Shown here in pieces: positions 1-64,000 of a stretch of DNA of 64,000 nt (position 1 is its first letter; every line of letters begins with the position of its first letter). This stretch comes from a virus: IMG/VR virus record IMGVR_UViG_3300022890_000019, positions 1 through 64,000 of that record, one strand, 5' to 3'. Both the position numbers and the translations under genes were made by a program. Under the pieces are notes generated by a model. The model was not told where the DNA came from. It did not search any database and was given only the letters and a program-made list of their open reading frames with translations.

Positions 1-1281
1 CCTATCCTAAAAGCTGTCTTCTTTTATAAAGAATCACACCAGAAAATATTTAAAGCTATTAAGTCCTTATTCGATGCTGACGAACCTGTAGATATCCTTA
101 CCGTTGTCAACAAGCTTAAAGAAAGTGGAGAATTAGAACTTGTTGGTGGTGCTTATACTGTTACTCAGCTTACCAATAAGGTAACTTCTTATGCTGCTAA
201 TGTAGACTATCATACCCGTATTGTACAGCAAAAGTATATTCAGCGTGAAATTATCTCTCAATGTTCTAATCTTATCAAAGATGCCTATGAAGACACAGAA
301 GATGTATTTGACACCTTAGAGACTGCTATAGATACGTTAGAAGGATTAGACCCTAGTAACACTGCAGGAAATGCTTTAGATGCTATAACAGTAAGCCAAG
401 ATGCTATTGATATGTTTAATGATAATACCCAGAGAGAATACTTCTATAAGACTGGTAACAAACAATTAGATGCTCTTATGGGTATTACTCATAGCAAGAT
501 AGCTCTGTTAGGTGGTGCTAATGGTGATGGTAAGACACGTTTTACTTCTTACCTGCTAAAGTGTCTCTTTAAGATCCATGGTGATAAGATAGCTGCCAGA
601 CATCATACCTTAGAAGATAGCTCTACAGAAATGTTAATGAACTATCTAGCCTCTGAAGTCCATATGAAGACTAAAGATATCCAGATGAAGAAGTTTGGTC
701 CTGAGACTAAGAATAAGATCATTAAGTCTTTGGAAGAGTTTCAGAAGTATGACATAGAATATGTAGAGCAGTGGGATAAGATTAAAAACATCACTAAGCA
801 GTTCGAATATTTCTGTAAGAAGAGACCCGATAAGCTTAACATTTTAGTGATAGATAATGTACTCTCCCTGAAAGACCGTGAGGACTTCAAAGGTAGAGAG
901 AACTCTATGTATGACTTTATATGCTCAGAGATACTAGCTTGTAGACAGAAGACTAAAGGATTTATCTTTGTAGTACATCACTATAATGATGACCAGGTAC
1001 ATTCAGATAGGATTAAGACAGGCTATATGCCTACTGAGAAACACCTGAAAGGTACTGAAGCCTTCCGGAGGATCTCTAACTATATTCTATTATCTAATAA
1101 CCCAGGCAGGAGGAAAGACCTACTGATGGATTATAATGAAGATATGAGAAGACTGCTTACCCGAATGTTTATCCTAGAAGGTGTGAAGATCAGAAATGAT
1201 AACACCGATGCTCTAAAGAACATTATACACTTTTTTAAAACACTAGACTATAATATATTTGAGGAGATACACGAATCATGA
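1..1281 (+). CDS. dnaB: Replicative DNA helicase, DnaB type (5' end outside window)
   Basis: The frame is open from the first base, so 426 residues are visible and the true start lies upstream. The first ~130 residues fit the helical DnaB N-terminal domain. The ATPase domain has a P-loop GANGDGKT (Lys178 of the visible part), a LEDSS stretch in the place of the DnaB 'SLEM' motif, and a Walker B ILVIDN. Near the end KGTEAFRR matches the region where DnaB proteins carry the arginine-finger segment. DnaB hexamers unwind DNA at the phage replication fork using ATP. The gene overlaps the next one by four bases, so it heads or continues an early replication operon. A RecA-like helicase of another DnaB subfamily is the only realistic alternative. 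Confidence 0.9.
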   Translation, partial: PILKAVFFYKESHQKIFKAIKSLFDADEPVDILTVVNKLKESGELELVGGAYTVTQLTNKVTSYAANVDYHTRIVQQKYIQREIISQCSNLIKDAYEDTEDVFDTLETAIDTLEGLDPSNTAGNALDAITVSQDAIDMFNDNTQREYFYKTGNKQLDALMGITHSKIALLGGANGDGKTRFTSYLLKCLFKIHGDKIAARHHTLEDSSTEMLMNYLASEVHMKTKDIQMKKFGPETKNKIIKSLEEFQKYDIEYVEQWDKIKNITKQFEYFCKKRPDKLNILVIDNVLSLKDREDFKGRENSMYDFICSEILACRQKTKGFIFVVHHYNDDQVHSDRIKTGYMPTEKHLKGTEAFRRISNYILLSNNPGRRKDLLMDYNEDMRRLLTRMFILEGVKIRNDNTDALKNIIHFFKTLDYNIFEEIHES

Positions 1282-1499
1282 AAAAACCTAAAGAGTTAAA
1301 AATTAAAAAATGTCCTTTTGGATGTGATGAAGATGTTAAGCTTGTTAAAGAAAATCAAAAGTTTATATCTAATGGAAAAGTCTATAAAGGAAAGAGATGG
1401 GTTTATAAGTGTCCTAATTGTAAAGAAGGTTTTACAACAACTGAAAGTGATACCATAAGTATGAATAATTTAAAAGTATTAAACTTTAATAAAGATTAA
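1278..1499 (+). CDS. Small zinc-ribbon protein, YgiT/MqsA-N-like
   Basis: This 73-residue basic protein has a CPFGC pair near residue 12 and a CPNC pair near residue 45, followed by GFTTTES. That layout resembles the YgiT-type zinc finger (the N-terminal half of MqsA antitoxins), which binds one zinc ion. There is no helix-turn-helix half as in MqsA, and no toxin gene is next to it, so an antitoxin role is not supported. The start overlaps the helicase stop (ATGA). A small DNA- or protein-binding accessory factor is the best guess. Confidence 0.55.
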   Translation: MKKPKELKIKKCPFGCDEDVKLVKENQKFISNGKVYKGKRWVYKCPNCKEGFTTTESDTISMNNLKVLNFNKD

Positions 1500-1501
1500 T
1501 T

Positions 1502-1783
1502 ATGAATAACATTGAGATAATCAAAAAACAAAATGAACTCATAAAGAAGCTCTTTAAGATGGTTACTGAACCTACTATTGAAATAGCTAAACAGGTGTCT
1601 ACAGTACACGATGAAGCTAATACGGTAATAGAAGCCTCTTCTGACGATAAAAAGGCTGATGTGGTAGATAGTACCAAAAAAGAGAGAAAGTCTTCTGACA
1701 AGGCGGAAAAGGTGGAGAAAAAACCCAAAGAGGACTTACCTCCAATATCCGAACCTAAGAAAGAGAAAAAAAGGATGTTCTAA
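1502..1783 (+). CDS. Small charged hypothetical protein
   Basis: A 93-residue protein that I do not recognise. The first 30 residues can form an amphipathic helix. The rest is very rich in Lys, Glu, Asp and Ser and ends in a Lys/Pro tail, so it is probably disordered. It starts two bases after the previous stop and its stop overlaps the next start, which supports it as a real operon member. A long antisense frame over the same bases is a by-product of its biased composition. Confidence 0.6.
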   Translation: MNNIEIIKKQNELIKKLFKMVTEPTIEIAKQVSTVHDEANTVIEASSDDKKADVVDSTKKERKSSDKAEKVEKKPKEDLPPISEPKKEKKRMF

Positions 1784-1998
1784 TGGAAGAGACTAAAATC
1801 TATGTAATAGATCTTAACCTGCCTCCCTATGGTATAGGTGAGGAATTAAAAATGCCTATCGATGAAGGCTTTGATATTAAAGCTTTTAAAGAAGTAGCAG
1901 AAGAGCAAGGAGGTGTATATACCCTTGAAGGCTTTGAGTATGCTTATAATAATGAGCTTATCCCTTACGATTCATACATACAAATCATAAACAAGTAA
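1783..1998 (+). CDS. Small hypothetical protein
   Basis: A 71-residue acidic protein with no motif that I recognise. It looks compact and folded: a beta-rich start (KIYVIDLNL) is followed by helical segments with conserved-looking aromatic positions. Its start codon overlaps the stop of the gene before it and its stop lies two bases before the next gene, so it is translated as part of the replication operon. Function is unknown. Confidence 0.6.
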   Translation: MEETKIYVIDLNLPPYGIGEELKMPIDEGFDIKAFKEVAEEQGGVYTLEGFEYAYNNELIPYDSYIQIINK

Positions 1999-2000
1999 CC

Positions 2001-3080
2001 ATGAACACAGAAATAGACATATTACAGAACAAGCTTGAGAACTATATCAATATAGGAGAGAGAAAAGCTAATGTAACTATGAGAAAAATCATTGACGAGA
2101 AACTAGCTCTAAGAGACTATATAGCTCCCTGTAACAAAATAGCATTTCAGAGTAATGGTAGATTAAATTGTAGCTTAGGAGGTGGAGAACCTTTTTCAGT
2201 ACATGACAATGCTATCAGTCAAGCAGCTACTAAAATGAATGTTCCTACCACTTATCTACGTAATCTAGCTAAAGGTAAAGAACAGTGGGAAAGAGATCTT
2301 TCTGCTGATATCCTTAACAAACACTTTGACAATACTTCCAGAGAAAGGATGTTGGTAAGAAGTGTTAACGGTGAGATAAGAGGGATGCTCTCTGACAGAT
2401 ACAAGAAGTTTGACTCTCTCAAGCTATATACTACCTTTCTGGAAATAGCAAGAAAATCAGGATGCAAGATAGCCCGTTCTCATAAAGCAGATACCAGAGG
2501 ATACATAGAAGTAGTAAAGCCAGAGATACACAATATCGTTACCGAAAATAATGGTACTGTCAATATGGTCATAGGTGCCAGGATACGTAACAGTGACTTT
2601 GGCAATGGTGCTTTAGATGTCTCTATGTTTCAGCTTAATGTTGTATGTCTTAACGGACTTACCACTAAGAAGGTTATGCGTAATGTACATCTAGGAGCTA
2701 AATTACCAGACGATATCACTCTATCTGATGCAACATACCAGGCAGATACAGAACTAAAAGCTCTGGTAATCAAAGATGCTATTAAAGCTCTATTTTCTAG
2801 TGCTACTATCGAAGAAGAGATGGCTAGAATATCTAATGCTTCTAGCAAAGTGATAAAGATAGATACAGAGATCAAGAAGCTACAGCCTATGGGAGTACAG
2901 AAGTCAGAAATAGCTGCTTTAGAAGGCCTATTAATGAATAATGATCCTAATGATGGGATACAAGGTAAAGCTACTATGTGGAAGATGATACAAGGTATCA
3001 CCGCAGTAGCACGTAACTGTGACAATGAAGAACGTAAGAGAGACCTGGAGGAAACAGCCGGGGTATTATTGTATAAATAA
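2001..3080 (+). CDS. DUF932-like phage/plasmid protein
   Basis: The 359-residue protein has the hallmark MLSDRYKKFD segment near residue 130 and, near residue 215, a stretch rich in conserved Asn and Gly (LNVVCLNGLT). Both fit the DUF932 family found on phages and plasmids, often near replication and recombination genes; its biochemical role is not settled. The middle is predicted beta-rich and the C-terminal 100 residues are helical. It lies between small operon genes and a DNA-repair type ATPase, so a DNA-metabolism role is likely but is an inference. Confidence 0.65.
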   Translation: MNTEIDILQNKLENYINIGERKANVTMRKIIDEKLALRDYIAPCNKIAFQSNGRLNCSLGGGEPFSVHDNAISQAATKMNVPTTYLRNLAKGKEQWERDLSADILNKHFDNTSRERMLVRSVNGEIRGMLSDRYKKFDSLKLYTTFLEIARKSGCKIARSHKADTRGYIEVVKPEIHNIVTENNGTVNMVIGARIRNSDFGNGALDVSMFQLNVVCLNGLTTKKVMRNVHLGAKLPDDITLSDATYQADTELKALVIKDAIKALFSSATIEEEMARISNASSKVIKIDTEIKKLQPMGVQKSEIAALEGLLMNNDPNDGIQGKATMWKMIQGITAVARNCDNEERKRDLEETAGVLLYK

Positions 3081-3096
3081 CTAACAAATTAAACAG

Positions 3097-3567
3097 ATGA
3101 GTAAAAAAAGAGAATACACTATCCAAGAGATAGCTAAGATGGCAGAAGTAACAGTAGAAACTATTGTTGACAGTATCCGTAACGATGAAAGATCTAGAAC
3201 TAAGATATTTCAAACTCAGAAGAATTCTAAAGCAGCAGAAACAGAATACCTGGAAATGCTTGTAAGAGGATATGAAGCTAAGAAAGTCTTAGGAATGATT
3301 GATAAGGAAAATATGGACTTGCTACATAATATTATCCAAGAGGTGACTATGATGCTCAATACCCATGAAGAAGAAGAGAAAGTTTCTAAGCCTGCCCAGA
3401 AGATCATTGAAGCTAAGATTGTAAAGATCTATACCTATTTCAATATGGAGCTACCTAAAGAAACTGAACCACAAGTAAAAGATGGTGGTGATATAGATCC
3501 TGGTGCTCTTAATTCAACTATGAAAGTAGAGCAAGGAGGAAAGAAAGATGGATCAGAAGACAAATAA
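3097..3567 (+). CDS. Hypothetical helical protein with possible N-terminal HTH
   Basis: A 156-residue protein that I do not recognise. Residues 5-30 (TIQEIAKMAEVTVETIVDSI) read like a short helix-turn-helix of the kind that opens many regulators and terminase-small-subunit-like proteins, but nothing else supports DNA binding. The middle is long-helical and the last 25 residues are Gly/Asp-rich and probably disordered. The 3' end overlaps the next start by 20 bases. Confidence 0.55.
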   Translation: MSKKREYTIQEIAKMAEVTVETIVDSIRNDERSRTKIFQTQKNSKAAETEYLEMLVRGYEAKKVLGMIDKENMDLLHNIIQEVTMMLNTHEEEEKVSKPAQKIIEAKIVKIYTYFNMELPKETEPQVKDGGDIDPGALNSTMKVEQGGKKDGSEDK

Positions 3568-3829
3568 TACATTGCTGGTAAAAGCTGTTCAGAAAAGGAC
3601 AGAGGTAATGCAGAAAATGATTGATAACTATACTGATACTGATTGGGGAGAATATGTAGCCCTTGACAGTGTTATCAATACCCTGAAAGAAGAAGTTGAT
3701 TTCATAGAAGAATTGACTAAACAGATAGCTGAAGATATAGCTCATGACATAATTACTAATAATACTGAATTACAAACAAAGCTTGAAATTTCAAACTATA
3801 TAATAAATACCTATGGAAAGAACGATTAG
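3548..3829 (+). CDS. Small helical hypothetical protein
   Basis: A 93-residue, all-helical, acidic protein with no motif that I recognise. The start is chosen because a purine-rich ribosome binding stretch (GGAGGAAAGAA) sits a few bases upstream, inside the end of the preceding gene. Its 3' end overlaps the ATPase gene by 17 bases, so expression is probably coupled to that gene. It might be a partner of the ATPase, but this rests on position only. Confidence 0.6.
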   Translation: MDQKTNNTLLVKAVQKRTEVMQKMIDNYTDTDWGEYVALDSVINTLKEEVDFIEELTKQIAEDIAHDIITNNTELQTKLEISNYIINTYGKND

Positions 3830-5198
3830 TATAATAAATATAAAGAAGCATAAGAATACTGAATTCAAACTAGAAGATCAGTTTATTGCTTTTATAGGAA
3901 AGAACAGATCAGGGAAATCTACTGTTGGCCAGGTAATACAGACTATCATGCAGGTAAAAGGCTTTATGGTAGATCCTGTAAGCCATGGAGAAGAAGAAGG
4001 AGAAGTAACCTACAAAGGAGAAGACCGGGAAGGTAACCCTATAGTTATTAAATGGACTACCAAAGGTGGTAAGAGTAATTTCAAAGCTACTAGGCTAGAT
4101 AGTGAAGGTAAGAATAAGTCCATCACCGGTGTAGAAGAAATACGCAAGCTAATTGGCACTTATTGCCCTTATAGTACACACGATGCTCTTACTATGATGA
4201 ATAGTACCGATGGAAGAAAGAAGTTCTATAACAACGTAGTTTCTCTCTGTTTGACTCCTGAAGAGAATGATGAGATTGCTTTTTTAGACATAGATATCTC
4301 TCAGAAGAGAAATCAGGATACTGAAGGCAACTCTTTCCATACCCGGACACAGAAGAAGAGTGACCTAGCAACTAAGGAAGCTATTATCAAGCAAAGTCTC
4401 TCTGAAGATGAAAAAGAACTTCTTGAAAATGAAGAGAAGATAAAAAAGTCTTTAGCAGAGATGAGGAAGTCACATGTAGAAATTAAACAATATGAAACAC
4501 TTATTGAACTTGATCGGATAGAAATAACTTCAATAGAAACATGTACTTACTCTATGGAACATGACTTTGAAAATGTTTCTGGATTGAGTCTTGCCAGTAA
4601 TGAAGCTTTTCATTTATTTCTTAGTAGTACTATAGATGATATCAAAAAGTTTAATGAAACTATAGAAGCTACCGGTGGAAAAATAATCGATATCATAAAT
4701 CAGTACAGAGAAGAAGATGAGATAGAGTTTAATATCGAAGAAGTCATTGAAAGTGGTGTAGCTATGGTATCCAAGATAGATACTATCAAAGAGTCTCAGA
4801 CTAAGCTTAATATTACCAAAAAGGAGATTCTAACTCTTAACCAAGATATTGAGAAGCTTGATGCTAAGATCACTGATGCCAGGGAAAGGAAAGCTGAAAT
4901 TATCAGTAACTCCGAATTACCTGCAGGACTTACTATCGATGAAGAGTACCGCTTGAGTCTTGACGGTTTCCTATTTGATGAGACAAGTACCTCAGATAGC
5001 CAGAGTAAGCTTGCTATGGTTAAGCTATTGGACAAAGTATCTACTGCCGACTTTATTGATATTGGTGACTGGTCTTTGTTTGATACAGCTGCTAAGAAAG
5101 AGATCCAGGAGACCTTTAAAGGGAAAGATAGAATTATCATTGGTCAGTTAGTAACTGAAGATGCAGAAGTAAAAACTAAAGTTATTATCGATGAGTAA
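3813..5198 (+). CDS. SMC/RecF-type P-loop ATPase
   Basis: The 461-residue protein starts like RecF, SbcC and Rad50 proteins: a short beta-strand region, then a P-loop GKNRSGKST at residues 29-37. The middle (~residues 150-350) is helical and could form a short coiled coil. Near the C-terminus a serine-rich DSQSKLAM stretch sits where the ABC signature is expected, followed by FIDIGDW as a weak Walker B candidate. Proteins of this class bind DNA ends and use ATP to control a nuclease or loader. Here the neighbours are an SSB-like protein and two nucleases, which fits recombination or DNA-end processing. The coiled coil is much shorter than in SbcC, and Walker B is atypical. Confidence 0.75.
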   Translation: MERTISIINIKKHKNTEFKLEDQFIAFIGKNRSGKSTVGQVIQTIMQVKGFMVDPVSHGEEEGEVTYKGEDREGNPIVIKWTTKGGKSNFKATRLDSEGKNKSITGVEEIRKLIGTYCPYSTHDALTMMNSTDGRKKFYNNVVSLCLTPEENDEIAFLDIDISQKRNQDTEGNSFHTRTQKKSDLATKEAIIKQSLSEDEKELLENEEKIKKSLAEMRKSHVEIKQYETLIELDRIEITSIETCTYSMEHDFENVSGLSLASNEAFHLFLSSTIDDIKKFNETIEATGGKIIDIINQYREEDEIEFNIEEVIESGVAMVSKIDTIKESQTKLNITKKEILTLNQDIEKLDAKITDARERKAEIISNSELPAGLTIDEEYRLSLDGFLFDETSTSDSQSKLAMVKLLDKVSTADFIDIGDWSLFDTAAKKEIQETFKGKDRIIIGQLVTEDAEVKTKVIIDE

Positions 5199-5979
5199 AG
5201 TAGCAATACATACTAATTTTAAGTATCTCAGTGATGGAAGAAAGGTAATTGTCATTGGAGATCTTAACGACTCTGAAAAGATAGTACAGGAAATATTTGT
5301 AACTGAAGGAGGTGCTGAAATACCAAGTGGTAAAAACTTTACAGCTACCAACCTTCATGATACTCCTGTGCTATCCTGGAAGGAAAAGAGGATTAAGAAA
5401 GTTGATGAAATATATACCAGACAGGTAAAGGAAAGAGAAGAAGAGATGCGGAAGTTAAGAAAAACACATGCATCTATAGTTTCAGTCTTTCGAGAGAAGA
5501 TGAAGTACATGAATAATGTATGTGAAAAGCTTGATCCTTCAGTCTTTGATCTTCTTACTGACTATATAGCAGGTGAAATAAAGTATATTGTTATAAGTCA
5601 ATATGATCCTGAAATAATTTCTATGGATACTTTTAATGAAGCTTATGAAGGAGGATTAAGGCTTATATCTTTCTTTGGAAGGGATGATGGTACTTTTACC
5701 TATGCAATAGGTGATTATTCTGATTATTCTGGTAGTAATAAAAAGTTTATTCCTTGTAGAACAAAAAAAGAAGCTATTGAGGTTTTTACAAAATTGTTAT
5801 TGTCTAAGCTAAAAGTAAACAATTATTTAATTAAGAAAGCTAAGGAGTATAAAATACAACTTGATCCTGAAAAAGTTAAAACATTTAAAGATGAACAAAT
5901 AGCAAGTATTAATAAGAATATATTAAACTATAAAGATAGTATTGCTTCATGGAAATCCTTACTTAAAAAACTAAAATGA
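5191..5979 (+). CDS. Hypothetical protein with coiled-coil segments
   Basis: A 262-residue protein that I cannot assign. It starts with a beta-rich segment (residues 1-55). A strongly charged helix with coiled-coil character follows (~65-95), then a mixed middle domain and a C-terminal Lys-rich helix. It overlaps the ATPase gene by eight bases and the nucleotidyltransferase gene by four, so it belongs to the same translation-coupled block. It could be a partner of the ATPase. Confidence 0.55.
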   Translation: MSKVAIHTNFKYLSDGRKVIVIGDLNDSEKIVQEIFVTEGGAEIPSGKNFTATNLHDTPVLSWKEKRIKKVDEIYTRQVKEREEEMRKLRKTHASIVSVFREKMKYMNNVCEKLDPSVFDLLTDYIAGEIKYIVISQYDPEIISMDTFNEAYEGGLRLISFFGRDDGTFTYAIGDYSDYSGSNKKFIPCRTKKEAIEVFTKLLLSKLKVNNYLIKKAKEYKIQLDPEKVKTFKDEQIASINKNILNYKDSIASWKSLLKKLK

Positions 5980-6761
5980 AACCTCAACAGATAGTAAAGA
6001 CACTAAAGACCGTATTTGGTAAATACTTTGATACAATAGATCCTGAATTAAAGGAACTTATAACTAAGTACGGTTACGTTACAGGAGGAGCAATCCCCTG
6101 TATGATAAATGGTGATTATGTTAACGACTATGATGTGTATTTTTCTAATAAAGAAACTGCAGATCATGTATTAGCATATTACCAGGGACTTATATTGAGA
6201 AGGCCTGATGCTATAGAAACTGATTTAGGTCTTGGATTTAAAAGCTATACTTATACTGAAGAATATGAAAACACTTATCTTCCTAAGTTTATTTCTCCTA
6301 ATGCAGTAACATTATATTCTAAGCCTACTATTCAGCTCATGGTAGGATTCTATGGTCAGCCTAAAAAGGTAACTGATGCCTTCGACTGGCTACATATTAA
6401 ATCTTATTTCTGCTTTGAAGATATGAAGTTAAGAATGCTTCCTAGAACATACGAACTGTTACTTGATAAAAACTTAATCTATACAGGTAGTGATTACCCT
6501 CTATCTTCTCTCTTACGCACTCGTAAGTATATGAAAAGAGGATGGTCTATATCTGCTCATGAGATGGCTAAGATAGCCCTTGAGATGCAAAAACATGATC
6601 TTACCAACAAAGAACAGCTTATCGCTCAGATGTCTGGTATTGATCCATTATATATTGCAGAGCAGTTACAGAATCTTTCTTCTAACGCTTTGAGTATCGA
6701 TGAGAGAATCAACGAGCTAGAAGGGCTAATCAACGAGGAAGACACATGGACACTAATATGA
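5976..6761 (+). CDS. Nucleotidyltransferase-fold protein
   Basis: Residues 33-56 read GYVTGGAI followed about 12 residues later by NDYDVYF. This is the GG...DxD signature of the DNA polymerase beta-like nucleotidyltransferase superfamily (Gly37-Gly38, Asp51, Asp53). Members move a nucleotide onto tRNA, RNA, DNA, protein or a small molecule. The total length of 261 residues leaves room for a helical C-terminal domain, as in CCA-adding enzymes and many stand-alone transferases. The substrate cannot be told from sequence. The start overlaps the previous stop (ATGA). Confidence 0.7.
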   Translation: MKPQQIVKTLKTVFGKYFDTIDPELKELITKYGYVTGGAIPCMINGDYVNDYDVYFSNKETADHVLAYYQGLILRRPDAIETDLGLGFKSYTYTEEYENTYLPKFISPNAVTLYSKPTIQLMVGFYGQPKKVTDAFDWLHIKSYFCFEDMKLRMLPRTYELLLDKNLIYTGSDYPLSSLLRTRKYMKRGWSISAHEMAKIALEMQKHDLTNKEQLIAQMSGIDPLYIAEQLQNLSSNALSIDERINELEGLINEEDTWTLI

Positions 6762-7003
6762 CAATAAGCTTAGAGCAGCAATTTAAGGAGATGTTTGGAT
6801 TTAAGCCTCCTCTTTCAGAGGTAGCAATTATCTCTAAAGGCATCTCCTTAGATTTGTTTAAATTAGAGGAATTATTACAAGCCAAAGACCCATCATTTAA
6901 CCTTGATGACTATGAACAGGCTTCCCTGTTCAGGTATATCAAAGAGAAATACGGAAAGAAGTCTATTGGTATTATTAACAAACTATTAAAATTGAAACAA
7001 TGA
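6746..7003 (+). CDS. Small hypothetical protein
   Basis: An 85-residue helical protein that I do not recognise. The start at 6746 overlaps the nucleotidyltransferase gene by 16 bases and is preceded by GAGGAAG, a good purine-rich ribosome binding stretch. A second Met four codons on is possible. The stop overlaps the start of the SSB-like gene, so it belongs to the same coupled block. Confidence 0.6.
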   Translation: MDTNMTISLEQQFKEMFGFKPPLSEVAIISKGISLDLFKLEELLQAKDPSFNLDDYEQASLFRYIKEKYGKKSIGIINKLLKLKQ

Positions 7004-7605
7004 AAGAAGGAAAATTAGTTAGTGCAAATCCTAATATGGCTAATGATGGAGATCAGAGAAATTGGCATAGTGACAAGTTTGATCAGAGATACTATGAGTT
7101 TATACTAGAATTTGATAATGGTGACAAGGGTGTTGCTAGTAGTAAGAATGAAGGTACATATACTTATAGTGCAGGCAGTGAGCTTTCCTATAACATCAAA
7201 GATACTTCTGAAGGTAAATATTTGCCCAAGATCAGTGGTGTCAAGAAAAAAGAAGGTGGTAACTTTGGTGGAGGTGGAGGTGGTTCTTCCTATAATGATC
7301 CTAGCAACAACCTACGTATGGCTATGAGTACTGCTCAGGAGAGTGCTGTAATTGCTTTTAAAGCTTTTATGCCTAATGTCAAAGAAGTGGAAGACATCAA
7401 TAATATGAGTGATTTCTTCTATGCTTGGGTAAGTGACCATGGAAAGATCATAGATAGAGATACACTCTCAAAGAGATGGTATGCTCTTGACAAAGCAGTA
7501 AAATGTATTGAGTTTAAGGAAATGAAGGTAGACACTTCAGATAAGATCCTGGATGTAGCTGAGAAGTTCCTAAGTGCAGTAATGAAAATAAATCATGAAA
7601 AATAG
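7000..7605 (+). CDS. Probable single-strand DNA binding protein (SSB-like)
   Basis: The 201-residue protein has a beta-rich N-terminal domain of about 85 residues with aromatic and basic residues that could face DNA. A Gly-rich linker follows (GGGGGGSS near residue 93), then a helical C-terminal domain. An OB-fold-plus-linker plan is common in phage SSBs. The gene sits between a recombination-type ATPase and two nucleases, exactly where phages place SSB genes. There is no acidic C-terminal tip as in bacterial SSB. The call rests on architecture and context, not on a diagnostic motif. Confidence 0.5.
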   Translation: MKEGKLVSANPNMANDGDQRNWHSDKFDQRYYEFILEFDNGDKGVASSKNEGTYTYSAGSELSYNIKDTSEGKYLPKISGVKKKEGGNFGGGGGGSSYNDPSNNLRMAMSTAQESAVIAFKAFMPNVKEVEDINNMSDFFYAWVSDHGKIIDRDTLSKRWYALDKAVKCIEFKEMKVDTSDKILDVAEKFLSAVMKINHEK

Positions 7606-8578
7606 TTATCAGAAGTATATAGACCTAGTTGAAAAGGCTATTAGGCTCACTCCTACCAAACGATCTATCGAGGTAGGGGTGAAGACACCCAAAACATCTA
7701 AAGAGACCTCTGAGAGACTTCCAGTGATGATACTTGATCCTAACGATGAAATTATAGAGCTAAATATTAGTCAGTCTCTTATAAAGGAGATGTTTTTCAA
7801 AGGAGATAAGAAAGAATATTGTCCTAAGAGACTCTATCATACTACTATTATTAAAGATATCCCTAGAGAAGAGACACTAGCTATGTCTAAAGGAAACTTC
7901 TTTGAGACATTAGTATTAGGATCTTCTGCCAACGGTGGACAAACTCTTGACCTTCCTAGGAAAAAAAATAATGAGAAGACTATAGATCAGGTACGCATAG
8001 AGGAACAGATAGACATGTTCCCAGAGATATGTAAAAGATATGGTATTATTATTATCAAAGATGGAGTTAACTGTAACGTACAAAGGAAATTTAGGAAAGA
8101 GATAGAGCTAGACAGAAACTTTAAAATCTTTCTGACGATGACCTGGGATATCATTACACCCTATAAATATGGAGAGATCGCCAAAGATGCTGCCATTGTA
8201 GACATCAAGCTTACCAAGACAGTACATAGTGATTATCAGCCTTACTGTTGGGGTATGCCTCATATGATGGACCATATACAGGCCTTTGTTTATTCCTTTG
8301 CTTCTGGACTACCTTTTGCTTACCTGGTATTTGATTATAAGTCTACCGAGAGAGAGCATAAGTTTATCCCTGTTAATACAGATGTTAATCATCCTGACAG
8401 AAAGAAAGCTAAAGAAGCTCTGGCAAGGAAGACAGAGATGTTTGAAGTGATCCGGAAAGCCTGTACCGATATAGAGACATATCACAGGGTAGGCTGGCAT
8501 ACAGAACCTAATTATTATAACTGTAAGGATTGTCCTATACTAGACTGTGTAGACAAAAACAAAAATCAAGAGATATGA
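7595..8578 (+). CDS. RecB-family PD-(D/E)XK nuclease with Cas4/AddB-like cysteines
   Basis: The 327-residue protein has the RecB-nuclease motifs in order: YCPKRLYH (residues 75-82), a G-x-x-F-E motif near 101, the catalytic VDIKLTK near 200-206, and DHIQAFVY near 225. Cys76, Cys310, Cys313 and Cys318 form a C-Xn-C-x2-C-x4-C set. In Cas4, AddB and Dna2 a very similar set holds a 4Fe-4S cluster that bridges the two ends of the nuclease domain. Such enzymes degrade DNA from ends to make single strands for recombination. The start overlaps the SSB-like gene, and a second nuclease follows with an ATGA overlap. Confidence 0.85.
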   Translation: MKNSYQKYIDLVEKAIRLTPTKRSIEVGVKTPKTSKETSERLPVMILDPNDEIIELNISQSLIKEMFFKGDKKEYCPKRLYHTTIIKDIPREETLAMSKGNFFETLVLGSSANGGQTLDLPRKKNNEKTIDQVRIEEQIDMFPEICKRYGIIIIKDGVNCNVQRKFRKEIELDRNFKIFLTMTWDIITPYKYGEIAKDAAIVDIKLTKTVHSDYQPYCWGMPHMMDHIQAFVYSFASGLPFAYLVFDYKSTEREHKFIPVNTDVNHPDRKKAKEALARKTEMFEVIRKACTDIETYHRVGWHTEPNYYNCKDCPILDCVDKNKNQEI

Positions 8579-9189
8579 TAGATTTTAACGAGCTAAACTT
8601 TGGTAATACAGACTCCAAAGAGGAAATCTATTTCCATTGGTTTCTACAAGAACTAATAGAAAGAGGATATATCAAAAAGGTAGAATACCATAAAGCATCT
8701 TTTGACTTACTACCACCGGTAAAGATACCCTGGTATAAGAAGATGAAAACTAAGATAGTCACTGAGCAAGCTTCTCTTCTTAGAGGACATATATACACTC
8801 CTGACTACTGGATAACCTGGGACCTTTCTGCCAGAGATCTATTCTATATTCCTATTGGTACCTTAAAGCCCTATGAGAAGTCTCCCTTTAATAATAAGTC
8901 ACTTATGAAGGCTCAGGTCATAGATGAAGAGATCGTAACGATAATGGACGTTAAAGGGTCGTTTATAGGTAATATAAGCAGCTCCTCTAAAGAGTCATAC
9001 CTCTTCTCTTTTAATCAGAAGATGGTATGGGATAAATATGGTATCTATATCCAGAAGGTAGTTATTCCTGACTTCTTCAAATATACCTTTACACCAAGGA
9101 GATTTCTTACTACCGATAAATCAGGAAAACCTAGAAAGATAAAATTTAAAGTAACTTTGCTCACCGAATATCTAAAAACTAACTTATAA
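8575..9189 (+). CDS. PD-(D/E)XK nuclease, DUF1064/resolvase-like
   Basis: A 204-residue protein when started at the ATG that overlaps the previous TGA; an in-frame ATG 15 codons upstream (8530) is unlikely. It opens with SKEEIYFHWFLQEL, then has YTPDYWI and a later MDVKGSF, followed by FNQKMVWDKYG. The E...D...D-x-K pattern fits the PD-(D/E)XK fold and resembles DUF1064 or T7 endonuclease-I-type phage enzymes, which often cut branched DNA. Its place behind an SSB-like protein and a RecB-like nuclease suggests resolution of replication or recombination intermediates. Branched-DNA specificity is inference. Confidence 0.7.
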   Translation: MIDFNELNFGNTDSKEEIYFHWFLQELIERGYIKKVEYHKASFDLLPPVKIPWYKKMKTKIVTEQASLLRGHIYTPDYWITWDLSARDLFYIPIGTLKPYEKSPFNNKSLMKAQVIDEEIVTIMDVKGSFIGNISSSSKESYLFSFNQKMVWDKYGIYIQKVVIPDFFKYTFTPRRFLTTDKSGKPRKIKFKVTLLTEYLKTNL

Positions 9190-9455
9190 TGCTTCTAATA
9201 ACAGGTATCATAATTCTTAACAAGTCTACAGGTAAAGAATATCCTAAAAAGAAAGTTCATATCTATGTACGTAACAAGAGTGAACTAGATGCTCTCAGAA
9301 AGATCCATACATTTAACTTCACTGTCTTATATGATACAGGCAAGGAACAGAAAGAGCCTGACAAGGTAGAAGTGTTCTATACTACTACTGAAAATCTAAA
9401 GATGCTGATACAAAAAGGAACTATCAGAGACCTTGACTATAACAAGCTAATATGA
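9189..9455 (+). CDS. Small hypothetical protein
   Basis: An 88-residue basic alpha/beta protein that I do not recognise. Its start codon overlaps the stop of the nuclease gene (TAATG), so it is translated right after it. It is the last gene of the tightly coupled replication and recombination block; looser spacing starts downstream. Confidence 0.6.
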   Translation: MLLITGIIILNKSTGKEYPKKKVHIYVRNKSELDALRKIHTFNFTVLYDTGKEQKEPDKVEVFYTTTENLKMLIQKGTIRDLDYNKLI

Positions 9456-9516
9456 AATATCTAAAAGATCATACAGTCGTATATCTTATACAATAGTACT
9501 AACCAATATTAACTTT

Positions 9517-9798
9517 ATGAAAAGAATTCTCATATTGTTACTGTTTGTCTTTATCCAATACACCAATAGTTCAGAAGAAAATCCACCTATCAGAGAGTGG
9601 ATACTTGCCTACCAGGATGATGATGTTACTATCTATCATTCAGTAGATATTGTAGAGAAAGAATATAGCATCCCTAGAGAGAACCTAAAGCCTTTTATGG
9701 AGATAAATTTTAAAATATCTACAAAGAGTAATAAGGTGTATAAAGACCTAGTAGCACATTATAGGAATAAATCAGAAGAGTATATTAAATTCAAGTAA
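9517..9798 (+). CDS. Small exported protein with signal peptide
   Basis: The 93-residue protein starts with MKR, a hydrophobic core of about 12 residues (ILILLLFVFI) and a polar stretch with a plausible signal peptidase I site after about residue 18. The mature part is about 75 residues, charged, and has no motif that I know. The export signal points to a job in the host envelope, such as superinfection exclusion or lysis control, which is speculation. A gap of 61 bases separates it from the previous gene. Confidence 0.6.
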   Translation: MKRILILLLFVFIQYTNSSEENPPIREWILAYQDDDVTIYHSVDIVEKEYSIPRENLKPFMEINFKISTKSNKVYKDLVAHYRNKSEEYIKFK

Positions 9799-9827
9799 AA
9801 TGAAGAACTTAATATTACCAGTTTGGA

Positions 9828-10055
9828 ATGAGTAAGGCAGATGAAAAGGCCAAATTACTGAAAGAGGAATTCAATAAATGTAGTGCCATAATGGAGAAGC
9901 TTCTTAAAGAGGAACCTTTCCCTATTAAAGGATATGTTCTAGCTGCTAATAGAAGCCTGGATATCCTTAATGCCTTATACGAACAAGGACATGTTCCAAA
10001 AGAAGATTTTAATAACTTTACATTATCAGAAATACCGATTTACTTAACAGACTAA
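9828..10055 (+). CDS. Small helical hypothetical protein
   Basis: A 75-residue helical protein (start MSKADEKAKLL) with no motif that I recognise. An 11-codon frame at 9800-9835 runs over its start and ends just inside it. That frame may act as a short coupling leader but is too short to call a gene. The next gene begins three bases after this stop. Confidence 0.55.
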   Translation: MSKADEKAKLLKEEFNKCSAIMEKLLKEEPFPIKGYVLAANRSLDILNALYEQGHVPKEDFNNFTLSEIPIYLTD

Positions 10056-10058
10056 ACT

Positions 10059-10478
10059 ATGAGACTAAAACTATTTCGTATCTATAAAAATGATAAATGT
10101 ATTTCAGGGATACTATATGTGATATTCTTTGGAGTCATCATCACTAAGTTTTATACCCTAGAGAGACCCTGGAAAGAGAATAAGACTTTTGTATCTTGTA
10201 TCTATAAAGGAATATTCAAGGTAGTACCCTTTTCAGGAAAGAAGTTTAAAGATGTCTTTGAAATAAAAGATGTAGAAAATAGATCTGCTATTTTGTTTCA
10301 TCCTGCTAATCATGTTCATGAACTCCTAGGATGTATTGCTATCGGAGATAAGGTAACACATAAGCCTGATGGCGAATATTCTGTATGGAATAGTAGGAAT
10401 GCAATGGATAAACTCAAGAAGCTTGTTAATAACTACCGTAAGATTACTGGTAGATCTGTATATTTAGAAATTGTATAA
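10059..10478 (+). CDS. DUF5675-like phage protein
   Basis: The 139-residue protein contains ILFHPANHVHELLGCIAIG at about residues 77-95. This matches the conserved core of DUF5675, a family common in phages and prophages of Bacteroidota. The His...Gly-Cys arrangement recalls the catalytic His and Cys region of L,D-transpeptidases, so a cell-wall role is possible but unproven. An N-terminal hydrophobic stretch (residues 17-28) could be a core strand or a weak membrane segment. Confidence 0.55.
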   Translation: MRLKLFRIYKNDKCISGILYVIFFGVIITKFYTLERPWKENKTFVSCIYKGIFKVVPFSGKKFKDVFEIKDVENRSAILFHPANHVHELLGCIAIGDKVTHKPDGEYSVWNSRNAMDKLKKLVNNYRKITGRSVYLEIV

Positions 10479-10489
10479 ACATTTAAACT

Positions 10490-10825
10490 ATGAAAAAACT
10501 AATTGTAATATGTGTAATAGCACTTATTGTATTCTCCTGCAAAAAAGCAGATGATGATAATATCCAACCTAAAGCCTATTTTACCTGTCCCTCTGAAGCA
10601 GTTGTAGGACATAAAGTAATGTTTAATGCTAGTGAATCTATTGACGAAAGTGGAGAGATTATAAGATACTCCTGGAACTTCGGTGATGGTACAACACAGG
10701 ACATTATTATAAGCCAGATAGGATATATCTATTCTGAAACTGGAATATATTATGTAGAGCTTCGTGTATTTGATGTTAAGAATTGGAGTTCATCTTATTC
10801 TAAATATATAATAATAAGAAAATGA
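10490..10825 (+). CDS. PKD-domain lipoprotein, predicted surface-exposed
   Basis: The 111-residue protein has a lipoprotein signal: MKK, a hydrophobic core and a lipobox FSC with the lipidated Cys at residue 17. Lys-Lys-Ala-Asp-Asp-Asp follows the cysteine; basic-plus-acidic stretches of this kind act as lipoprotein export signals in Bacteroidota and send the protein to the outer surface. The mature part is one PKD (polycystic kidney disease) beta-sandwich with the typical WNFGDGT at residues 62-68. PKD domains bind proteins or glycans. A phage-made surface lipoprotein would suit receptor masking or superinfection exclusion. The gene overlaps a small membrane protein gene. Confidence 0.75.
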   Translation: MKKLIVICVIALIVFSCKKADDDNIQPKAYFTCPSEAVVGHKVMFNASESIDESGEIIRYSWNFGDGTTQDIIISQIGYIYSETGIYYVELRVFDVKNWSSSYSKYIIIRK

Positions 10826-10953
10826 TAACTAATCTATATTTACAGTTACTTGTCTGTTTAGCCTTTATGTTTTATGGAGTAATACTTGGAATGGCAATAC
10901 CTGAACATTGGTATACAGAATATAAAAATAAGAAAGGAAAGAATAATGAGTAA
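10822..10953 (+). CDS. Very small single-pass membrane protein
   Basis: A 43-codon gene that starts on the ATGA overlap with the lipoprotein stop. It has one hydrophobic segment of about 20 residues (near 7-26, with LLVCLAFMFYGVILG), followed by a short Lys/Asn-rich tail, so the C-terminus is probably cytoplasmic. Overlaps at both ends support translation. A role next to the surface lipoprotein (membrane partner or exclusion factor) is inference. Confidence 0.5.
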   Translation: MITNLYLQLLVCLAFMFYGVILGMAIPEHWYTEYKNKKGKNNE

Positions 10954-11545
10954 AATAAAAGAACTATTCAACGAGGATAACACCTCTATAAAAAAAGCAA
11001 TAGAATCCATTGACGCGAAGATGTTGAAGTATCAAATAACTAATAAGTTTGATACTATCTTCGACTTGATTGGTGAGGATTTAAGAGACATTGAAATACT
11101 TGAATCGTTATCCCAATCAATAAATGAGGATGGTGATAAAGTTTTATCTTTCGATGCAGATAAAGGTAAAATATCTATTATTATTGATAAGGAAGGTAAG
11201 GATGTACATATGTCATTTGTGGGTGATAAAGGTAATGGGTATAATCATATTCAAATTTATCCTCAGCTATCCCACCCCACAGAAGGTGATATTACCTATA
11301 AATGCTGTAGGTGTAATTATACATGGACACATGAAGATGATGCTTGTCCTCAATGTGGTTGTAAGGAAGTTACTGATATTAAAGTTAGGTTATCCCAACC
11401 AATTACCGATAGACAGGTAATAGATGAGGCATATAGTTTGTATCCAATGATTTATACAGATACAGAAGAGAGTACTAGAATGAAAATATTACGAGATAGT
11501 TTTATAATAGGTGCTAAATGGCTAAGAGAGAAAGGAAACAAATAA
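10946..11545 (+). CDS. Hypothetical protein with zinc ribbon
   Basis: A 199-residue protein when started at the ATG after AAGAAAGGAAAGAAT; an in-frame ATG at 10886 would run through the previous gene and lacks such a site. Residues near 118-140 hold a CCRC...CPQCGC zinc ribbon. The flanks carry two Pro-containing LSHP and LSQP linkers that recur in the gene at 12146. The end has a helical segment typical of the small modular proteins of Bacteroidota phages. Function is unknown; nucleic-acid binding is possible. Confidence 0.6.
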   Translation: MSKIKELFNEDNTSIKKAIESIDAKMLKYQITNKFDTIFDLIGEDLRDIEILESLSQSINEDGDKVLSFDADKGKISIIIDKEGKDVHMSFVGDKGNGYNHIQIYPQLSHPTEGDITYKCCRCNYTWTHEDDACPQCGCKEVTDIKVRLSQPITDRQVIDEAYSLYPMIYTDTEESTRMKILRDSFIIGAKWLREKGNK

Positions 11546-11548
11546 ATT

Positions 11549-12124
11549 ATGAAAACAATAATATTGAACAATGAAAATTATACCTATAGTTCTAAAAAGG
11601 AATTATTAGCTATAATTGAAAAGTATCCTAATATTAATTTTTTAGGTAGATATGAAATAGGTGACTATTTCACAGCTGGTGACAATTTCACAGCTGGTGA
11701 CAATTTCACAGCTGGTGATAGTTTCAAAGCTGGTTACAATTTCAAAGCTGGTGACAATTTCACAGCTGGTTACAATTTCACAGCTGGTGACAATTTCACA
11801 GCTGGTGACTATTTCAAAGCTGGTGACAATTTCACAGCTGGTGATAGTTTCAAAGCTGGTTACAATTTCAAAGCTGGTGACGGTTTCAAAATAAAAAATC
11901 ACATAATAATCCCTAATACATACAAGTATATTGCTCGTTGTTATTATGAAGAAAACAGTAAGCAATGGTATGTCCAATTAGGATGTTTTTTAAGAACATT
12001 ATCAGAATGGGAGAATGATTTTTGGAATAATAAAAATGAATTTCCTAATGATAAGAATAAAAACTCAACTAAAAGGCTCCGGGTATATAATCTATTAAAA
12101 GTAATTATTCTGGAACTGGATTAA
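11549..12124 (+). CDS. Hexapeptide-repeat protein, predicted beta-helix
   Basis: The 191-residue protein has an N-terminal alpha/beta segment (1-37). Then come 13 perfect-length units of six residues, G-(D/Y)-x-F-(T/K)-A, at residues 38-115. A C-terminal domain of ~75 residues follows, with IIIPNTYKYI and aromatic-rich strands. Six-residue periodicity with a fixed Phe and a fixed Gly fits a small right-handed beta-solenoid. Similar repeats occur in uncharacterised phage and gut-bacterial proteins. The regular DNA repeat keeps several frames open, so longer frames in other readings over the same bases are artefacts. The function is not known. Confidence 0.7.
   Translation: MKTIILNNENYTYSSKKELLAIIEKYPNINFLGRYEIGDYFTAGDNFTAGDNFTAGDSFKAGYNFKAGDNFTAGYNFTAGDNFTAGDYFKAGDNFTAGDSFKAGYNFKAGDGFKIKNHIIIPNTYKYIARCYYEENSKQWYVQLGCFLRTLSEWENDFWNNKNEFPNDKNKNSTKRLRVYNLLKVIILELD
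11660..11893 (+). repeat. 18-bp tandem repeat array (13 units) inside a gene
   Basis: Thirteen in-frame 18-base units close to GGTGACAATTTCACAGCT run head to tail and encode a six-residue repeat. Variation is limited to a few positions per unit. A block of three to four units near 11696-11755 reappears almost base for base near 11822-11881, a spacing of seven units. This points to recent expansion by slippage or unequal recombination. There are no spacers, so it is not CRISPR. Confidence 0.9.
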
Positions 12125-12145
12125 ATTAATAAAGAAAGGAAACAA

Positions 12146-12622
12146 ATGAAAAAAGAAATAAAAGAAATGGTATTGAAAATAGTAGATGACTGTTTTTATA
12201 TATTTGCAAGTGGTTATAGGGAAGAAGCAGAAAATAATGCAAGGATTGTATTTGAAGAGTTATATCCTCAGTTATCCCAACCAAATAGAATAAACACAAG
12301 AGAAGAAATAATAGAAGCACTCTCATTTGAATTTCAAGAAAAATATAACAGAAGTCCTTTTATCCAAGAGATAGAAGATGATGAGTGTTATTGTGATTCT
12401 TACGTTGTGTTCTTACATGATAAATTATCTAACCAACCAGTAAGCGATGAATGGATTCATTTTAAAACACAATTACCAACTCCAAAAGATCTGCCTTTTA
12501 TCACCGAAGACTTTGATAAATTTTTCGAAGTATGGAAAGATTCGGATTATTTTGATAAACTAACAGATAACGACAGGGATTTATTTGTAAAATGGAAACC
12601 TATTAACCCACCTATTAATTAA
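12146..12622 (+). CDS. Hypothetical modular phage protein
   Basis: A 158-residue acidic protein that I do not recognise. It has a helical N-terminus (1-45), a linker with LYPQLSQP like that in the gene at 10946, a middle helical part (REEIIEALSFEF), and a second Pro-containing linker (LSNQPVSDEW) before the C-terminal segment. It looks assembled from small domains joined by repeated linkers. It is preceded by AAGAAAGGAAACAAATG, the ribosome-binding linker shared by this gene group. Confidence 0.55.
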   Translation: MKKEIKEMVLKIVDDCFYIFASGYREEAENNARIVFEELYPQLSQPNRINTREEIIEALSFEFQEKYNRSPFIQEIEDDECYCDSYVVFLHDKLSNQPVSDEWIHFKTQLPTPKDLPFITEDFDKFFEVWKDSDYFDKLTDNDRDLFVKWKPINPPIN

Positions 12623-12638
12623 GAGAGAAAGGAAACAA

Positions 12639-13214
12639 ATGAAAGTAATATGGAAAAAACTAAATTACAAGTCAGATAAAGAAACTGTATCAATTTATTG
12701 GGATGATAAATCTATCAATTATCATTACAATTTTATTGAAAAAAGTATAGCAGAAAGCATAAGTAAATGCGAAACTATGTTAGATATTGGTGCTGGATAT
12801 GGACATTGGGTAAAATTTTATCAAAACTCCTACAAAGCAAAAGTAGAAGCAATAGAACCAGGATTAAACGAATACAATATAAAAAAATATAGGGGTTTTA
12901 TTCAAGACATTACAACAGGGAAAAAGTATGATGTTATTAATGCAATAGGAGTATTACATCACATCAAAAAAGACAAAGACCTTGTAAAAGCGTTGAGTAA
13001 TATTGAATCAATGATGCACTCTGAAAGCATGTTGGTAATTGGTACAAGATTTGATTTTTTGACAGTGCCAAAAGAGTTAAACAGAAAATATAGGACACAT
13101 CCACAATGGAAGGAATTACTTAAAAACTTTGATATAATTAAAGTCAAAAGAAGTAACCCACCATTTGAATGCAGAAAGCATTTAGATGTAATTATTTGTA
13201 AGAAGAAAGGATAA
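12639..13214 (+). CDS. Class I SAM-dependent methyltransferase
   Basis: The 191-residue protein has motif I MLDIGAGYG (near residues 48-56), an acidic EPG at the end of strand 2, and the GVLHHI motif near residue 105. Together they mark a class I Rossmann methyltransferase using S-adenosylmethionine. The length leaves almost no extra domain for target recognition. It lacks the NPPY/DPPY motif of DNA adenine methylases at the expected place, so the target is more likely a small molecule, protein, lipid or glycan. It sits in the variable cassette segment and shares its ribosome-binding linker. Confidence 0.8.
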   Translation: MKVIWKKLNYKSDKETVSIYWDDKSINYHYNFIEKSIAESISKCETMLDIGAGYGHWVKFYQNSYKAKVEAIEPGLNEYNIKKYRGFIQDITTGKKYDVINAIGVLHHIKKDKDLVKALSNIESMMHSESMLVIGTRFDFLTVPKELNRKYRTHPQWKELLKNFDIIKVKRSNPPFECRKHLDVIICKKKG

Positions 13215-13217
13215 ACA

Positions 13218-13505
13218 ATGATATACATATACTATCTACCAAAAGAATTTACTAAAGATATCGAGTTACCCTGCCATAGAGATAATAATAACTTTGAAGA
13301 TCAGATGTTAGAGCATCCAAAGACTAAAAGATATTCTCTATATAGCTTTGAAAAACTGTTTAACAAGGATAAGGTTAATGATGGATGGTTAGTTTTTAAA
13401 GATGTACCTGCTGAAGAGTTAGCTAATGAACTAGTAGAAAGGTATAAGATAAACAAAAGACCTGATCCTCAATATACATTTTATGAAAAGCCAAAAGATG
13501 AATGA
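13218..13505 (+). CDS. Small hypothetical protein
   Basis: A 95-residue protein that I do not recognise, with a beta-rich start (MIYIYYLP) and a helical second half. It starts three bases after the methyltransferase stop, and a 26-codon frame overlaps its end. No domain can be named. Confidence 0.5.
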   Translation: MIYIYYLPKEFTKDIELPCHRDNNNFEDQMLEHPKTKRYSLYSFEKLFNKDKVNDGWLVFKDVPAEELANELVERYKINKRPDPQYTFYEKPKDE

Positions 13506-13578
13506 ATACGAAATCCAATACTATTTAGAATGTAAGAATGATACTTGGAAAGAGTATAGAGATAATCAAAAATTATGA
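13498..13578 (+). CDS. Possible 26-residue micro-protein
   Basis: A 26-codon frame (start MNEYEIQYYLECKN) bridges the genes on both sides: its ATG lies in the end of the previous gene, and its TGA overlaps the next ATG as ATGA. It fills a 69-base gap that would otherwise be odd in this packed region. It may be a real micro-protein or only a translation-coupling frame. Confidence 0.35.
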   Translation: MNEYEIQYYLECKNDTWKEYRDNQKL

Positions 13579-13817
13579 ATTATAACAAAACAGATAAAGA
13601 CGGAGTTAATTTTTCTATCTATTCGGAATTAGATGGATTATTCCAAATGGAGATAGAAGATGGGAAAAAGTCGGCTGTTGTATTTTTGACATACAATGAT
13701 ATGATAGATTTAATGAGATGGTTTAAATATTCTCAGCATACTGAAATGGCAGATATTTATAAATTAATAGATTTACCAAAAGATATATGGAATGTAATTA
13801 AAAATAAAGACAAATGA
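13575..13817 (+). CDS. Small hypothetical protein
   Basis: An 80-residue alpha/beta protein without a motif that I recognise. Residues 20-45 look like a beta-hairpin (LFQMEIEDGKKSAVVFLTY) followed by helices. Its stop overlaps the next start (ATGA), so it belongs to the chain of coupled genes that runs to 16091. Confidence 0.55.
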   Translation: MNYNKTDKDGVNFSIYSELDGLFQMEIEDGKKSAVVFLTYNDMIDLMRWFKYSQHTEMADIYKLIDLPKDIWNVIKNKDK

Positions 13818-14335
13818 AGACCTGTAGTGTAATAGGATGTAATAACCCTTCATTTGGGAAAGATAAGAGTACAGGTGAACCATTCTGTCGGTTTCATCAA
13901 TATCTTCGTACAGACCTATCTAAACCTAAAAACTATTCTAAGCCTATTCCTAAGAAACGATTCAACGCTAAGTTCGATTATGATACGTCATATGGGTATG
14001 ATAGTGAGACGATCATGTATAAAAAGGTATGGAGTACCCAAAAGGGGTTATCGTTTGTCTCAGGGCTTGAAATCAATGCATATGATAAAGAGACCTGTAA
14101 GTGTTTTGCTCATGTGTTAGAGAAAGCTATTAACAAGTTCCCTCACTTTAGGTTTAACCTAGAAAACATAGTACTGTTAACATGGGATGAACATCATCTT
14201 TGGGATCAAGGTAGTGAAGACAGTCGTAAAAGGTATGCTGAGAAGATGGCTAAAGAAGGCATCATAGTAGACTGGAATAAGCTTAAATTACTTCAAGGAA
14301 AATTAATAATAATTTATAAAGAAAAATACAAATGA
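13814..14335 (+). CDS. HNH-type / NinG-like zinc protein
   Basis: The 173-residue protein begins with a zinc knuckle (CSVIGCNN... and CRFHQ near residues 4-30). Near residue 125 it has NIVLLTWDEHHLWDQG, preceded by CFAHVLEKAINKFPHFRFN. This is the layout of the short HNH-type proteins found near phage recombination genes, including NinG relatives. The His-His pair would be metal or catalytic ligands. A DNA-nicking or recombination role is likely, but some members of this group have lost activity. Confidence 0.55.
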   Translation: MKTCSVIGCNNPSFGKDKSTGEPFCRFHQYLRTDLSKPKNYSKPIPKKRFNAKFDYDTSYGYDSETIMYKKVWSTQKGLSFVSGLEINAYDKETCKCFAHVLEKAINKFPHFRFNLENIVLLTWDEHHLWDQGSEDSRKRYAEKMAKEGIIVDWNKLKLLQGKLIIIYKEKYK

Positions 14336-14682
14336 AAATAAAAGATATTGTTGCCTGGTTAGGAAAAACTGATGAGTTTAATAAGAAGCTCAGTAATCGA
14401 ATCGATGAACATGGTAAAAGGATTCATGATCTTGAATTTAGTGAAAATAAGGAAGCTAAAAAAAATGGTTCTGATATCTATGATTTAAAAAGTAGACTAA
14501 AGTCTCGTATAAACAAAGAAATTCTATTAGAACAACAAGTAGAAAGATTACTAGAAAGTGATCAGATATTGCGTGATAAGATTGTAGAACTGGAAAAGTC
14601 AAAACATCACTTTGAACTACTACTTGAATATCTAGATCTAGAAATTAAAGATCAACCTTGTAAAAAAATAGCAAAGAAATGA
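14332..14682 (+). CDS. Coiled-coil protein
   Basis: A 116-residue protein, almost all charged helix. Heptad spacing of Leu/Ile runs from about residue 25 to 105 (for example LLEQQVERLLESDQIL), which predicts a dimeric coiled coil. There is no signal peptide. ATGA overlaps at both ends place it in an operon with the HNH-type protein and the glycoside hydrolase. It could be a spacer, spanin-like or scaffold element; nothing decides this. Confidence 0.6.
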   Translation: MKIKDIVAWLGKTDEFNKKLSNRIDEHGKRIHDLEFSENKEAKKNGSDIYDLKSRLKSRINKEILLEQQVERLLESDQILRDKIVELEKSKHHFELLLEYLDLEIKDQPCKKIAKK

Positions 14683-15407
14683 ATAAATCACAATTTCCTT
14701 GGCAGGGATATAATTGGAACTGTGGAGACATAGGATGGGATATCATACATCCACAAAAAGCATACTGCTGGCATGATAAGTCTTGTGTCCTCTTAAAAGA
14801 AGACTGGATATACCTACATGCTAGAGAGAATCTTAAACATTTTGATCTATGGAGTGAAAAGCATGGTGTATACTACCGTGGAGATAGCCCTGTAGGGGTT
14901 GGATGGATACAGTCTTTTAACACCTTTACCTATGGATACTTTGAAGTAGAATGTATCCTACCTACCGGTGATAATATGTGGCCTGCTATCTGGCTTACCG
15001 GTGCAGACTCCTGGCCTCCTGAAATAGACATCATGGAAGGCTATAGTAACAAGAGAGGATCATACTGGAACTGGATACCCTTCTGGGATGTAAATACTAA
15101 TATGCACTTTAAGAATCCGGATCAGGAGAAGACAAGTATAAAAGCTAAGTCCCACTGGATAAGATGTGGTAGACCTAATGAGAACTTCCATACCTATGCT
15201 ATTGACTGGCAGAAGGATTATGTAAGGTTTTACTATGATCATAAGCTTAGAAGAGAGATCGTTGATCCTAGTGTACTACAGACCTTTGTTAATGCTAGAA
15301 TGAAGGTTATTATTAACAATCATATTAACTCTGGTACCAATACAGCAGACTTCCAAGAAGTAGATCCTATGATAGTAACTTATTTTAAATACAGAGAACA
15401 GAAATGA
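14679..15407 (+). CDS. Glycoside hydrolase family 16 (beta-glucanase fold)
   Basis: The 242-residue protein carries the GH16 active-site signature EIDIME at residues 115-120, with nucleophile Glu115, assisting Asp117 and acid/base Glu120. Supporting GH16 strands are TYGYFEVECILP (84-95), MWPAIWL (100-106) and HTYAIDW in the second half. GH16 enzymes cut beta-1,3/1,4-glucans, agar, carrageenan or related polymers. No signal peptide is present, so it acts after lysis, on a virion, or inside the cell. A host capsule or exopolysaccharide is the most likely target. The gene sits among small early-arm genes rather than with the tail fibres, which is unusual for a virion depolymerase. Confidence 0.88.
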   Translation: MNKSQFPWQGYNWNCGDIGWDIIHPQKAYCWHDKSCVLLKEDWIYLHARENLKHFDLWSEKHGVYYRGDSPVGVGWIQSFNTFTYGYFEVECILPTGDNMWPAIWLTGADSWPPEIDIMEGYSNKRGSYWNWIPFWDVNTNMHFKNPDQEKTSIKAKSHWIRCGRPNENFHTYAIDWQKDYVRFYYDHKLRREIVDPSVLQTFVNARMKVIINNHINSGTNTADFQEVDPMIVTYFKYREQK

Positions 15408-15667
15408 CATTGATACCTATCCTTATACCAAATAAGATAGTGATCGCTTCGCTAGACGGCTTTGCAGTCAACGGTGGACATTTTACTATATACTCAGAAG
15501 ATGAACATACCGGAGATGATATGAAGATGGCTAAGAGAGTATTACGCCAGGAGCATGATATTGCCAGTGTATGCGTCATCCCAATGAAACCTCACCAGAA
15601 AGAAGTATACAGAACAATTCAACAAGACATTAAACGCTTTGAACAAACACATGGAGTAATATTATGA
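15404..15667 (+). CDS. Small hypothetical protein
   Basis: An 87-residue protein that I do not recognise, with a compact alpha/beta look (ILIPNKIVIASLDGF at the start and a C-terminal helix with IQQDIKRFEQ). ATGA overlaps join it to the GH16 gene and to the next membrane-protein gene. No function can be named. Confidence 0.55.
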   Translation: MTLIPILIPNKIVIASLDGFAVNGGHFTIYSEDEHTGDDMKMAKRVLRQEHDIASVCVIPMKPHQKEVYRTIQQDIKRFEQTHGVIL

Positions 15668-15867
15668 GTAGGAAAACGAGATTTAGGACTAGGATACAAG
15701 TAGAATTAAGATCTTTTAAGCTAGTTAACTATGATATTGAAGATACTACAGACTATATCATAAAGATTTTTGATAATAATAAATACTATTTTCACTGGCA
15801 TAGCTTCATGTGGGGAGTTATAATAGGCACAGCATTAATGGCAATAGGAACACAAGTAAATTTATAA
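15664..15867 (+). CDS. Small C-terminally anchored membrane protein
   Basis: A 67-residue protein with a basic N-terminal half and one hydrophobic segment at the very end (residues 50-64, MWGVIIGTALMAIGT). The topology suggests a tail-anchored inner-membrane protein with its N-terminus in the cytoplasm. The start overlaps the previous stop. A holin is conceivable but there is only one membrane segment and no other hallmark. Confidence 0.5.
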   Translation: MSRKTRFRTRIQVELRSFKLVNYDIEDTTDYIIKIFDNNKYYFHWHSFMWGVIIGTALMAIGTQVNL

Positions 15868-15869
15868 CT

Positions 15870-16091
15870 ATGAAAACAAAACAAATAACGAACAGTAGCA
15901 CTATCCAAGAGATAGGCTATGATGAAGAGACTAAGACCTTATACATTATCTTTAAGGGTAGTGGTAAATATCTTTACTATGATGTACCTAAAGAGGTATG
16001 GGAGGCAATGGTAAAGGCAAAGTCTACAGGAAAGTTCTTTTACAGAGAGATTAAAGGAGGTTATGAATATGATAGGGAGAAAAAGAAATGA
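15870..16091 (+). CDS. KTSC-domain protein
   Basis: A 73-residue protein when started at the ATG at 15870, two bases after the previous stop; an ATG 20 codons upstream would overlap the membrane-protein gene and is unlikely. SSTIQEIGYDEETKTLYIIF, GKYLYYDVPKEVW and a final Tyr-containing GGYEY match the KTSC domain, a small fold found alone in phages or fused to RNA-related proteins. The biochemical function of stand-alone KTSC proteins is not established. Confidence 0.8.
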   Translation: MKTKQITNSSTIQEIGYDEETKTLYIIFKGSGKYLYYDVPKEVWEAMVKAKSTGKFFYREIKGGYEYDREKKK

Positions 16092-16315
16092 GTAACCGAA
16101 AAGCAAATGAGACAGCAAAATTTACTTTAAAAGAAAATGGTTTTTATACAGGTAATCTATGGAGTATTGAAGATGTAATGAATAAGTTTACCTGTAGCGA
16201 TGATGAAGCTCAGAAGATCCTTAATAATGTAATGACTAATGAGACTTTGATGATATCAATTAATGAAATGATCTTAAAAGAAGGAGAAGAAATAGGATTA
16301 ATAAAAAAAGAATAA
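16088..16315 (+). CDS. Small hypothetical protein
   Basis: A 75-residue acidic helical protein (start MSNRKANETAKF) that I do not recognise. Residues 25-48 (SIEDVMNKFTCSDDEAQKIL) read like a helix pair seen in many small phage proteins of Bacteroidota. It starts on an ATGA overlap with the KTSC gene. Confidence 0.6.
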   Translation: MSNRKANETAKFTLKENGFYTGNLWSIEDVMNKFTCSDDEAQKILNNVMTNETLMISINEMILKEGEEIGLIKKE

Positions 16316-16317
16316 TA

Positions 16318-16488
16318 GTGTGTAAAACTTATATCTTCAGATGGGGTAATAATCCTAAGAGAAAAACACTAAAAGGTAGAGAGTGTATTATCCTTGCAGT
16401 AGGTAAGAAAGCTAGTGTGCTCGTTAAGTTTACTGATAATAACCAAAAGGAAATAGTAAGTAGAAGAGCCTTACACGGAGTTAAATAA
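16318..16488 (+). CDS. Small basic protein with GTG start
   Basis: A 56-codon frame starts at GTG two bases after the previous stop and runs to TAA at 16486-16488. An ATG-only gene scan would miss it. The product is basic and beta-rich (KGRECIILAVGKKASVLVKF), which looks like a small folded nucleic-acid binding or SH3-like barrel. Coding-like composition and operon spacing support it; the non-ATG start lowers certainty. Confidence 0.5.
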   Translation: MCKTYIFRWGNNPKRKTLKGRECIILAVGKKASVLVKFTDNNQKEIVSRRALHGVK

Positions 16489-16497
16489 TCTTTTAAC

Positions 16498-16529
16498 TTG
16501 ACTTTTGGAAGGATATTTACTTATCTTTG
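16498..16529 (+). promoter_or_regulatory. Bacteroidota-type promoter (TTG-N21-TATCTTTG)
   Basis: TTGAC at 16498-16502 and TATCTTTG at 16522-16529 match the Bacteroidota housekeeping promoter (TTTG near -33, TAnnTTTG near -7) with 21 bases between. It opens a 560-base non-coding stretch, just after the end of the first plus-strand gene run. Transcription should begin near 16535-16540 and produce the structured RNA described next. Confidence 0.65.
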
Positions 16530-16536
16530 TGCATGT

Positions 16537-16705
16537 CTATTACATCAATACAAAAATATTTGTGGGGAAGTTTCCCTAAAACAAAAAGTTCTTTAATGTG
16601 GTGTACTAGGCATATTTCACATAGGGAACTTCCAACACCACAACTTTTCAATTTTCATATTACGCTAATACATTATAGTCCTCCATAATAAGAGGGCTAT
16701 TTTTG
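16537..16705 (+). ncRNA. Candidate small RNA with interleaved (pseudoknot-forming) stems
   Basis: The RNA between the promoter and the terminator is about 170 bases long. GGAAGTTTCCCT (16566-16577) pairs with AGGGAACTTCC (16623-16633) with one bulge. AAAAGTT plus GTGGTGT (16584-16590 and 16598-16604) pairs with ACACCAC plus AACTTTT (16635-16648). The two helices interleave, so they either form a pseudoknot or are alternatives in a switch. No open frame of note is present. It matches no riboswitch or phage RNA class that I can name. It could act in trans or as the leader of the radical-SAM gene downstream. The 5' end is approximate. Confidence 0.5.
16675..16705 (+). terminator. Rho-independent terminator
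   Basis: ATAGTCCTC (16675-16683) pairs with GAGGGCTAT (16692-16700), including a G-U pair, around an eight-base loop, and a run of T follows (16700-16704). It would end the small RNA, or act as an attenuator for the gene at 17051. Confidence 0.7.
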
Positions 16706-16745
16706 TTAGTGGTGATAGCAATTCAAATACCATAATGATCACGTT

Positions 16746-17021
16746 AACCATGTACGACCAGATGAAAAGGTCAGTGGTTTGAGGCTTATGAGCTATGCTA
16801 AAATGAAGATGCATAGCCACGTTGATAGAGGAGATATAAGCTTGGGGTACACTGGATGCACTATATCGAGAAGTATAGCCTTACATAAAGCATCAAAAGG
16901 GGATGACGCTAGTTGCAATCGACAGAAGGGATTCTGAGGATATTATTTTCAACCTCTGCTTTTGTAGGGGTTGGGGATTCTACATAGGTTACTTCTCTCT
17001 TAAAGGGATGTAGAGGAGTAA
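16746..17021 (+). ncRNA. Candidate structured leader RNA upstream of radical-SAM gene
   Basis: This non-coding stretch folds into a series of clean helices. AACCA/TGGTT encloses GACC/GGTC (16746-16779). GGCTTAT/ATAAGCT (16783-16842) encloses the perfect GCTATGC/GCATAGC (16792-16817). GATGC/GCATC (16855-16894) encloses CTATA/TATAG. CAGAA-GGGA-TTCTG (16923-16936) has a GNRA tetraloop. CAACCTCTGC/GTAGGGGTTG (16950-16973) has a TTTT loop, and TTACTTCTC/GAGGAGTAA (16989-17021) closes the series. TCTACAT/ATGTAGA (16979-17014) interleaves with the last helix. The density of helices suggests a folded RNA such as a riboswitch, ribozyme or ornate phage RNA. I see no match to a named class. Confidence 0.5.
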
Positions 17022-17050
17022 GAAATTAATTTAACTTTAAACTAATTATT

Positions 17051-17740
17051 ATGTCACTCAATAAACAAAAAGGTAATATGTATGACTTTATAACGCATAC
17101 ATGGAACACAGTAAAGGGTAAATGTCCACATGATTGTAGCTACTGTTATATGAAACGATGGAAAAATCAAAAATCAGTTAGATTTGATGAAAAAGAACTA
17201 AAAACAGATTTAGGTAATGGTAATTTTATATTTGTTGGAAGTAGTTGTGATTTATTTGCAAATGATATACCTAAAAAATGGATTTTAAAGACATTATACC
17301 ATTGTTATCAGTATGATAATAAATATCTATTTCAGACGAAAAATCCAGAAAGAATTCTACAATGGAAACATATTCCAATATTTGAAAAATCAGTTATCTG
17401 TACCACATTAGAAAGTGACTCTTATTATCCTGAAATAATGAAAGCCTCACCTGAACCAATGCAACGTAGTATAGCAATGCAAGAGATAAGTTTATTTGTT
17501 GATACTTATGTTACTATCGAACCTATAATGGAATTTCATTTAGAGCATTTTATTAAGATGATTAAACGTTGTAATCCAAAACAGGTAAATATTGGAGCAG
17601 ACAGTGGTGGTAGTAACTTACCAGAACCTTCCAAAGAAAAAATTCTTTCTCTTATTAAAGGATTAGAAGAATTTACAATAGTACATCAGAAACCTAACCT
17701 TAAACGATTAATACCATTGGTAAAAGATGGATCTATTTAG
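17051..17740 (+). CDS. Radical SAM protein, DUF5131 (phage Gp37/Gp68)-like
   Basis: The 229-residue protein begins with a short lead and then HTWNTVKGKCPHDCSYCY. Its Cys25, Cys29 and Cys32 form the CxxxCxxC motif that binds the 4Fe-4S cluster of radical SAM enzymes. The later FVGSSCDLF, FQTKNPERIL and TLES stretches are typical of the DUF5131 group, first noted in mycobacteriophages. Family members are predicted to make a 5'-deoxyadenosyl radical, but no substrate is established. The long structured leader sets it apart from its neighbours. It overlaps the next gene by 14 bases. Confidence 0.8.
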   Translation: MSLNKQKGNMYDFITHTWNTVKGKCPHDCSYCYMKRWKNQKSVRFDEKELKTDLGNGNFIFVGSSCDLFANDIPKKWILKTLYHCYQYDNKYLFQTKNPERILQWKHIPIFEKSVICTTLESDSYYPEIMKASPEPMQRSIAMQEISLFVDTYVTIEPIMEFHLEHFIKMIKRCNPKQVNIGADSGGSNLPEPSKEKILSLIKGLEEFTIVHQKPNLKRLIPLVKDGSI

Positions 17741-17960
17741 TAGTGTAGGAATAGACATAGACGCAATACCTAAAACAAAAAACTCTAATGATATGATAGA
17801 TACAGATAGGTATTGTACTATCTTTCACCTTTTGATGAAGTGGGAGACAGATATGAGTCCTTTCCTCTTACGTATCTACAATAAGTTTACCGAACAATCA
17901 CAACACTTAATATTAAAAGATAACATAATACAACTATGGATACAGAAACAAAACCAGTAA
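17727..17960 (+). CDS. Small hypothetical protein
   Basis: A 77-residue protein that I do not recognise, mostly helical after a polar first 25 residues. It overlaps the radical-SAM gene by 14 bases and the SWIM gene by 25 bases. Such overlaps support co-translation and make it a possible partner of either product. Confidence 0.5.
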   Translation: MDLFSSVGIDIDAIPKTKNSNDMIDTDRYCTIFHLLMKWETDMSPFLLRIYNKFTEQSQHLILKDNIIQLWIQKQNQ

Positions 17961-18193
17961 TATTTATTGATGACAGTCTAATGCTTCCTGACAACAGTCA
18001 GTGGGAAAAAAGATTTGAAGTAAAATCAGAAACCTCAGACAGAGTTTATATAGTAGCTCAGAACAAACAGAAAAGACACTGGGCATGCAGCTGTCCAGGC
18101 TGGAAGAGATACCGTAAATGTAAGCATCTTCAAGAGATAGGATTACCTATCAATGAACAACCTCATGAAATAGAAATCAAATCAGCATATTAA
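17936..18193 (+). CDS. SWIM zinc-finger protein
   Basis: The 85-residue protein has CSC at residues 51-53 and CKH at 62-64, the C-x-C-xn-C-x-H zinc ligand set of the SWIM domain. SWIM domains bind DNA or proteins, and in bacteria they often accompany SWI2/SNF2 or WGR proteins. The gene directly after it starts with a WGR domain, which makes a working pair plausible. The N-terminal 45 residues form a beta-rich cap. Confidence 0.8.
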   Translation: MDTETKPVIFIDDSLMLPDNSQWEKRFEVKSETSDRVYIVAQNKQKRHWACSCPGWKRYRKCKHLQEIGLPINEQPHEIEIKSAY

Positions 18194-18203
18194 AACCAAT
18201 ACT

Positions 18204-19253
18204 ATGAAAACAAGTTTATATTTTAGTTCTGGTGGATCCGATAAGGAATACCATGTACAGATAGATAATGGAACAGTTACCGTTCAGTATGGTAGAAGAG
18301 GATCTGCTCTAACGCAGCTAACGAAATGTGAAAACCTAGACCCCGTAAAAGCCGAGAAGCTTTATCAGAAAATCATAAGAGATAAGAAAGGTAAAGGATA
18401 TAGTGAAGGAGAGTCAGGTACTATCTATTCATCACCGGTAGATCCTAACCAGACAGGATACCAACCTCAGCTACTTAATGAGATTGACGAACCTACTATG
18501 AGACACCTCCTGGATAATGATGACTGGCTCATACAAGAGAAAGAAGATGGTAGGAATGCAGGACTTATCTATAGAGATGGTAAAGTCATAGCTGCCAATA
18601 AAAAAGGTCTAGCGATCTCTGTACCGACTGATATAGTAAATCCTATAGTAGATATCTTTAAAGTAGATTTTACTCTCTGTGGTGAGCTAGTAGGTGATGT
18701 GTTCAAAGCCTGGGATATCATCAACCATCCTTATATCTCTCATACTGTTCCTTACATCAGTAGGTATGAATTCCTTAAAACACATACTGACAAGCTAGGA
18801 GGTAGTAATATCATGCTTACCAAGACTGCTATCACGACACTAGAGAAGCATAACCTGTATAATGAACTTAAAGAGAGAAATGCAGAAGGCATGGTATTCA
18901 AACTTAAACATTCTCTATATAGCCCTGGCAGACCTAATAGTGGTGGAGATCAGCTAAAGTTTAAGTTCACAGCTACCTGCTCAGTGATAGTAGGTAAGAA
19001 GCATGAAGAGAAAAGGTCTGTTATGATGTGGATGTTCGACAAAGGAAATAGGATATTTGTTGGTAATGTTACTATCTATCCTAATCAGGAAATACCAAAA
19101 GAAGGATCAGTCATTGAGGTAAGGTATCTCTATGCTTACCCTAATGGTGGTAGTCTCTTCCAACCTGTATATCTAAATCCTAGAAATGATGTAGAACAGA
19201 TGGAATGTACTATGTCACAGCTAAAGTATAAAGCTGGACTTGTCACTGCTTAG
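18204..19253 (+). CDS. WGR-domain fusion to ATP-dependent DNA ligase
   Basis: The 349-residue protein starts with a WGR-like domain (residues 1-75, core [12 protein letters not shown]). The ligase domain follows. Motif I is KEDGR with the AMP-accepting Lys113, motif III is TLCGELVG, motif IV is EGMVFK and motif V is LKFKF, near residue 250. An OB-like C-terminal part of about 90 residues completes the catalytic core. The enzyme seals nicks with ATP during phage replication or repair. WGR domains occur in PARPs and in bacterial MolR-like proteins, where they sense DNA ends, so this fusion may target breaks. It follows the SWIM gene by ten bases and is followed at once by a J-domain gene. Confidence 0.88.
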
Positions 19254-19255
19254 CT

Positions 19256-19564
19256 ATGAATGCCTTTACAGATAATTATAAACGCTATGATCCGGAAAGA
19301 GAAGGATACGGTGGTGCTAGCCAGTGGAGAAGAAATTTCTACAAGAGAGTATCACCAGATGAAGCTACTAGAATCCTTAACGAGAAAGATCCTTATGAAA
19401 TCCTCGGTGTACGAAGGAATACTACCAAAGAGGAAGTTAAAAAAGCATACCACAAGCTTGCTATGCAATGGCATCCTGACAAGAACCCAGGAAACATCAA
19501 GCAAGCTGAAGCTATGTTCAAGCAGATTAATGCAGCTTATTCACTATTAATATCTTATTTATAA
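19256..19564 (+). CDS. J-domain protein (DnaJ-like co-chaperone)
   Basis: The 102-residue protein has a J domain at residues 45-102: DPYEILGV, a basic helix II, the HPD tripeptide at 73-75, and [12 protein letters not shown] domains stimulate Hsp70 (DnaK) ATPase and bring it to a client. Gly/Phe and zinc-finger regions of full DnaJ are missing, so this is a type III protein whose 44-residue N-terminus may bind the client. Phage replication often needs host DnaK/DnaJ to remodel replication complexes, and the ligase gene two bases upstream fits that. A host DnaK hijacker is the likely role. Confidence 0.88.
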
Positions 19565-19576
19565 ATAATAATAACT

Positions 19577-20053
19577 ATGAACATTGAAGATTTTAAAATG
19601 GATTCAGTTAAGATACTGAACGATGACGTATCAATTGTGTACCATACCAGTACCGATGATGCAAAGAGAACCTACGATAAGAAGATCAAAGAGCTAAAGC
19701 CTCATCCTGACTTCTATGCTAAACTAAAGGCCTTTAAGCTTGATTACCTGGCTATCTTTGGATTCAAAGAAGAAGATATGGAGTCTACTATCAAAGGTAT
19801 CTCTGCTAACAAAAAGAATCAGATACAGATCAGTGGTATGATTAGTACTATGAATAACATACCTTGTAACCTGAATACTCCCTATGTCTCCAAAGAGTCA
19901 GAAGAGATGTCCTCAGAAGAAGAAGTCATCGATAAGAACCTGGAAGGACTCCGGACAGAAGCCTGGAAATATATTTGGGAGAGAAAGTCTAATCAGACAG
20001 AGATGGATTTTGATGGTGAAAAAAAAGAAGAGGAAACTCCTCCGGAAAAGTAA
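19577..20053 (+). CDS. Hypothetical protein
   Basis: A 158-residue acidic protein with no motif that I recognise. Residues 15-85 are alpha/beta with SIVYHTSTDDAKRTYDKKI, and residues 85-110 are beta-rich. The end is a very acidic, Pro-containing tail, probably disordered. A protein of this type with an acidic tail may contact DNA-binding partners, but this is a guess. It ends 140 bases before the next gene, the largest gap after the 16.5-17.0 kb region. Confidence 0.5.
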   Translation: MNIEDFKMDSVKILNDDVSIVYHTSTDDAKRTYDKKIKELKPHPDFYAKLKAFKLDYLAIFGFKEEDMESTIKGISANKKNQIQISGMISTMNNIPCNLNTPYVSKESEEMSSEEEVIDKNLEGLRTEAWKYIWERKSNQTEMDFDGEKKEEETPPEK

Positions 20054-20086
20054 TTTGTTATGTTGTTTAATTAATTTAGATGTGTA

Positions 20087-20177
20087 GGTTAAAACTGAGG
20101 CCTGAGAGACACGATAGTCCTTTTTCAGTAGTTTACTCATAGAATAAACGAAAGTCTCGTCAGGCTTCTATTAACCT
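20087..20177 (+). ncRNA. Long-stem hairpin element of about 90 bases
   Basis: AGGTTAA (20087-20093) pairs with TTAACCT (20171-20177), and GAGGCCTGA plus GAGAC (20097-20110) pairs with GTCTC plus TCAGGCTTC (20154-20168), giving about 21 base pairs with small bulges. The 43-base loop holds a further GTTTA/TAAAC hairpin (20131-20149). No T-run follows, so it is not a simple terminator. It fills most of the 140-base gap between two plus-strand genes. It may be a cis-regulatory RNA, a processed small RNA or a DNA structure used in replication. Confidence 0.45.
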
Positions 20178-20193
20178 TTAAATAAGACCATAT

Positions 20194-20493
20194 ATGCCAT
20201 ACATAGACAGAACAGTTAATAAAATACCTAGTAATGCCATAAAAGCATCCTTAGATGATGTATCAGAACTCTATAATGATCACTGTAGAGATAGAAAGCA
20301 CAAAGAAGTAACAGTATATTGTAAGTCTACCATCACTGACCTCATCCATAAGTATAGGCTAAACGACAACTGGCAGTGGATAATACCCTTTATAGAGATA
20401 GGTAAGTGCTATGTGGTAAAGAAAAAACCCTCCTCAGCAAAGCCAAAGAGGGTAAAACCCAATACTACGATAAAAGATAAATTACTATTCTAA
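20194..20493 (+). CDS. Small hypothetical protein, last plus-strand gene
   Basis: A 99-residue basic protein that I do not recognise. The first 75 residues look folded (LHHYR-like helical pieces, then NWQWIIPFIEIGKCYVV), and the end is a Lys/Pro-rich tail. It is the last gene of the plus-strand arm. Its last three codons overlap the 3' end of the opposing gene, so there is no intergenic terminator between the two convergent arms. Confidence 0.55.
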   Translation: MPYIDRTVNKIPSNAIKASLDDVSELYNDHCRDRKHKEVTVYCKSTITDLIHKYRLNDNWQWIIPFIEIGKCYVVKKKPSSAKPKRVKPNTTIKDKLLF

Positions 20494-20784
20494 GCCACTA
20501 AGCTTCTTAAAGAGTTTTATCAGCTCTTCTTTAGACAGCTTATCTAAGTCTACCGCTATAGTAGAAAAATACAATTCACTGACTGACTTCAAAGAGTTAT
20601 TACCTGTATTCTTTAATACTATATCTCCTAGGACAGATAACACCTCTTGACCTTTCTTGTTAGTAACGATAAACATGTTCTCAGGATCTTTAAAGTCCGG
20701 TTTTAATTTAAGAATAGGATTACCTTCTTTCTTTCCTTTTAACTTGTCAAGGATACTTTTGTTCTTTTGTTCTTTTTCTTCCAT
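20485..20784 (-). CDS. Small hypothetical protein at the end of the late arm
   Basis: A 99-residue Lys-rich protein with a charged N-terminus and a short alpha/beta domain (MFIVTNKKGQEVLSVLGDIV near residue 40). It is the last gene of the minus-strand arm, 18 bases after the tail-fibre gene, and so is probably co-transcribed with it. That position would suit a fibre-assembly chaperone, but no motif supports this. Confidence 0.55.
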   Translation of the reverse strand: MEEKEQKNKSILDKLKGKKEGNPILKLKPDFKDPENMFIVTNKKGQEVLSVLGDIVLKNTGNNSLKSVSELYFSTIAVDLDKLSKEELIKLFKKLSGLE

Positions 20785-20802
20785 TATATTATGTTTTTAA
20801 GT

Positions 20803-22899
20803 TTATGGTGCTGATATTTCATTGCTCATATATACAAAGGTAGCCATAATCTGAATGTCATCAGCATCACCAGTACCTCCATTCTTATCTACCTTTACCT
20901 CTATCAAATCTCCGTATGCTGCAGTGTTTTTTGTAGTTATTATATCTATACCTGTTTCATTAAGAGTTGTAGTAACTAACAGTCCCTTATTGGTATTAGA
21001 GGTAGAAATATAATCTGTAACAGTAGCACCAATACGTAGGTTGACAATAGGATCTACAGTACCGTCATCAGATTTATTGATAACAGAGAAATATACTAGT
21101 TTAGCATCTGGCTTTAACCATTGGAATCCTCCTGTACGAATACTGAATGTATCTAATACCGTAGTAATAGTATTTGCATTATAATTAGCTATAGGACCAA
21201 ACAAAATAGATTCAGTACATACCCTATCATAACCACCTATCCAAAGTCCTTCTAGCTCGTCAGCAGCTACTACCAGAGGATCTCCTTTGATGTCTATATA
21301 GGTAGCTGTTATATCATCTATTACCGCATAACGATAACTGGTATCACTATCTAGTTTAAACCTTACAGACATACCTTTTGCATAGTAATTTGTCAAGTCA
21401 ATAGTAGCTATCCTAGAAGTAGAACTTGGAGTTTCTGTATAGTCTGTTCCCGGGACAAGATAAGCCCAATTAGAATCTTTTCCACTATTTACATAAGCCA
21501 TAGGAATTTTTACAGTCCTATCCGATTGATTAATATCAGTGATAGCCATATAAGATCTAGAATTAATATCATCAGGACTAATGCTAGGTGTATCCAAATT
21601 TGAAATATCCATTGCTAAAGAGATATAATTCCCTGCATCAGTAAATTCTATCCCTCCTTGTATTGTAGGTCGTAATACTCCTGAACCTCCACTATAAAGG
21701 TAACCAGGAGCTGCAACTGCATCTACTGCTACAAGTTCATCACCAGCAGCACCAGAGACAGCAGCCCATACTGGAACATCACTAACTCCAAAATCAAATT
21801 TAAGAAAATGAGCAGCACCAGCAGCAGCTAGTCTCTTCCATTCTGTACCATCATGATATAAGATATCTCCTTTAACACCTGTACCAAACAACTTAGTCTG
21901 AAAGACAGGTACCGTATTACTTTGTATCTGGTTACTAGCATCTAATCCTATCAAAGTAATTATTGCATCAGTAGAAGGAGTATCTATCTGTAACGTTCCT
22001 GTCAACTCAGCATCACCACCTATCTTAGCTGCCATACTTGCTATTGCAGCACATCCTATTCCTATCGTTCCAAAGGCAGCAGCACCACCCCATCCAAGCA
22101 TCACATCTCCACCTGCTTCAGTAGCAGTAATATAGATGTCTCCTGCAACGCCTTCTCCGGCACCCTTTCCAGAATATAAAAGAAGATTACCACCATCAGA
22201 GTTTGCTGCTACATAGCTAGAAGCTCCTGCAGCAATAGTTAAATCTTTACCATCACCATCAGTAGTAATTTCTACAACCATACTTCTTGCACTATTGTTA
22301 TCAAATACAAAGTCTCCTGCATGGATATCACCATAGTCTAAATCTAGATCATCTCCTGCATTTACAGGACTTAATATACCTGCTGCTCTTTCCCATAGTA
22401 CGGCACCTATTAAGAAAGCTGAAATATCAGCAAGTTTAGGAGTATTATCAGTAGCATCATTAATTAGCACTTTATCAGTAGCAGGAACAAATGTTACTGT
22501 AGATAGGTTGCTAGGATCCATCTCTATCTGAAAGTCCATACCTGTACTCCCTGCATTATCTTTAGGAGTCAGCTTTAACCCACCCTTCTCCACCGCAGTA
22601 TCTATAGTACCTGCCACTGTACCATCAGCACCTACCATAAAAGGTAGTTGGTGAGGTCTTACTACCGTCTGCATAGAGGTAGCACTAGCACTGGTCCTTG
22701 CTATAGCATTAGCATTGGTAGCTAGCTTTACCAACCCTTGAGCTCCTTCTCCGGCAGTGTCACCTACCTCATCGAAGAAAGGCATAGAATCTAATAGATT
22801 TCTATATAGCATCTCATCGGGTTTGTTATATTGACGTAATCTCTTTCCTGAAGAAGTAGGATTAGATTGGAAAAAATAATTTCTTGAACGTTTAGACAT
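20803..22899 (-). CDS. Tail fibre / receptor-binding protein
   Basis: The 698-residue protein opens with a basic stretch and then DEMLYRNLLDSMPFFDEVGDTA...GLVKLAT, the kind of N-terminus that attaches fibres in Bacteroidota phages. The middle is Gly/Ala/Asp-rich with repeated short strands and includes GDILYHDGTEWKRL (near residue 340), a motif common in trimeric fibre shafts. The C-terminal third has FTDAGNYISLAMDISNLD and beta-sandwich-like strands that probably contact the receptor. It follows the promoter at 24520-24550 as the third gene of that unit. It is one of the most likely sites of host-range variation. Confidence 0.75.
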   Translation of the reverse strand: MSKRSRNYFFQSNPTSSGKRLRQYNKPDEMLYRNLLDSMPFFDEVGDTAGEGAQGLVKLATNANAIARTSASATSMQTVVRPHQLPFMVGADGTVAGTIDTAVEKGGLKLTPKDNAGSTGMDFQIEMDPSNLSTVTFVPATDKVLINDATDNTPKLADISAFLIGAVLWERAAGILSPVNAGDDLDLDYGDIHAGDFVFDNNSARSMVVEITTDGDGKDLTIAAGASSYVAANSDGGNLLLYSGKGAGEGVAGDIYITATEAGGDVMLGWGGAAAFGTIGIGCAAIASMAAKIGGDAELTGTLQIDTPSTDAIITLIGLDASNQIQSNTVPVFQTKLFGTGVKGDILYHDGTEWKRLAAAGAAHFLKFDFGVSDVPVWAAVSGAAGDELVAVDAVAAPGYLYSGGSGVLRPTIQGGIEFTDAGNYISLAMDISNLDTPSISPDDINSRSYMAITDINQSDRTVKIPMAYVNSGKDSNWAYLVPGTDYTETPSSTSRIATIDLTNYYAKGMSVRFKLDSDTSYRYAVIDDITATYIDIKGDPLVVAADELEGLWIGGYDRVCTESILFGPIANYNANTITTVLDTFSIRTGGFQWLKPDAKLVYFSVINKSDDGTVDPIVNLRIGATVTDYISTSNTNKGLLVTTTLNETGIDIITTKNTAAYGDLIEVKVDKNGGTGDADDIQIMATFVYMSNEISAP

Positions 22900-22916
22900 A
22901 ATAGTATTGTTTAAAA

Positions 22917-23405
22917 TTAAAATACTCTGTTGATAGGATCTGTAGTACCTGATATCTGCATGTATCCTATTCCATCTTGATCTTGCTCTACATAGTATAG
23001 GTCAAACAGTTCAAATATTTTGAGTATCGTAGCTACACTATACCCCTTGCAGTAGAATTTGTTTTGTATGTCTACAGTACAATAGGCATCTATATAATAT
23101 TGTGTTCCTTTATCTAATCCGGTAACACTTATCTCAGCGTCAAACTCCCTCTCTACTTGTATCATCTCAAGAAAGAGTAGTAAGTGATGTAGGTCCATCA
23201 ACTGTTGAGCCTTACATTTATCTTTATTACCAAAGACCTCGCTAGTAACTAAGTCGTCAAAGACTGCATTAGCTTCATCAAAGATAAGATTCCAGAAAGC
23301 TATTCTTTTCTCATCTCTGTCTTTAACCTGTATGTAACCACAGCAATCTATCTTATACATCACAATTGGGTTAGCTAATTGTGGTGATGGTGGTTTATAT
23401 CCCAT
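22917..23405 (-). CDS. Tail-fibre-associated hypothetical protein
   Basis: A 162-residue acidic protein that I do not recognise by name. It has Cys-Cys near residue 16, a helical middle (LMDLHHLLLFLEMIQVE), and a beta-rich end with TGLDKGTQYYIDAYC. Its place between a Cys-rich fibre-linked protein and the tail fibre suggests a fibre adaptor or baseplate-like part, with spacings of only 3 and 17 bases to its neighbours. Confidence 0.5.
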   Translation of the reverse strand: MGYKPPSPQLANPIVMYKIDCCGYIQVKDRDEKRIAFWNLIFDEANAVFDDLVTSEVFGNKDKCKAQQLMDLHHLLLFLEMIQVEREFDAEISVTGLDKGTQYYIDAYCTVDIQNKFYCKGYSVATILKIFELFDLYYVEQDQDGIGYMQISGTTDPINRVF

Positions 23406-23408
23406 ATC

Positions 23409-24503
23409 CTAGCAGGTTATGTCATTACTCTCTGCTGAATTGCAAAGACCACAACGGTTAGTAATTACTTTTAGCTTGTCTACCATACGACCTACCTGAG
23501 CCACATAGTTCTCTCTTGTTTCATCGATAGAGCCCATACCCATATACTGAAACTTGTCTACAGTGATATATTCTTCAATCTGCTTATACATCCCCCAGAT
23601 GAGATTCATATCATATCTTCTCTGAGCTATATTGTAAGTATCCTCACAGTCTTCATCACAAGGATCATTACACTTACAGATGACATATTTAAAGAGATTC
23701 TTGTAGCAGGTCTCTGCATCACAAAGATCATAGATGAGAAGTTGTGCTTTTAGCTCATCGGAAGTGTCAGTACTCTCCTGACCCCAGATTTCTACATAAT
23801 AGACTCCATCATCACCATCAGTATAATCTTCTAGGTCAATATTTATCTCTCCTCCACTGAACACTAGCTCATCGTCAAGTAATGTTCCATCATATCGATA
23901 TAGCTTTACCTCTCCTACCGTAATCGTTGCTCCACTGTTATCTGTAATAGTATGTTTATGACATGCTGTCTTAGTTATTGAATAGGCAGGACAGTTAGTC
24001 TCTACGTTTATCTCTGACCAGGTATAATCTTGATCTTCTGTTACTATAGAGTATACAAAGAGATCATAGATGTCTAAGCCTGTAGTAAAAGTACCGTCTA
24101 AAGGATTTGTCTCTCCTATAGCAATCAACCCCCATCCAGTAGTACCAAAGGCACCAGGCTCCCCAGAAGGGATAGCAGCACTCTGATAGTAGAAGTATCC
24201 ATCATGCCACACTATCTTATACTCTGTACTTGAATTATAGGTAGCAGTACCACTCCATATATCTGTAACAAAAGCTTTGATAGTGATAAGTGTCTTGTTG
24301 GTAGAAGGGATTGACCAGTCCGTATTATTGTATATATCATACCCATCTATAGAAGTGTAGAGATCGGAGGTATAGAACAATGCCACACCTAGATCTGACC
24401 TTTCTAATGTCTCATAGGGATAAATGGTAAGATCCTCTATAAAGATATAAGTACAATCTTGATCAGGATCAGCAAATATTCGAAAATTTAAGTCAGTAAT
24501 CAT
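23409..24503 (-). CDS. Cysteine-rich tail/fibre structural protein
   Basis: A 364-residue acidic protein. The first ~240 residues are beta-rich and Tyr/Asp-rich, in two or three Ig-like or carbohydrate-binding-like modules (for example TITVGEVKLYRYDGTLLDDEL). Residues ~250-300 hold many cysteines (CDAETC, CKCNDPCDEDC), and the helical end finishes in CGLC. The Cys cluster could bind metal or form disulphides in an extracellular virion part. It is the first gene after the promoter at 24520-24550. Assignment to the tail is by context. Confidence 0.5.
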   Translation of the reverse strand: MITDLNFRIFADPDQDCTYIFIEDLTIYPYETLERSDLGVALFYTSDLYTSIDGYDIYNNTDWSIPSTNKTLITIKAFVTDIWSGTATYNSSTEYKIVWHDGYFYYQSAAIPSGEPGAFGTTGWGLIAIGETNPLDGTFTTGLDIYDLFVYSIVTEDQDYTWSEINVETNCPAYSITKTACHKHTITDNSGATITVGEVKLYRYDGTLLDDELVFSGGEINIDLEDYTDGDDGVYYVEIWGQESTDTSDELKAQLLIYDLCDAETCYKNLFKYVICKCNDPCDEDCEDTYNIAQRRYDMNLIWGMYKQIEEYITVDKFQYMGMGSIDETRENYVAQVGRMVDKLKVITNRCGLCNSAESNDITC

Positions 24504-24519
24504 AATAGTGTAATTTATA

Positions 24520-24550
24520 CAAATTTAATATATCATTTATTCTTTGTCAA
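24520..24550 (-). promoter_or_regulatory. Late promoter for tail-fibre unit (TTGAC-N18-TAAATTTG)
   Basis: Reading the minus strand, TTGAC (24550-24546) and TAAATTTG (24527-24520) stand 20 bases apart measured from TTG, as expected for the Bacteroidota promoter (TTTG, TAnnTTTG). The upstream element follows directly on the TAG stop of the giant gene, giving TAGTTGAC. The same arrangement occurs at 61693-61723. Confidence 0.65.
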
Positions 24551-27500
24551 CTAATAATCTGATTCTTTAACATCTCTGATTCCTAAACTAGGGAATGGGT
24601 CACTAATAGATCCTATAGCTGTTCTGTATTTTAGAATGTCTTTTACCTTCTTAGGACCAAAAGTAGCATCAACAATATCTAGTAAAATAGAAGTTACAGG
24701 GAAAGGATTTAAGAACCAGTCATAAGAAATCATCATCATATTAAGATCTTTGTACATCCAGTTTAACTTGATAAGCTTTTTGTCATTATCTTTTCCTACC
24801 ACAGCTCCACTAAGAGCAATTAAGAGAGAAAATACAGCAGTCTTAATAACAGTACGTGCTAAATTAAGTCTTCTCATAGGAGTCTGATTTTTCCACCAGG
24901 AGTCTAAGCCTTCATTCCTCATATTGGCTATTCCCTGTACAGCACCTACGAAGCTCTGCCATGCACCTTCTATCTCTATCCAATCTCTCTGAGTAACCCA
25001 CTCACCATTTTCTAACTGTATTGCTTTAAAGCCTGCTCCAAAAGAAGTTTTTCTTGGAGATGCAAAAAGACCTGCATTCCATATTTTATCTGCTGAGAAT
25101 ACTCTAAACTGAGAAGCAGCAGCACCTAGATAGTCATTACCTAATAACCACTTAGCAGTATTGTCCATACTACCTATAATAAATTTATCTCCATACCATT
25201 TTAATTGTTCTGAAGCTAGGGTATGATCATGTCCTCGATCTACTTTGGTAGCATCTTCTTCCATAAGACCCTGATCCTTTAACCTATTTTTAAGACCGTT
25301 TGGACCTTCTACTAGTACCTCTTGCTCTTTAGTCTGGGTACCATCTTCATTATAATATCTTTCGTCTTTTTTGATATCATACTGTATGTCTCCTTTTTCA
25401 TTAAGAGAATAAGCATCCCAACTACCCTCATGAATCATCCATCCTGCCATACCTACTAATCTAGCTTCTGCATCAGAAGCCCAGTTAGTGATATGAGCCC
25501 ACTGATCATTAAGAATATTCCCTTTGTTAGCTACATTAAGCCATGGACTATCTATAAGGTCTCTTTCTGTACGATTTACTAACTGGAACATAGCACCGAG
25601 TCTTCTAGCTTTTTTGAAGTTAGTAGCTACTTCATATCTTGCTTTATTAACATCTCCTGTAGTAGGCAGATAGATTTTTTGTGATTCATCTAATCCTATA
25701 TTTGCAATAGAGGCAGCTAAAGCATTTATCTGTTCACTCATTTCATTCCATATACCTGACTTAGCACCTATAGTCCACTTGTATCCTAGAGAGATCATAC
25801 TGAATGCACTAAGAGTAGCTCTAGCAAATGTTTTAACATCTACTGTTACCCCACCGGGAAGAGTGATCTTAACAGAAGTATCTTCATTCTTTTTCATAGC
25901 TAACCTATTGCTAAACATTTCAGCAAATCTTCTGTTGTTTACCATGAAGTCTTTAGAGTTCTTAGTAGATTCAAAGTATCCATAGACAGCATCTACATCA
26001 TTAAAAGCAGGCATATATCTATTTTCATATTCTTCTGTGCGGATCCCTTCCAATGTGTAATAGTTAATTATCTTCTCTAGGTTCGTACTTGCTAGCATAT
26101 TTTTAGATAAGTCTGCTACCGTTAAGCCATTCTTAGTATATAATAGTCCTGCTTGTTCATAAAGCTTATCCTTACTATTCATCTGTGAAGCAAAAACATT
26201 ACTGATAGTATTCATACCGCTAGTGAAAGCCATACGACTTTTATCATTTAAGTTGTCATCGATAAACTCATCATAGTTAACAAACCTTTGACCCATCCTA
26301 TCCCAGGCAGCTTTGAAGTTCCCTGATAACAATGTTTCATTTAGTCCTTTAGAGATAATAACCATAGTTCCCTTTTCTACAGATTCATCAAACTCTTTAG
26401 CAACCTCTGCCTTACTGATCTTTGAATTACCGAAAACATCTTTACCTTTTATATCACTTGTTCTACTATGATACCAGTTATCGATAGTCCTCTGACGGAA
26501 TGTCTTCCATACTACCTCCATCAGTGCTTTGTCATCTTCATTATGCTTAGGATTATTAAAGTCTAATATAGGAAGCATTATAGGTACAGTCTCCCCTTTC
26601 TTATAGGTTTTAAGACCTACCTTCTGGTCTTTCTCAAGGGTAAGGGTAGTGTGCTTAAATAAATGCTTATAATAAACACTACCTTCATCTTTAATTAGTG
26701 TTTCAGCAGCTACCTGTGGATGTAAAGCAATATAATTTTTGGCTACTTTCTGTGCTTTATCATATATCTGATTATGTATCTTCATGTAACGATCTACGAC
26801 TATAGAATTAACAAGTCTACCTTTAGATACTAGCATCTGTAAAAGATCATCTCTTACATTGTGGATAGGTACAAGATTCTTTTCGAACTTATTCATATCC
26901 TTGATAGAGTTTTTAAAGAAAACAGCTCCATAGCTTTCAAGTTCTAAGATACTCATAGAGACAAGAAGATCTTCATGATCTTTTTCTTTTTTATCTCTAT
27001 TCCTGCCCCGTAAATCTTTCTGCAGTGCTCTTAATGCTTTTACCTGATCATGAACAGTAGTATTCCTATCCATAAATAGCGTTGAGAGGCTTTCTGCTCT
27101 ATTGACATATCCATATCCATACTTGCGATATCCTTCATCATCCATAACTTTCTTTAGATACATCTGGAACCTTCTTACGAAAGACTGTTCGTATTTTGTA
27201 CTATCAGAGATTTTCTTGTCTGTGAATATATCTTTAACATCATCATTAACTAGGTTATTTAACCATTCATCTTGCTGAGACAGTACATTCATATTGCTAA
27301 ACATATCCTGGATGTCTAACATCATATAAGACTTAACATTGCTAGGTTGTATTTCTAGCACTCCCATGCCTCTGAACTTAACCTTACCACCACTAGCCTT
27401 CATCATGTTCATTATAGACATAGAGAGGATAGCTCTTCTGATATCGTATGCTGAGTTACTCCAAGTACCACCAGCTTCTATAAACTTATTATCTGTCATC

Positions 27501-30500
27501 ATAGTACCTAACAGTCTATTCCTATTTGCCGGTGCAAAAGGAACTTTGTCTTGTAAGGAGAAGGTAGTAACATCAAGGATAGAGAGATCTACAGTACCAT
27601 CGTCTTCGATACCGTGAATGGTAATCAGTGGATCAAAGCCTTCAAAGGCGCTATTGTATAATGCCCTGACAGCCTTAATATCGCTGTTTTTAAGGTCACT
27701 ATACTTCATTACAGTTTCAATCTTATCACCCAGGCCAAGATAGAAAGCCATATCTGTTACAGCTTTCTCGCTATATACATTACCAAAGGCCTTTTTAGCT
27801 GCATCATAGATAGTTTCCTTCTGGTCTATCACTAGGTTAATAAAGTTCTGTACATTGTTCTTATAGGATACCTCGAAAGAGTTAATATGAGGAACAATAT
27901 CTTTTTCTATAGCAGCCTCTAGCTGTTCATCAGTCATCGTATTAGGATAGGCAAAAGTCTTATCTAAGCTATGGAAGACATAGTTACCTGCATCATCGGT
28001 ATAGCTCTTCATCTTATGAAGTGTCGTTCTTACAAATTCTTCTGTGTTAAGCTCACCCATAGTATGTCCATACTCTGAATAAGGATTCACTATAGCTGCA
28101 AAGTCCTTAGTGGTATTTACTCCTTCTTGTAGGTAGAACTTATTACCTTCTTCTAGGGACCTGTAAGCGTCATCTAGCTGCCATATGTCATAGTTTACTG
28201 GATCAGTACCGTACGTTTGCCTACCAGTCTCGAGGAGGAAGTCTGAGACCTTACCTTCAGTGAATATCTTATCTAGCTTCTTCCTAAAAGGAAAGAATAG
28301 ATCATGAAGTGAATTGTTAACAAGTGTGTTGATAGAGGTTGCTATATTCAGTAAAGCATCTAAAGAGGTATTATCAGTAAAAAAGTCTCTGATACTCTCT
28401 TTAAGCATCACCTTCATAGCTGTATTCCTGTTGATTATCTGTGAAAGGATGGCCAGTACCTCATGAGTTACATCACCATCGGTAGTAGGTCTATTGTGTT
28501 CTTTAAGCTTTCTTACTACATGGTCACGGATAGGTTCTATCAGCTTATCTCCATTGTTAGCAGAGTCTATGATAGTGTTCTTAATAGTATTCCAGGTAGC
28601 AGGATCATTCATTATCATTATCCCATTCCTGAAATGCTGAAACTCATGGACAGGCATAGTAAAAGAGAACTTCTCTACATTCATATGTATACCATCACCG
28701 TCAAACATTCCAGAGGCTCCTTTTAAAGACTCAGTAGTACCTTCTGTAATAGGTACTCCTGTTACTTTTTCCTTTAAAGCATCCATCCACCGTTGTGCTG
28801 CCTTAGTTGACAGTCTACCTAGACTATGCTTTTTAAAGTCTATCATAGTATAGCGAGTCATAGACCCTTCTTTGCCTACATACTTGCTTAAAGCACTCAT
28901 AGACTTGTTGACAAACTTCTGTGCTTCTTCGGATCCTTCTATCTCTCTTACTAGTTCACCTTCTACAGTAGCTATAAACTCACTGTCTCCTTTCTTAATT
29001 TTATACTGTGCTTTTTGATTCTTCTCTTCCTGCTGTTTAGCTATCTTAATCTGATAGTTTTCCTTAGCTTGCTCGATCTGTTCTTCTGAGAGATCAGCTT
29101 TCACCCAAACAACGTTCGTTGGCTGTATTCTGAGGGCTCTGATCAACGTTCCCTCCTCAGTGGTATATAACCCTTCCAGACGGTCTACGTTCATATTAGC
29201 GTAGCTGTGTCCTCTGACATATGATAATGGTACCTGCTGGTTGTCTAATAGAAGATCTAGCTTCTCAGGACTCATCTTTACTATCTCCATAGTAGAAGTC
29301 ATATCCTTGACAGTATCAAAGCCACCTCTCTCACCGATTAGATATTCATAGTCGTACTTCTCAAAAGCATTACCGAAGAGATCCTGATCATTTTTTATCC
29401 TGGCAGTGAAGTTAGCAGTAAACCTCTTAAAGTCTTTACGCTTCATAATAGTCTCAGGGAAGATACCTAGGTCTCTAGCCTTACGGGTGAGGAAACTGCT
29501 CATACCCTCTTTATGCTGTACCCACTTGGTAAACCTCTCTACAAGGTCGGTAAGCCTATTCATATTCTTAGGCATCCACTCCATCTCTGCCTTAGTCATC
29601 TCAAGACTCATAGCTAAGCCATCTTCACCATAGTAGTGTTCTGTACCCATGATTTCATTGATACTTCCTTTACGGTAGTTAAAGCCTGTATTGATAAGCT
29701 GGTTGACCCTGTATAGCTCTTTTAGGTATTTAGGTAACCTGTCGAATTCTATAGCTAGATCTGATAGCTGCTGCTCGCTGAGGTTAAAGGCATCTGCTAG
29801 CCTGATATATTCTTTCCCCTCTTGTCCTTGCAGAACAAGGTTAGCGATAAACTTATTATTCTTGATAGCATCATGAAACTCATTGGTATAGTCTATCCCT
29901 ATAGCCTGTATAGCTCTGGAAGCATCACCGAAGTTCATAGTAGACATACTCCTGATAAGGTCATGAAACTGTGGGAACTGCCTTACAAAGAGTGTCCTTC
30001 CTTCTACATTATCTAGTGCTACCGTCTCGTAGTTAGACTCAGGAGAAAAATAGTTACCATCAATATCCTGAAGAGGTACTGCGATGTTAAACTTCCTTCC
30101 AGTAAATGATCTCTTAAAAAACTTATCCAGGAACAACTGCTGCATACCAGACTTAAAAGTATAAAACTGCTTTGCATAGTTAAAGACATTGTTAAGTTGT
30201 CCTTTCAAATAGTTAGGAGCAAAATAATCCCAGATCACTTTGTTGTCTTCCAGGAAAGTCTTAGAAGCCACCTCTCTCTGGTTGTTGATCTCATTATAAT
30301 AATCTTTAAAGTGTGTGCGTCTTACAAATTCAGAGATGTTAATAGCCTTGGCTATTTCTAGCTCATAGTCCAATAATTTCTCTGCTTCATTGTTAGCTTC
30401 ATCAAATTGTGAAGATATAAGCCTGGAATATTTATTATCCAGTTTCTTAAAGTTCTCTATATGACTCTCTGCATTCCACTCAGCACCTTGCATAAACTCC

Positions 30501-33500
30501 TCGTAAGTCATCCCTAGATACTTAGAAAGCTCGTTCTCTGCCTTATAGAGGTCAAAGTCCATTACTGGTACTCCATTGCGTAAAGCTACAAAGCGAGTCA
30601 TCCTACGTAAAGCTTCTGCTGTGAAGACGTATTTTTTAAGCTCTGTAAGGACCTGATAGTTTTCTCTTCTCTCCTGCTCACTCTTTATAGCACGTATGTC
30701 TCTGGACAGCTCTTCTATAAGATTCATGTCCGGTGGAGTGTTCTCATCTACCTTTTCAGCTTCAGTAAGTTTTGTCTCTAAAGCTTCTCTCTTAGAAAGT
30801 AAAGATTTGTTGCTGTCAGTATTTTTACTTCTCTCGTTAAGGACCATCTCTTCAGCTACCAGTTCATATACCTGTTCTGCCTCAAAAACTTCTAAGCTGT
30901 TCTGGAAACTTCTTTGTGTATAGATCTTCTCTACTACAGGATGTTCGAAGAATGTAGCTATCTCCTGGTTGCTCTTACCGTCAGCAGTCATTACAGCTAC
31001 CACGGGAACAGCTTCAGCAGTGATACCTAGCCTACCTAATACAAGCTCTTTGGCATTATCTAAGGCTACCTGCATCCAATTACCTAAATTGATAAATGGA
31101 GATGTGCTCCACTGCTCTTCGTCAAACAGTGAGAGGTTTCTTAACCCCGGAGCATTATTTCTGATAAAGGTCTTTCCTAGCTGTGCCAGGTAAGAGACTC
31201 CTGAGAGAGACATGGCCAAGATACCTATAGCCTTGTTACCTTCACTAGCAGTTTGACTACTATCAAGGTAAGAGGCAAAATCATTATCTCTTCCATACTT
31301 TCTTTTCTTTTTATCTACAAGTTCCTTTAAGCCTTTTACATCTGACTTAATAAATATCTTACTAGCATTAGCAGGGTCCTGGTATACATTGTCTATCTCA
31401 TCAAGGATAGCGTTACGAGCACCACCCTCTCCTTCGATAGCTAACTTACCATCAGCAAACTCTCTCATATATACCGTTAACTGGTCAATATCCTGGTCAG
31501 CATTGTTACGGATGTTCATCTCTACAGGAACATAAGCTGTGTTACCATTGTCATTGATAAAAGCTGTGATCTCTAATATAGAAGCACTGCCTAACCTATC
31601 TGCAGGTACACGACCTGAATATACTTTTAGAGACTCTTTGAAGTTTCTAAAGTAAGACAGTGGATCTTCTGGACTGTTTCTAAATATAGGAGAACTCTCT
31701 TTGTTGATAACAGAGCCACCTTCAGCTAAAGTCTGTAAGAAGTCTATAAACTCATCATCGTTTAGGTTACGTACATTCCAGGATAACACTTCTCCATTAG
31801 CTTCTGCTTCTATAGTAAAGACATCGTTAAGAGTTTCATCATTCTTTATACCAAACTCTCTCATGTAAGGATAAGGCATTACCGTCTGTCCTCTCTGAAT
31901 ACCTTCATTGCCAGCAGTCATATCTTTTAAGTCTGCAGGAGTATATCCGAGATCTATAAGGTCTTCTACTGACTCTATAGTGCTATTGGTAAACCGTTCT
32001 ATCTCTTGTAGAGTATAAGGAATCCCATTCTCATAATAAAGCTGATAACCATAGGAAGAAGACTGGTTTACACGTAAGCCTTTAAAAGAGGTACGTATAG
32101 CATTGTCGTTTACAAAACTCCTATAAGCCTGTTTTAACTTCTGTGCTACTTCAGGAGAATGTATAATGCCAGGGTTGTTGATAACATTGTTGATAAGGTC
32201 AGTGTATCCTGTGATAAGACCCATCTGACGTATAGCCTGTAAGCCTCTCTCTCTGAGGAAAGAAACAAACTTCTCTATATCCTGTTCGTTAAAGGCTGCT
32301 TCTGGTTTGTTAGCCTCTATACCCATCAAAGTATTTATCCTAGCCTTACTCATAGTATAAAGCTCTTCTTGTAATATCCTTATCCTCTTACCTCTGTTTA
32401 GGTTACTAGCACCTATGCCCATATAGGATAGATTCTGTGAAGGAGGAGCCTGTCTTTGTACCTTGTTAGTCTCTTGGTATGGATTTAACACTATACGCAG
32501 AGAAGAGTTGTCAAAATCTCTTGCTATGAGATCTTTCTCTTCAGAAGAGTAAGGATCATACATGTTCACATAGTTGACAGTCTGCTTCTCTATAGTCTCA
32601 TCAGCAAATCCTCTTGGAGTACGAGCCTTTATCTCTTCAGAGAAGTTACTCTCTTCTACGATCCAGTCTCTTAGGTTCCTAAATGCTTTCTGTGCATCCC
32701 TGCTACCAGCATGACCTGTAGCTTCATAAAGTTCTTTGAATTTAGCATAGAGGTCTATATCATAGTTCTCAAAGTCTTTTCTCATAACCTTTGTGACATG
32801 ATCTAATAGATCTTTTTGCATCTGACGTACAGGAAGTGTCTGTTCGTAGGTCTGAGAGCTGAAAAAATTCATAGACTCTTTTTCCTGGTACTGATCACCA
32901 TACTGAAAATCCATACGATTATCCAGAGTCTTGACTCTTGTCTTGTCAATAGGACCATACTGATAATCTATACCACTTTTCTCCATAAAAGATTCCCAGA
33001 GCATAAACCCATTCACACCACCGTCATCATTTTCTATCCATTCACCGGTCGTTGCATCTTCTTTGTACATGGTACTAACCATTATCTCCTTACCCATAGC
33101 AGGGAGACCATATTTAGTATTTACTACAAGCTTACTACCACCAGTTGCTTTAGATCCTGATCTCTTAACCTTATCAGCAGCATCTTTATGGTTCTGTACA
33201 TTACCAAAGGCAAACTCTCCTACCGCATTGTTAACGATATGGTATGCATAGAAGTGAGCTTTGTAGACAGGATTCCATATTATATTCTCTGTAGTAGTTG
33301 TGACTGTGATAGGAGTCTCGGAAACACCATAGCGATTTGCTGAAATAGACATCTCTTCCATGTGCTCTTCCATCTTCTCTGTATAGAAGTAACCCATCTT
33401 ACCTTCTATAAGGGTTTTTACGTCGTTTTGTTGACGATATCCTATTTGTGATAGCTTACCTGCATATTCCCTATATAGTGGAAAGAACAGCTTATCTCTT

Positions 33501-36500
33501 TCAGTCTTGTTTAGTAAGGCAAACCTTTCTCCATTGTTAGAGAACTTCTGATAGTTGTCATGGTTATAGATAGCTTCATATCCAGGTACCTTAAACAGTA
33601 TAGAATTACCGAGTGTAACAGTATTACCATCTAAGAAGTAATCTTTGTTCTTACGTAGTCCAGAACGCATTAGGTCTATAGCCTGCTCATCGGTGAGAGT
33701 CTTAGAGAAAGATTCTAGGCTTTTAGGATTAAAGTTCTTTAAGTCTTTAACAGACCATAGCTCTCTAGGAAATACTTTGGTAAGGTTGTTAGCAGGTATC
33801 TCTCTGGCAAATTTACCCTGGGACATCTGCATCTCTCTGTTAGCTCTCTCAAATTCTATAGCGATACCATGGCTTATCATCTTCTCATCTACATTAGCTG
33901 AGGTGATATTACCATTAGAGTCTCTATCTATGTTTATCAGTCTTCTTCCCTTTCCAAAGGAGAAGTCAGTATTAGTAATATATGTTAGCTCTTTATCAGC
34001 TATATTAGTCATAGTAAGAAAGATATCCTGAAGCTTATCAGTAGACTTACGTATACCTTCTATGAAATTAGCAAGGTTTATAGTAGCTAGATCTTTAGAA
34101 CCAGGCTTTACAATACCTCTATTACCTACACGCAGTCCATTACCTATAGTGAGGCTTCGTATACGGATACCTTTAGGATCAGCTATCCAGTTAGTCCATT
34201 TGCCTTTAGTATTCTTCCAGATAGAGTTATCTAGTATTTCTTTAGGCATATTATTGATCTTATCAGTAAGCCACGCAGAACCATCCCCGAACATATCAAA
34301 GACCCAGGACTTCATCTTAAATCCCCAGGCTTTAGTACCATCAGGTCTATTGGAGAAGAGATCGGAGTCTATACCCTTATTATATACTTCCAGTGCTGCT
34401 ATCACACCAAAGGCATTATAATAGTCTACAGGCTTATAAATCTTAACATCACTCTTAATAGTCTCTACGTTGTTACCTGCAAAGACTTTCTCAAAACCAT
34501 CTATAGTGCTATCGGTGATGTTCATCTTCTTACGAAAGGAACTCATCTCTTGGTTGAAAGGTACAGATAGTTCTTTTATCTGCTTAGCTTCTTGCTTTTT
34601 TGCTTCCTCTTCATTAATAGCTTTATTGTCTAGCTTACGCAATATACCCTTGTTGATAGTCTCTATCTTGTCGAGCATGGTAAGGTTAGAAGACGCAGAC
34701 CAGAACATATTCATAAAGGTCTCTGCCAGGAAGGTATTAGTGTTCTCTAAGTTATACTCAGGAGTACGTTTGTTCAGCTCTACCCTAGCACCTTCATGGT
34801 GCATGTTGTTATACATATTGTAGATAGTCTGGTCAGTGACGTTCTTGAGTCCTATAAAGTTCTTGATGTATGTGAGTATCTTATCTCTACTGTCGTTGTC
34901 ATGGAAAGCCTCAGTGAAAGAGATCTTACCGTCAGTATAAGAGATGACTTTTATCTTCTGCTTGTTCTTTACATAGGAGATACCACTAGAAGTAACTTCA
35001 AACTCTGCATTCTTACCACTGCCTAGTCTATCTTTTACATGCTCTCTGAAGCTCCGGGTGTCTTTGTCATATAGTGTCTGAGAGATGCCATCGATAATCT
35101 CTTTCTTCTTGTTATCAAAAGTATTCTCAAAGGAGTTAACAATATTATATACCGTCTCGTCTCCTGACTTCTTAGACTCTATAAAAGAAGACTTAGGCCT
35201 CATAAAAGAAATATTATAGGATATCAGTGAGTTGATAAAGTCTGAGAGGTCACTCTGGATATCTAGCTTTAGCTGAGACACATTGCTTCTACCGTCACTC
35301 TTGATAAGCTCATCGATACTATTTATCCTATTGCTTAATGAAGGTTTACCTGTGAAAGCTTCAAAGAACCTATGATAGAAACTAAGGATGTTACTACCCT
35401 TATAGGTGTCAAGTCCTGCCTCAGTAGCTAAGTTATAGAGTTCCTGAGTAAAGGCCTCTACTGGATTCAGTGAAGGATCTTTTAGTAGCCTGTTAGCTAC
35501 ACGCATCCCTGCATCTTTCAGAGACTTCTCAAGGTCCTTACTGTTCACAAAGGCATATGCATCTTTAGTATCCCACTCGTTGCGTACCAATCTCCCATTG
35601 CTAGAATAATAGTACTGATGAAACCTAGTAGCATTTATCTGCATCTTCATAAAGTCACTCTTAGTCTGGTCAGGATTTGCATCATCCCCGGCTCTGTTAT
35701 ACTGAGTAGACTGCTTATTCCATTTGTAGAAGCGACCTGTCTCTGGGTTATACCCTGGCATAAGCCTTACTATAAAAGAAGTGAATATTTCTTGGTTAGC
35801 TAACCTAAGCCACCCTAGATTTCTTCTCTCTACTATAGAGAGTTTCTTTGCATCGTCATCAGTGATCTGGCTGTAAGGGATACCTACAGAGGTAAGCTCA
35901 TCAGCAAACTCATTACCATACTCTTCATACTCTTTCTGTACATCTTTGATAGCTTCTGTCATAGGTACTACCTTGTCAACAGATAAATCAGAAGAGAAGA
36001 AAGTATATTGTATTACTGCATCAGCTACAGCATTGAGATACTTGTTAATGTCATTACCAAATACCTTATATTGATTATTGAAGATCTCTATATAGTCAGT
36101 GTTAGGAGTATCATCTTTAGCGAATCCATCTTCTGCCTTATGGTTAAAGTTATCAGCCTGGTATTCGTCAAGCTCACTCTCTCCTTCCATTCTTACAATG
36201 TCTCTACCACCATCATGTACTGGTTGTACATTTCTATAGTAACCGTGATCCATCTTATAAAATAGCTCATCGAGAGTATTTACCCTCTTAGTATATCCAT
36301 TAAAGAGCTTGTTTACAAAGTCTACAAATCTACTCCATAGTCCTTGCTTAGGCTTTACAGAGTCTAAGTTTAGTCCTGAATAGCCATAGTCTCTTGCCAT
36401 CCACTCTGTAAGATAGTCTTCAGTAGCATTAGGAAGGCCTAACAGTTCCTTTGTGGCATTATAGAGCCTCTGACGAGAGTTCTCATCAATTAGGTAGTCG

Positions 36501-39500
36501 AATACCAGATGAAAGAATTCGTGCTTAGGAGTAGTGTATTTAATACCTTTTTTATACAAGGCTAGTTTTATCCTACCATTATACATTAACCCGTGGATGT
36601 CCATACCGTCAAACTGAAGGTTAGGAGTAATATCATTCTTTACCTGTTCCCAAATAGAAGGGTGAGCTATCTTTTCGAATAGTTCTCTTACCGCAGCTAC
36701 AGTTACAGTACGTGGCTCTATGTTATCAGTCTTTATTTCAAACCTAGGTCTCTTAGCACCTTTCTTACTTGCAGGTCCATCTGAACTTTTAGGAGTCTTA
36801 TTAGTAATTTCTTCGTTAACGTCAACAAGTCCATCAGTAGATATATTTACATATGGAAAGTGTATAGCCTCTGCACTGGTAACGATATTCTCCATCTCAC
36901 TAGGTGATAACTCTCTGGTACTTGTGCTTAGGTCTATAGTATACGGCTGGTATAGTTTGTCTATCTGTAGTCTTAGGTTCGCTGCCTCACCGGTAACGTC
37001 ATCTTTATATAGCTCTGTCACCTGGTCCAGGAATGCATCTAGTACGTCAAGCTTTATCTGTGCATCGGTACGTACATTGTCTGAATCTAAAAGGAAGATA
37101 TCTCTGTTTACCCTTACATTGACTCTACCACCTACCTTTTCAAAGTAGGTACCAAAGAAGTCGTTAAGAGCTTTGTTATTAGTAATGATGCTTAGGTTTT
37201 GTGCGAAGACATTCTTCCAGAACATCCTGTTAAGTTCACTACCAAAGAAGCTATCCTGTTCAGAGGCACGGATATCTTTTAGGCTCTGCTTGTCCTCTTT
37301 GATCTTCTCATGCATCCTCTTAGAATTCATCTTCCCAAGGTTGTTAGTCTTAAAGATCACATAGGCCTCGTTAGCAGTACTGTTTACATCACCTTCAGAG
37401 AACTTATACTTTAAGAGTAGTCCTACCCTACCACTACCATAGAATGTCTGTACTATCTTATCAGAGAAAGTAACCATTTGTCCGGAAAGTGTATTCTCTA
37501 TATGAGCCATAAACTCAGCAAAAGTTCTAAGAGGACCTTTGTTATAGATTACATTACCCTCGTTGATATCATTTTCTAGTATGATCTCTCCAAAGCTGTA
37601 CTCATCGGTATTAGAGTCATATCCTTTCTTTCTCAGAGAAGCCTTATAGTAGTTAACCTCTTTGTTAGCTGTATGGTGTTCTGGGCTTAGCTCCATGCCT
37701 GTATAGCTACTGTCAAAGCCTTCAGATATCTGTCGCTTTATATTCTCTAAGGGCTGTGAGTAATCTCTTATCTGCTGCTTAGCGTATCCTGCATCAGTCT
37801 CCCCCAGAGAAGCTATATATTGATTTCTTTGTAAGATCTCTCTTTCATTACTTGTAAGAGACTCTTCGTTGATAGCACTAACCTTAATAGCTAGCACGTT
37901 GTCAAAGTTCTTCCAGGTACCAGTATTTCTATCTTCCATCAATGCTGACTTTAGATATACTAGCTCAGAAGTTACCTTTCTCTTATAGACCATGTTTAAG
38001 ATAGACACTCTATCCTTACGTAGCTGATCCATATTTACATCAGCTGACGAAGTGTTAAAGACACTATAGATAGTACCCCAAAGCTTGTTACCGTTAAGCC
38101 ACGCCTTAGCTTGTCCTGTGAAGAACGTCTTACCACTCTCTATGTCATCAAGGTCAGTAGTCTCTTTAGGGCCACTGCGAAGGGTATACTCTTTCTCAAA
38201 AGTGTTAAGATCTATCTGCTTGCCACCGAGGTATATTTCATACTCTACCACACCATCAGTAGTTTTCTCTATAATAGAATCTATGATATAGAAGTTTCCT
38301 GTAGAGACTTCATCAGCTACAGCACCTTTAACGATGCTTGGCTTTCCTGGGTACTCAGTAAGATACTTGTTAGTAGTATATCCGGGAGTAGGTGCAGGAG
38401 TCTTGACTATAGGATCCAATATTCCTAGAGCTACCTGTGACTCTTTACCAAAAGGTTCTGCTAAAGTCTTGGTAAGCTCATTATAAGCTTTATATTTCTG
38501 TCCTGTAGCAAAAGAGTCTGCTGTCAGGTCTTTCTGGTTCGTTACACTCTGGGTAATCTTAAAGAAGGCACCAGAATCATCTCCTTTGTTGATAGTATAG
38601 ATACCGTTCTTACGGAACTTGTGAAGGATAGGAGTAGCTATCTTAGTCTTTACCTCTTTAGGTTTCTCCTGTGGCTTGATAGCTGACTCTATACCTATGT
38701 TCTTTAGATACTCATTCATATCATTATAGATATCAGAAGTATCAAGTACCTCTTGCTGACCATCTATCCACCATGAAGGCCTCTGTGTAAGATTTAACCC
38801 TTCTGAGCCTACCAGACCCATAAAGCGAGAAGCTCTCCCTACAGCTGTATAAGCACTGTTAGAAGCTACAAATTCTTTTAACTCTTTACCATTGTATTTA
38901 TATCCCCAGCTATTGAGGTTTACTGCCATGTATACTTCATCTTTACGAAGACCTTGGATGCTTGGAATCTTCCTAGGCATCACATTGGTTGCAGGATCAG
39001 ACATCAACACATATACCTGTCCCTGGAATTCTGTCTTTAGGTTACCATGCTTGTCAAAGAGCTTTTCAACTATCTTCCTAGTTTCCTCTTTGGTGTTAGG
39101 ATCTTTTAGGAGTGCATCTATCTGTTCTGAGTTTAAGAAGACAAGAGCACTGCTTACACTCTCTGGCCTGGACAGTGCATCACTGATAACACTATCTACA
39201 GTATTATAATATTTTCCTCCCTCTCTTCTAGTTATCCCTACTGCTTCATATTCGTTGACATACACTTCAGGATAACCCATAGAGTTATTGTCTAGTCTGT
39301 TCCTAAACGCTTCTGCTAGTCTTTCGATAACAGGATTGCGAGTGGTGAACTTAAACATCACCGGGAACGTACGAGCACCCGTCTTCTGTGCATAGGAGAT
39401 ATTGTTCTTAGCATCAGGAGGCATCATCTGTGAAGCATCACCGAGCCATATGATCTGAAAGCTAGGATCGGTAGTATCTTCATTATAGTTCTTATTGATA

Positions 39501-42500
39501 ACTTGTAGGTTGTCTTTACTAAGCAGAGAAGCCTCATCGACTATCATACCTTCATACTGATTAGGGTTTTGTACCTTACCACCTATGAAGTCTGCCATAG
39601 AGATATTATCAAATACCTGATCAATACCTTCTAAAGAACTGCTTAGCGTATTTAGTACCTCCTGGGTATGGTGTACCAATAAATATTTTCTTTTAGGATC
39701 TTTTTTAAGCTGGTCTCTGATAGCTATAGCTTCAGGAATCATATGCTGACTCTTACCACCTCCAAAGTCTCCTCTCATAAAGATAGAGTTAGCCATAAAG
39801 ATATCTTCTTTCTCTGACACCTTCTTTATATGTTCACTGTTGTTAAATTCTACCTCCCTGACGATCTTGAGCACATCAGCATTATGTCCTAGCAGTTGGT
39901 TTACCACCATATTCACACCCATCATCTGTTCGAAGGTAGAGATATTCTGAGCCGTTACATTGACTTTAGACCTTGCACCCTGAAGAGTATTGATGCTCTC
40001 TCCATTAAGAGCCATGAGGAAGTTTACCAGGTAGGTATATCCTTCATGAGTCTTATATACATCATTGACACTATTTACCTTTAACAGATTATAGTAATAG
40101 TTAAGAGTCTCTCCTACCTTAGTATAGTCAGGAGCATTGAAGTAAGCTGAGTTGTATCTGAACTTCTTAGCAGCAAGTAGCCTGTTTATAAAGTCATAGT
40201 TCACTAGCTGGTCACTGGCACCCTGCATCTTTACAAAAATGTCATGTAGCACCTTCTCACTGTTTAACAAGTCTGCCATCTCCTCTACACCCGGAGGAGT
40301 GTTTTTATCCTTTTGTTCCTGGGTAAGGTCTTTAACATCTTCTAACAGTTTCTTAATATCAGGAACGAGCTCTTCCATCATGGTAGGATCCATCTCATAG
40401 AAGAGAGTCACTACCTGCTTCTGAGCATTGATATGTCCTTGACGTAGCTTGATCTGGAAAAACTTACTAGCTTCTTTAGCTAGCTGTACACTGTTACCCA
40501 TAGTATCGAGATCTATCAACATCTCACTTACTTGCTCTCTGCTATTCCTTAGCTCTGACTCACTGACATAATATTTATATGCAGGTAGCTCTTTATTCTT
40601 TGAAGGTTCTAGCTTAGGATGATCTGATCCTTTAGAGAAGAAGAACATTCCTTTATCAGCAGTCTTCAGAGCATCTCTAACAGCATTGATAGACTTAATC
40701 AAAGAGGCTGCAGTAGACGGGTTAAGGTCAGTACTTGTCTGCTCCCTGAAGTTATCCACCCTAGCCCTCATCTCTTCGAGAAACATCATAGGTACATTGT
40801 CATCATTGCTTAGCTGTCTTATCTTCTCTGTATTCTCATCTACAAAAGCATTCTCTGATAGCTGTGTAATAGCATCTATAGTTTCCCTGGTAGTATTAAG
40901 CTGATCTTTTACATCTTCATTGGTAGGATCAGTAGCATATTCATCGTTAAGTTCTTTCTCAAGTTGTTCTAGCTGCTTCTGATATTTAGCACTTTCTCTT
41001 ATTGCCTGGATCTGCTCTTCATTACCCTGTGCAGGGATACCAAAAGTAATTTCTTTAGAGAGAGCTATTATTGCCTTGCAGACACCCTCAAACCCCTTCA
41101 TAAGGTCTTTCTTTGACTTTAGCTTAGAAGCTTCACCTACGGTAGTAAATAGGTCTTTGTGGGTAACTACAGTCTCATTGTTACTCTTTACAATCTTCTC
41201 TTGCTTTTCTATTTCCTGAGTCTGGTATTCTGTGAGCTTCTGTGAGAACTCTGTAGCTTTCTCATAGGTATCTAAATGATCCAGGATATTCCTTTTGTAT
41301 TTAGTCTGGTACTTCTCTGACTTCCGAAACTTATCGGTAAGCTCTGTACCTTCATTCTTAAAATGTTCATCAGAGACATTCTTAGCATAGAGTAAAGCAC
41401 TATACTTCTCTCTGATAGCTTCATTATATTTCTTACTGTATTTTGTGTCTGCACCTTCAGGAACAGTATACTCTTGTATAGCTTGAGAGACAACACCTAG
41501 CTGCTCATCGATCTTAGCTATCTGTGCAGCATCTTCCTCGGTAGCCTCTTCCTTATTCTCTAATGCTAGCTTCTGCTCAGCAAGACCTTTATAGGATACG
41601 ATAAGATCAGTAAGTTCTTTCTGCATGAGCTTACTCCTACCTATAGCCTCAAGTACTATTGGGTTGTCAATACCAAAATCTTTAACGATACCTTCAAACA
41701 TATCCATAGACTGCATCATACCCTGATATGCAACATCATTCATAGAACCATCAACACTCTCAGGATTTTTTATTTCTCCTTCAGTAGAGATGTAATTTGG
41801 ACCTAAAGACTCTTTGTTATATAGATCTTGAGTAGCCTTTCTTAGCTTATCCATCTCACCAGTTACACCATAATAACCCATAGTATAATCTGCCATAGGA
41901 TTCTTGCCGGCACCCATAGTGAGTCCCATTGTAATACCACCCATAAATCCTGCTACAGTAGACTCTAGTACATTATCTCCTATCCTATTAGATAAGTTCT
42001 CTAAGTAACTCTTATTAGCATCTACAGGACCAAATAATCCTTTTCCTGGTAATAATCCATTCTCTCCATCATATCTTATCTGATCATGGAATGTCTGCAT
42101 AGAGTTCTCTATCATCTGCTGAAAGAATTCTTCTGTTCCTTCTTCACCACCTGCTAAGATAGTTCTAGCAAATATAGTTTTCCCCTCAGAAATAGCTTTG
42201 ATAAAGCCGTGCAACCATAATCTTTTTTGTGTCTTTGTACCTTCTTTAAGATTCTTTATACCAAATTTTTTCATTACCTTTTTAGCTGCAGTTAACCTTG
42301 CTGCCTTATCTACAAAATAACCTGATCCTCTAGCAATAACATTTCTGCCTATAAATCCTTCTGTAAATGTCTCAGAAGCTACCTGTATAGGATACATCCA
42401 AGCGATATCAGCTTCCTCTATCCCCATATCTCTAGCAGTCTGTACAAAGTGATGGCCACTCATTAATCCAAAGACTCCAAAAGATGTCCAGGTAGAAGCA

Positions 42501-43696
42501 AAAGATTTAAACCCATTAAAATTTCTTAATCCCTGTGCTAGTCCTTTTTGTATTACTAATTGGGCAATTACACTACCCATTACTGAAGAGAATCCTTCCC
42601 AACTATTAAACATTCCCTGATTAGCACGTAGAGATTTTCCAAACAGTGCTTTATTCTGAATAGTAGTTTCTCTTTTAGATCTATCAGCCCATTTATTTAA
42701 TCCATAATAATCACCACCAAAAAATAGTTCATTTAGATAATTACTACCCATTTCATCAGCAGTCTCAAAAGTAGCAGCACCACTAGAAAACATATTATAT
42801 GCTTGAAATATTCCATCTTTTATAGCATTCCTTTGAAAAGGAGCAGGCCCCATAGCACTAACAATAGAACTTCGAGTGACTCTAGGATCTTCTACTGGTA
42901 CTTCTAACATAGTAGGTGTACCATCTGGGCCCGGAGCATATATTTTAATAAAATCATTCTTATCTGTAAGAAATAGAGGAATAGTTTTATCAGAATCATC
43001 AGGATCTTCTACATTAACATCTATATCACCATATGTACCTTTCTCTTGAAGAGCATTCATATATGCTACATAACCATCCTTTTGTTCCTGGGTCCTCATC
43101 TTAGGATCATAAACAACATCATCTTTAGTTCCAACAAAGAAATTATCAAGAGCAGCTAACCCTCTTAATACAGTATGTACTCTATCAGATACGGTAGGTT
43201 TCTTTTTTATTATCTTTTTGCCAAATCTGTCAATATAATATCCTTTAGCAAATACTTCTTCTTGAGGACTAAGTAGATTCTGTCCAAACTGATTAACACC
43301 TATAGTTGGAGAGATATAAGTTTGCTCTAAAGAATTTCTATCAATAGACTTAATTCCCATCTCTTGTTTTAAGAAGGTATCATTACCATAAGCAATCCAT
43401 GGAGTAACAAAGTGATCAATCCCATCTTGATGATCTAAATAACCCGTAGAAGCCATATCGTAGATCTTATCAAAGTTCTTTGGATCTATCATAGGAGTAT
43501 CTACAGTATACTTTTCTCTTGCCTTTTCTCTATCCCAGAGAGTCACTACTGCATCATTCTCCTTTAGTGATTGTCTTATTTGATCTGCTGACCATTGAAA
43601 GGCATACATTGGGAAATAATCAAGTGTTGCTTTTGGTGTTGCTTCTTCTTCTCCACCATCACCTATACTATTAACATTTTCAGTATCGTTATTCAT
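24551..43696 (-). CDS. Giant virion polyprotein: SF1 helicase, two zincins and RNA polymerase core
   Basis: The single 6381-residue reading frame fills 30% of the window. Hydrophobic stretches lie near 360-420 and 585-600. An SF1 (RecD-like) helicase spans about 1300-1640: GGGKS with Lys1315, Walker B IVDEAS, motif III GDASQ, motif V IQGLRKDEV and motif VI YTAVGRASR. A first zincin has HEFFH at 2392-2396 with Glu2431 as possible third ligand. A two-barrel RNA polymerase core lies at about 3480-4170, with KVKRSGSK near 3510, SGRVPADRLGS near 4040, the metal motif ADQDIDQLTVY (Asp4067, 4069, 4071) and NKAIGILAM near 4155. A second zincin has HEFQH at 5017-5021 with Glu5079. A membrane-type helix lies near 6275-6290. 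In crAss-like phages such polymerases are carried in the virion and injected to transcribe early genes; here all parts are fused. Confidence 0.8.
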   Translation of the reverse strand: MNNDTENVNSIGDGGEEEATPKATLDYFPMYAFQWSADQIRQSLKENDAVVTLWDREKAREKYTVDTPMIDPKNFDKIYDMASTGYLDHQDGIDHFVTPWIAYGNDTFLKQEMGIKSIDRNSLEQTYISPTIGVNQFGQNLLSPQEEVFAKGYYIDRFGKKIIKKKPTVSDRVHTVLRGLAALDNFFVGTKDDVVYDPKMRTQEQKDGYVAYMNALQEKGTYGDIDVNVEDPDDSDKTIPLFLTDKNDFIKIYAPGPDGTPTMLEVPVEDPRVTRSSIVSAMGPAPFQRNAIKDGIFQAYNMFSSGAATFETADEMGSNYLNELFFGGDYYGLNKWADRSKRETTIQNKALFGKSLRANQGMFNSWEGFSSVMGSVIAQLVIQKGLAQGLRNFNGFKSFASTWTSFGVFGLMSGHHFVQTARDMGIEEADIAWMYPIQVASETFTEGFIGRNVIARGSGYFVDKAARLTAAKKVMKKFGIKNLKEGTKTQKRLWLHGFIKAISEGKTIFARTILAGGEEGTEEFFQQMIENSMQTFHDQIRYDGENGLLPGKGLFGPVDANKSYLENLSNRIGDNVLESTVAGFMGGITMGLTMGAGKNPMADYTMGYYGVTGEMDKLRKATQDLYNKESLGPNYISTEGEIKNPESVDGSMNDVAYQGMMQSMDMFEGIVKDFGIDNPIVLEAIGRSKLMQKELTDLIVSYKGLAEQKLALENKEEATEEDAAQIAKIDEQLGVVSQAIQEYTVPEGADTKYSKKYNEAIREKYSALLYAKNVSDEHFKNEGTELTDKFRKSEKYQTKYKRNILDHLDTYEKATEFSQKLTEYQTQEIEKQEKIVKSNNETVVTHKDLFTTVGEASKLKSKKDLMKGFEGVCKAIIALSKEITFGIPAQGNEEQIQAIRESAKYQKQLEQLEKELNDEYATDPTNEDVKDQLNTTRETIDAITQLSENAFVDENTEKIRQLSNDDNVPMMFLEEMRARVDNFREQTSTDLNPSTAASLIKSINAVRDALKTADKGMFFFSKGSDHPKLEPSKNKELPAYKYYVSESELRNSREQVSEMLIDLDTMGNSVQLAKEASKFFQIKLRQGHINAQKQVVTLFYEMDPTMMEELVPDIKKLLEDVKDLTQEQKDKNTPPGVEEMADLLNSEKVLHDIFVKMQGASDQLVNYDFINRLLAAKKFRYNSAYFNAPDYTKVGETLNYYYNLLKVNSVNDVYKTHEGYTYLVNFLMALNGESINTLQGARSKVNVTAQNISTFEQMMGVNMVVNQLLGHNADVLKIVREVEFNNSEHIKKVSEKEDIFMANSIFMRGDFGGGKSQHMIPEAIAIRDQLKKDPKRKYLLVHHTQEVLNTLSSSLEGIDQVFDNISMADFIGGKVQNPNQYEGMIVDEASLLSKDNLQVINKNYNEDTTDPSFQIIWLGDASQMMPPDAKNNISYAQKTGARTFPVMFKFTTRNPVIERLAEAFRNRLDNNSMGYPEVYVNEYEAVGITRREGGKYYNTVDSVISDALSRPESVSSALVFLNSEQIDALLKDPNTKEETRKIVEKLFDKHGNLKTEFQGQVYVLMSDPATNVMPRKIPSIQGLRKDEVYMAVNLNSWGYKYNGKELKEFVASNSAYTAVGRASRFMGLVGSEGLNLTQRPSWWIDGQQEVLDTSDIYNDMNEYLKNIGIESAIKPQEKPKEVKTKIATPILHKFRKNGIYTINKGDDSGAFFKITQSVTNQKDLTADSFATGQKYKAYNELTKTLAEPFGKESQVALGILDPIVKTPAPTPGYTTNKYLTEYPGKPSIVKGAVADEVSTGNFYIIDSIIEKTTDGVVEYEIYLGGKQIDLNTFEKEYTLRSGPKETTDLDDIESGKTFFTGQAKAWLNGNKLWGTIYSVFNTSSADVNMDQLRKDRVSILNMVYKRKVTSELVYLKSALMEDRNTGTWKNFDNVLAIKVSAINEESLTSNEREILQRNQYIASLGETDAGYAKQQIRDYSQPLENIKRQISEGFDSSYTGMELSPEHHTANKEVNYYKASLRKKGYDSNTDEYSFGEIILENDINEGNVIYNKGPLRTFAEFMAHIENTLSGQMVTFSDKIVQTFYGSGRVGLLLKYKFSEGDVNSTANEAYVIFKTNNLGKMNSKRMHEKIKEDKQSLKDIRASEQDSFFGSELNRMFWKNVFAQNLSIITNNKALNDFFGTYFEKVGGRVNVRVNRDIFLLDSDNVRTDAQIKLDVLDAFLDQVTELYKDDVTGEAANLRLQIDKLYQPYTIDLSTSTRELSPSEMENIVTSAEAIHFPYVNISTDGLVDVNEEITNKTPKSSDGPASKKGAKRPRFEIKTDNIEPRTVTVAAVRELFEKIAHPSIWEQVKNDITPNLQFDGMDIHGLMYNGRIKLALYKKGIKYTTPKHEFFHLVFDYLIDENSRQRLYNATKELLGLPNATEDYLTEWMARDYGYSGLNLDSVKPKQGLWSRFVDFVNKLFNGYTKRVNTLDELFYKMDHGYYRNVQPVHDGGRDIVRMEGESELDEYQADNFNHKAEDGFAKDDTPNTDYIEIFNNQYKVFGNDINKYLNAVADAVIQYTFFSSDLSVDKVVPMTEAIKDVQKEYEEYGNEFADELTSVGIPYSQITDDDAKKLSIVERRNLGWLRLANQEIFTSFIVRLMPGYNPETGRFYKWNKQSTQYNRAGDDANPDQTKSDFMKMQINATRFHQYYYSSNGRLVRNEWDTKDAYAFVNSKDLEKSLKDAGMRVANRLLKDPSLNPVEAFTQELYNLATEAGLDTYKGSNILSFYHRFFEAFTGKPSLSNRINSIDELIKSDGRSNVSQLKLDIQSDLSDFINSLISYNISFMRPKSSFIESKKSGDETVYNIVNSFENTFDNKKKEIIDGISQTLYDKDTRSFREHVKDRLGSGKNAEFEVTSSGISYVKNKQKIKVISYTDGKISFTEAFHDNDSRDKILTYIKNFIGLKNVTDQTIYNMYNNMHHEGARVELNKRTPEYNLENTNTFLAETFMNMFWSASSNLTMLDKIETINKGILRKLDNKAINEEEAKKQEAKQIKELSVPFNQEMSSFRKKMNITDSTIDGFEKVFAGNNVETIKSDVKIYKPVDYYNAFGVIAALEVYNKGIDSDLFSNRPDGTKAWGFKMKSWVFDMFGDGSAWLTDKINNMPKEILDNSIWKNTKGKWTNWIADPKGIRIRSLTIGNGLRVGNRGIVKPGSKDLATINLANFIEGIRKSTDKLQDIFLTMTNIADKELTYITNTDFSFGKGRRLINIDRDSNGNITSANVDEKMISHGIAIEFERANREMQMSQGKFAREIPANNLTKVFPRELWSVKDLKNFNPKSLESFSKTLTDEQAIDLMRSGLRKNKDYFLDGNTVTLGNSILFKVPGYEAIYNHDNYQKFSNNGERFALLNKTERDKLFFPLYREYAGKLSQIGYRQQNDVKTLIEGKMGYFYTEKMEEHMEEMSISANRYGVSETPITVTTTTENIIWNPVYKAHFYAYHIVNNAVGEFAFGNVQNHKDAADKVKRSGSKATGGSKLVVNTKYGLPAMGKEIMVSTMYKEDATTGEWIENDDGGVNGFMLWESFMEKSGIDYQYGPIDKTRVKTLDNRMDFQYGDQYQEKESMNFFSSQTYEQTLPVRQMQKDLLDHVTKVMRKDFENYDIDLYAKFKELYEATGHAGSRDAQKAFRNLRDWIVEESNFSEEIKARTPRGFADETIEKQTVNYVNMYDPYSSEEKDLIARDFDNSSLRIVLNPYQETNKVQRQAPPSQNLSYMGIGASNLNRGKRIRILQEELYTMSKARINTLMGIEANKPEAAFNEQDIEKFVSFLRERGLQAIRQMGLITGYTDLINNVINNPGIIHSPEVAQKLKQAYRSFVNDNAIRTSFKGLRVNQSSSYGYQLYYENGIPYTLQEIERFTNSTIESVEDLIDLGYTPADLKDMTAGNEGIQRGQTVMPYPYMREFGIKNDETLNDVFTIEAEANGEVLSWNVRNLNDDEFIDFLQTLAEGGSVINKESSPIFRNSPEDPLSYFRNFKESLKVYSGRVPADRLGSASILEITAFINDNGNTAYVPVEMNIRNNADQDIDQLTVYMREFADGKLAIEGEGGARNAILDEIDNVYQDPANASKIFIKSDVKGLKELVDKKKRKYGRDNDFASYLDSSQTASEGNKAIGILAMSLSGVSYLAQLGKTFIRNNAPGLRNLSLFDEEQWSTSPFINLGNWMQVALDNAKELVLGRLGITAEAVPVVAVMTADGKSNQEIATFFEHPVVEKIYTQRSFQNSLEVFEAEQVYELVAEEMVLNERSKNTDSNKSLLSKREALETKLTEAEKVDENTPPDMNLIEELSRDIRAIKSEQERRENYQVLTELKKYVFTAEALRRMTRFVALRNGVPVMDFDLYKAENELSKYLGMTYEEFMQGAEWNAESHIENFKKLDNKYSRLISSQFDEANNEAEKLLDYELEIAKAINISEFVRRTHFKDYYNEINNQREVASKTFLEDNKVIWDYFAPNYLKGQLNNVFNYAKQFYTFKSGMQQLFLDKFFKRSFTGRKFNIAVPLQDIDGNYFSPESNYETVALDNVEGRTLFVRQFPQFHDLIRSMSTMNFGDASRAIQAIGIDYTNEFHDAIKNNKFIANLVLQGQEGKEYIRLADAFNLSEQQLSDLAIEFDRLPKYLKELYRVNQLINTGFNYRKGSINEIMGTEHYYGEDGLAMSLEMTKAEMEWMPKNMNRLTDLVERFTKWVQHKEGMSSFLTRKARDLGIFPETIMKRKDFKRFTANFTARIKNDQDLFGNAFEKYDYEYLIGERGGFDTVKDMTSTMEIVKMSPEKLDLLLDNQQVPLSYVRGHSYANMNVDRLEGLYTTEEGTLIRALRIQPTNVVWVKADLSEEQIEQAKENYQIKIAKQQEEKNQKAQYKIKKGDSEFIATVEGELVREIEGSEEAQKFVNKSMSALSKYVGKEGSMTRYTMIDFKKHSLGRLSTKAAQRWMDALKEKVTGVPITEGTTESLKGASGMFDGDGIHMNVEKFSFTMPVHEFQHFRNGIMIMNDPATWNTIKNTIIDSANNGDKLIEPIRDHVVRKLKEHNRPTTDGDVTHEVLAILSQIINRNTAMKVMLKESIRDFFTDNTSLDALLNIATSINTLVNNSLHDLFFPFRKKLDKIFTEGKVSDFLLETGRQTYGTDPVNYDIWQLDDAYRSLEEGNKFYLQEGVNTTKDFAAIVNPYSEYGHTMGELNTEEFVRTTLHKMKSYTDDAGNYVFHSLDKTFAYPNTMTDEQLEAAIEKDIVPHINSFEVSYKNNVQNFINLVIDQKETIYDAAKKAFGNVYSEKAVTDMAFYLGLGDKIETVMKYSDLKNSDIKAVRALYNSAFEGFDPLITIHGIEDDGTVDLSILDVTTFSLQDKVPFAPANRNRLLGTMMTDNKFIEAGGTWSNSAYDIRRAILSMSIMNMMKASGGKVKFRGMGVLEIQPSNVKSYMMLDIQDMFSNMNVLSQQDEWLNNLVNDDVKDIFTDKKISDSTKYEQSFVRRFQMYLKKVMDDEGYRKYGYGYVNRAESLSTLFMDRNTTVHDQVKALRALQKDLRGRNRDKKEKDHEDLLVSMSILELESYGAVFFKNSIKDMNKFEKNLVPIHNVRDDLLQMLVSKGRLVNSIVVDRYMKIHNQIYDKAQKVAKNYIALHPQVAAETLIKDEGSVYYKHLFKHTTLTLEKDQKVGLKTYKKGETVPIMLPILDFNNPKHNEDDKALMEVVWKTFRQRTIDNWYHSRTSDIKGKDVFGNSKISKAEVAKEFDESVEKGTMVIISKGLNETLLSGNFKAAWDRMGQRFVNYDEFIDDNLNDKSRMAFTSGMNTISNVFASQMNSKDKLYEQAGLLYTKNGLTVADLSKNMLASTNLEKIINYYTLEGIRTEEYENRYMPAFNDVDAVYGYFESTKNSKDFMVNNRRFAEMFSNRLAMKKNEDTSVKITLPGGVTVDVKTFARATLSAFSMISLGYKWTIGAKSGIWNEMSEQINALAASIANIGLDESQKIYLPTTGDVNKARYEVATNFKKARRLGAMFQLVNRTERDLIDSPWLNVANKGNILNDQWAHITNWASDAEARLVGMAGWMIHEGSWDAYSLNEKGDIQYDIKKDERYYNEDGTQTKEQEVLVEGPNGLKNRLKDQGLMEEDATKVDRGHDHTLASEQLKWYGDKFIIGSMDNTAKWLLGNDYLGAAASQFRVFSADKIWNAGLFASPRKTSFGAGFKAIQLENGEWVTQRDWIEIEGAWQSFVGAVQGIANMRNEGLDSWWKNQTPMRRLNLARTVIKTAVFSLLIALSGAVVGKDNDKKLIKLNWMYKDLNMMMISYDWFLNPFPVTSILLDIVDATFGPKKVKDILKYRTAIGSISDPFPSLGIRDVKESDY

Positions 43697-43722
43697 TGCG
43701 TTATATTTGGATAATTAACAAT

Positions 43723-45729
43723 CTACTCTGTTGGATTTTCTGAACTTGTTGACTCTACAAGTTCTTTTTGAGCATTAATCTGATTCATTTGCTTCTGGGC
43801 TATATCTTGTGCTAACTGAGATACATCTTGGAAATGGTTTCCAAAGGAACTTATCTCTCCTTCTGTTACAGGGATATCAATTATCCATGGTTTCCATTCT
43901 TGATCTTTTAACGTTATTGTCTTTGTTGCACCACTCCATTTCCCATAACCTATCTTTCCATCAGCATCAATAAAATTCATTCTCTCATCTACCTTCTCCC
44001 AGCTTTCTTTAGGAACGTTAAATACAAATCTGTGAGTTTTTACTTTCTCCCCATATCTGTTAGCATGTTTCATATAGTAATCTTCTAACTTATCCATATC
44101 TTCCTGAGTAATTGTATGACCTGTTTCAGTACTTACATTAGCTCTTTTACTATATACTCGTAGTTCATCTGATATCTGTAGATTAATTGCTCTTATCTTA
44201 TCTTCTAGTTTGATATCATAATAAGTCTTCTCATGTCCAAAACCCATTTGTACATCAGGAACTCTTTGAGCTATTAGCATATCCCTCTCTTCAATTCTCC
44301 TACCAAGAGCAGGATCCATAAACACATAGTCATCATTAGTAGTTAACTTAACACCTATCTTCTCAGATTCTTTAGGTAACACTGTAGGAGAAGGATATTC
44401 TGTAACAACAGGTATCAAACCTCCTACCTGAATACCTAAGCCTTTAAAGTCATTTAAGTTAAGAGGATCACCATATGTCTGATATCCAAAATCACCAAAA
44501 GAATCATCTAATTTAATAGCATTAGAAGTACCTGCTACTTTATGAGCCTCTTGGTTAACATATGAATAATATTGATTAGTCTTCATAGACCATGTTCTAT
44601 ATCCTGGGATATCTTCTTTAGTATAGACATTGTCTTCTAATCCCTTAGATGAAATTGTTATAGCATCTTTCGAAGGAGTTACTAATTCCTGATCTATAAG
44701 AGTAGGTAAATCCCACTTACCCTTATCAACTGTTTTCTTTTTACCAAGAATCAGCTGATCATAACTCTCAACAAATCTATTCTGTAGATACTTTGCTTTT
44801 CTAGTATCTGCAAAATCCTTCTGGAAAGCAGCATAGTTAAACTCTTTCCCTTCAGAGATAGATCTGTATTCTTCCATAGCTGTCATGTAATCAAAGGCAC
44901 GTTTTAACTTAGGATCTGCTTCTACTGTACTTATGAAATCATTATAAGCAGCTTGAACAACTTGCTTGTTTCCAGAGATCTTTGTGATAGAATGCTTATT
45001 GCCTACATTATACTGATCATTTTTGTTAGCATTCAAGACCTCGGTAGGTAATTTACCATTTTTATCATAGAATCCAGATTGAGTAAATTTATCCTCATAC
45101 TTAATACCTTGAAAAGCATCATCATAAGCTGTAAACAATGCTTCCATATCAGGAGCACTATATCTTCTTAGCTCAGAACCCATAGGAATATCTCTCATTC
45201 TATCAAGATGTTCACTAACCTTCAAAGGTCTCACTATATCATTACCTTCTTTATCTTTAGCAGGTACATACTCAAAGCTACCATTATTAAAATAAGGATC
45301 ATTTTCATTAAGCTTGCCATCACTGATCTGTTCTACTGACTTATCATATATTTCCTTGTTCTGTTGTTGCATAGGAATAAGAGCTTCTATCTGATCCTTA
45401 GTAGAAGTATATTCAAATAAAGCAGTTTTTAAATCCTGAAATAAATTACCTTTTGTCATAACTCCAATAGGATCATTAGAGTCCATAGCTTCTAGGGCCA
45501 CTCTTCTTTGAACATCTTTATACTTCCTCTCTGCTGCTGATAAAGCATTCTTAGTCTCAAGACTCTGACGATATAACATCTTGTCTGTCTTAATAGTATC
45601 TTCTTTACTCTTACTACCACTTCCACCAGAACTTCTACCAGTAGATCCTATGGCAGCTAAGGGAGAAAGAATAGAAGAAGAGGGAAGTTTGTTTCCTTGG
45701 AATTGTGGGGATATAGAAAATAGTGCCAT
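43723..45729 (-). CDS. Internal virion / ejection protein candidate
   Basis: A 668-residue protein. The first 45 residues are Ser/Gly-rich and low in complexity. Helices with coiled-coil character follow (about 50-130), then a long mixed region. There is no signal peptide or enzyme motif. It sits directly before the giant gene, 26 bases away, in the region where crAss-like and podovirus-type genomes encode cargo proteins ejected with the DNA. That role is inferred from position and composition. Confidence 0.5.
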   Translation of the reverse strand: MALFSISPQFQGNKLPSSSILSPLAAIGSTGRSSGGSGSKSKEDTIKTDKMLYRQSLETKNALSAAERKYKDVQRRVALEAMDSNDPIGVMTKGNLFQDLKTALFEYTSTKDQIEALIPMQQQNKEIYDKSVEQISDGKLNENDPYFNNGSFEYVPAKDKEGNDIVRPLKVSEHLDRMRDIPMGSELRRYSAPDMEALFTAYDDAFQGIKYEDKFTQSGFYDKNGKLPTEVLNANKNDQYNVGNKHSITKISGNKQVVQAAYNDFISTVEADPKLKRAFDYMTAMEEYRSISEGKEFNYAAFQKDFADTRKAKYLQNRFVESYDQLILGKKKTVDKGKWDLPTLIDQELVTPSKDAITISSKGLEDNVYTKEDIPGYRTWSMKTNQYYSYVNQEAHKVAGTSNAIKLDDSFGDFGYQTYGDPLNLNDFKGLGIQVGGLIPVVTEYPSPTVLPKESEKIGVKLTTNDDYVFMDPALGRRIEERDMLIAQRVPDVQMGFGHEKTYYDIKLEDKIRAINLQISDELRVYSKRANVSTETGHTITQEDMDKLEDYYMKHANRYGEKVKTHRFVFNVPKESWEKVDERMNFIDADGKIGYGKWSGATKTITLKDQEWKPWIIDIPVTEGEISSFGNHFQDVSQLAQDIAQKQMNQINAQKELVESTSSENPTE

Positions 45730-45780
45730 CTTGTACGTTTTAAGAAGCGTGAATCAATAATTATCTATGTTCTGATGTCT

Positions 45781-45796
45781 TACCCTATAGAGGGTA
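45781..45796. other. Short perfect inverted repeat in an 85-base gap
   Basis: TACCCT-ATAG-AGGGTA forms a 6-bp stem with a 4-base loop in the gap (45730-45814) between the GroES-like gene and the 668-residue gene. No T-run follows on either strand, so termination is unlikely. It might be a processing site or an operator. Confidence 0.4.
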
Positions 45797-45814
45797 TATC
45801 GTTGATCTGAGAGC

Positions 45815-46249
45815 CTATTTAACCTTACAGACTAAATTGCGTTGGTGTATGTGATATGCTATAGTTGCATTGTGCATAATAACCTCTCCTAGGATACTCT
45901 TCATACTTAGATATACCTTATCACCTGGCTCACATATCATAGGATCTTCTTTACCATCTCCCATAAGAAGAGGGATACCTTTAGCTACCACGATAGCCTG
46001 TGAAGGGTTCTCCTCTGTATGTAGTCTCCACTCTTTTAGATCACTAGGTCTCTCATCTAGTCCTGGACTCATTACCAGCGTACTCTTAGTAATCTTTGGC
46101 TTAACCCTAAGAACAACATAGGTACCTGGGATAGGCTCTATATCTTTGAATCTGTCTACCAGCTCTTGGATTGTAATCTGTACCTCTTGTTCACTTGACT
46201 TCCTGCTGAACTTGTCAATGAAAATAACTGTTTCTTTTAAATCTCTCAT
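45815..46249 (-). CDS. GroES-like co-chaperonin (gp31-type) candidate
   Basis: The 144-residue protein follows the GroES beta-barrel plan. An early strand reads GTYVVLRVKPK, then a probable mobile loop, then AIVVAKGIPL where GroES has KVVAVG, then CEPGDKVYLSM matching the VKVGDKVLFSK segment. It ends in AYHIHQRNLVCKV, like the YLILRESDILAIV end of GroES. T4 gp31 and related phage proteins replace GroES to let GroEL fold the capsid protein. A gene in the late virion block fits this. Similarity is by pattern, not by search, and a different small beta-barrel is possible. Confidence 0.6.
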   Translation of the reverse strand: MRDLKETVIFIDKFSRKSSEQEVQITIQELVDRFKDIEPIPGTYVVLRVKPKITKSTLVMSPGLDERPSDLKEWRLHTEENPSQAIVVAKGIPLLMGDGKEDPMICEPGDKVYLSMKSILGEVIMHNATIAYHIHQRNLVCKVK

Positions 46250-46250
46250 C

Positions 46251-46565
46251 TTAGTTTGTATTTGTTAATGTTTCACCTAATAAAAATTCTCTTGATTTCA
46301 TATTTAAGGTAGCCTCTATAAGCCTCTTTACCTGAGCAACCTTCATAAAGACATAGTTACATGTAGCATCAGTAGTATAAACGATACATCCTTCAAAGAC
46401 TCCATTATTATAAGGAGACCACTCTGCTATCTTTACAATCTTCGTGATGTCAATATGCACAAAGCTATTGTAGTCACCTATATGTGGATCCCTACCCTGA
46501 GAGGTAAGCTCTTCTATCTCTTCAAAGGTACTGTTGTTCATCTTTATAGGAAGTCTGATATACAT
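46251..46565 (-). CDS. Small hypothetical protein of the late block
   Basis: A 104-residue alpha/beta protein that I do not recognise. Residues 30-75 look like a small beta-sheet (FVHIDITKIVKIAEW, CIVYTTDATCNYVFM), followed by a helix. It ends one base before the GroES-like gene, so the two are probably translated together. Confidence 0.5.
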   Translation of the reverse strand: MYIRLPIKMNNSTFEEIEELTSQGRDPHIGDYNSFVHIDITKIVKIAEWSPYNNGVFEGCIVYTTDATCNYVFMKVAQVKRLIEATLNMKSREFLLGETLTNTN

Positions 46566-46576
46566 AGTTGTAGGGT

Positions 46577-46762
46577 TTAAATTTCTTGCTTACCTTCTAC
46601 TGCTAGTAACTTGTGACCTTTGCCTTTACATTTAGGACACTTGCACTTACACATGGCACCATAAAAGTAATAAATATTTTTACAATGAGTACACTGTATG
46701 CTTTTACGATTACCTGCCCTGATCACTTTCTTTCCCTTTCTATCTGTCTTTAACCTTCTCAT
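46577..46762 (-). CDS. Small zinc-ribbon protein
   Basis: A 61-residue, very basic protein with CTHC near residue 24 and CKCKCPKC near 38-45, enough ligands for one or two zinc ions. Its start overlaps the stop of the 714-residue gene by one base. A nucleic-acid or late-transcription role would be typical, but no specific family is recognised. Confidence 0.6.
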   Translation of the reverse strand: MRRLKTDRKGKKVIRAGNRKSIQCTHCKNIYYFYGAMCKCKCPKCKGKGHKLLAVEGKQEI

Positions 46763-48906
46763 TAGCTAAATAGATAAGACATAATTCCTGCCATCCTTTT
46801 ACTTCTTGCTGCCTCCTTAATAACATCAGCTTGCAGTTGTTTCTGTGTTAGCTCTCCATAGATACTAGATCCTCTGGAAGATGCTGCATTCATAGCTGCG
46901 TCATTACTATAGATAGCCTGTTCCTTCCTAGTCTCGAACTTATCGAGCATATCTCTGTTAGCCCTGAAGATATCAAGGTTAAACATATTCTCTTTAAGGT
47001 CAAGCTCTGAGTTCATCCTGTTGTTCTCTATAGAAGACTTTATGTTTGCTCCTCCCACTCCCTGTTGTACCTTACTGATAGCATCAGCCCTGTTAGCAAA
47101 CAGTCCTGGGATAAGATCTGGTTGTCCTAGCCTTCTTAACTGATTAGCACTTGATATAAAGCCTTTATCTATCTCATTGATATAAGTGGTAGGATCTTCA
47201 AAATAAGGTCTATTACGAGGTAGTTTGATAGGAGATACACCTATAGGAGCATTCTGATTCATATTCCTCTTACGTGCCATAAAAGCATTAAAGAACTGGA
47301 CACCTGTATTGACTCCTTCTATTCCTGCAGCTATCTTAGAATTCTTTTTATACCTTGCATAAAGATCATCTTCTGGATTAACAGACTCTGGTAGAGTTGG
47401 TTTTGAATCCCTACCCTTCTTAATAACAGAACTGGTAGGAGCTTTTGTAGTTCCTGTAAAAGATGGATCAAAAGTAAATTCTCCTGCTGTCTTAATAGCA
47501 GCCTTTTTTCTATCTTCCTTTAATTTTATATCAGGACTAACCGGTTTACCAATCCGTCTTTCGTCAAACATATTATCTTCATATGCACCAAAAACTTCTC
47601 TTCCTTCTTTTTTATTTGCAAAAGGCTGTCCTGTATGTATATCATCTAATTTATCAAATAACATATAATTTGCGATAGAACCCTGAGAGAATTGTTTCTT
47701 TCTTTTTTTACCATCAGGAAAGAAAGTACCATCTTCAGCATTACTACTCATTGTAGGCATAGTAGCTATAATATCTTCTATAGGCATACCTGAGTTAAGC
47801 ATAGACATCTGATCATCATTAAAGATAGCATCACCTTTGTTTAAGGCTACTTTGTACTCTCCACCTTCTGCTTCTATAGGTCTTCCTCCTACTGACATAT
47901 TAATACCACCACCCTCATGTGAAGGTCCATAGATAGGACTTACGCCTGTGACGTATAATCCATTGTTTGCACGTCTTCTATTTTTTATCATAATATCGTT
48001 GTTTTTTTCAGGGAAGTATCCACCCATTCTTAATTGTGGTTTAGACCATCGTATCCCTTTATATTCAGCATCCTGCTCTATAGACCGTTGCTTTCTCCAT
48101 TCTTGTTGATTAGGAGAGCTGTCACCTTCTAGCCTTGGAAGTATCATTGCCCAGCTTGCTGCTGTAGCTGCAGGACTGATAGCATTACCTAGAAGACCTC
48201 CTAGCCTATGCATCTGTGTACCACCTATAATCATCCTGTTATATATAGACTCATTACCAAACTCTCCTATCTTGTTATTGAGCTTCATAAGTTTATCAAT
48301 AACTCCTTGTCGTATCATCTTTCCTGCTCCTCTTCTTGGATTAGGAACATAGGCACCATCTTTAGCAAACTTAGTAAACATTCCTCCTCTTGAAGGTAGG
48401 ATGTATACTCCACTCCTAGCATTCATCCCATCATCCATAGTACCAGTATCAAAATCAAAAGTACCACTCTCATAAGGTTCTGGAATACTATTGTCAATAT
48501 CAGCATCATCATAAGGTGTACTTAAATCAATATCACCTACACCTATACCTGCATCAGCACCTTCAGGTCTATATCCAGCATCCCAACTACTCTTACCTGG
48601 TGCTGATTCAGGACCATTACCTGTAGGCTTTATTTTATTCATCAGACTACCTGCAACAGAATTACCACCTGTCCATGCAGCAGTCATATCCAACATTCTC
48701 TGAGCATATTTGCCCATCCTCTCACCAGACTTATAGGTATTAGATTCTGATCCTGCAGAGGAACCTGAGAAGTTTCCTGCAGTACCGAAGTCCCCCCAAC
48801 TATTTTTCTGGTTGTCAAATATCTCAGTCTGTCCTCTACTCATAAAATTTGCTGATACTAAGGAACCAATTCCTTTTGCTGCACCGCCTATTATTGAACC
48901 AACCAT
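46762..48906 (-). CDS. Internal virion / cargo protein candidate
   Basis: A 714-residue protein. The start is glycine-rich and hydrophobic (MVGSIIGGAAKGIGSLV) and could meet a membrane. Gly/Asp-rich linkers follow. Near residues 320-360 is GPSHEGGGINMSVGGRPIEAEGGEY, a His-Glu-Gly-Gly pattern that recurs in internal proteins of Bacteroidota phages. The C-terminal ~150 residues are helical. It lies directly after the tail-stabilisation gene. An ejection or peptidoglycan-facing role is plausible; the exact biochemistry is not visible. Confidence 0.55.
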   Translation of the reverse strand: MVGSIIGGAAKGIGSLVSANFMSRGQTEIFDNQKNSWGDFGTAGNFSGSSAGSESNTYKSGERMGKYAQRMLDMTAAWTGGNSVAGSLMNKIKPTGNGPESAPGKSSWDAGYRPEGADAGIGVGDIDLSTPYDDADIDNSIPEPYESGTFDFDTGTMDDGMNARSGVYILPSRGGMFTKFAKDGAYVPNPRRGAGKMIRQGVIDKLMKLNNKIGEFGNESIYNRMIIGGTQMHRLGGLLGNAISPAATAASWAMILPRLEGDSSPNQQEWRKQRSIEQDAEYKGIRWSKPQLRMGGYFPEKNNDIMIKNRRRANNGLYVTGVSPIYGPSHEGGGINMSVGGRPIEAEGGEYKVALNKGDAIFNDDQMSMLNSGMPIEDIIATMPTMSSNAEDGTFFPDGKKRKKQFSQGSIANYMLFDKLDDIHTGQPFANKKEGREVFGAYEDNMFDERRIGKPVSPDIKLKEDRKKAAIKTAGEFTFDPSFTGTTKAPTSSVIKKGRDSKPTLPESVNPEDDLYARYKKNSKIAAGIEGVNTGVQFFNAFMARKRNMNQNAPIGVSPIKLPRNRPYFEDPTTYINEIDKGFISSANQLRRLGQPDLIPGLFANRADAISKVQQGVGGANIKSSIENNRMNSELDLKENMFNLDIFRANRDMLDKFETRKEQAIYSNDAAMNAASSRGSSIYGELTQKQLQADVIKEAARSKRMAGIMSYLFS

Positions 48907-48910
48907 AATG

Positions 48911-51900
48911 TTAAGATTTAGAGATTATAAAATTACTTATTACTTTCTTTATATAGATAGCCTGTGCGTCAGTAGTTGGATTGTACACTATAGTAACCTT
49001 CATCCAATGTCCTCTCATATCACTGCCACAATCATAGTCTTTGTCTTTAGAACGAGTCTCCACCACTACCGGTATCCTCCACTCGTTTTCTGTATACTCA
49101 GAGTGCTTCCAGAAACTAGCAGTGTCATTGTCACTCGTAAGGAAGACATATGATCCAAACTGTGATTCTGTCTCATAGGCAATACTATATAGGTCTTCTT
49201 TGCTCATCTCTATCTTTAGAGCCTGGAATATCTTTTCAAAGTCATATAGTGATTTATCCCCTTGCCTACCGTTAACAATGAACGAAAGCTTCAAAGGGTA
49301 CTTAGTGTCATAGAACTTGAGAAAGTTGTTAGAATCATGCTTAAACACTTCAGATGGGTTATTCTGCTCTAGTGTATAAAGATCATCTCTTATTCCAAGA
49401 TAAGCATAAGGAGTGAAAGACGCTTCACCTACAAAGGCATTGATAAGCTCATTATAGATAAGAGTGTTGTTATAACCTGCTAACTGAGGAGGATTAGGGA
49501 TACCATCACTATCAGTACTTGGAGTATCCTTTAAGCTATCAAATAAGAAGGTAAAGTATACCTCATCATATTTCTTATTATATCCTAAGACAATGCCAGT
49601 ACCATTAACAGGATCATCAGTTAGCTTACTCTTGATATCATTAAAAGAAGTTATCTGTGTCTTGTAGTCATTAAACCATTTAGCTAGAAGCTTGTTCTCT
49701 AGCAGGTCATTAGCAGATAGCATCCTTCTACCTGTCTGTGTAGATTTAGCAGCTATGATCCATACCACACTGTTAAGCCAGTCTACACCATAGATACCTT
49801 TAGGAGTCTTTATAATACCACTCATATGTTGAGAGCCAAACTCTGCTAGCTTCTTAAAGTAGGTAGGCAATAGCTCTACTGAGTCTGCAAGGAGTATCTC
49901 TCCTGAAGTAGTATCTGACTGTGTAACTCTTTCTTTGATAGGATGCTGGTTGATAGCATACTCTTGTATAGAAATAACATCATCAGAGAACTCTAAGAGC
50001 TTAATGATAGCTCCATACTCACTGTTCACATCTATCTTGTTGGAGAGAGCTATGCTTCTAAAAGAGTCAATGATGCTACCAGGAATATTTTTCGAAGAGT
50101 GATATATCCTTCCCGGCCTCTGGTTGTCATCTACCTCTGGAAGGTTAGAGTCATAACCCAGAAAATATTTACTTGGTAAGACATTATTGTATCCATCATT
50201 CACCTGAGTAGCTTCTACCAAAGCTGCAGGGATATCTCTTAACACTATCCAGCTCTGTAAGTTTTCATAAAAGTCTAAACACTTAGGAAAATAAGTATAT
50301 GTTATCTCATCATCACTAGGATCATAAGCTTTAACTTCATTACGCATATCTACATTTAAGAAATTCTCTGTAAATAGTCCTAAGCCCATACCATACTGAT
50401 ACCATATACCATTACCAGCTACAAACTCCCATCCATCACCACCCATGCCACTAATAGGATTTGTATTAGAAGCTGCATAGTCATAACCATTAAATCTATG
50501 TGATCTTATATATAATTTTGTAGGGAAGCAATCTCCTTTAAATATATTTATCGAAGTGTCATTGGTGATAGGTATAAAGTTACTTACAGGTTGGTAGATT
50601 TCTACAGTTGGATCAAAAGAGCTAACAACATCTAAAAAATAAGTATCATCAGGATTGTTAGCATAAAGGTTAACGACAAAGCCTGTAGATGGTAGAATAA
50701 GAGTCTGCTTTTCTACATTATCAAAATCTATAGCAGTAGTTATTCCTATATAAGATCCTGTAGCTAAACTTCTATTATAATAATAAGATGCCCCTGGTGA
50801 GGCTGCATATGTACTCCTCCCAGGAAGAGAAGAGGTAAAACGAGAAGGACCTTGCTCGGTACCTTTTTCTACAAAAACAGTATCTACATCCCATATTTCT
50901 TTATCAAAATGAATAGGATTAGTACTTAGTCTCTTTGGATCAAGACCCTCACCACAATTAACTTCCACTCCTATAGTAGCAGGCTGTATTTGTAAATTAC
51001 CAAGGACATACTCATTAATCCTTGGATTAAATGCTAATTTCAAATATGTATTAGTAGGAATACTCTTTATCTTTCCCATAGTCACATCTGGACAGAATAG
51101 CCCATATTTTTTAGGAGTCTTTATCGTTTTAAAATCACTTATTTTAGAAAGACTCTCTGTTCTTGATGCATAATATTTATAATTTGTACCATCAGGTGTA
51201 ACGGCACAGGGTAGATATCCCTTATATAATGGAATATTAAGATTCTGATCAGCATTATATGTCTTGTTCATACCAAATCCAGTAGCAGGATAAACAATGC
51301 CTCCAGGACTGTCAGCTTGTAATCCTTGATAGCATGGTAACAACATTCCCTGACAGATAAGATTCTTTATCCTCTCACCTCTTACTATCCTAAAGCCTGT
51401 AACTCCTTCGAAATCCTTTTCATTAAGATTATAGTATCCATTAGCAGAAGTAACGTCAAAGCGCACTCCTATAGATCTATTGATAGTATCTGACAATAAC
51501 CAGTCTCTTATCTGTACTAGTCCTACATCATTAGCTAAACCATTTACTCTTCCTAATACAGGATATGCTTCTGACTCGGTACCATCAGCAAATTGGTATA
51601 TTATAGCATAGGGATATATTTCACCTTTGGCCAGACCTACGAAATCTATTGTATTCTTAGGATTCTTAAAAGCACTTACCTGTGAATAGCCTTGTTGATG
51701 ACCCCAGAAGCTATCACCTCCTATATATGGACCAGAATCTACGAAATAATATGTGAGTTCCTGAGCATATTGTGCTAGCTTTTCTTTATCGTAACCATAG
51801 GAAGTCTTCTTCCAGTTACCACCATAATAGGTATTGTTTGCCTCCGTATGAGACTTGTTGATGTTATAAGGTATCCTAGGTGTGATAAGCTCAGCATAAG

Positions 51901-52882
51901 CGAGTACACTCTGTGCTTCTGTACCAAGGATAGTAATGTTTTTAGATTCTCCTGTAATAGGGAAAGACTTGTTGATAAGATACACGTCTCTTATAGCTGC
52001 AGCATTTTCTGTAGTAGCAGTATAGTGAAGTACTCCTATCTGGAAGTAAGCATAGGACTGATCCAGGTTTCTTACAGTAAAAGATATCTTCTTGTTAGTC
52101 TTGTTGACTACGTTGTTAAGCCAGTCTTTATATTGTGCTCCTGTAATGTCTGGTGCCTCAGTACCGTCAAAGACACTTATAACTCCATACTCTGAGACAA
52201 AGTGAGTACTGTTATAGTCTGCAGTAAGATACCTATAAAATAGAAAGTAATTACCAGGAGGCATCTCTCCACCATTGATGACAGAGAGACTATCACAATA
52301 GGGAATCTTTTTAGTAGAAGCGATAAGGTTTAAAGCACCGTCAAAGCTCTCTTCCGTATAATACCTTCCTACAGATTCACCAGTCTGCTTGAAGTTACTA
52401 TTTACCACCCTGATAGGATTGTGGAAGTCTGTAATATAGACATTAGCAGTATTGTCATAAGAGATACGTACAAAGACATCTGCATAATGCTGAGTAGACA
52501 TATTAAAAAGAGTAGACCTCAGCGAACCTACCTTCACATCATTACCAAAGTTATGAAAAGCCTTATATTCTCTTACAAAAGAAGTATTGGTAGCTAACCA
52601 TTGTTCAGGAGAAGGATAAGAACCTATCTCCCCATGTCCCGTATCATCATTACAAGAGACGATGTAGATTATACCATTATACTCAGAAGCACCGATCACC
52701 ATAAAGCCATCACTGACCTGGAAGTGCTTCTCATTACCTTTCATACCTGTGACAACTAAGCCCTGTCCTTCCTTGTTGATAACACGGATATTCAGTGTAG
52801 GGAAATCCCATGAATCAGGAGACCTTAGCATATAGTCAAGGTCAGTAGTTATACCTTTAGTAAATACGTTTTTATGATCCAT
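48911..52882 (-). CDS. Tail stabilisation protein (crAss Tstab-like)
   Basis: The 1323-residue protein begins with FTKGITTDLDYMLRSPDSW...TLNIRVIN, closely like the N-terminus of the large 'stabilization' proteins of crAss-like phages (KG-x-NTDxDPRL...NVR). The rest is beta-rich and Tyr/Asp/Gly-rich, as expected for a beta-propeller or beta-helical tail part that replaces the P22-type tail needle and hub. It starts 11 bases inside the end of the tail-tubular-like gene. This order, Ttub then Tstab, is a conserved Crassvirales arrangement. Confidence 0.75.
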   Translation of the reverse strand: MDHKNVFTKGITTDLDYMLRSPDSWDFPTLNIRVINKEGQGLVVTGMKGNEKHFQVSDGFMVIGASEYNGIIYIVSCNDDTGHGEIGSYPSPEQWLATNTSFVREYKAFHNFGNDVKVGSLRSTLFNMSTQHYADVFVRISYDNTANVYITDFHNPIRVVNSNFKQTGESVGRYYTEESFDGALNLIASTKKIPYCDSLSVINGGEMPPGNYFLFYRYLTADYNSTHFVSEYGVISVFDGTEAPDITGAQYKDWLNNVVNKTNKKISFTVRNLDQSYAYFQIGVLHYTATTENAAAIRDVYLINKSFPITGESKNITILGTEAQSVLAYAELITPRIPYNINKSHTEANNTYYGGNWKKTSYGYDKEKLAQYAQELTYYFVDSGPYIGGDSFWGHQQGYSQVSAFKNPKNTIDFVGLAKGEIYPYAIIYQFADGTESEAYPVLGRVNGLANDVGLVQIRDWLLSDTINRSIGVRFDVTSANGYYNLNEKDFEGVTGFRIVRGERIKNLICQGMLLPCYQGLQADSPGGIVYPATGFGMNKTYNADQNLNIPLYKGYLPCAVTPDGTNYKYYASRTESLSKISDFKTIKTPKKYGLFCPDVTMGKIKSIPTNTYLKLAFNPRINEYVLGNLQIQPATIGVEVNCGEGLDPKRLSTNPIHFDKEIWDVDTVFVEKGTEQGPSRFTSSLPGRSTYAASPGASYYYNRSLATGSYIGITTAIDFDNVEKQTLILPSTGFVVNLYANNPDDTYFLDVVSSFDPTVEIYQPVSNFIPITNDTSINIFKGDCFPTKLYIRSHRFNGYDYAASNTNPISGMGGDGWEFVAGNGIWYQYGMGLGLFTENFLNVDMRNEVKAYDPSDDEITYTYFPKCLDFYENLQSWIVLRDIPAALVEATQVNDGYNNVLPSKYFLGYDSNLPEVDDNQRPGRIYHSSKNIPGSIIDSFRSIALSNKIDVNSEYGAIIKLLEFSDDVISIQEYAINQHPIKERVTQSDTTSGEILLADSVELLPTYFKKLAEFGSQHMSGIIKTPKGIYGVDWLNSVVWIIAAKSTQTGRRMLSANDLLENKLLAKWFNDYKTQITSFNDIKSKLTDDPVNGTGIVLGYNKKYDEVYFTFLFDSLKDTPSTDSDGIPNPPQLAGYNNTLIYNELINAFVGEASFTPYAYLGIRDDLYTLEQNNPSEVFKHDSNNFLKFYDTKYPLKLSFIVNGRQGDKSLYDFEKIFQALKIEMSKEDLYSIAYETESQFGSYVFLTSDNDTASFWKHSEYTENEWRIPVVVETRSKDKDYDCGSDMRGHWMKVTIVYNPTTDAQAIYIKKVISNFIISKS

Positions 52883-53519
52883 CTCTCATCATTTTCTGTT
52901 GGATAGGCAAGTTGTGAATCTTCACTATCATATTGTATCTTATAATATTCAAATCATCAACCTCCTTACGAGTCTTGTGTCTGAAGTTGTTCTTAGCAGC
53001 AGAGATCTGTCCAGGTAACATCATAAGCCATCTCTCATACATGCTCTCCTTGAACTTACCCATGCCTACAGCTTCTTCCAGTATCTTAATCTTACAGTAT
53101 GTCTCACAAGCTTCTTGGTGCCAGGTGACTATCTGAGGAATACCGTCATTGTCTACATGGATACCTTTGTAGTTAAGGTATATGATATCTCCATCGTCAG
53201 GAGCATTACCATACTTGTCTTGTAAGTTATAAAGGTAAGAGCCATTGTTAGCTGCAGTAAGAGGATTTTCATTAGCTTCATAGATATCCAGGATACGAAA
53301 TACATTGCATGGAACTTTCACCAGGCCATTGATCTTCTCTATGCCTATACCCTGAAAGGGCTGCATAAGAGTAATATCTTTTATATGGTCTACTTCCAGG
53401 GTAGCACATAACCCTATAACAACATCCTCATCAAATTCTATGCTTTTATAGAGTTCACTTAGCGTACTCCATACCACAGAAGGACTCATAAATATTGTGT
53501 TATTTGCCATAGCGTACAT
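52872..53519 (-). CDS. Tail tubular / head-tail adaptor protein (Ttub-like)
   Basis: A 215-residue protein; the Met at codon 4 (53510) is an equally good start. It has IYLNYKGIHVDNDGIPQI followed by an EACETYCKIKILEEA helix. This is the pattern of the P22 gp4-like adaptor, called Ttub in crAss-like phages, which forms a ring under the portal. The position directly before the tail-stabilisation gene supports it. The 5' end overlaps the gene before it by 20 bases. Confidence 0.65.
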   Translation of the reverse strand: MYAMANNTIFMSPSVVWSTLSELYKSIEFDEDVVIGLCATLEVDHIKDITLMQPFQGIGIEKINGLVKVPCNVFRILDIYEANENPLTAANNGSYLYNLQDKYGNAPDDGDIIYLNYKGIHVDNDGIPQIVTWHQEACETYCKIKILEEAVGMGKFKESMYERWLMMLPGQISAAKNNFRHKTRKEVDDLNIIRYNMIVKIHNLPIQQKMMRDGS

Positions 53520-54075
53520 TCATTTTAATTTGTATATCATCAATGTTCTCGTAGTAGTGACCACCTTTTATCTCTTTGTCAAGTCTTTTCTTCCACTTTA
53601 TGTTAAACATAACTTTTTGCCATTGCTGTAAATAATATATGCTTATCCCTTTATGGTAAAAGTGAAGCGATGTCCTCTTCTTGAATCCCTTGAGCTTTGT
53701 ACTCCTAGTCATGCTATCCTCTGCCACTACAATATATCCTATCCCGTTAGGAAGATGAAAGATAGCATTGTTATAAACTAAGTCATAGCATATCTTATCA
53801 GTCAAGTCATCTATCAAGAGCTTTATGACCATCTTCTCAAACTTTATGTAGGGATACTTTCTCTCTACACCTAATGTATCAAAGAACTTTCTTATTAACT
53901 TTCCTGGCTTATGCTGTAACCTTAAATATTTATACTCAAAAGTCTTATCATATACCAGCTCCATGTAGTCTACATCTTTAAGAGTCTTTCGCTCTCCATC
54001 TCTATTTATTATCCTATGAGCTCTCACATGGGTCTTCTTCTTCGTCTGTCTCGACTTGACCGTATCTTTTTCCAT
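53500..54075 (-). CDS. Basic tail/connector hypothetical protein
   Basis: A 191-residue, strongly basic protein (first 30 residues rich in Lys/Arg) that I do not recognise. A middle beta-rich part (FHLPNGIGYIVVAED) is followed by aromatic strands (SLHFYHKGISIYYL). Its 5' part overlaps the gene before it by 62 bases. A Met at codon 17 or later would reduce the overlap, but none lies at a good place. Its position between connector genes suggests a tail or adaptor part, perhaps contacting DNA. Confidence 0.55.
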   Translation of the reverse strand: MEKDTVKSRQTKKKTHVRAHRIINRDGERKTLKDVDYMELVYDKTFEYKYLRLQHKPGKLIRKFFDTLGVERKYPYIKFEKMVIKLLIDDLTDKICYDLVYNNAIFHLPNGIGYIVVAEDSMTRSTKLKGFKKRTSLHFYHKGISIYYLQQWQKVMFNIKWKKRLDKEIKGGHYYENIDDIQIKMNVRYGK

Positions 54076-54523
54076 TGTTCTTTCCTGCCTGTTCTATCAT
54101 CTTCTCACCATACTCATAACCGTCATGGGACTCCTCGGTAGTCTTTTCAAGGTCTACACCTATCGTATCCAGGACTGCCTGACGGTAATCTTTAGGCTGA
54201 TCTGATTTGAATTCATGAAACTTAAACTTGTCTTGCATCCATTCAGGCTTTATCGTACCCTCTATGGCTATTTTACCTTCAGGTATATAAAAGGACTCTG
54301 TACCGATTAAAATACGGTAGTAAGTCACATAGGCATACTCTGTGTCCTCTGAGCATCCATCACAGGAGCCCTGACGAGTAGACTTGTCTTCAAACTGATA
54401 TTGCCTCTTGATAAGAAAATATTTCTCAGTACCAACATCACCGGTAATCAAAATAGTCTCCATCATTGTAAGAATGGTTAAAGGATCTACTATATCCCCA
54501 TTGCAATCAGTAATTTGTTCCAT
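54014..54523 (-). CDS. Acidic late-block hypothetical protein
   Basis: A 169-residue acidic protein with CDGC near residue 55 and an acidic tail (DEEEDPCE). The first half is beta-rich. It overlaps the following gene by 62 bases and the preceding one by 17, the largest overlap in the late arm. Acidic and basic neighbours of this kind could form a pair, but no function is known. Confidence 0.5.
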   Translation of the reverse strand: MEQITDCNGDIVDPLTILTMMETILITGDVGTEKYFLIKRQYQFEDKSTRQGSCDGCSEDTEYAYVTYYRILIGTESFYIPEGKIAIEGTIKPEWMQDKFKFHEFKSDQPKDYRQAVLDTIGVDLEKTTEESHDGYEYGEKMIEQAGKNNGKRYGQVETDEEEDPCESS

Positions 54524-54677
54524 GGCAGCTTATTCTTATTAAGAACCTCTTTCTAAAAATACGTATGTAATAAACATTGTATCCATCAGCAGGACACCTC
54601 TTTATCTTAGCTATATCATAACATCTATATAATAGGCTAGATATCTTTGCTCTTATCTCTTTAATCTTATTGTTCAT
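54507..54677 (-). CDS. Small basic hypothetical protein
   Basis: A 56-residue protein when started at the ATG at 54677, just after the upstream gene; an upstream ATG at 54737 would overlap that gene far more. It is Arg/Lys/Tyr-rich (IRIFRKRFLIRIS) and may bind nucleic acid. It overlaps both neighbours slightly, typical of this late operon. Confidence 0.45.
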   Translation of the reverse strand: MNNKIKEIRAKISSLLYRCYDIAKIKRCPADGYNVYYIRIFRKRFLIRISCHGTNY

Positions 54678-55377
54678 CGGTTGTTGTCTGTTGTTTAGAT
54701 TGTTGTACTGGTGAACCCTGTATCTCTGTATCATCATTATAGGTGTCTTCAGTAATCCCCCAGGTACTCAGCAGGTCTTTCTTTACCAATATGAGTAACT
54801 TGTTTACCGAAGGAGTAGGGTAAGAGTCTGTAGACTTATAGTTACAGGCCTGTATTGGTATCTTGTATAACAATACCCCTGTAGCCATTACAAACCCTTC
54901 TGTAGGTAAGTCCTTTAATATAGCTTTACTGCCTATAACGGTATAGATAGGACCAGGTTTAACCCATCGCTTGTACTTACTAGCATTAAAACCTTTAATA
55001 GTCTTTCTGGTAAAGGATAACTCGAAGTTCTCTGTACCTAAGAAGGAGATATCTTTCCATCCTACATTTGGAATCAAAGCAGGAAGGTCTATAGTATACA
55101 TCACTGCATCTGAAGTAAAAGATATGTTATCTACAGTACAAGAGTTCTTCTGACACTCTACCTCCAAGCAAGCAGACATCTTATAATACTGATCTGAAAT
55201 CCTACCACCTCTGTTGTTATATTCTTCCCGGATAAGAGTAGCATTCATATCGTGGATCTTATCAGCGACATACTCTCTCTTACCTATTAAAAAACTATCA
55301 TCGGTAGTCTGTTTAAGATCTAGCATTAAAGTATCTAAAATAGAATCGAATGATCTCTGTTCCCCTGTTATAGCCAT
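54667..55377 (-). CDS. Ring / connector structural protein
   Basis: A 236-residue protein. The ATG at 55377 (MAITGEQ) is chosen because the longer frame from 55410 would begin inside the terminator hairpin at 55391-55426. The N-terminal half has DKIHDMNATLIREEYNNRGG and SACLEVEC, which resemble crAss connector or ring proteins that stack below the portal. The rest is a beta-rich domain, with a Gln/Thr-rich tail. It is the first gene after the terminator, so it is probably expressed at a lower level by read-through. Confidence 0.5.
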   Translation of the reverse strand: MAITGEQRSFDSILDTLMLDLKQTTDDSFLIGKREYVADKIHDMNATLIREEYNNRGGRISDQYYKMSACLEVECQKNSCTVDNISFTSDAVMYTIDLPALIPNVGWKDISFLGTENFELSFTRKTIKGFNASKYKRWVKPGPIYTVIGSKAILKDLPTEGFVMATGVLLYKIPIQACNYKSTDSYPTPSVNKLLILVKKDLLSTWGITEDTYNDDTEIQGSPVQQSKQQTTTDEQ

Positions 55378-55390
55378 TTTGTTATAGATT

Positions 55391-55426
55391 AAAAAAAGGA
55401 CAGAAGGCAAATCCCCTCTGCCCTTA
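55391..55426 (-). terminator. Rho-independent terminator after the capsid unit
   Basis: On the minus strand AGGGCAGA pairs with TCTGTCCT (8 bp, one G-U) around a short loop, followed by seven T. It lies just past the stop of the 514-residue structural gene and ends the scaffold-capsid-connector transcript, at least in part. Confidence 0.8.
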
Positions 55427-55453
55427 TTAGGTTATATCAATTTAATGAATAGA

Positions 55454-56998
55454 TTACCAGTTTTCAACAGCAGTTCCTACAAGGATCTCAAGGAGATCCT
55501 CGAAGCTACTATCCACTGCCCATACAGCAGGATCATCAGTAGACTCTTGCATATAAGAATACCTGGCACCAGTAGCAGCAGAGTTAGTCTTATCCCATAG
55601 ATCATCATCTACCAAAGACTTACGTACAGCAATAACATACTCGGTAGTATATTTAGTGTCGTAGTTAGCTCCATGGAGACCACTGATATCATTATCACCA
55701 ACGGCAATAGTGTATACACAATAATCTATACCTTGCAAAGGCTGATCCAGATATATTCCTCTGGCAAGACTACCCTGATCTTTCTTATTCCAGAACATAC
55801 GGAATATGTCATCAGAAGTTAAAGAAGGATACCTTCCCCATGGAGAAGTCTCTACTCCAAGAGTACACGTAGATGCAGCACTTAGAGTCAGGTTAAAGTC
55901 CGTGACAAGGTCAGTATTAGTATATACATATACTGTCTCTCCTGCAGCACCTTTAATACCTGCATATCCTACCGCACCGGCAGTAAGATCCGCTATCAAC
56001 TCGATAGACAATGCAGCTACATTAGTAGCAACAGTAGCAGCAGCGCCCATGGCAACACCGTCAACATAAGCTCTGGCTCCGGAAGTAGTAATAGTAGTTC
56101 CTATGATAGGAGTAATCCATACACCTCTTGTAGTACCACCCATATCATCACCATAGATAAGGTCGAACTGTACGTTAAGGTCTTTTGAAGTAAATAACAT
56201 CTTACGAACAAAAGTACAAGTAGAGGCACCAGCACCATCAGCAAGAGTATACTTATATCCTGCAGGACCAGTCACTAACATCACTGTAGAACTTACGGCT
56301 ATAGCTGCAAGATCATAAGAGTTGTCATCGTTAAAGTCATTTACAGCAGTGATAATAGTAGCACCTCCATCAAGGTCAATAGTTTCAGTAAGTCCTGCAG
56401 GAGTCGTGATAAGTATTTTATCAGTGTTAGCATTAGTAGTAGTCACATAATATCCTCTGAATACATTAACGATAGCACCTGACATCTTAGTAAGAGCATC
56501 GGTATTCTGATTGTGAAGACCTATGTCATTATGAATCTGATCCATAAGATCGTTCTCCATAGCCAGGATGTAAGCAGCGTCAATAGTTGTACTAGTAGCC
56601 TCAACGACTTTAAGTACTCCTACATATGACTTCTGCTGAAGATTGTTCTTACTATTACCTACACCAGGAAGCTTAACCTTTTCCCTGAAGGTAAGACCAT
56701 ATTCCCAGTCACATGACGTACATGGAGCAGGAGGAGCAAATAACACTTCCAGAGAAGCATACTTGCCATCATCGGTACAGCTTTTAGATACCTTAATGTT
56801 TGAAGCTAGTGTTCCTACACTAGCAGGAATGACAGGACTATCTGCTGTTCCTGTAACCACACCACCTCTGATATCAATACCAAGCTTTTTAAAGATTCCC
56901 ATCTTGTAACCGGATATGTAATCATTATAAATTCCAAAGTCTGTTGCATCTAATGTATTCAGCAAAATCATCTTTGGAGGTTGTCTTTTAGTTCTCAT
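55454..56998 (-). CDS. Probable abundant virion structural protein
   Basis: A 514-residue protein with an N-terminal segment of about 45 residues. A Cys-containing part (PPAPCTSCDWEYG) lies near residue 93. A long Ala/Gly/Thr-rich, beta-rich middle (~200-390) follows, of the Ig-like type used in capsid decoration or tail parts. It ends in a helical segment. Its place as the last gene before the strong terminator of the capsid unit suggests high expression. Candidates are an auxiliary capsid protein or a tail-barrel protein. No motif decides between them. Confidence 0.5.
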   Translation of the reverse strand: MRTKRQPPKMILLNTLDATDFGIYNDYISGYKMGIFKKLGIDIRGGVVTGTADSPVIPASVGTLASNIKVSKSCTDDGKYASLEVLFAPPAPCTSCDWEYGLTFREKVKLPGVGNSKNNLQQKSYVGVLKVVEATSTTIDAAYILAMENDLMDQIHNDIGLHNQNTDALTKMSGAIVNVFRGYYVTTTNANTDKILITTPAGLTETIDLDGGATIITAVNDFNDDNSYDLAAIAVSSTVMLVTGPAGYKYTLADGAGASTCTFVRKMLFTSKDLNVQFDLIYGDDMGGTTRGVWITPIIGTTITTSGARAYVDGVAMGAAATVATNVAALSIELIADLTAGAVGYAGIKGAAGETVYVYTNTDLVTDFNLTLSAASTCTLGVETSPWGRYPSLTSDDIFRMFWNKKDQGSLARGIYLDQPLQGIDYCVYTIAVGDNDISGLHGANYDTKYTTEYVIAVRKSLVDDDLWDKTNSAATGARYSYMQESTDDPAVWAVDSSFEDLLEILVGTAVENW

Positions 56999-57019
56999 CT
57001 TGTTTAGAATTAAAAATAT

Positions 57020-57775
57020 TTATATTCTGTCTAGCTGTCTTCCTTGTTCCAGACCAATAGCGGTCCTGAATCTTGGATCTTGAATCCTATCAAGGTATAT
57101 CATTACAGCTTTGTCTATAATCTCGGATATTTGATAATCTGGTAGATCAATAGTATATACGAACCCTGACGAATAAGACATCTCGTTAGGATACTTGTAA
57201 TAGTCTAGCATAATCCTTGTAGCATCAGAACCTACATCAGGGTCAGTAATCATCAATATCTGATCGTTAAAGATCTGACGGTATAGTTTACTGTCCCTGG
57301 GTTTAAGGTAATAGGAGTCACGTATCACAGATTCAGCATCAGATAGCATCCTGAAGGACTTTAACCATCCGCTGGTACCTGTAAGACTACACTCCTGTGC
57401 TGAGGAGGTGCTATAATCAATTTCAAACATCATATTTAAAGCTCGTTGGTATTTAGGGAGAATATCATCATAGGTAAGGAGTGTCTCGTTAATATCAGTC
57501 ACCATCCTTCCTTTTATAGAAACCCCATCGGGAATATAGAATAGATTATCTCCTACATTCTTCATTACCACTTTACGTCTCAAACGCTGCATATCATCCA
57601 TCTGCTTAGTAGTAAGCTGTACACCCTCTTTCATAGACTCATTAGACAGTATCCAGTCTCTCATGGCATACATGTTCCATAGTCTACAAAACACTTCAGG
57701 GATAACAGTACTCGTAGATGTCTTCTTTATACCATCTAAGAACCCTTTAAATATATCGTCAGCCGTAGTATACAT
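57020..57775 (-). CDS. Head-tail connector candidate
   Basis: A 251-residue protein with a helical start (DDIFKGFLDGI), a middle with SSAQECSLTG, and an end IMLDYYKYPNEMSY...YTIDLPDYQISEIIDKAVMIYL. The last pattern (Y-x-x-x-P...DLP-x-x...EI-x-x-A) is typical of connector or adaptor proteins that follow the capsid gene in crAss-like and podovirus genomes. It overlaps the 406-residue gene by one base. Confidence 0.55.
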   Translation of the reverse strand: MYTTADDIFKGFLDGIKKTSTSTVIPEVFCRLWNMYAMRDWILSNESMKEGVQLTTKQMDDMQRLRRKVVMKNVGDNLFYIPDGVSIKGRMVTDINETLLTYDDILPKYQRALNMMFEIDYSTSSAQECSLTGTSGWLKSFRMLSDAESVIRDSYYLKPRDSKLYRQIFNDQILMITDPDVGSDATRIMLDYYKYPNEMSYSSGFVYTIDLPDYQISEIIDKAVMIYLDRIQDPRFRTAIGLEQGRQLDRI

Positions 57776-58995
57776 TAGCTAAATTTTTTCTCTACCATAT
57801 AATTAATCAATTTTTCAGTATCATCCCAAAAGTCCTTACAGTCTTCTTCGACATAAGGAGTAAGGTGGTGCTTGACCTTCCGTTGAAGTTTACCAAGTCC
57901 ATCTTCTGCCTTTGAGATTCTTGTTAGCTCTTCTTTAAGCTTTTTAGATTCATTACCGGTCTTCATATTCTCATAGAGACTGGTAGCATTCTCAAGTGTA
58001 AACTCAGGAGTATGACCCATCTTCAATAGCTCTGCATGGATAGCCTTAATAGAGTCGAATGCATTATCAGCATCTTTCTCTTTACCATCCAGGACAGATA
58101 CCCTAAGCATATTAATAGCGTTAGTGTAGCTAGCTAGTGTAGAAGGGATCGTCTTGCCTATCTTGAAATCTAATTCTTCCTTCTGTCCATCGGTAATCTT
58201 ACCTTTTTTATTCTGTAAGAGGTTATATAGCCTGGTCTTTAAATGTTCGTTATCCTTCTTGTTGAGGAAACGTATTGCACTTTTAGTGTCATTACCAAGG
58301 AATGTACCATCATACATAATATCATTGTTACGATTACGATTGAGGATGTTGTAGAATATCAATTCCAATATTACAATGTGAGCTTCCAGACTCTTATCTT
58401 TATCAGGAGAGCAGTTAAGGACAATCTCAGGATACTTGTGGCATGCTTTTAACAAACCATTGCGTTGTACTGACATCCCTACCCCTTTCTCAGGAATATA
58501 AAACTCTGAATTTTGAATTCTGTTGTTAAGCAAAAGAACCAATTCAATATACCTTTCCGGAGGCCATGTACGAATGAAACTCTCTGCATCAAAAACATTA
58601 TCATAGAAGCTATTCTCACTCTGAGCCTCAAGGGTTGCATTGTGAAGATAACCATAGAAAGAACCTGGATCTCTTTTATAGTCCAGCTCTGTCCTTGCTA
58701 TCCTTTTAGAAATAAGGATAAGATCTACCATAGTTTTATCAGCAAAGAGAGACATATCATATGTGTGAAAATCCCTGACCTTGGGAAAGGTTGTCGGATT
58801 TATGACAAAAGGAAACTTCTCTAACTCTTCAGCAGTCAACGGAGTGGCTCCTGTCTTCTTATCTACCGTCAGGTCTTGGCCTGTCATGTAGTTGTTACCT
58901 ACCTTAGTGATAGGTATAGTCCATGGATGCTTCTTATAGATAGGCTCCATGAAGATTACTTTTACTTTGTCTTTATTCTCTGTCGTTGTTGTCAT
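57775..58995 (-). CDS. Late structural-block hypothetical protein
   Basis: A 406-residue basic, mostly helical protein that I cannot name. Residues 60-120 contain TFPKVRDFHTYDMSLFADKTMVDL (cut here to its core: RDFHTYDMSLF), which suggests a folded structural part. The C-terminal 150 residues are a charged helical bundle. In crAss-like phages an uncharacterised conserved gene often follows the capsid gene at this place. It begins ten bases after the capsid stop. Confidence 0.5.
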   Translation of the reverse strand: MTTTTENKDKVKVIFMEPIYKKHPWTIPITKVGNNYMTGQDLTVDKKTGATPLTAEELEKFPFVINPTTFPKVRDFHTYDMSLFADKTMVDLILISKRIARTELDYKRDPGSFYGYLHNATLEAQSENSFYDNVFDAESFIRTWPPERYIELVLLLNNRIQNSEFYIPEKGVGMSVQRNGLLKACHKYPEIVLNCSPDKDKSLEAHIVILELIFYNILNRNRNNDIMYDGTFLGNDTKSAIRFLNKKDNEHLKTRLYNLLQNKKGKITDGQKEELDFKIGKTIPSTLASYTNAINMLRVSVLDGKEKDADNAFDSIKAIHAELLKMGHTPEFTLENATSLYENMKTGNESKKLKEELTRISKAEDGLGKLQRKVKHHLTPYVEEDCKDFWDDTEKLINYMVEKKFS

Positions 58996-59005
58996 AGTCT
59001 TTTTA

Positions 59006-60484
59006 TTACATTAAGTTGTTCAAGTAAGGTCTGTACAATTTAATAGGTTGAATCTGTGAGATAACACCATTCTGGATGAGTGCATGTTCTGAGGAACCGT
59101 CAACTTCAGATGAAATATTCCCACCTTTGTCGATACCGGCTACAGTACCTTTACTCATAGGTCTCAACTGGATAAGCTGAATACCTCTGTCACCACTGGC
59201 AGTCAATCCTAGAGGTAGCATGATACCAACCCATTCATTAGACTTAGTACCGTCTTTAAGGACTTTACCAGGCCTACGTGATAGAGAGGTAGAACGGGTC
59301 AGGAGAAGCGTAATACCACCCAAAGAATACCCTTTATAAGTGTTGTTGATGATCTTGTTATCACCGTCACCTATGATATTCTGATTCTGAGTAACATTCA
59401 TACTGGCAAGCAATGTCTGCAAGTCGAAATATGATGTAGGATGTAAGAAAAGAGCAACCTCTCTCTTACCATTTTCGTCAGGTCTAATATACGTATCAAT
59501 ATCCCTAAGTAAAGCAGTAAGCACTGGTTCTGTCCATCCATTATTCAGTGGGAACTCAATAGGGCCATCTCCTGAATACAATACACCATTACCTGAGAGG
59601 ATGTCCTGGTTAGCACCGTCAGTAAGAACTACCTCTTTGGTATCCTTGCTAACAGTTCCTTTTCCTTCGAGTAATTGGAAGTCAAGGTACCTGGCAATGT
59701 TCTTCATCATAATTTCTTCTGCTGCTGTGATAAAAGCTTTGTCTTCGTATCCTGGGATACCTACATAGCGACCTCTCACCTGTTTGTTTTTATCCATGGC
59801 TGCTGCAGTACCAGAGTAAGAATATTTAAACCTCTGTAGGGTAAGGTAAGCATCACCGAATCCACCGAAATCATACTTTTCATTACCTCCAACTGAGAAG
59901 TCCTGGGTATACTTAGATGTTACGACCTGTACTTCGTCACCATCTTGCATAAGGTTTGTATCTACGTACTCTGACTTATTGTTACCATCAACTTTTACAC
60001 GGTATCTCCATACTCCACCGGAGACAGGTTCGCCTGCATCTTTGTCGATAATATATAGCTGTGTCTCACCATCAGCTAGGAGGATGACTTCGTTACCACC
60101 TGCATAGTTAGAATCCAGGTAGATATAGAAAGGAAGCTTACTCAAACCTGGTTGGCTAGCATTCGCTTCGTCTTCATAACAGACACCGTTAGGTCCTGGT
60201 CTGAATCTCTCTACACGATAATCATCATTGGCAATACGATACTGTACATGGTTAGATGAAACAGTGTTGAATCTTCCTCCATCGAGCAACCAGTTTGTAC
60301 CATAGTTAATGCCTTCTGTCTTGTAATTTTTAGCGTCAAGCAACGCTGTTAATGGAGCCATCTCTGGATACATGCTAAATATTGTAGTCATCATATCAGG
60401 ATCTATAACTCCCATGTTTACTAACAAGCGACTTGTGATCGATTGTTGAGCAACAGTTACTTCGTTTCCGGGTACTAATCTCAT
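59006..60484 (-). CDS. Major capsid protein
   Basis: The 492-residue length matches Crassvirales major capsid proteins, which use the HK97 fold. The first 45 residues (VAQQSITSRLLVNMGVI) look like an N-arm. Near residues 240-270 VGIPGYEDKAFITAAEEIMMKNIARY looks like the long spine helix (core AAEEIMMKNIA), and beta-rich P- and A-domain segments follow. The place between a scaffold-like gene and connector genes, behind a strong promoter, is the standard capsid position. It shows no clear protease-cleaved prodomain. Confidence 0.72.
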   Translation of the reverse strand: MRLVPGNEVTVAQQSITSRLLVNMGVIDPDMMTTIFSMYPEMAPLTALLDAKNYKTEGINYGTNWLLDGGRFNTVSSNHVQYRIANDDYRVERFRPGPNGVCYEDEANASQPGLSKLPFYIYLDSNYAGGNEVILLADGETQLYIIDKDAGEPVSGGVWRYRVKVDGNNKSEYVDTNLMQDGDEVQVVTSKYTQDFSVGGNEKYDFGGFGDAYLTLQRFKYSYSGTAAAMDKNKQVRGRYVGIPGYEDKAFITAAEEIMMKNIARYLDFQLLEGKGTVSKDTKEVVLTDGANQDILSGNGVLYSGDGPIEFPLNNGWTEPVLTALLRDIDTYIRPDENGKREVALFLHPTSYFDLQTLLASMNVTQNQNIIGDGDNKIINNTYKGYSLGGITLLLTRSTSLSRRPGKVLKDGTKSNEWVGIMLPLGLTASGDRGIQLIQLRPMSKGTVAGIDKGGNISSEVDGSSEHALIQNGVISQIQPIKLYRPYLNNLM

Positions 60485-60523
60485 TTTCTTTATTATTTAA
60501 AATGATTAGTGAGTGGGTGAGTA

Positions 60524-61672
60524 CTACTTTTTCTTAGCAGCAGCCATAAAGGCATTCATATCAAAGCCTGGCTTGTCATGTTGACCAGCTCCAGGTTGTA
60601 TGTTGTCTTTTCTGTCCCCTTTTAACTTTCTTTCTAGATCTTCTTTCTTAGCCTCAAGTGCGTCAGCATTGAAACCATCAATCTTACCCTTATGTACTAA
60701 GTACAGGTAAGAGAGAATGTTTAATGATTGTTTAGGATTCTGGAAGATTTCATTTAAGACCACATCAGCTTTGCTGGCAATATAAGGTCTTCCATCTACT
60801 TCCAATACTTCCTTCTTGGTAAACTCTGGTAAAAACTCGATGTATTCTTGTCTATCGGATTCTCCGAACTCAAATCCACCTATATTAGTTTTCTCTTTGT
60901 TTTCGTCAATATATGTATTTAACAGTACTTCTGTTTCAGCCTGAGCAGTCTCAAGGTCTGCATTCATCCTAACCTTGTTTTGCTCATTGATATTATATTC
61001 TCTATTGCTCTGGACATTCTGCATATTAGATTTGAACTTGTTAGCTTCAAACTCTGCATCAATGTCATCCATCTTGTCAAGTTTTGACTGTACCATGTCA
61101 TCACTCCACTCTAGCTTGTTCGCTTGAGCATGACTCTTATAGACCTCTTTAAGGAAGTCTTTAGCAGGAAGGTTCATCACGTTAGACTCTTTCTGCTTTG
61201 TCTGAAGAAACTTAGATCTATCAAAATCTTTTTTCTGGGACTCTTCTAGGTACTCTACAATAAAAGGATCTCTTATCACAGGAGGATTGTTTGCTATGAT
61301 ATGGTCCTGTAGCATCTTATATCTCTCTGCCTCGGTAAGGTCTTCTCCACTTTCTTTCTTTCCTGTAAGGATTTCTTTTGGCAGTTCATACTTACCATCT
61401 TCTCCTTTATAGGTTTCTGCCAATCCTTTCCAATAAGGATCTAAATCTACCTGAGTACCACTACCTGCAGCAGCAGCATCAGCAGCCAACTTCTCAGCAG
61501 CTAGTGTAGCCTCATCTTTAATTCCATCACCAGCACCGGCACCGGCACCTGAGTCGCCAGTACCATCAGGATTACCACCAGGATTACCTCTTGCTGCATC
61601 CATAAATTTCTGCTGATCAAAATCACCATCTTTGATTTCAATACCGTCTGTGTTCTTGTTCTCGTCTTCCAT
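60524..61672 (-). CDS. Scaffold-like protein
   Basis: The 382-residue protein is very acidic at the start, with a Gly/Ala/Asp-rich stretch at residues 28-75. Helical coiled-coil-prone segments follow (for example AEFEANKFKSNMQNV), and it ends in a basic helical tip (FDMNAFMAAAKKK). Acidic-linker, coiled-coil and basic C-terminal-tip order is typical of phage capsid scaffolds, which line the procapsid and leave or are degraded. It is the first gene after the promoter at 61693-61723 and directly before the capsid gene. No protease motif is seen. Confidence 0.6.
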   Translation of the reverse strand: MEDENKNTDGIEIKDGDFDQQKFMDAARGNPGGNPDGTGDSGAGAGAGDGIKDEATLAAEKLAADAAAAGSGTQVDLDPYWKGLAETYKGEDGKYELPKEILTGKKESGEDLTEAERYKMLQDHIIANNPPVIRDPFIVEYLEESQKKDFDRSKFLQTKQKESNVMNLPAKDFLKEVYKSHAQANKLEWSDDMVQSKLDKMDDIDAEFEANKFKSNMQNVQSNREYNINEQNKVRMNADLETAQAETEVLLNTYIDENKEKTNIGGFEFGESDRQEYIEFLPEFTKKEVLEVDGRPYIASKADVVLNEIFQNPKQSLNILSYLYLVHKGKIDGFNADALEAKKEDLERKLKGDRKDNIQPGAGQHDKPGFDMNAFMAAAKKK

Positions 61673-61692
61673 TGTTTGTATTATTTATGTAA

Positions 61693-61723
61693 CAAATATA
61701 AAAAATTAGTTATTTAAAGTCAA
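61693..61723 (-). promoter_or_regulatory. Late promoter for capsid unit (TTGAC-N18-TATATTTG)
   Basis: Reading the minus strand, TTGAC (61723-61719) and TATATTTG (61700-61693) have the same 20-base spacing from TTG as the promoter at 24520-24550. The first element follows directly on the TAG stop of the portal gene, again giving TAGTTGAC. It would start the scaffold-capsid transcript. Confidence 0.7.
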
Positions 61724-64000
61724 CTACTTATCGCTGACATGTTCTTTTACCATCTTTTTAGCCTTCTCCTTTTCTACCTTTACCTTCTCTTTACCTATCT
61801 CATGATTACTAGATAGGTTAGCCATTCCCATGATATTGTTCATCTGTAGTTCCAACACACTGATCTTTTCACTGATAGTAGAATGTTTATCGTTATTGGA
61901 GAGGACTGCATTTTCACTCTGTTGTTCGTTGAGTAGTTCGAAATACTTCAGCTTAGCATCGATATCTATCTTCTTCTCTGCAAGCTGACGGTCTAAGTTT
62001 TCTGACTGAGCTTTTACGTTCTCTTTCTCCATAGCTATCTGCCCTTGGAGCTGTTGTATCTGCATCTGTGAGTCTGCGGAGAACTTAGCCATCTCTTTTT
62101 GCAGTTGTATCCTCTGTCCTTCTACCTTCTCCCTACTTGCCCTTTCAGCTTGAGCATTTTCTTGCTGCATGTCTTCTGCCTGATCTACAAAGTACTTTAC
62201 CTTGTTCTTCATAGCTACCAGCGTTTCACTATCATAGGTCTCTATAATAGCAGAGAAAGGTAATGTTCCGGACTTAAAAGCCATCATGGAAAGGTTCCTT
62301 AGTTCATCTACCTTACGTTGCTCTTCAGAGTTATCCATTACCATTACTTCAAATTGGATACCCTTAAACAGATTCTTAGGTAGCTTAACAAAGTCTCTAC
62401 CAAAGTCATTGTCCTGTATCTCAAGGACTGACTCTTTATGCATACAATACTTTCCTGCAAGGTTTAAGACCTGTGTAAGTGCTTTAGCCTCTATCTGGTC
62501 ATGATCGTGATAAAGTATCTCTGTGATTAGCTGAGCCCTCTGTATGGACTCTTTAAAGGTACCTACCTGGTCCGTGTTCACCACTTGTCCCTGTCGCTGT
62601 CTTGGGATACCTATAATGTTACCTATAGCATCTTCTAACTGTGCTAGCATATTCTCAAGATACTGTACACTCTGACTCAACGATAGATCTATCATCTGCC
62701 ATTGGTTGAAAGAGGCGTTTTTAGGCCTCCCTGTGACACTATCTACAGTTTCTATAGGTATAGTACCCTTCTTCTTCTGATACTCGTATTCCGCGTCTTC
62801 TAGTGTGGAGTTCTTCTGTGACTGGTCGAAGATAATAGTCTTGGTTCCTGATACTGCTAACATGAGCTCTCTCATAGTATAGACAATATCATAAAGCTCT
62901 TGTAAGTCCTTGGTAGTCCAGATAAGACTATAAGGTTGCTTGGAGATGTCACTGAAGGTAGGTCCTACAATAGGAAGCTTCACATCACCATAGCTGTCTA
63001 CACTTCTAGGAGCCTCCTCTTTCTTTCTACACTGTATGATAATATCATTCTCTATAACTATTCCCTGGTAGACATCGTTGATAGGATATTCCTTCATGTA
63101 CTCACCCCTGGACTCGCGATAGCATTCTACCTCTTTCCTGTTATGCTTTTCTTTCTTATCTTTCTTATTGGTATATACACCTTCACGGTAGTGATAGTTG
63201 TCTTCATTGATAACCTTCTTACCATCATCAGAGAAGTGACGGAAGAACTTATTAGGATCATACTTGTTAGGAGAATATTTTACCCTTATCTTCCTTGGTA
63301 TCTTTACAAAGACTCTCTTGACCTTTATACCCTGTGAATTTTCAAAGCTACCCTGATAAGGACCATTGTAGTCTACACCACCGTAAGGAGTACTTACAAA
63401 GCGTGTAGAGGTAGAAGTCTTAAAGCTTGCTGTCTCTGATAACTCTTTTAGCTTGTTGTTACCATACTTGGTTACTATGTCTGTACCAAACTCACGATAC
63501 AACTGTTGGTAGCTCATCACCTCTTCTAGTATTACCCATGGACCATCTTGTACCCATGGGATGTTAGGAATCTTAGGATAGCGTATCTTGGTAGAGCTTA
63601 CATTATCCATCCTGGGCCACTTCTCTCCCTGGATGTAGTCTACATAGTAATATTGCTTTCCTGTGACGATATGAGAGATGAAGTTGTTACCGGACTTTCC
63701 TTTTATGTTTAGATCTCTTCTAAGCTTTATCATAAGCTTCTGAGCTCTCTCTTCTTCGATATCTTTATGGGAATACCTATAGTATCTCTGTAGTTGCTCT
63801 ATCTGCTTCTCGTCAATAGAGTCTTCTGCCTTTATAACTTCTATAAGGTGGTTTATCTCTATCTCCATATAAGGTAGCTGCATCTCCATCATACGCATGG
63901 ACTCAAACTCTTTCTCATTCTGAGGTTCCCTCTGTAGTGCTTGCTTTAGCTGCTCTATCTGAGACTGTAGCTTATAGATATTAGTGATGTTTCCATAGTG
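61724..64000 (-). CDS. Portal protein (5' end outside window)
   Basis: The frame is open to the right edge, so at least 758 codons are visible and the true start is beyond 64000. The protein has a helical N-terminus, a core with LIWTTKDLQELYDIVYTMREL near the middle, and IGNIIGIPRQRQGQV before a helical crown. The last ~180 residues form a long charged coiled coil (QMQIQQLQGQIAMEKE). Its size and place before scaffold and capsid fit the Crassvirales portal, the dodecameric ring through which DNA passes. Terminase genes are expected to the right, outside the window. Confidence 0.7.
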   Translation of the reverse strand, partial: HYGNITNIYKLQSQIEQLKQALQREPQNEKEFESMRMMEMQLPYMEIEINHLIEVIKAEDSIDEKQIEQLQRYYRYSHKDIEEERAQKLMIKLRRDLNIKGKSGNNFISHIVTGKQYYYVDYIQGEKWPRMDNVSSTKIRYPKIPNIPWVQDGPWVILEEVMSYQQLYREFGTDIVTKYGNNKLKELSETASFKTSTSTRFVSTPYGGVDYNGPYQGSFENSQGIKVKRVFVKIPRKIRVKYSPNKYDPNKFFRHFSDDGKKVINEDNYHYREGVYTNKKDKKEKHNRKEVECYRESRGEYMKEYPINDVYQGIVIENDIIIQCRKKEEAPRSVDSYGDVKLPIVGPTFSDISKQPYSLIWTTKDLQELYDIVYTMRELMLAVSGTKTIIFDQSQKNSTLEDAEYEYQKKKGTIPIETVDSVTGRPKNASFNQWQMIDLSLSQSVQYLENMLAQLEDAIGNIIGIPRQRQGQVVNTDQVGTFKESIQRAQLITEILYHDHDQIEAKALTQVLNLAGKYCMHKESVLEIQDNDFGRDFVKLPKNLFKGIQFEVMVMDNSEEQRKVDELRNLSMMAFKSGTLPFSAIIETYDSETLVAMKNKVKYFVDQAEDMQQENAQAERASREKVEGQRIQLQKEMAKFSADSQMQIQQLQGQIAMEKENVKAQSENLDRQLAEKKIDIDAKLKYFELLNEQQSENAVLSNNDKHSTISEKISVLELQMNNIMGMANLSSNHEIGKEKVKVEKEKAKKMVKEHVSDK

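Follow-up and report, generated by a model that had tools for sequence, protein, structure and literature searches.

One 6381-residue chain of a deep-branching crAss-like phage looks like a virion transcription block joined in a single polypeptide

The better-known crAss-like phages phi14:2 and crAss001 use separate genes for the virion RNA polymerase and its companions, in keeping with what an earlier reading of this DNA made from the letters alone (the sequence-only reading) said of such phages in general. In the window, by which we mean the whole analysed stretch of 64,000 bases out of a 74,217-base IMG/VR record, one giant open reading frame appears to hold all of these parts. What is this chain, which of its modules can be recognised, and how far does it depart from the arrangements found in relatives?

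The single uninterrupted frame reported by the sequence-only reading, which gave no strand, was recovered in full as 6381 residues (an estimated ~720 kDa) on the minus strand, and the motifs lie where that reading had placed them: GDFGGGKS with K1315, GDASQ at 1419, YTAVGRASR, HEFFH at 2392, DQDID at 4067-4071 and HEFQH at 5017. At the given base composition, 6381 open codons would arise by chance with a probability of ~10^-212, and the codon-position composition is coding-like along the entire chain. The complete 6381-aa ORF is present in a second contig (IMGVR 3300022868_000021), and the polymerase region is 100% identical in a third (3300023435_000036).

A Crassvirales-type portal, major head protein and muzzle are all present in this phage. 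The portal matches PHROG 6547 at 6.3e-33 and, by tblastn, 119 phage records, every one at <60% identity; the head protein matches a crAss-like family at 5.2e-08. The muzzle matches 33 phage records (best 4e-23): those of the Fpv phages, of phi14:2 and of MT835470 and MT835492, a pair of fecal phages that lack annotation. Because identity in the listed tblastn matches is only ~20-26% (33/33 muzzle records, 60/119 portal records), we place the phage on a deep branch of the crAss-like phages; its host is likely to belong to the Bacteroidota. The portal alignment held no stretch conserved enough to scan with. Yutin 2021 give an IHF-like gene and genes 74/75 as a signature of the Crassvirales (PMC7886860). 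From the muzzle through the intervening genes to the giant ORF, the gene order matches phi14:2 g071 to g065 and Fpv1 gp30-gp34, and the polymerase ORF follows the muzzle and the cargo-position genes, as in the gp66 family. Two of the intervening genes (668 and 714 aa) lie in the position of cargo proteins by synteny only, and comparison of both with cargo proteins revealed no homology (for the 668-aa gene, no blastp hit and no hhalign match).

Outside this block, we note a large terminase ORF of 1083 aa just past the window (L001:3385-6636, minus; record 64384-67635). It appears to contain an intein of ~397 aa (residues 474-870) that begins with CLLPGEK, ends with HN before C and has endonuclease-like PHROG matches; Delta crAss-like phages are reported to have an intein in the terminase as well (PMC10136315). 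A 542-aa ORF was rejected as the large terminase, which was found to be this other ORF. An ATP-dependent DNA ligase-like gene (18204-19253, plus strand; PHROG 114 at 2.4e-14) belongs to the block opposite the structural genes.

Table 1. Features of the giant ORF and its neighbours in the window; residue numbers are those of the giant chain.
Feature	Residues	Window coordinates	Strand	Basis or remark
Giant ORF	1-6381	24551..43696	minus	ATG start, TAG stop, zero internal stops
N-terminal region without assigned domain	1-1290	39827..43696	minus	no library family
SF1 helicase-like module	1292-1640	38777..39823	minus	motifs, profile, hhalign
First zincin-like module	2350-2492	36221..36649	minus	profile, hhalign; HEFFH 2392, candidate third ligand E2431
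Two-barrel RNA polymerase core	3497-4402	30491..33208	minus	fold match, blastp
R-x-P motif, upstream of the catalytic loop	R4029-V-P4031	31604..31612	minus	R and P in 74/74 relatives
Catalytic DxDxD	D4067-Q-D4069-I-D4071	31484..31498	minus	in register in 74/74 relatives
Putative second zincin	5000-5085	28442..28699	minus	motif and position only: HEFQH 5017, E5079
C-terminal g065/gp49-like module	6055-6338	24683..25534	minus	pairwise matches
Hydrophobic segment, then KDNDKK	6283-6301	24794..24850	minus	site as in gp49-like proteins
668-aa gene, position of cargo proteins		43723..45729	minus	synteny only
714-aa gene, position of cargo proteins		46762..48906	minus	synteny only
Muzzle (tail tip) protein homologue, 1323 aa		48911..52882	minus	PHROG 15100, 1.7e-18

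The RNA polymerase core is identified with strong confidence. Residues 4021-4256 match a crAss-like ORF by blastp at 6e-9, the database searched being small (a few dozen proteins), and the polymerase profile scores 19.4 bits on the chain, against 3.0 for the best shuffle, with HMMER filters off. Overall similarity to relatives is low (13-18% in A2), and five positions, R4029, P4031, D4067, D4069 and D4071, are invariant in the alignment with 74 environmental polymerases. Three others depart from the family: N4065, Q4068 and Q4072 stand where relatives have Gly (74/74), Phe (74/74) and Lys (73/74). The catalytic loop, residues 4065-4072 (31481-31504), reads NADQDIDQ, and the crAss consensus is GxDFDIDK. 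The cellular beta' loop is NADFDGDQ, with a glutamine after the third aspartate, and the flanks NAD and DQ of the loop in the giant chain resemble it more than they do the crAss consensus.

An AlphaFold2 model of residues 3380-4480 reached a mean pLDDT of 66.9 and a pTM of 0.70. Foldseek matched this model to 6VR4, the phi14:2 virion polymerase, at 1.5e-11, the sole PDB match below 0.001; Foldseek's own superposition of the two is loose (TM 0.43, rmsd 12.6). With VIA-align, the same entry was aligned over 660 residues at Z 17.8 and rmsd 4.4, followed by QDE-1 (Z 10.6) and then by the large subunits of cellular polymerases (Rpb1/beta', Z ~9). The match to 6VR4 is not independent of family membership, because the alignment behind the model held 74 crAss-like relatives and 6VR4 may have been in the training set of AlphaFold2. 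Of the two double-psi barrels that the sequence-only reading had named as a check, the beta'-type one is predicted: the DxDxD region has pLDDT block means of 79-89 (model residues 641-700), the motif is in register in all 74 relatives, and 6VR4, QDE-1 and Rpb1/beta' are the structures matched. The beta-type barrel falls in a low-confidence stretch (block means of 45-74 at model residues 141-370) of the 6VR4 alignment, which spans model residues 118-1023; K3652 and K3690 align with columns that are always Lys, although the sequence alignment is doubtful there. A crAss-type polymerase in the stretch proposed by the sequence-only reading is supported, with 6VR4 as its best PDB match; the label "multisubunit-type" is better replaced by a single-chain two-barrel type of the phi14:2/QDE-1 kind.

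The first zincin is identified equally strongly. With HMMER filters off, a 33-sequence profile built from crAss001 gp47 and 32 environmental loci scores 51.4 bits on residues 2350-2491, whereas none of 50 shuffles exceeds 7.0. The seeds had been picked by a HExFHxVF pattern, and a segment starting after the HExxH served as the control; hhalign gave 97.5% for the module and 84.7% for this segment. The module also matches the ORF of G003 by blastp at 3e-6 (G numbers are our labels for surveyed records, described below), and E2431, within an E-x-x-A pattern downstream of the HExxH, is a candidate ligand. Two zincins had been proposed. The family profile and hhalign bear out this first one, while the second does not extend beyond a motif match: HEFQH 5017 falls where relatives have a zincin, the profile at the site gives 3.2 bits, which is not above chance, and hhalign gives ~5%. 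Its E5079 lies in an E-x-x-A pattern found in 12/23 family members and 544/1252 background windows, and so does not discriminate. We call the second zincin putative, and its identification weak.

The helicase-like module is identified with moderate confidence. Motifs I (GDFGGGKS, K1315), II (VDEAS), III (GDASQ 1419), V (IQG) and VI (YTAVGRAS) follow one another in order. By themselves, the helicase residues of the giant chain score below the Pfam cut-offs, and related modules in G003, MT835470, MT835492, G001 and G031 pass them for AAA_30 and AAA_19, which are SF1 families. Aligned with these related modules, the chain has motifs I, II, III, V and VI at matching positions, and 14 residues of the SF1 motif set are invariant across 7 sequences. 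With HMMER filters off, the chain scores 17.6 bits with a nine-sequence profile, and the highest of 100 shuffles 5.4; a three-sequence profile gives 9.5 against 3.2; with a five-sequence profile, shuffles ranked above the full score of the giant chain, whose best domain scored 14.4. The hhalign probability is 88.8% over residues 1292-1431 (motifs I-III) and 0.5% for the motif V-VI stretch alone. The proposed SF1 helicase upstream of the polymerase holds at the level of motifs; the structure model, with a mean pLDDT of 37.1, is uninformative on the two RecA folds that had been expected.

At the C-terminus, a gp49-like module is likewise identified with moderate confidence. Blastp matches this part to the C-terminal ORF of MT835470 (1e-4) and to an ORF of MT835492 (4e-3), both of which are themselves gp49-type profile hits, and single-sequence hhalign gives 48% and 58%, respectively. 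The gp49-type family profile itself returned no match on the giant chain at E<=1e-3 even with relaxed filters, and hhalign with it gave only 30%. Close to the C-terminus, 59/73 gp49/g065 family members have a hydrophobic 19-mer, which 6/73 have elsewhere in the ORF, and in the best-scoring members an acidic (Asp/Glu-rich) stretch follows the C-terminal one. The measure is crude, in that it also picks out a segment of this kind at 4218 of the giant chain, within the polymerase core. In gp49/g065-like proteins, the C-terminal hydrophobic segment may be a membrane-entering helix.

With default HMMER filters, the whole chain was missed by all four module profiles, and scores were obtained with the bias filter off; when the chain was cut into pieces, default filters gave a match with the first-zincin profile only. 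General libraries returned little: the N-terminal 3500 aa matched neither Pfam nor PHROGs at E<=0.1, and there was no usable match in a Pfam scan of both halves, and a sole weak PHROGs match in the C-terminal half (tail assembly chaperone, E 0.08), which is not usable. A PDB sequence search with the two halves gave best matches of only E 2.4 and 6.9, and tblastn with 2782 aa of the C-terminal half found none in the phage collection at E<=0.01. Single-protein scans of viral contigs with three window genes recovered identical copies only, and a scan of genome contigs found no relative.

Among the closest known arrangements is that of phi14:2, in which g066 (6VR4) is the best fold match and g067-g066-g065 present the module order of the giant chain, after the muzzle and with an aligned DxDxD. 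Unlike the single chain here, these are three genes of 1797, 2180 and 1421 aa, and g067 is without the Walker A or GDxxQ pattern of the giant chain; the entries for g065-g067 cite MS/MS. In crAss001, the first zincin matches gp47 (blastp 1e-3) and the DxDxD region gp50 (0.015), while gp47, gp49 and gp50 are three genes on two strands; all three were detected in virions by mass spectrometry (PMC10172136). The Flavobacterium phage Fpv1 shares the synteny and shows a partial fusion, with DxDxD and a downstream HExxH in one chain, gp33 (4401 aa). Its gp49-like C-terminus is a separate protein, gp34 (1596 aa), and gp33 is without Walker A or GDxxQ. A further one is the 5024-aa ORF of G003 (IMG/VR 3300017917_002948), which carries helicase, first zincin and polymerase in the order of the giant chain; unlike in the giant chain, an HExxH and the gp49-like module lie in the next gene (1499 aa).

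Related designs are known outside the crAss-like phages. Thermus phage P23-45 gp96 likewise places a two-barrel virion polymerase inside a giant virion protein, but there the fusion partner is a tape measure protein of 5,002 aa, and the polymerase is described as differing in structure from gp66/QDE-1; that paper nowhere uses the word helicase (PMC10770324). The phage N4 virion polymerase and the "polyvalent proteins" offer an injected giant with polymerase and zincin (PMC5512222), as we propose here, with the difference that the N4 enzyme is T7-like and that of the giant chain two-barrel. Iyer 2017 describe polyvalent proteins by disparate enzymatic domains in one injected polypeptide; the giant chain has such domains and may be injected. 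Within the crAss-like phages, Yutin 2021 describe several large multidomain proteins in the block (PMC7886860), and the Epsilon (PMC11054128) and Zeta (PMC12386605) papers form part of the comparison literature. Among the literature matches listed, no title or abstract opening speaks of a helicase joined to the virion polymerase of a crAss-like phage.

How common is fusion among relatives? Our survey comprises 82 records from two motif scans, of which 80 have a polymerase ORF (G022 and G032 have none in the stretch fetched). The zincin-pattern set consists of the 32 loci that tblastn indicated to be crAss-like among 83 with the first-zincin pattern, and the polymerase-pattern set of 50 picked from 110 polymerase-profile loci among at least 120 pattern loci, a choice that favours longer contigs. 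Ten of the 80 polymerase ORFs are cut by an end, and there are 5 near-duplicate pairs. Counts with the bias filter off (80 records, 65 with first zincin, 8 with helicase and 3 with gp49-like module) are close to those with default filters (77, 63, 8 and 3), and modules can escape the profiles, as does the gp49-like part of the giant chain itself.

The first zincin lies within the polymerase ORF in 65/80 records, with 30/30 in the zincin-pattern set and 35/50 in the polymerase-pattern set; fusion is common, and the novelty suggested by the sequence-only reading was overstated. The helicase lies within the polymerase ORF in 8/80, a share that is too high for the family at large because the 50 include all four loci already seen with the Walker A and GDxxQ pair (L172, L260, L276 and L279). 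It is upstream of the polymerase in G003 only and downstream, in the same ORF, in G001, G031, G037, G073, G077, G081 and G082; it is also found in the transcription block of MT835470 and MT835492. The gp49-like module shares the polymerase ORF in 3/80 by profile, and helicase and gp49-like module occur together in 0/80; by the same profiles, the giant chain itself is positive for the helicase and negative for the gp49-like module. In 22 further loci, several from the same records, the polymerase ORF holds a gp49-like module in 0 and a helicase in 1 (default filters). Where genes are broken in relatives, the breaks fall mostly between such modules. We also observed that the polymerase ORFs of G060 and G069 (L221, L240) are long only if TGA is read as an amino acid, each block having a match to the helicase profile in a different ORF (bias filter off), and that the fused first-zincin region is without HExxH in 12/65 records (e.g., G036, G044, G045 and G049), in which peptidase activity may have been lost.

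The novelty first ascribed to the fusion shrinks further, since zincin, polymerase and gp49-like module share one chain in G018 (4799 aa) and G054 (5329 aa), both without a helicase profile hit, and the helicase is already upstream in G003. Nor is the size of the chain new in kind: polymerase ORFs reach at least 5000 aa in 11/77 records (default-filter count; longest 6057 aa), and a 2023 Crassvirales review gives polymerase genes of up to ~6000 aa and treats giant RNA polymerases as a hallmark (PMC10136315). On these data, the 6381-aa chain appears to be the longest, and the only one with all modules. It looks like the crAss-like transcription block joined in one chain, an extreme version of a known theme.

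In sum, we read the giant ORF, with a probability of about 0.8, as a single-polypeptide fusion of the late transcription-cargo block in a deep-branching crAss-like phage. The N-terminal region with the SF1 helicase-like module and first zincin would be the counterpart of g067/gp47, the single-chain two-barrel polymerase that of g066/gp50, and the putative second zincin together with the C-terminal module and its hydrophobic segment that of g065/gp49. The frame, the order of the modules, the homology of the first zincin and polymerase core, and the SF1 motifs come directly from the computation. For relatives, virion packaging and early-gene transcription are known (PMC10172136, PMC10136315), and from them we infer that the giant chain would be made late and packaged in the virion, then extruded through the tail with the DNA, refold and transcribe early genes. 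The helicase might help to open or move along the incoming DNA, which is a guess; the zincins might cleave the chain, either ahead of ejection or once it has been ejected, and the hydrophobic segment near the C-terminus might meet the membrane. We lean slightly towards ejection as one piece rather than after cutting.

How such a block would work can be read in several ways. The chain could be a polyprotein that its own zincins cut into separate helicase, polymerase and gp49-like subunits like those of phi14:2, so that fusion would only secure co-packaging. We hold this possible, at less than even odds. In the proposal of Iyer et al. 2017, zincins drive the processing of multidomain proteins that are injected, and virion polymerases of the N4-like type are said to be invariably joined to domains of this sort; the same authors note, however, that the N4 virion RNA polymerase is packaged unprocessed (PMC5512222). 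The position of the first zincin between the helicase and polymerase modules, and the gene breaks of relatives between modules, would suit cutting; on the other side, the 12/65 fused first-zincin regions without HExxH indicate that a peptidase is not always needed.

Alternatively, helicase and zincins could be conflict effectors directed against host DNA, defence or envelope, with the polymerase functionally uncoupled from them, as polyvalent proteins do join unrelated activities in one injected chain (PMC5512222). Depending on the phage, the helicase comes before or after the polymerase, which speaks against a single fixed mechanical role; its recurrence in the transcription block (8/80 in the selected sample, as well as MT835470 and MT835492) fits a transcription role equally, and we consider effectors an unlikely explanation. 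Less likely again is an uncut injected machine, in which the helicase would drive or open incoming DNA ahead of the tethered polymerase while the hydrophobic C-terminus anchors the chain at the inner membrane, with genome entry mechanically coupled to early transcription.

We think it quite improbable that the polymerase module is degenerate and the chain mainly a structural or ejection protein. Q4068 and Q4072 do replace residues kept in 74/74 and 73/74 relatives, similarity is low, and the C-terminal segment is hydrophobic, but the three catalytic aspartates, R4029 and P4031 are all kept, and cellular beta' also has glutamine after the third aspartate. That an assembly artefact joined separate genes is scarcely credible, even with a gp49-like module absent by profile from the polymerase ORFs of 77/80 relatives, given the complete ORF in the second contig, the coding signature along the length and the other chains, G018 and G054, that combine zincin, polymerase and gp49-like module.

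Read as a fused transcription-cargo block, the giant chain presents the crAss-like virion transcription proteins as one modular unit in which gene breaks come and go. The same modules, occurring as one, two or three chains, constitute a natural experiment. An SF1 helicase tied to this block, upstream in the giant chain and G003 and downstream in seven records, offers a lead on the role of the polymerase's companions. If fusion is complete, helicase, polymerase and gp49-like module would be held in a 1:1:1 ratio, and whether they are ejected together becomes open to test.
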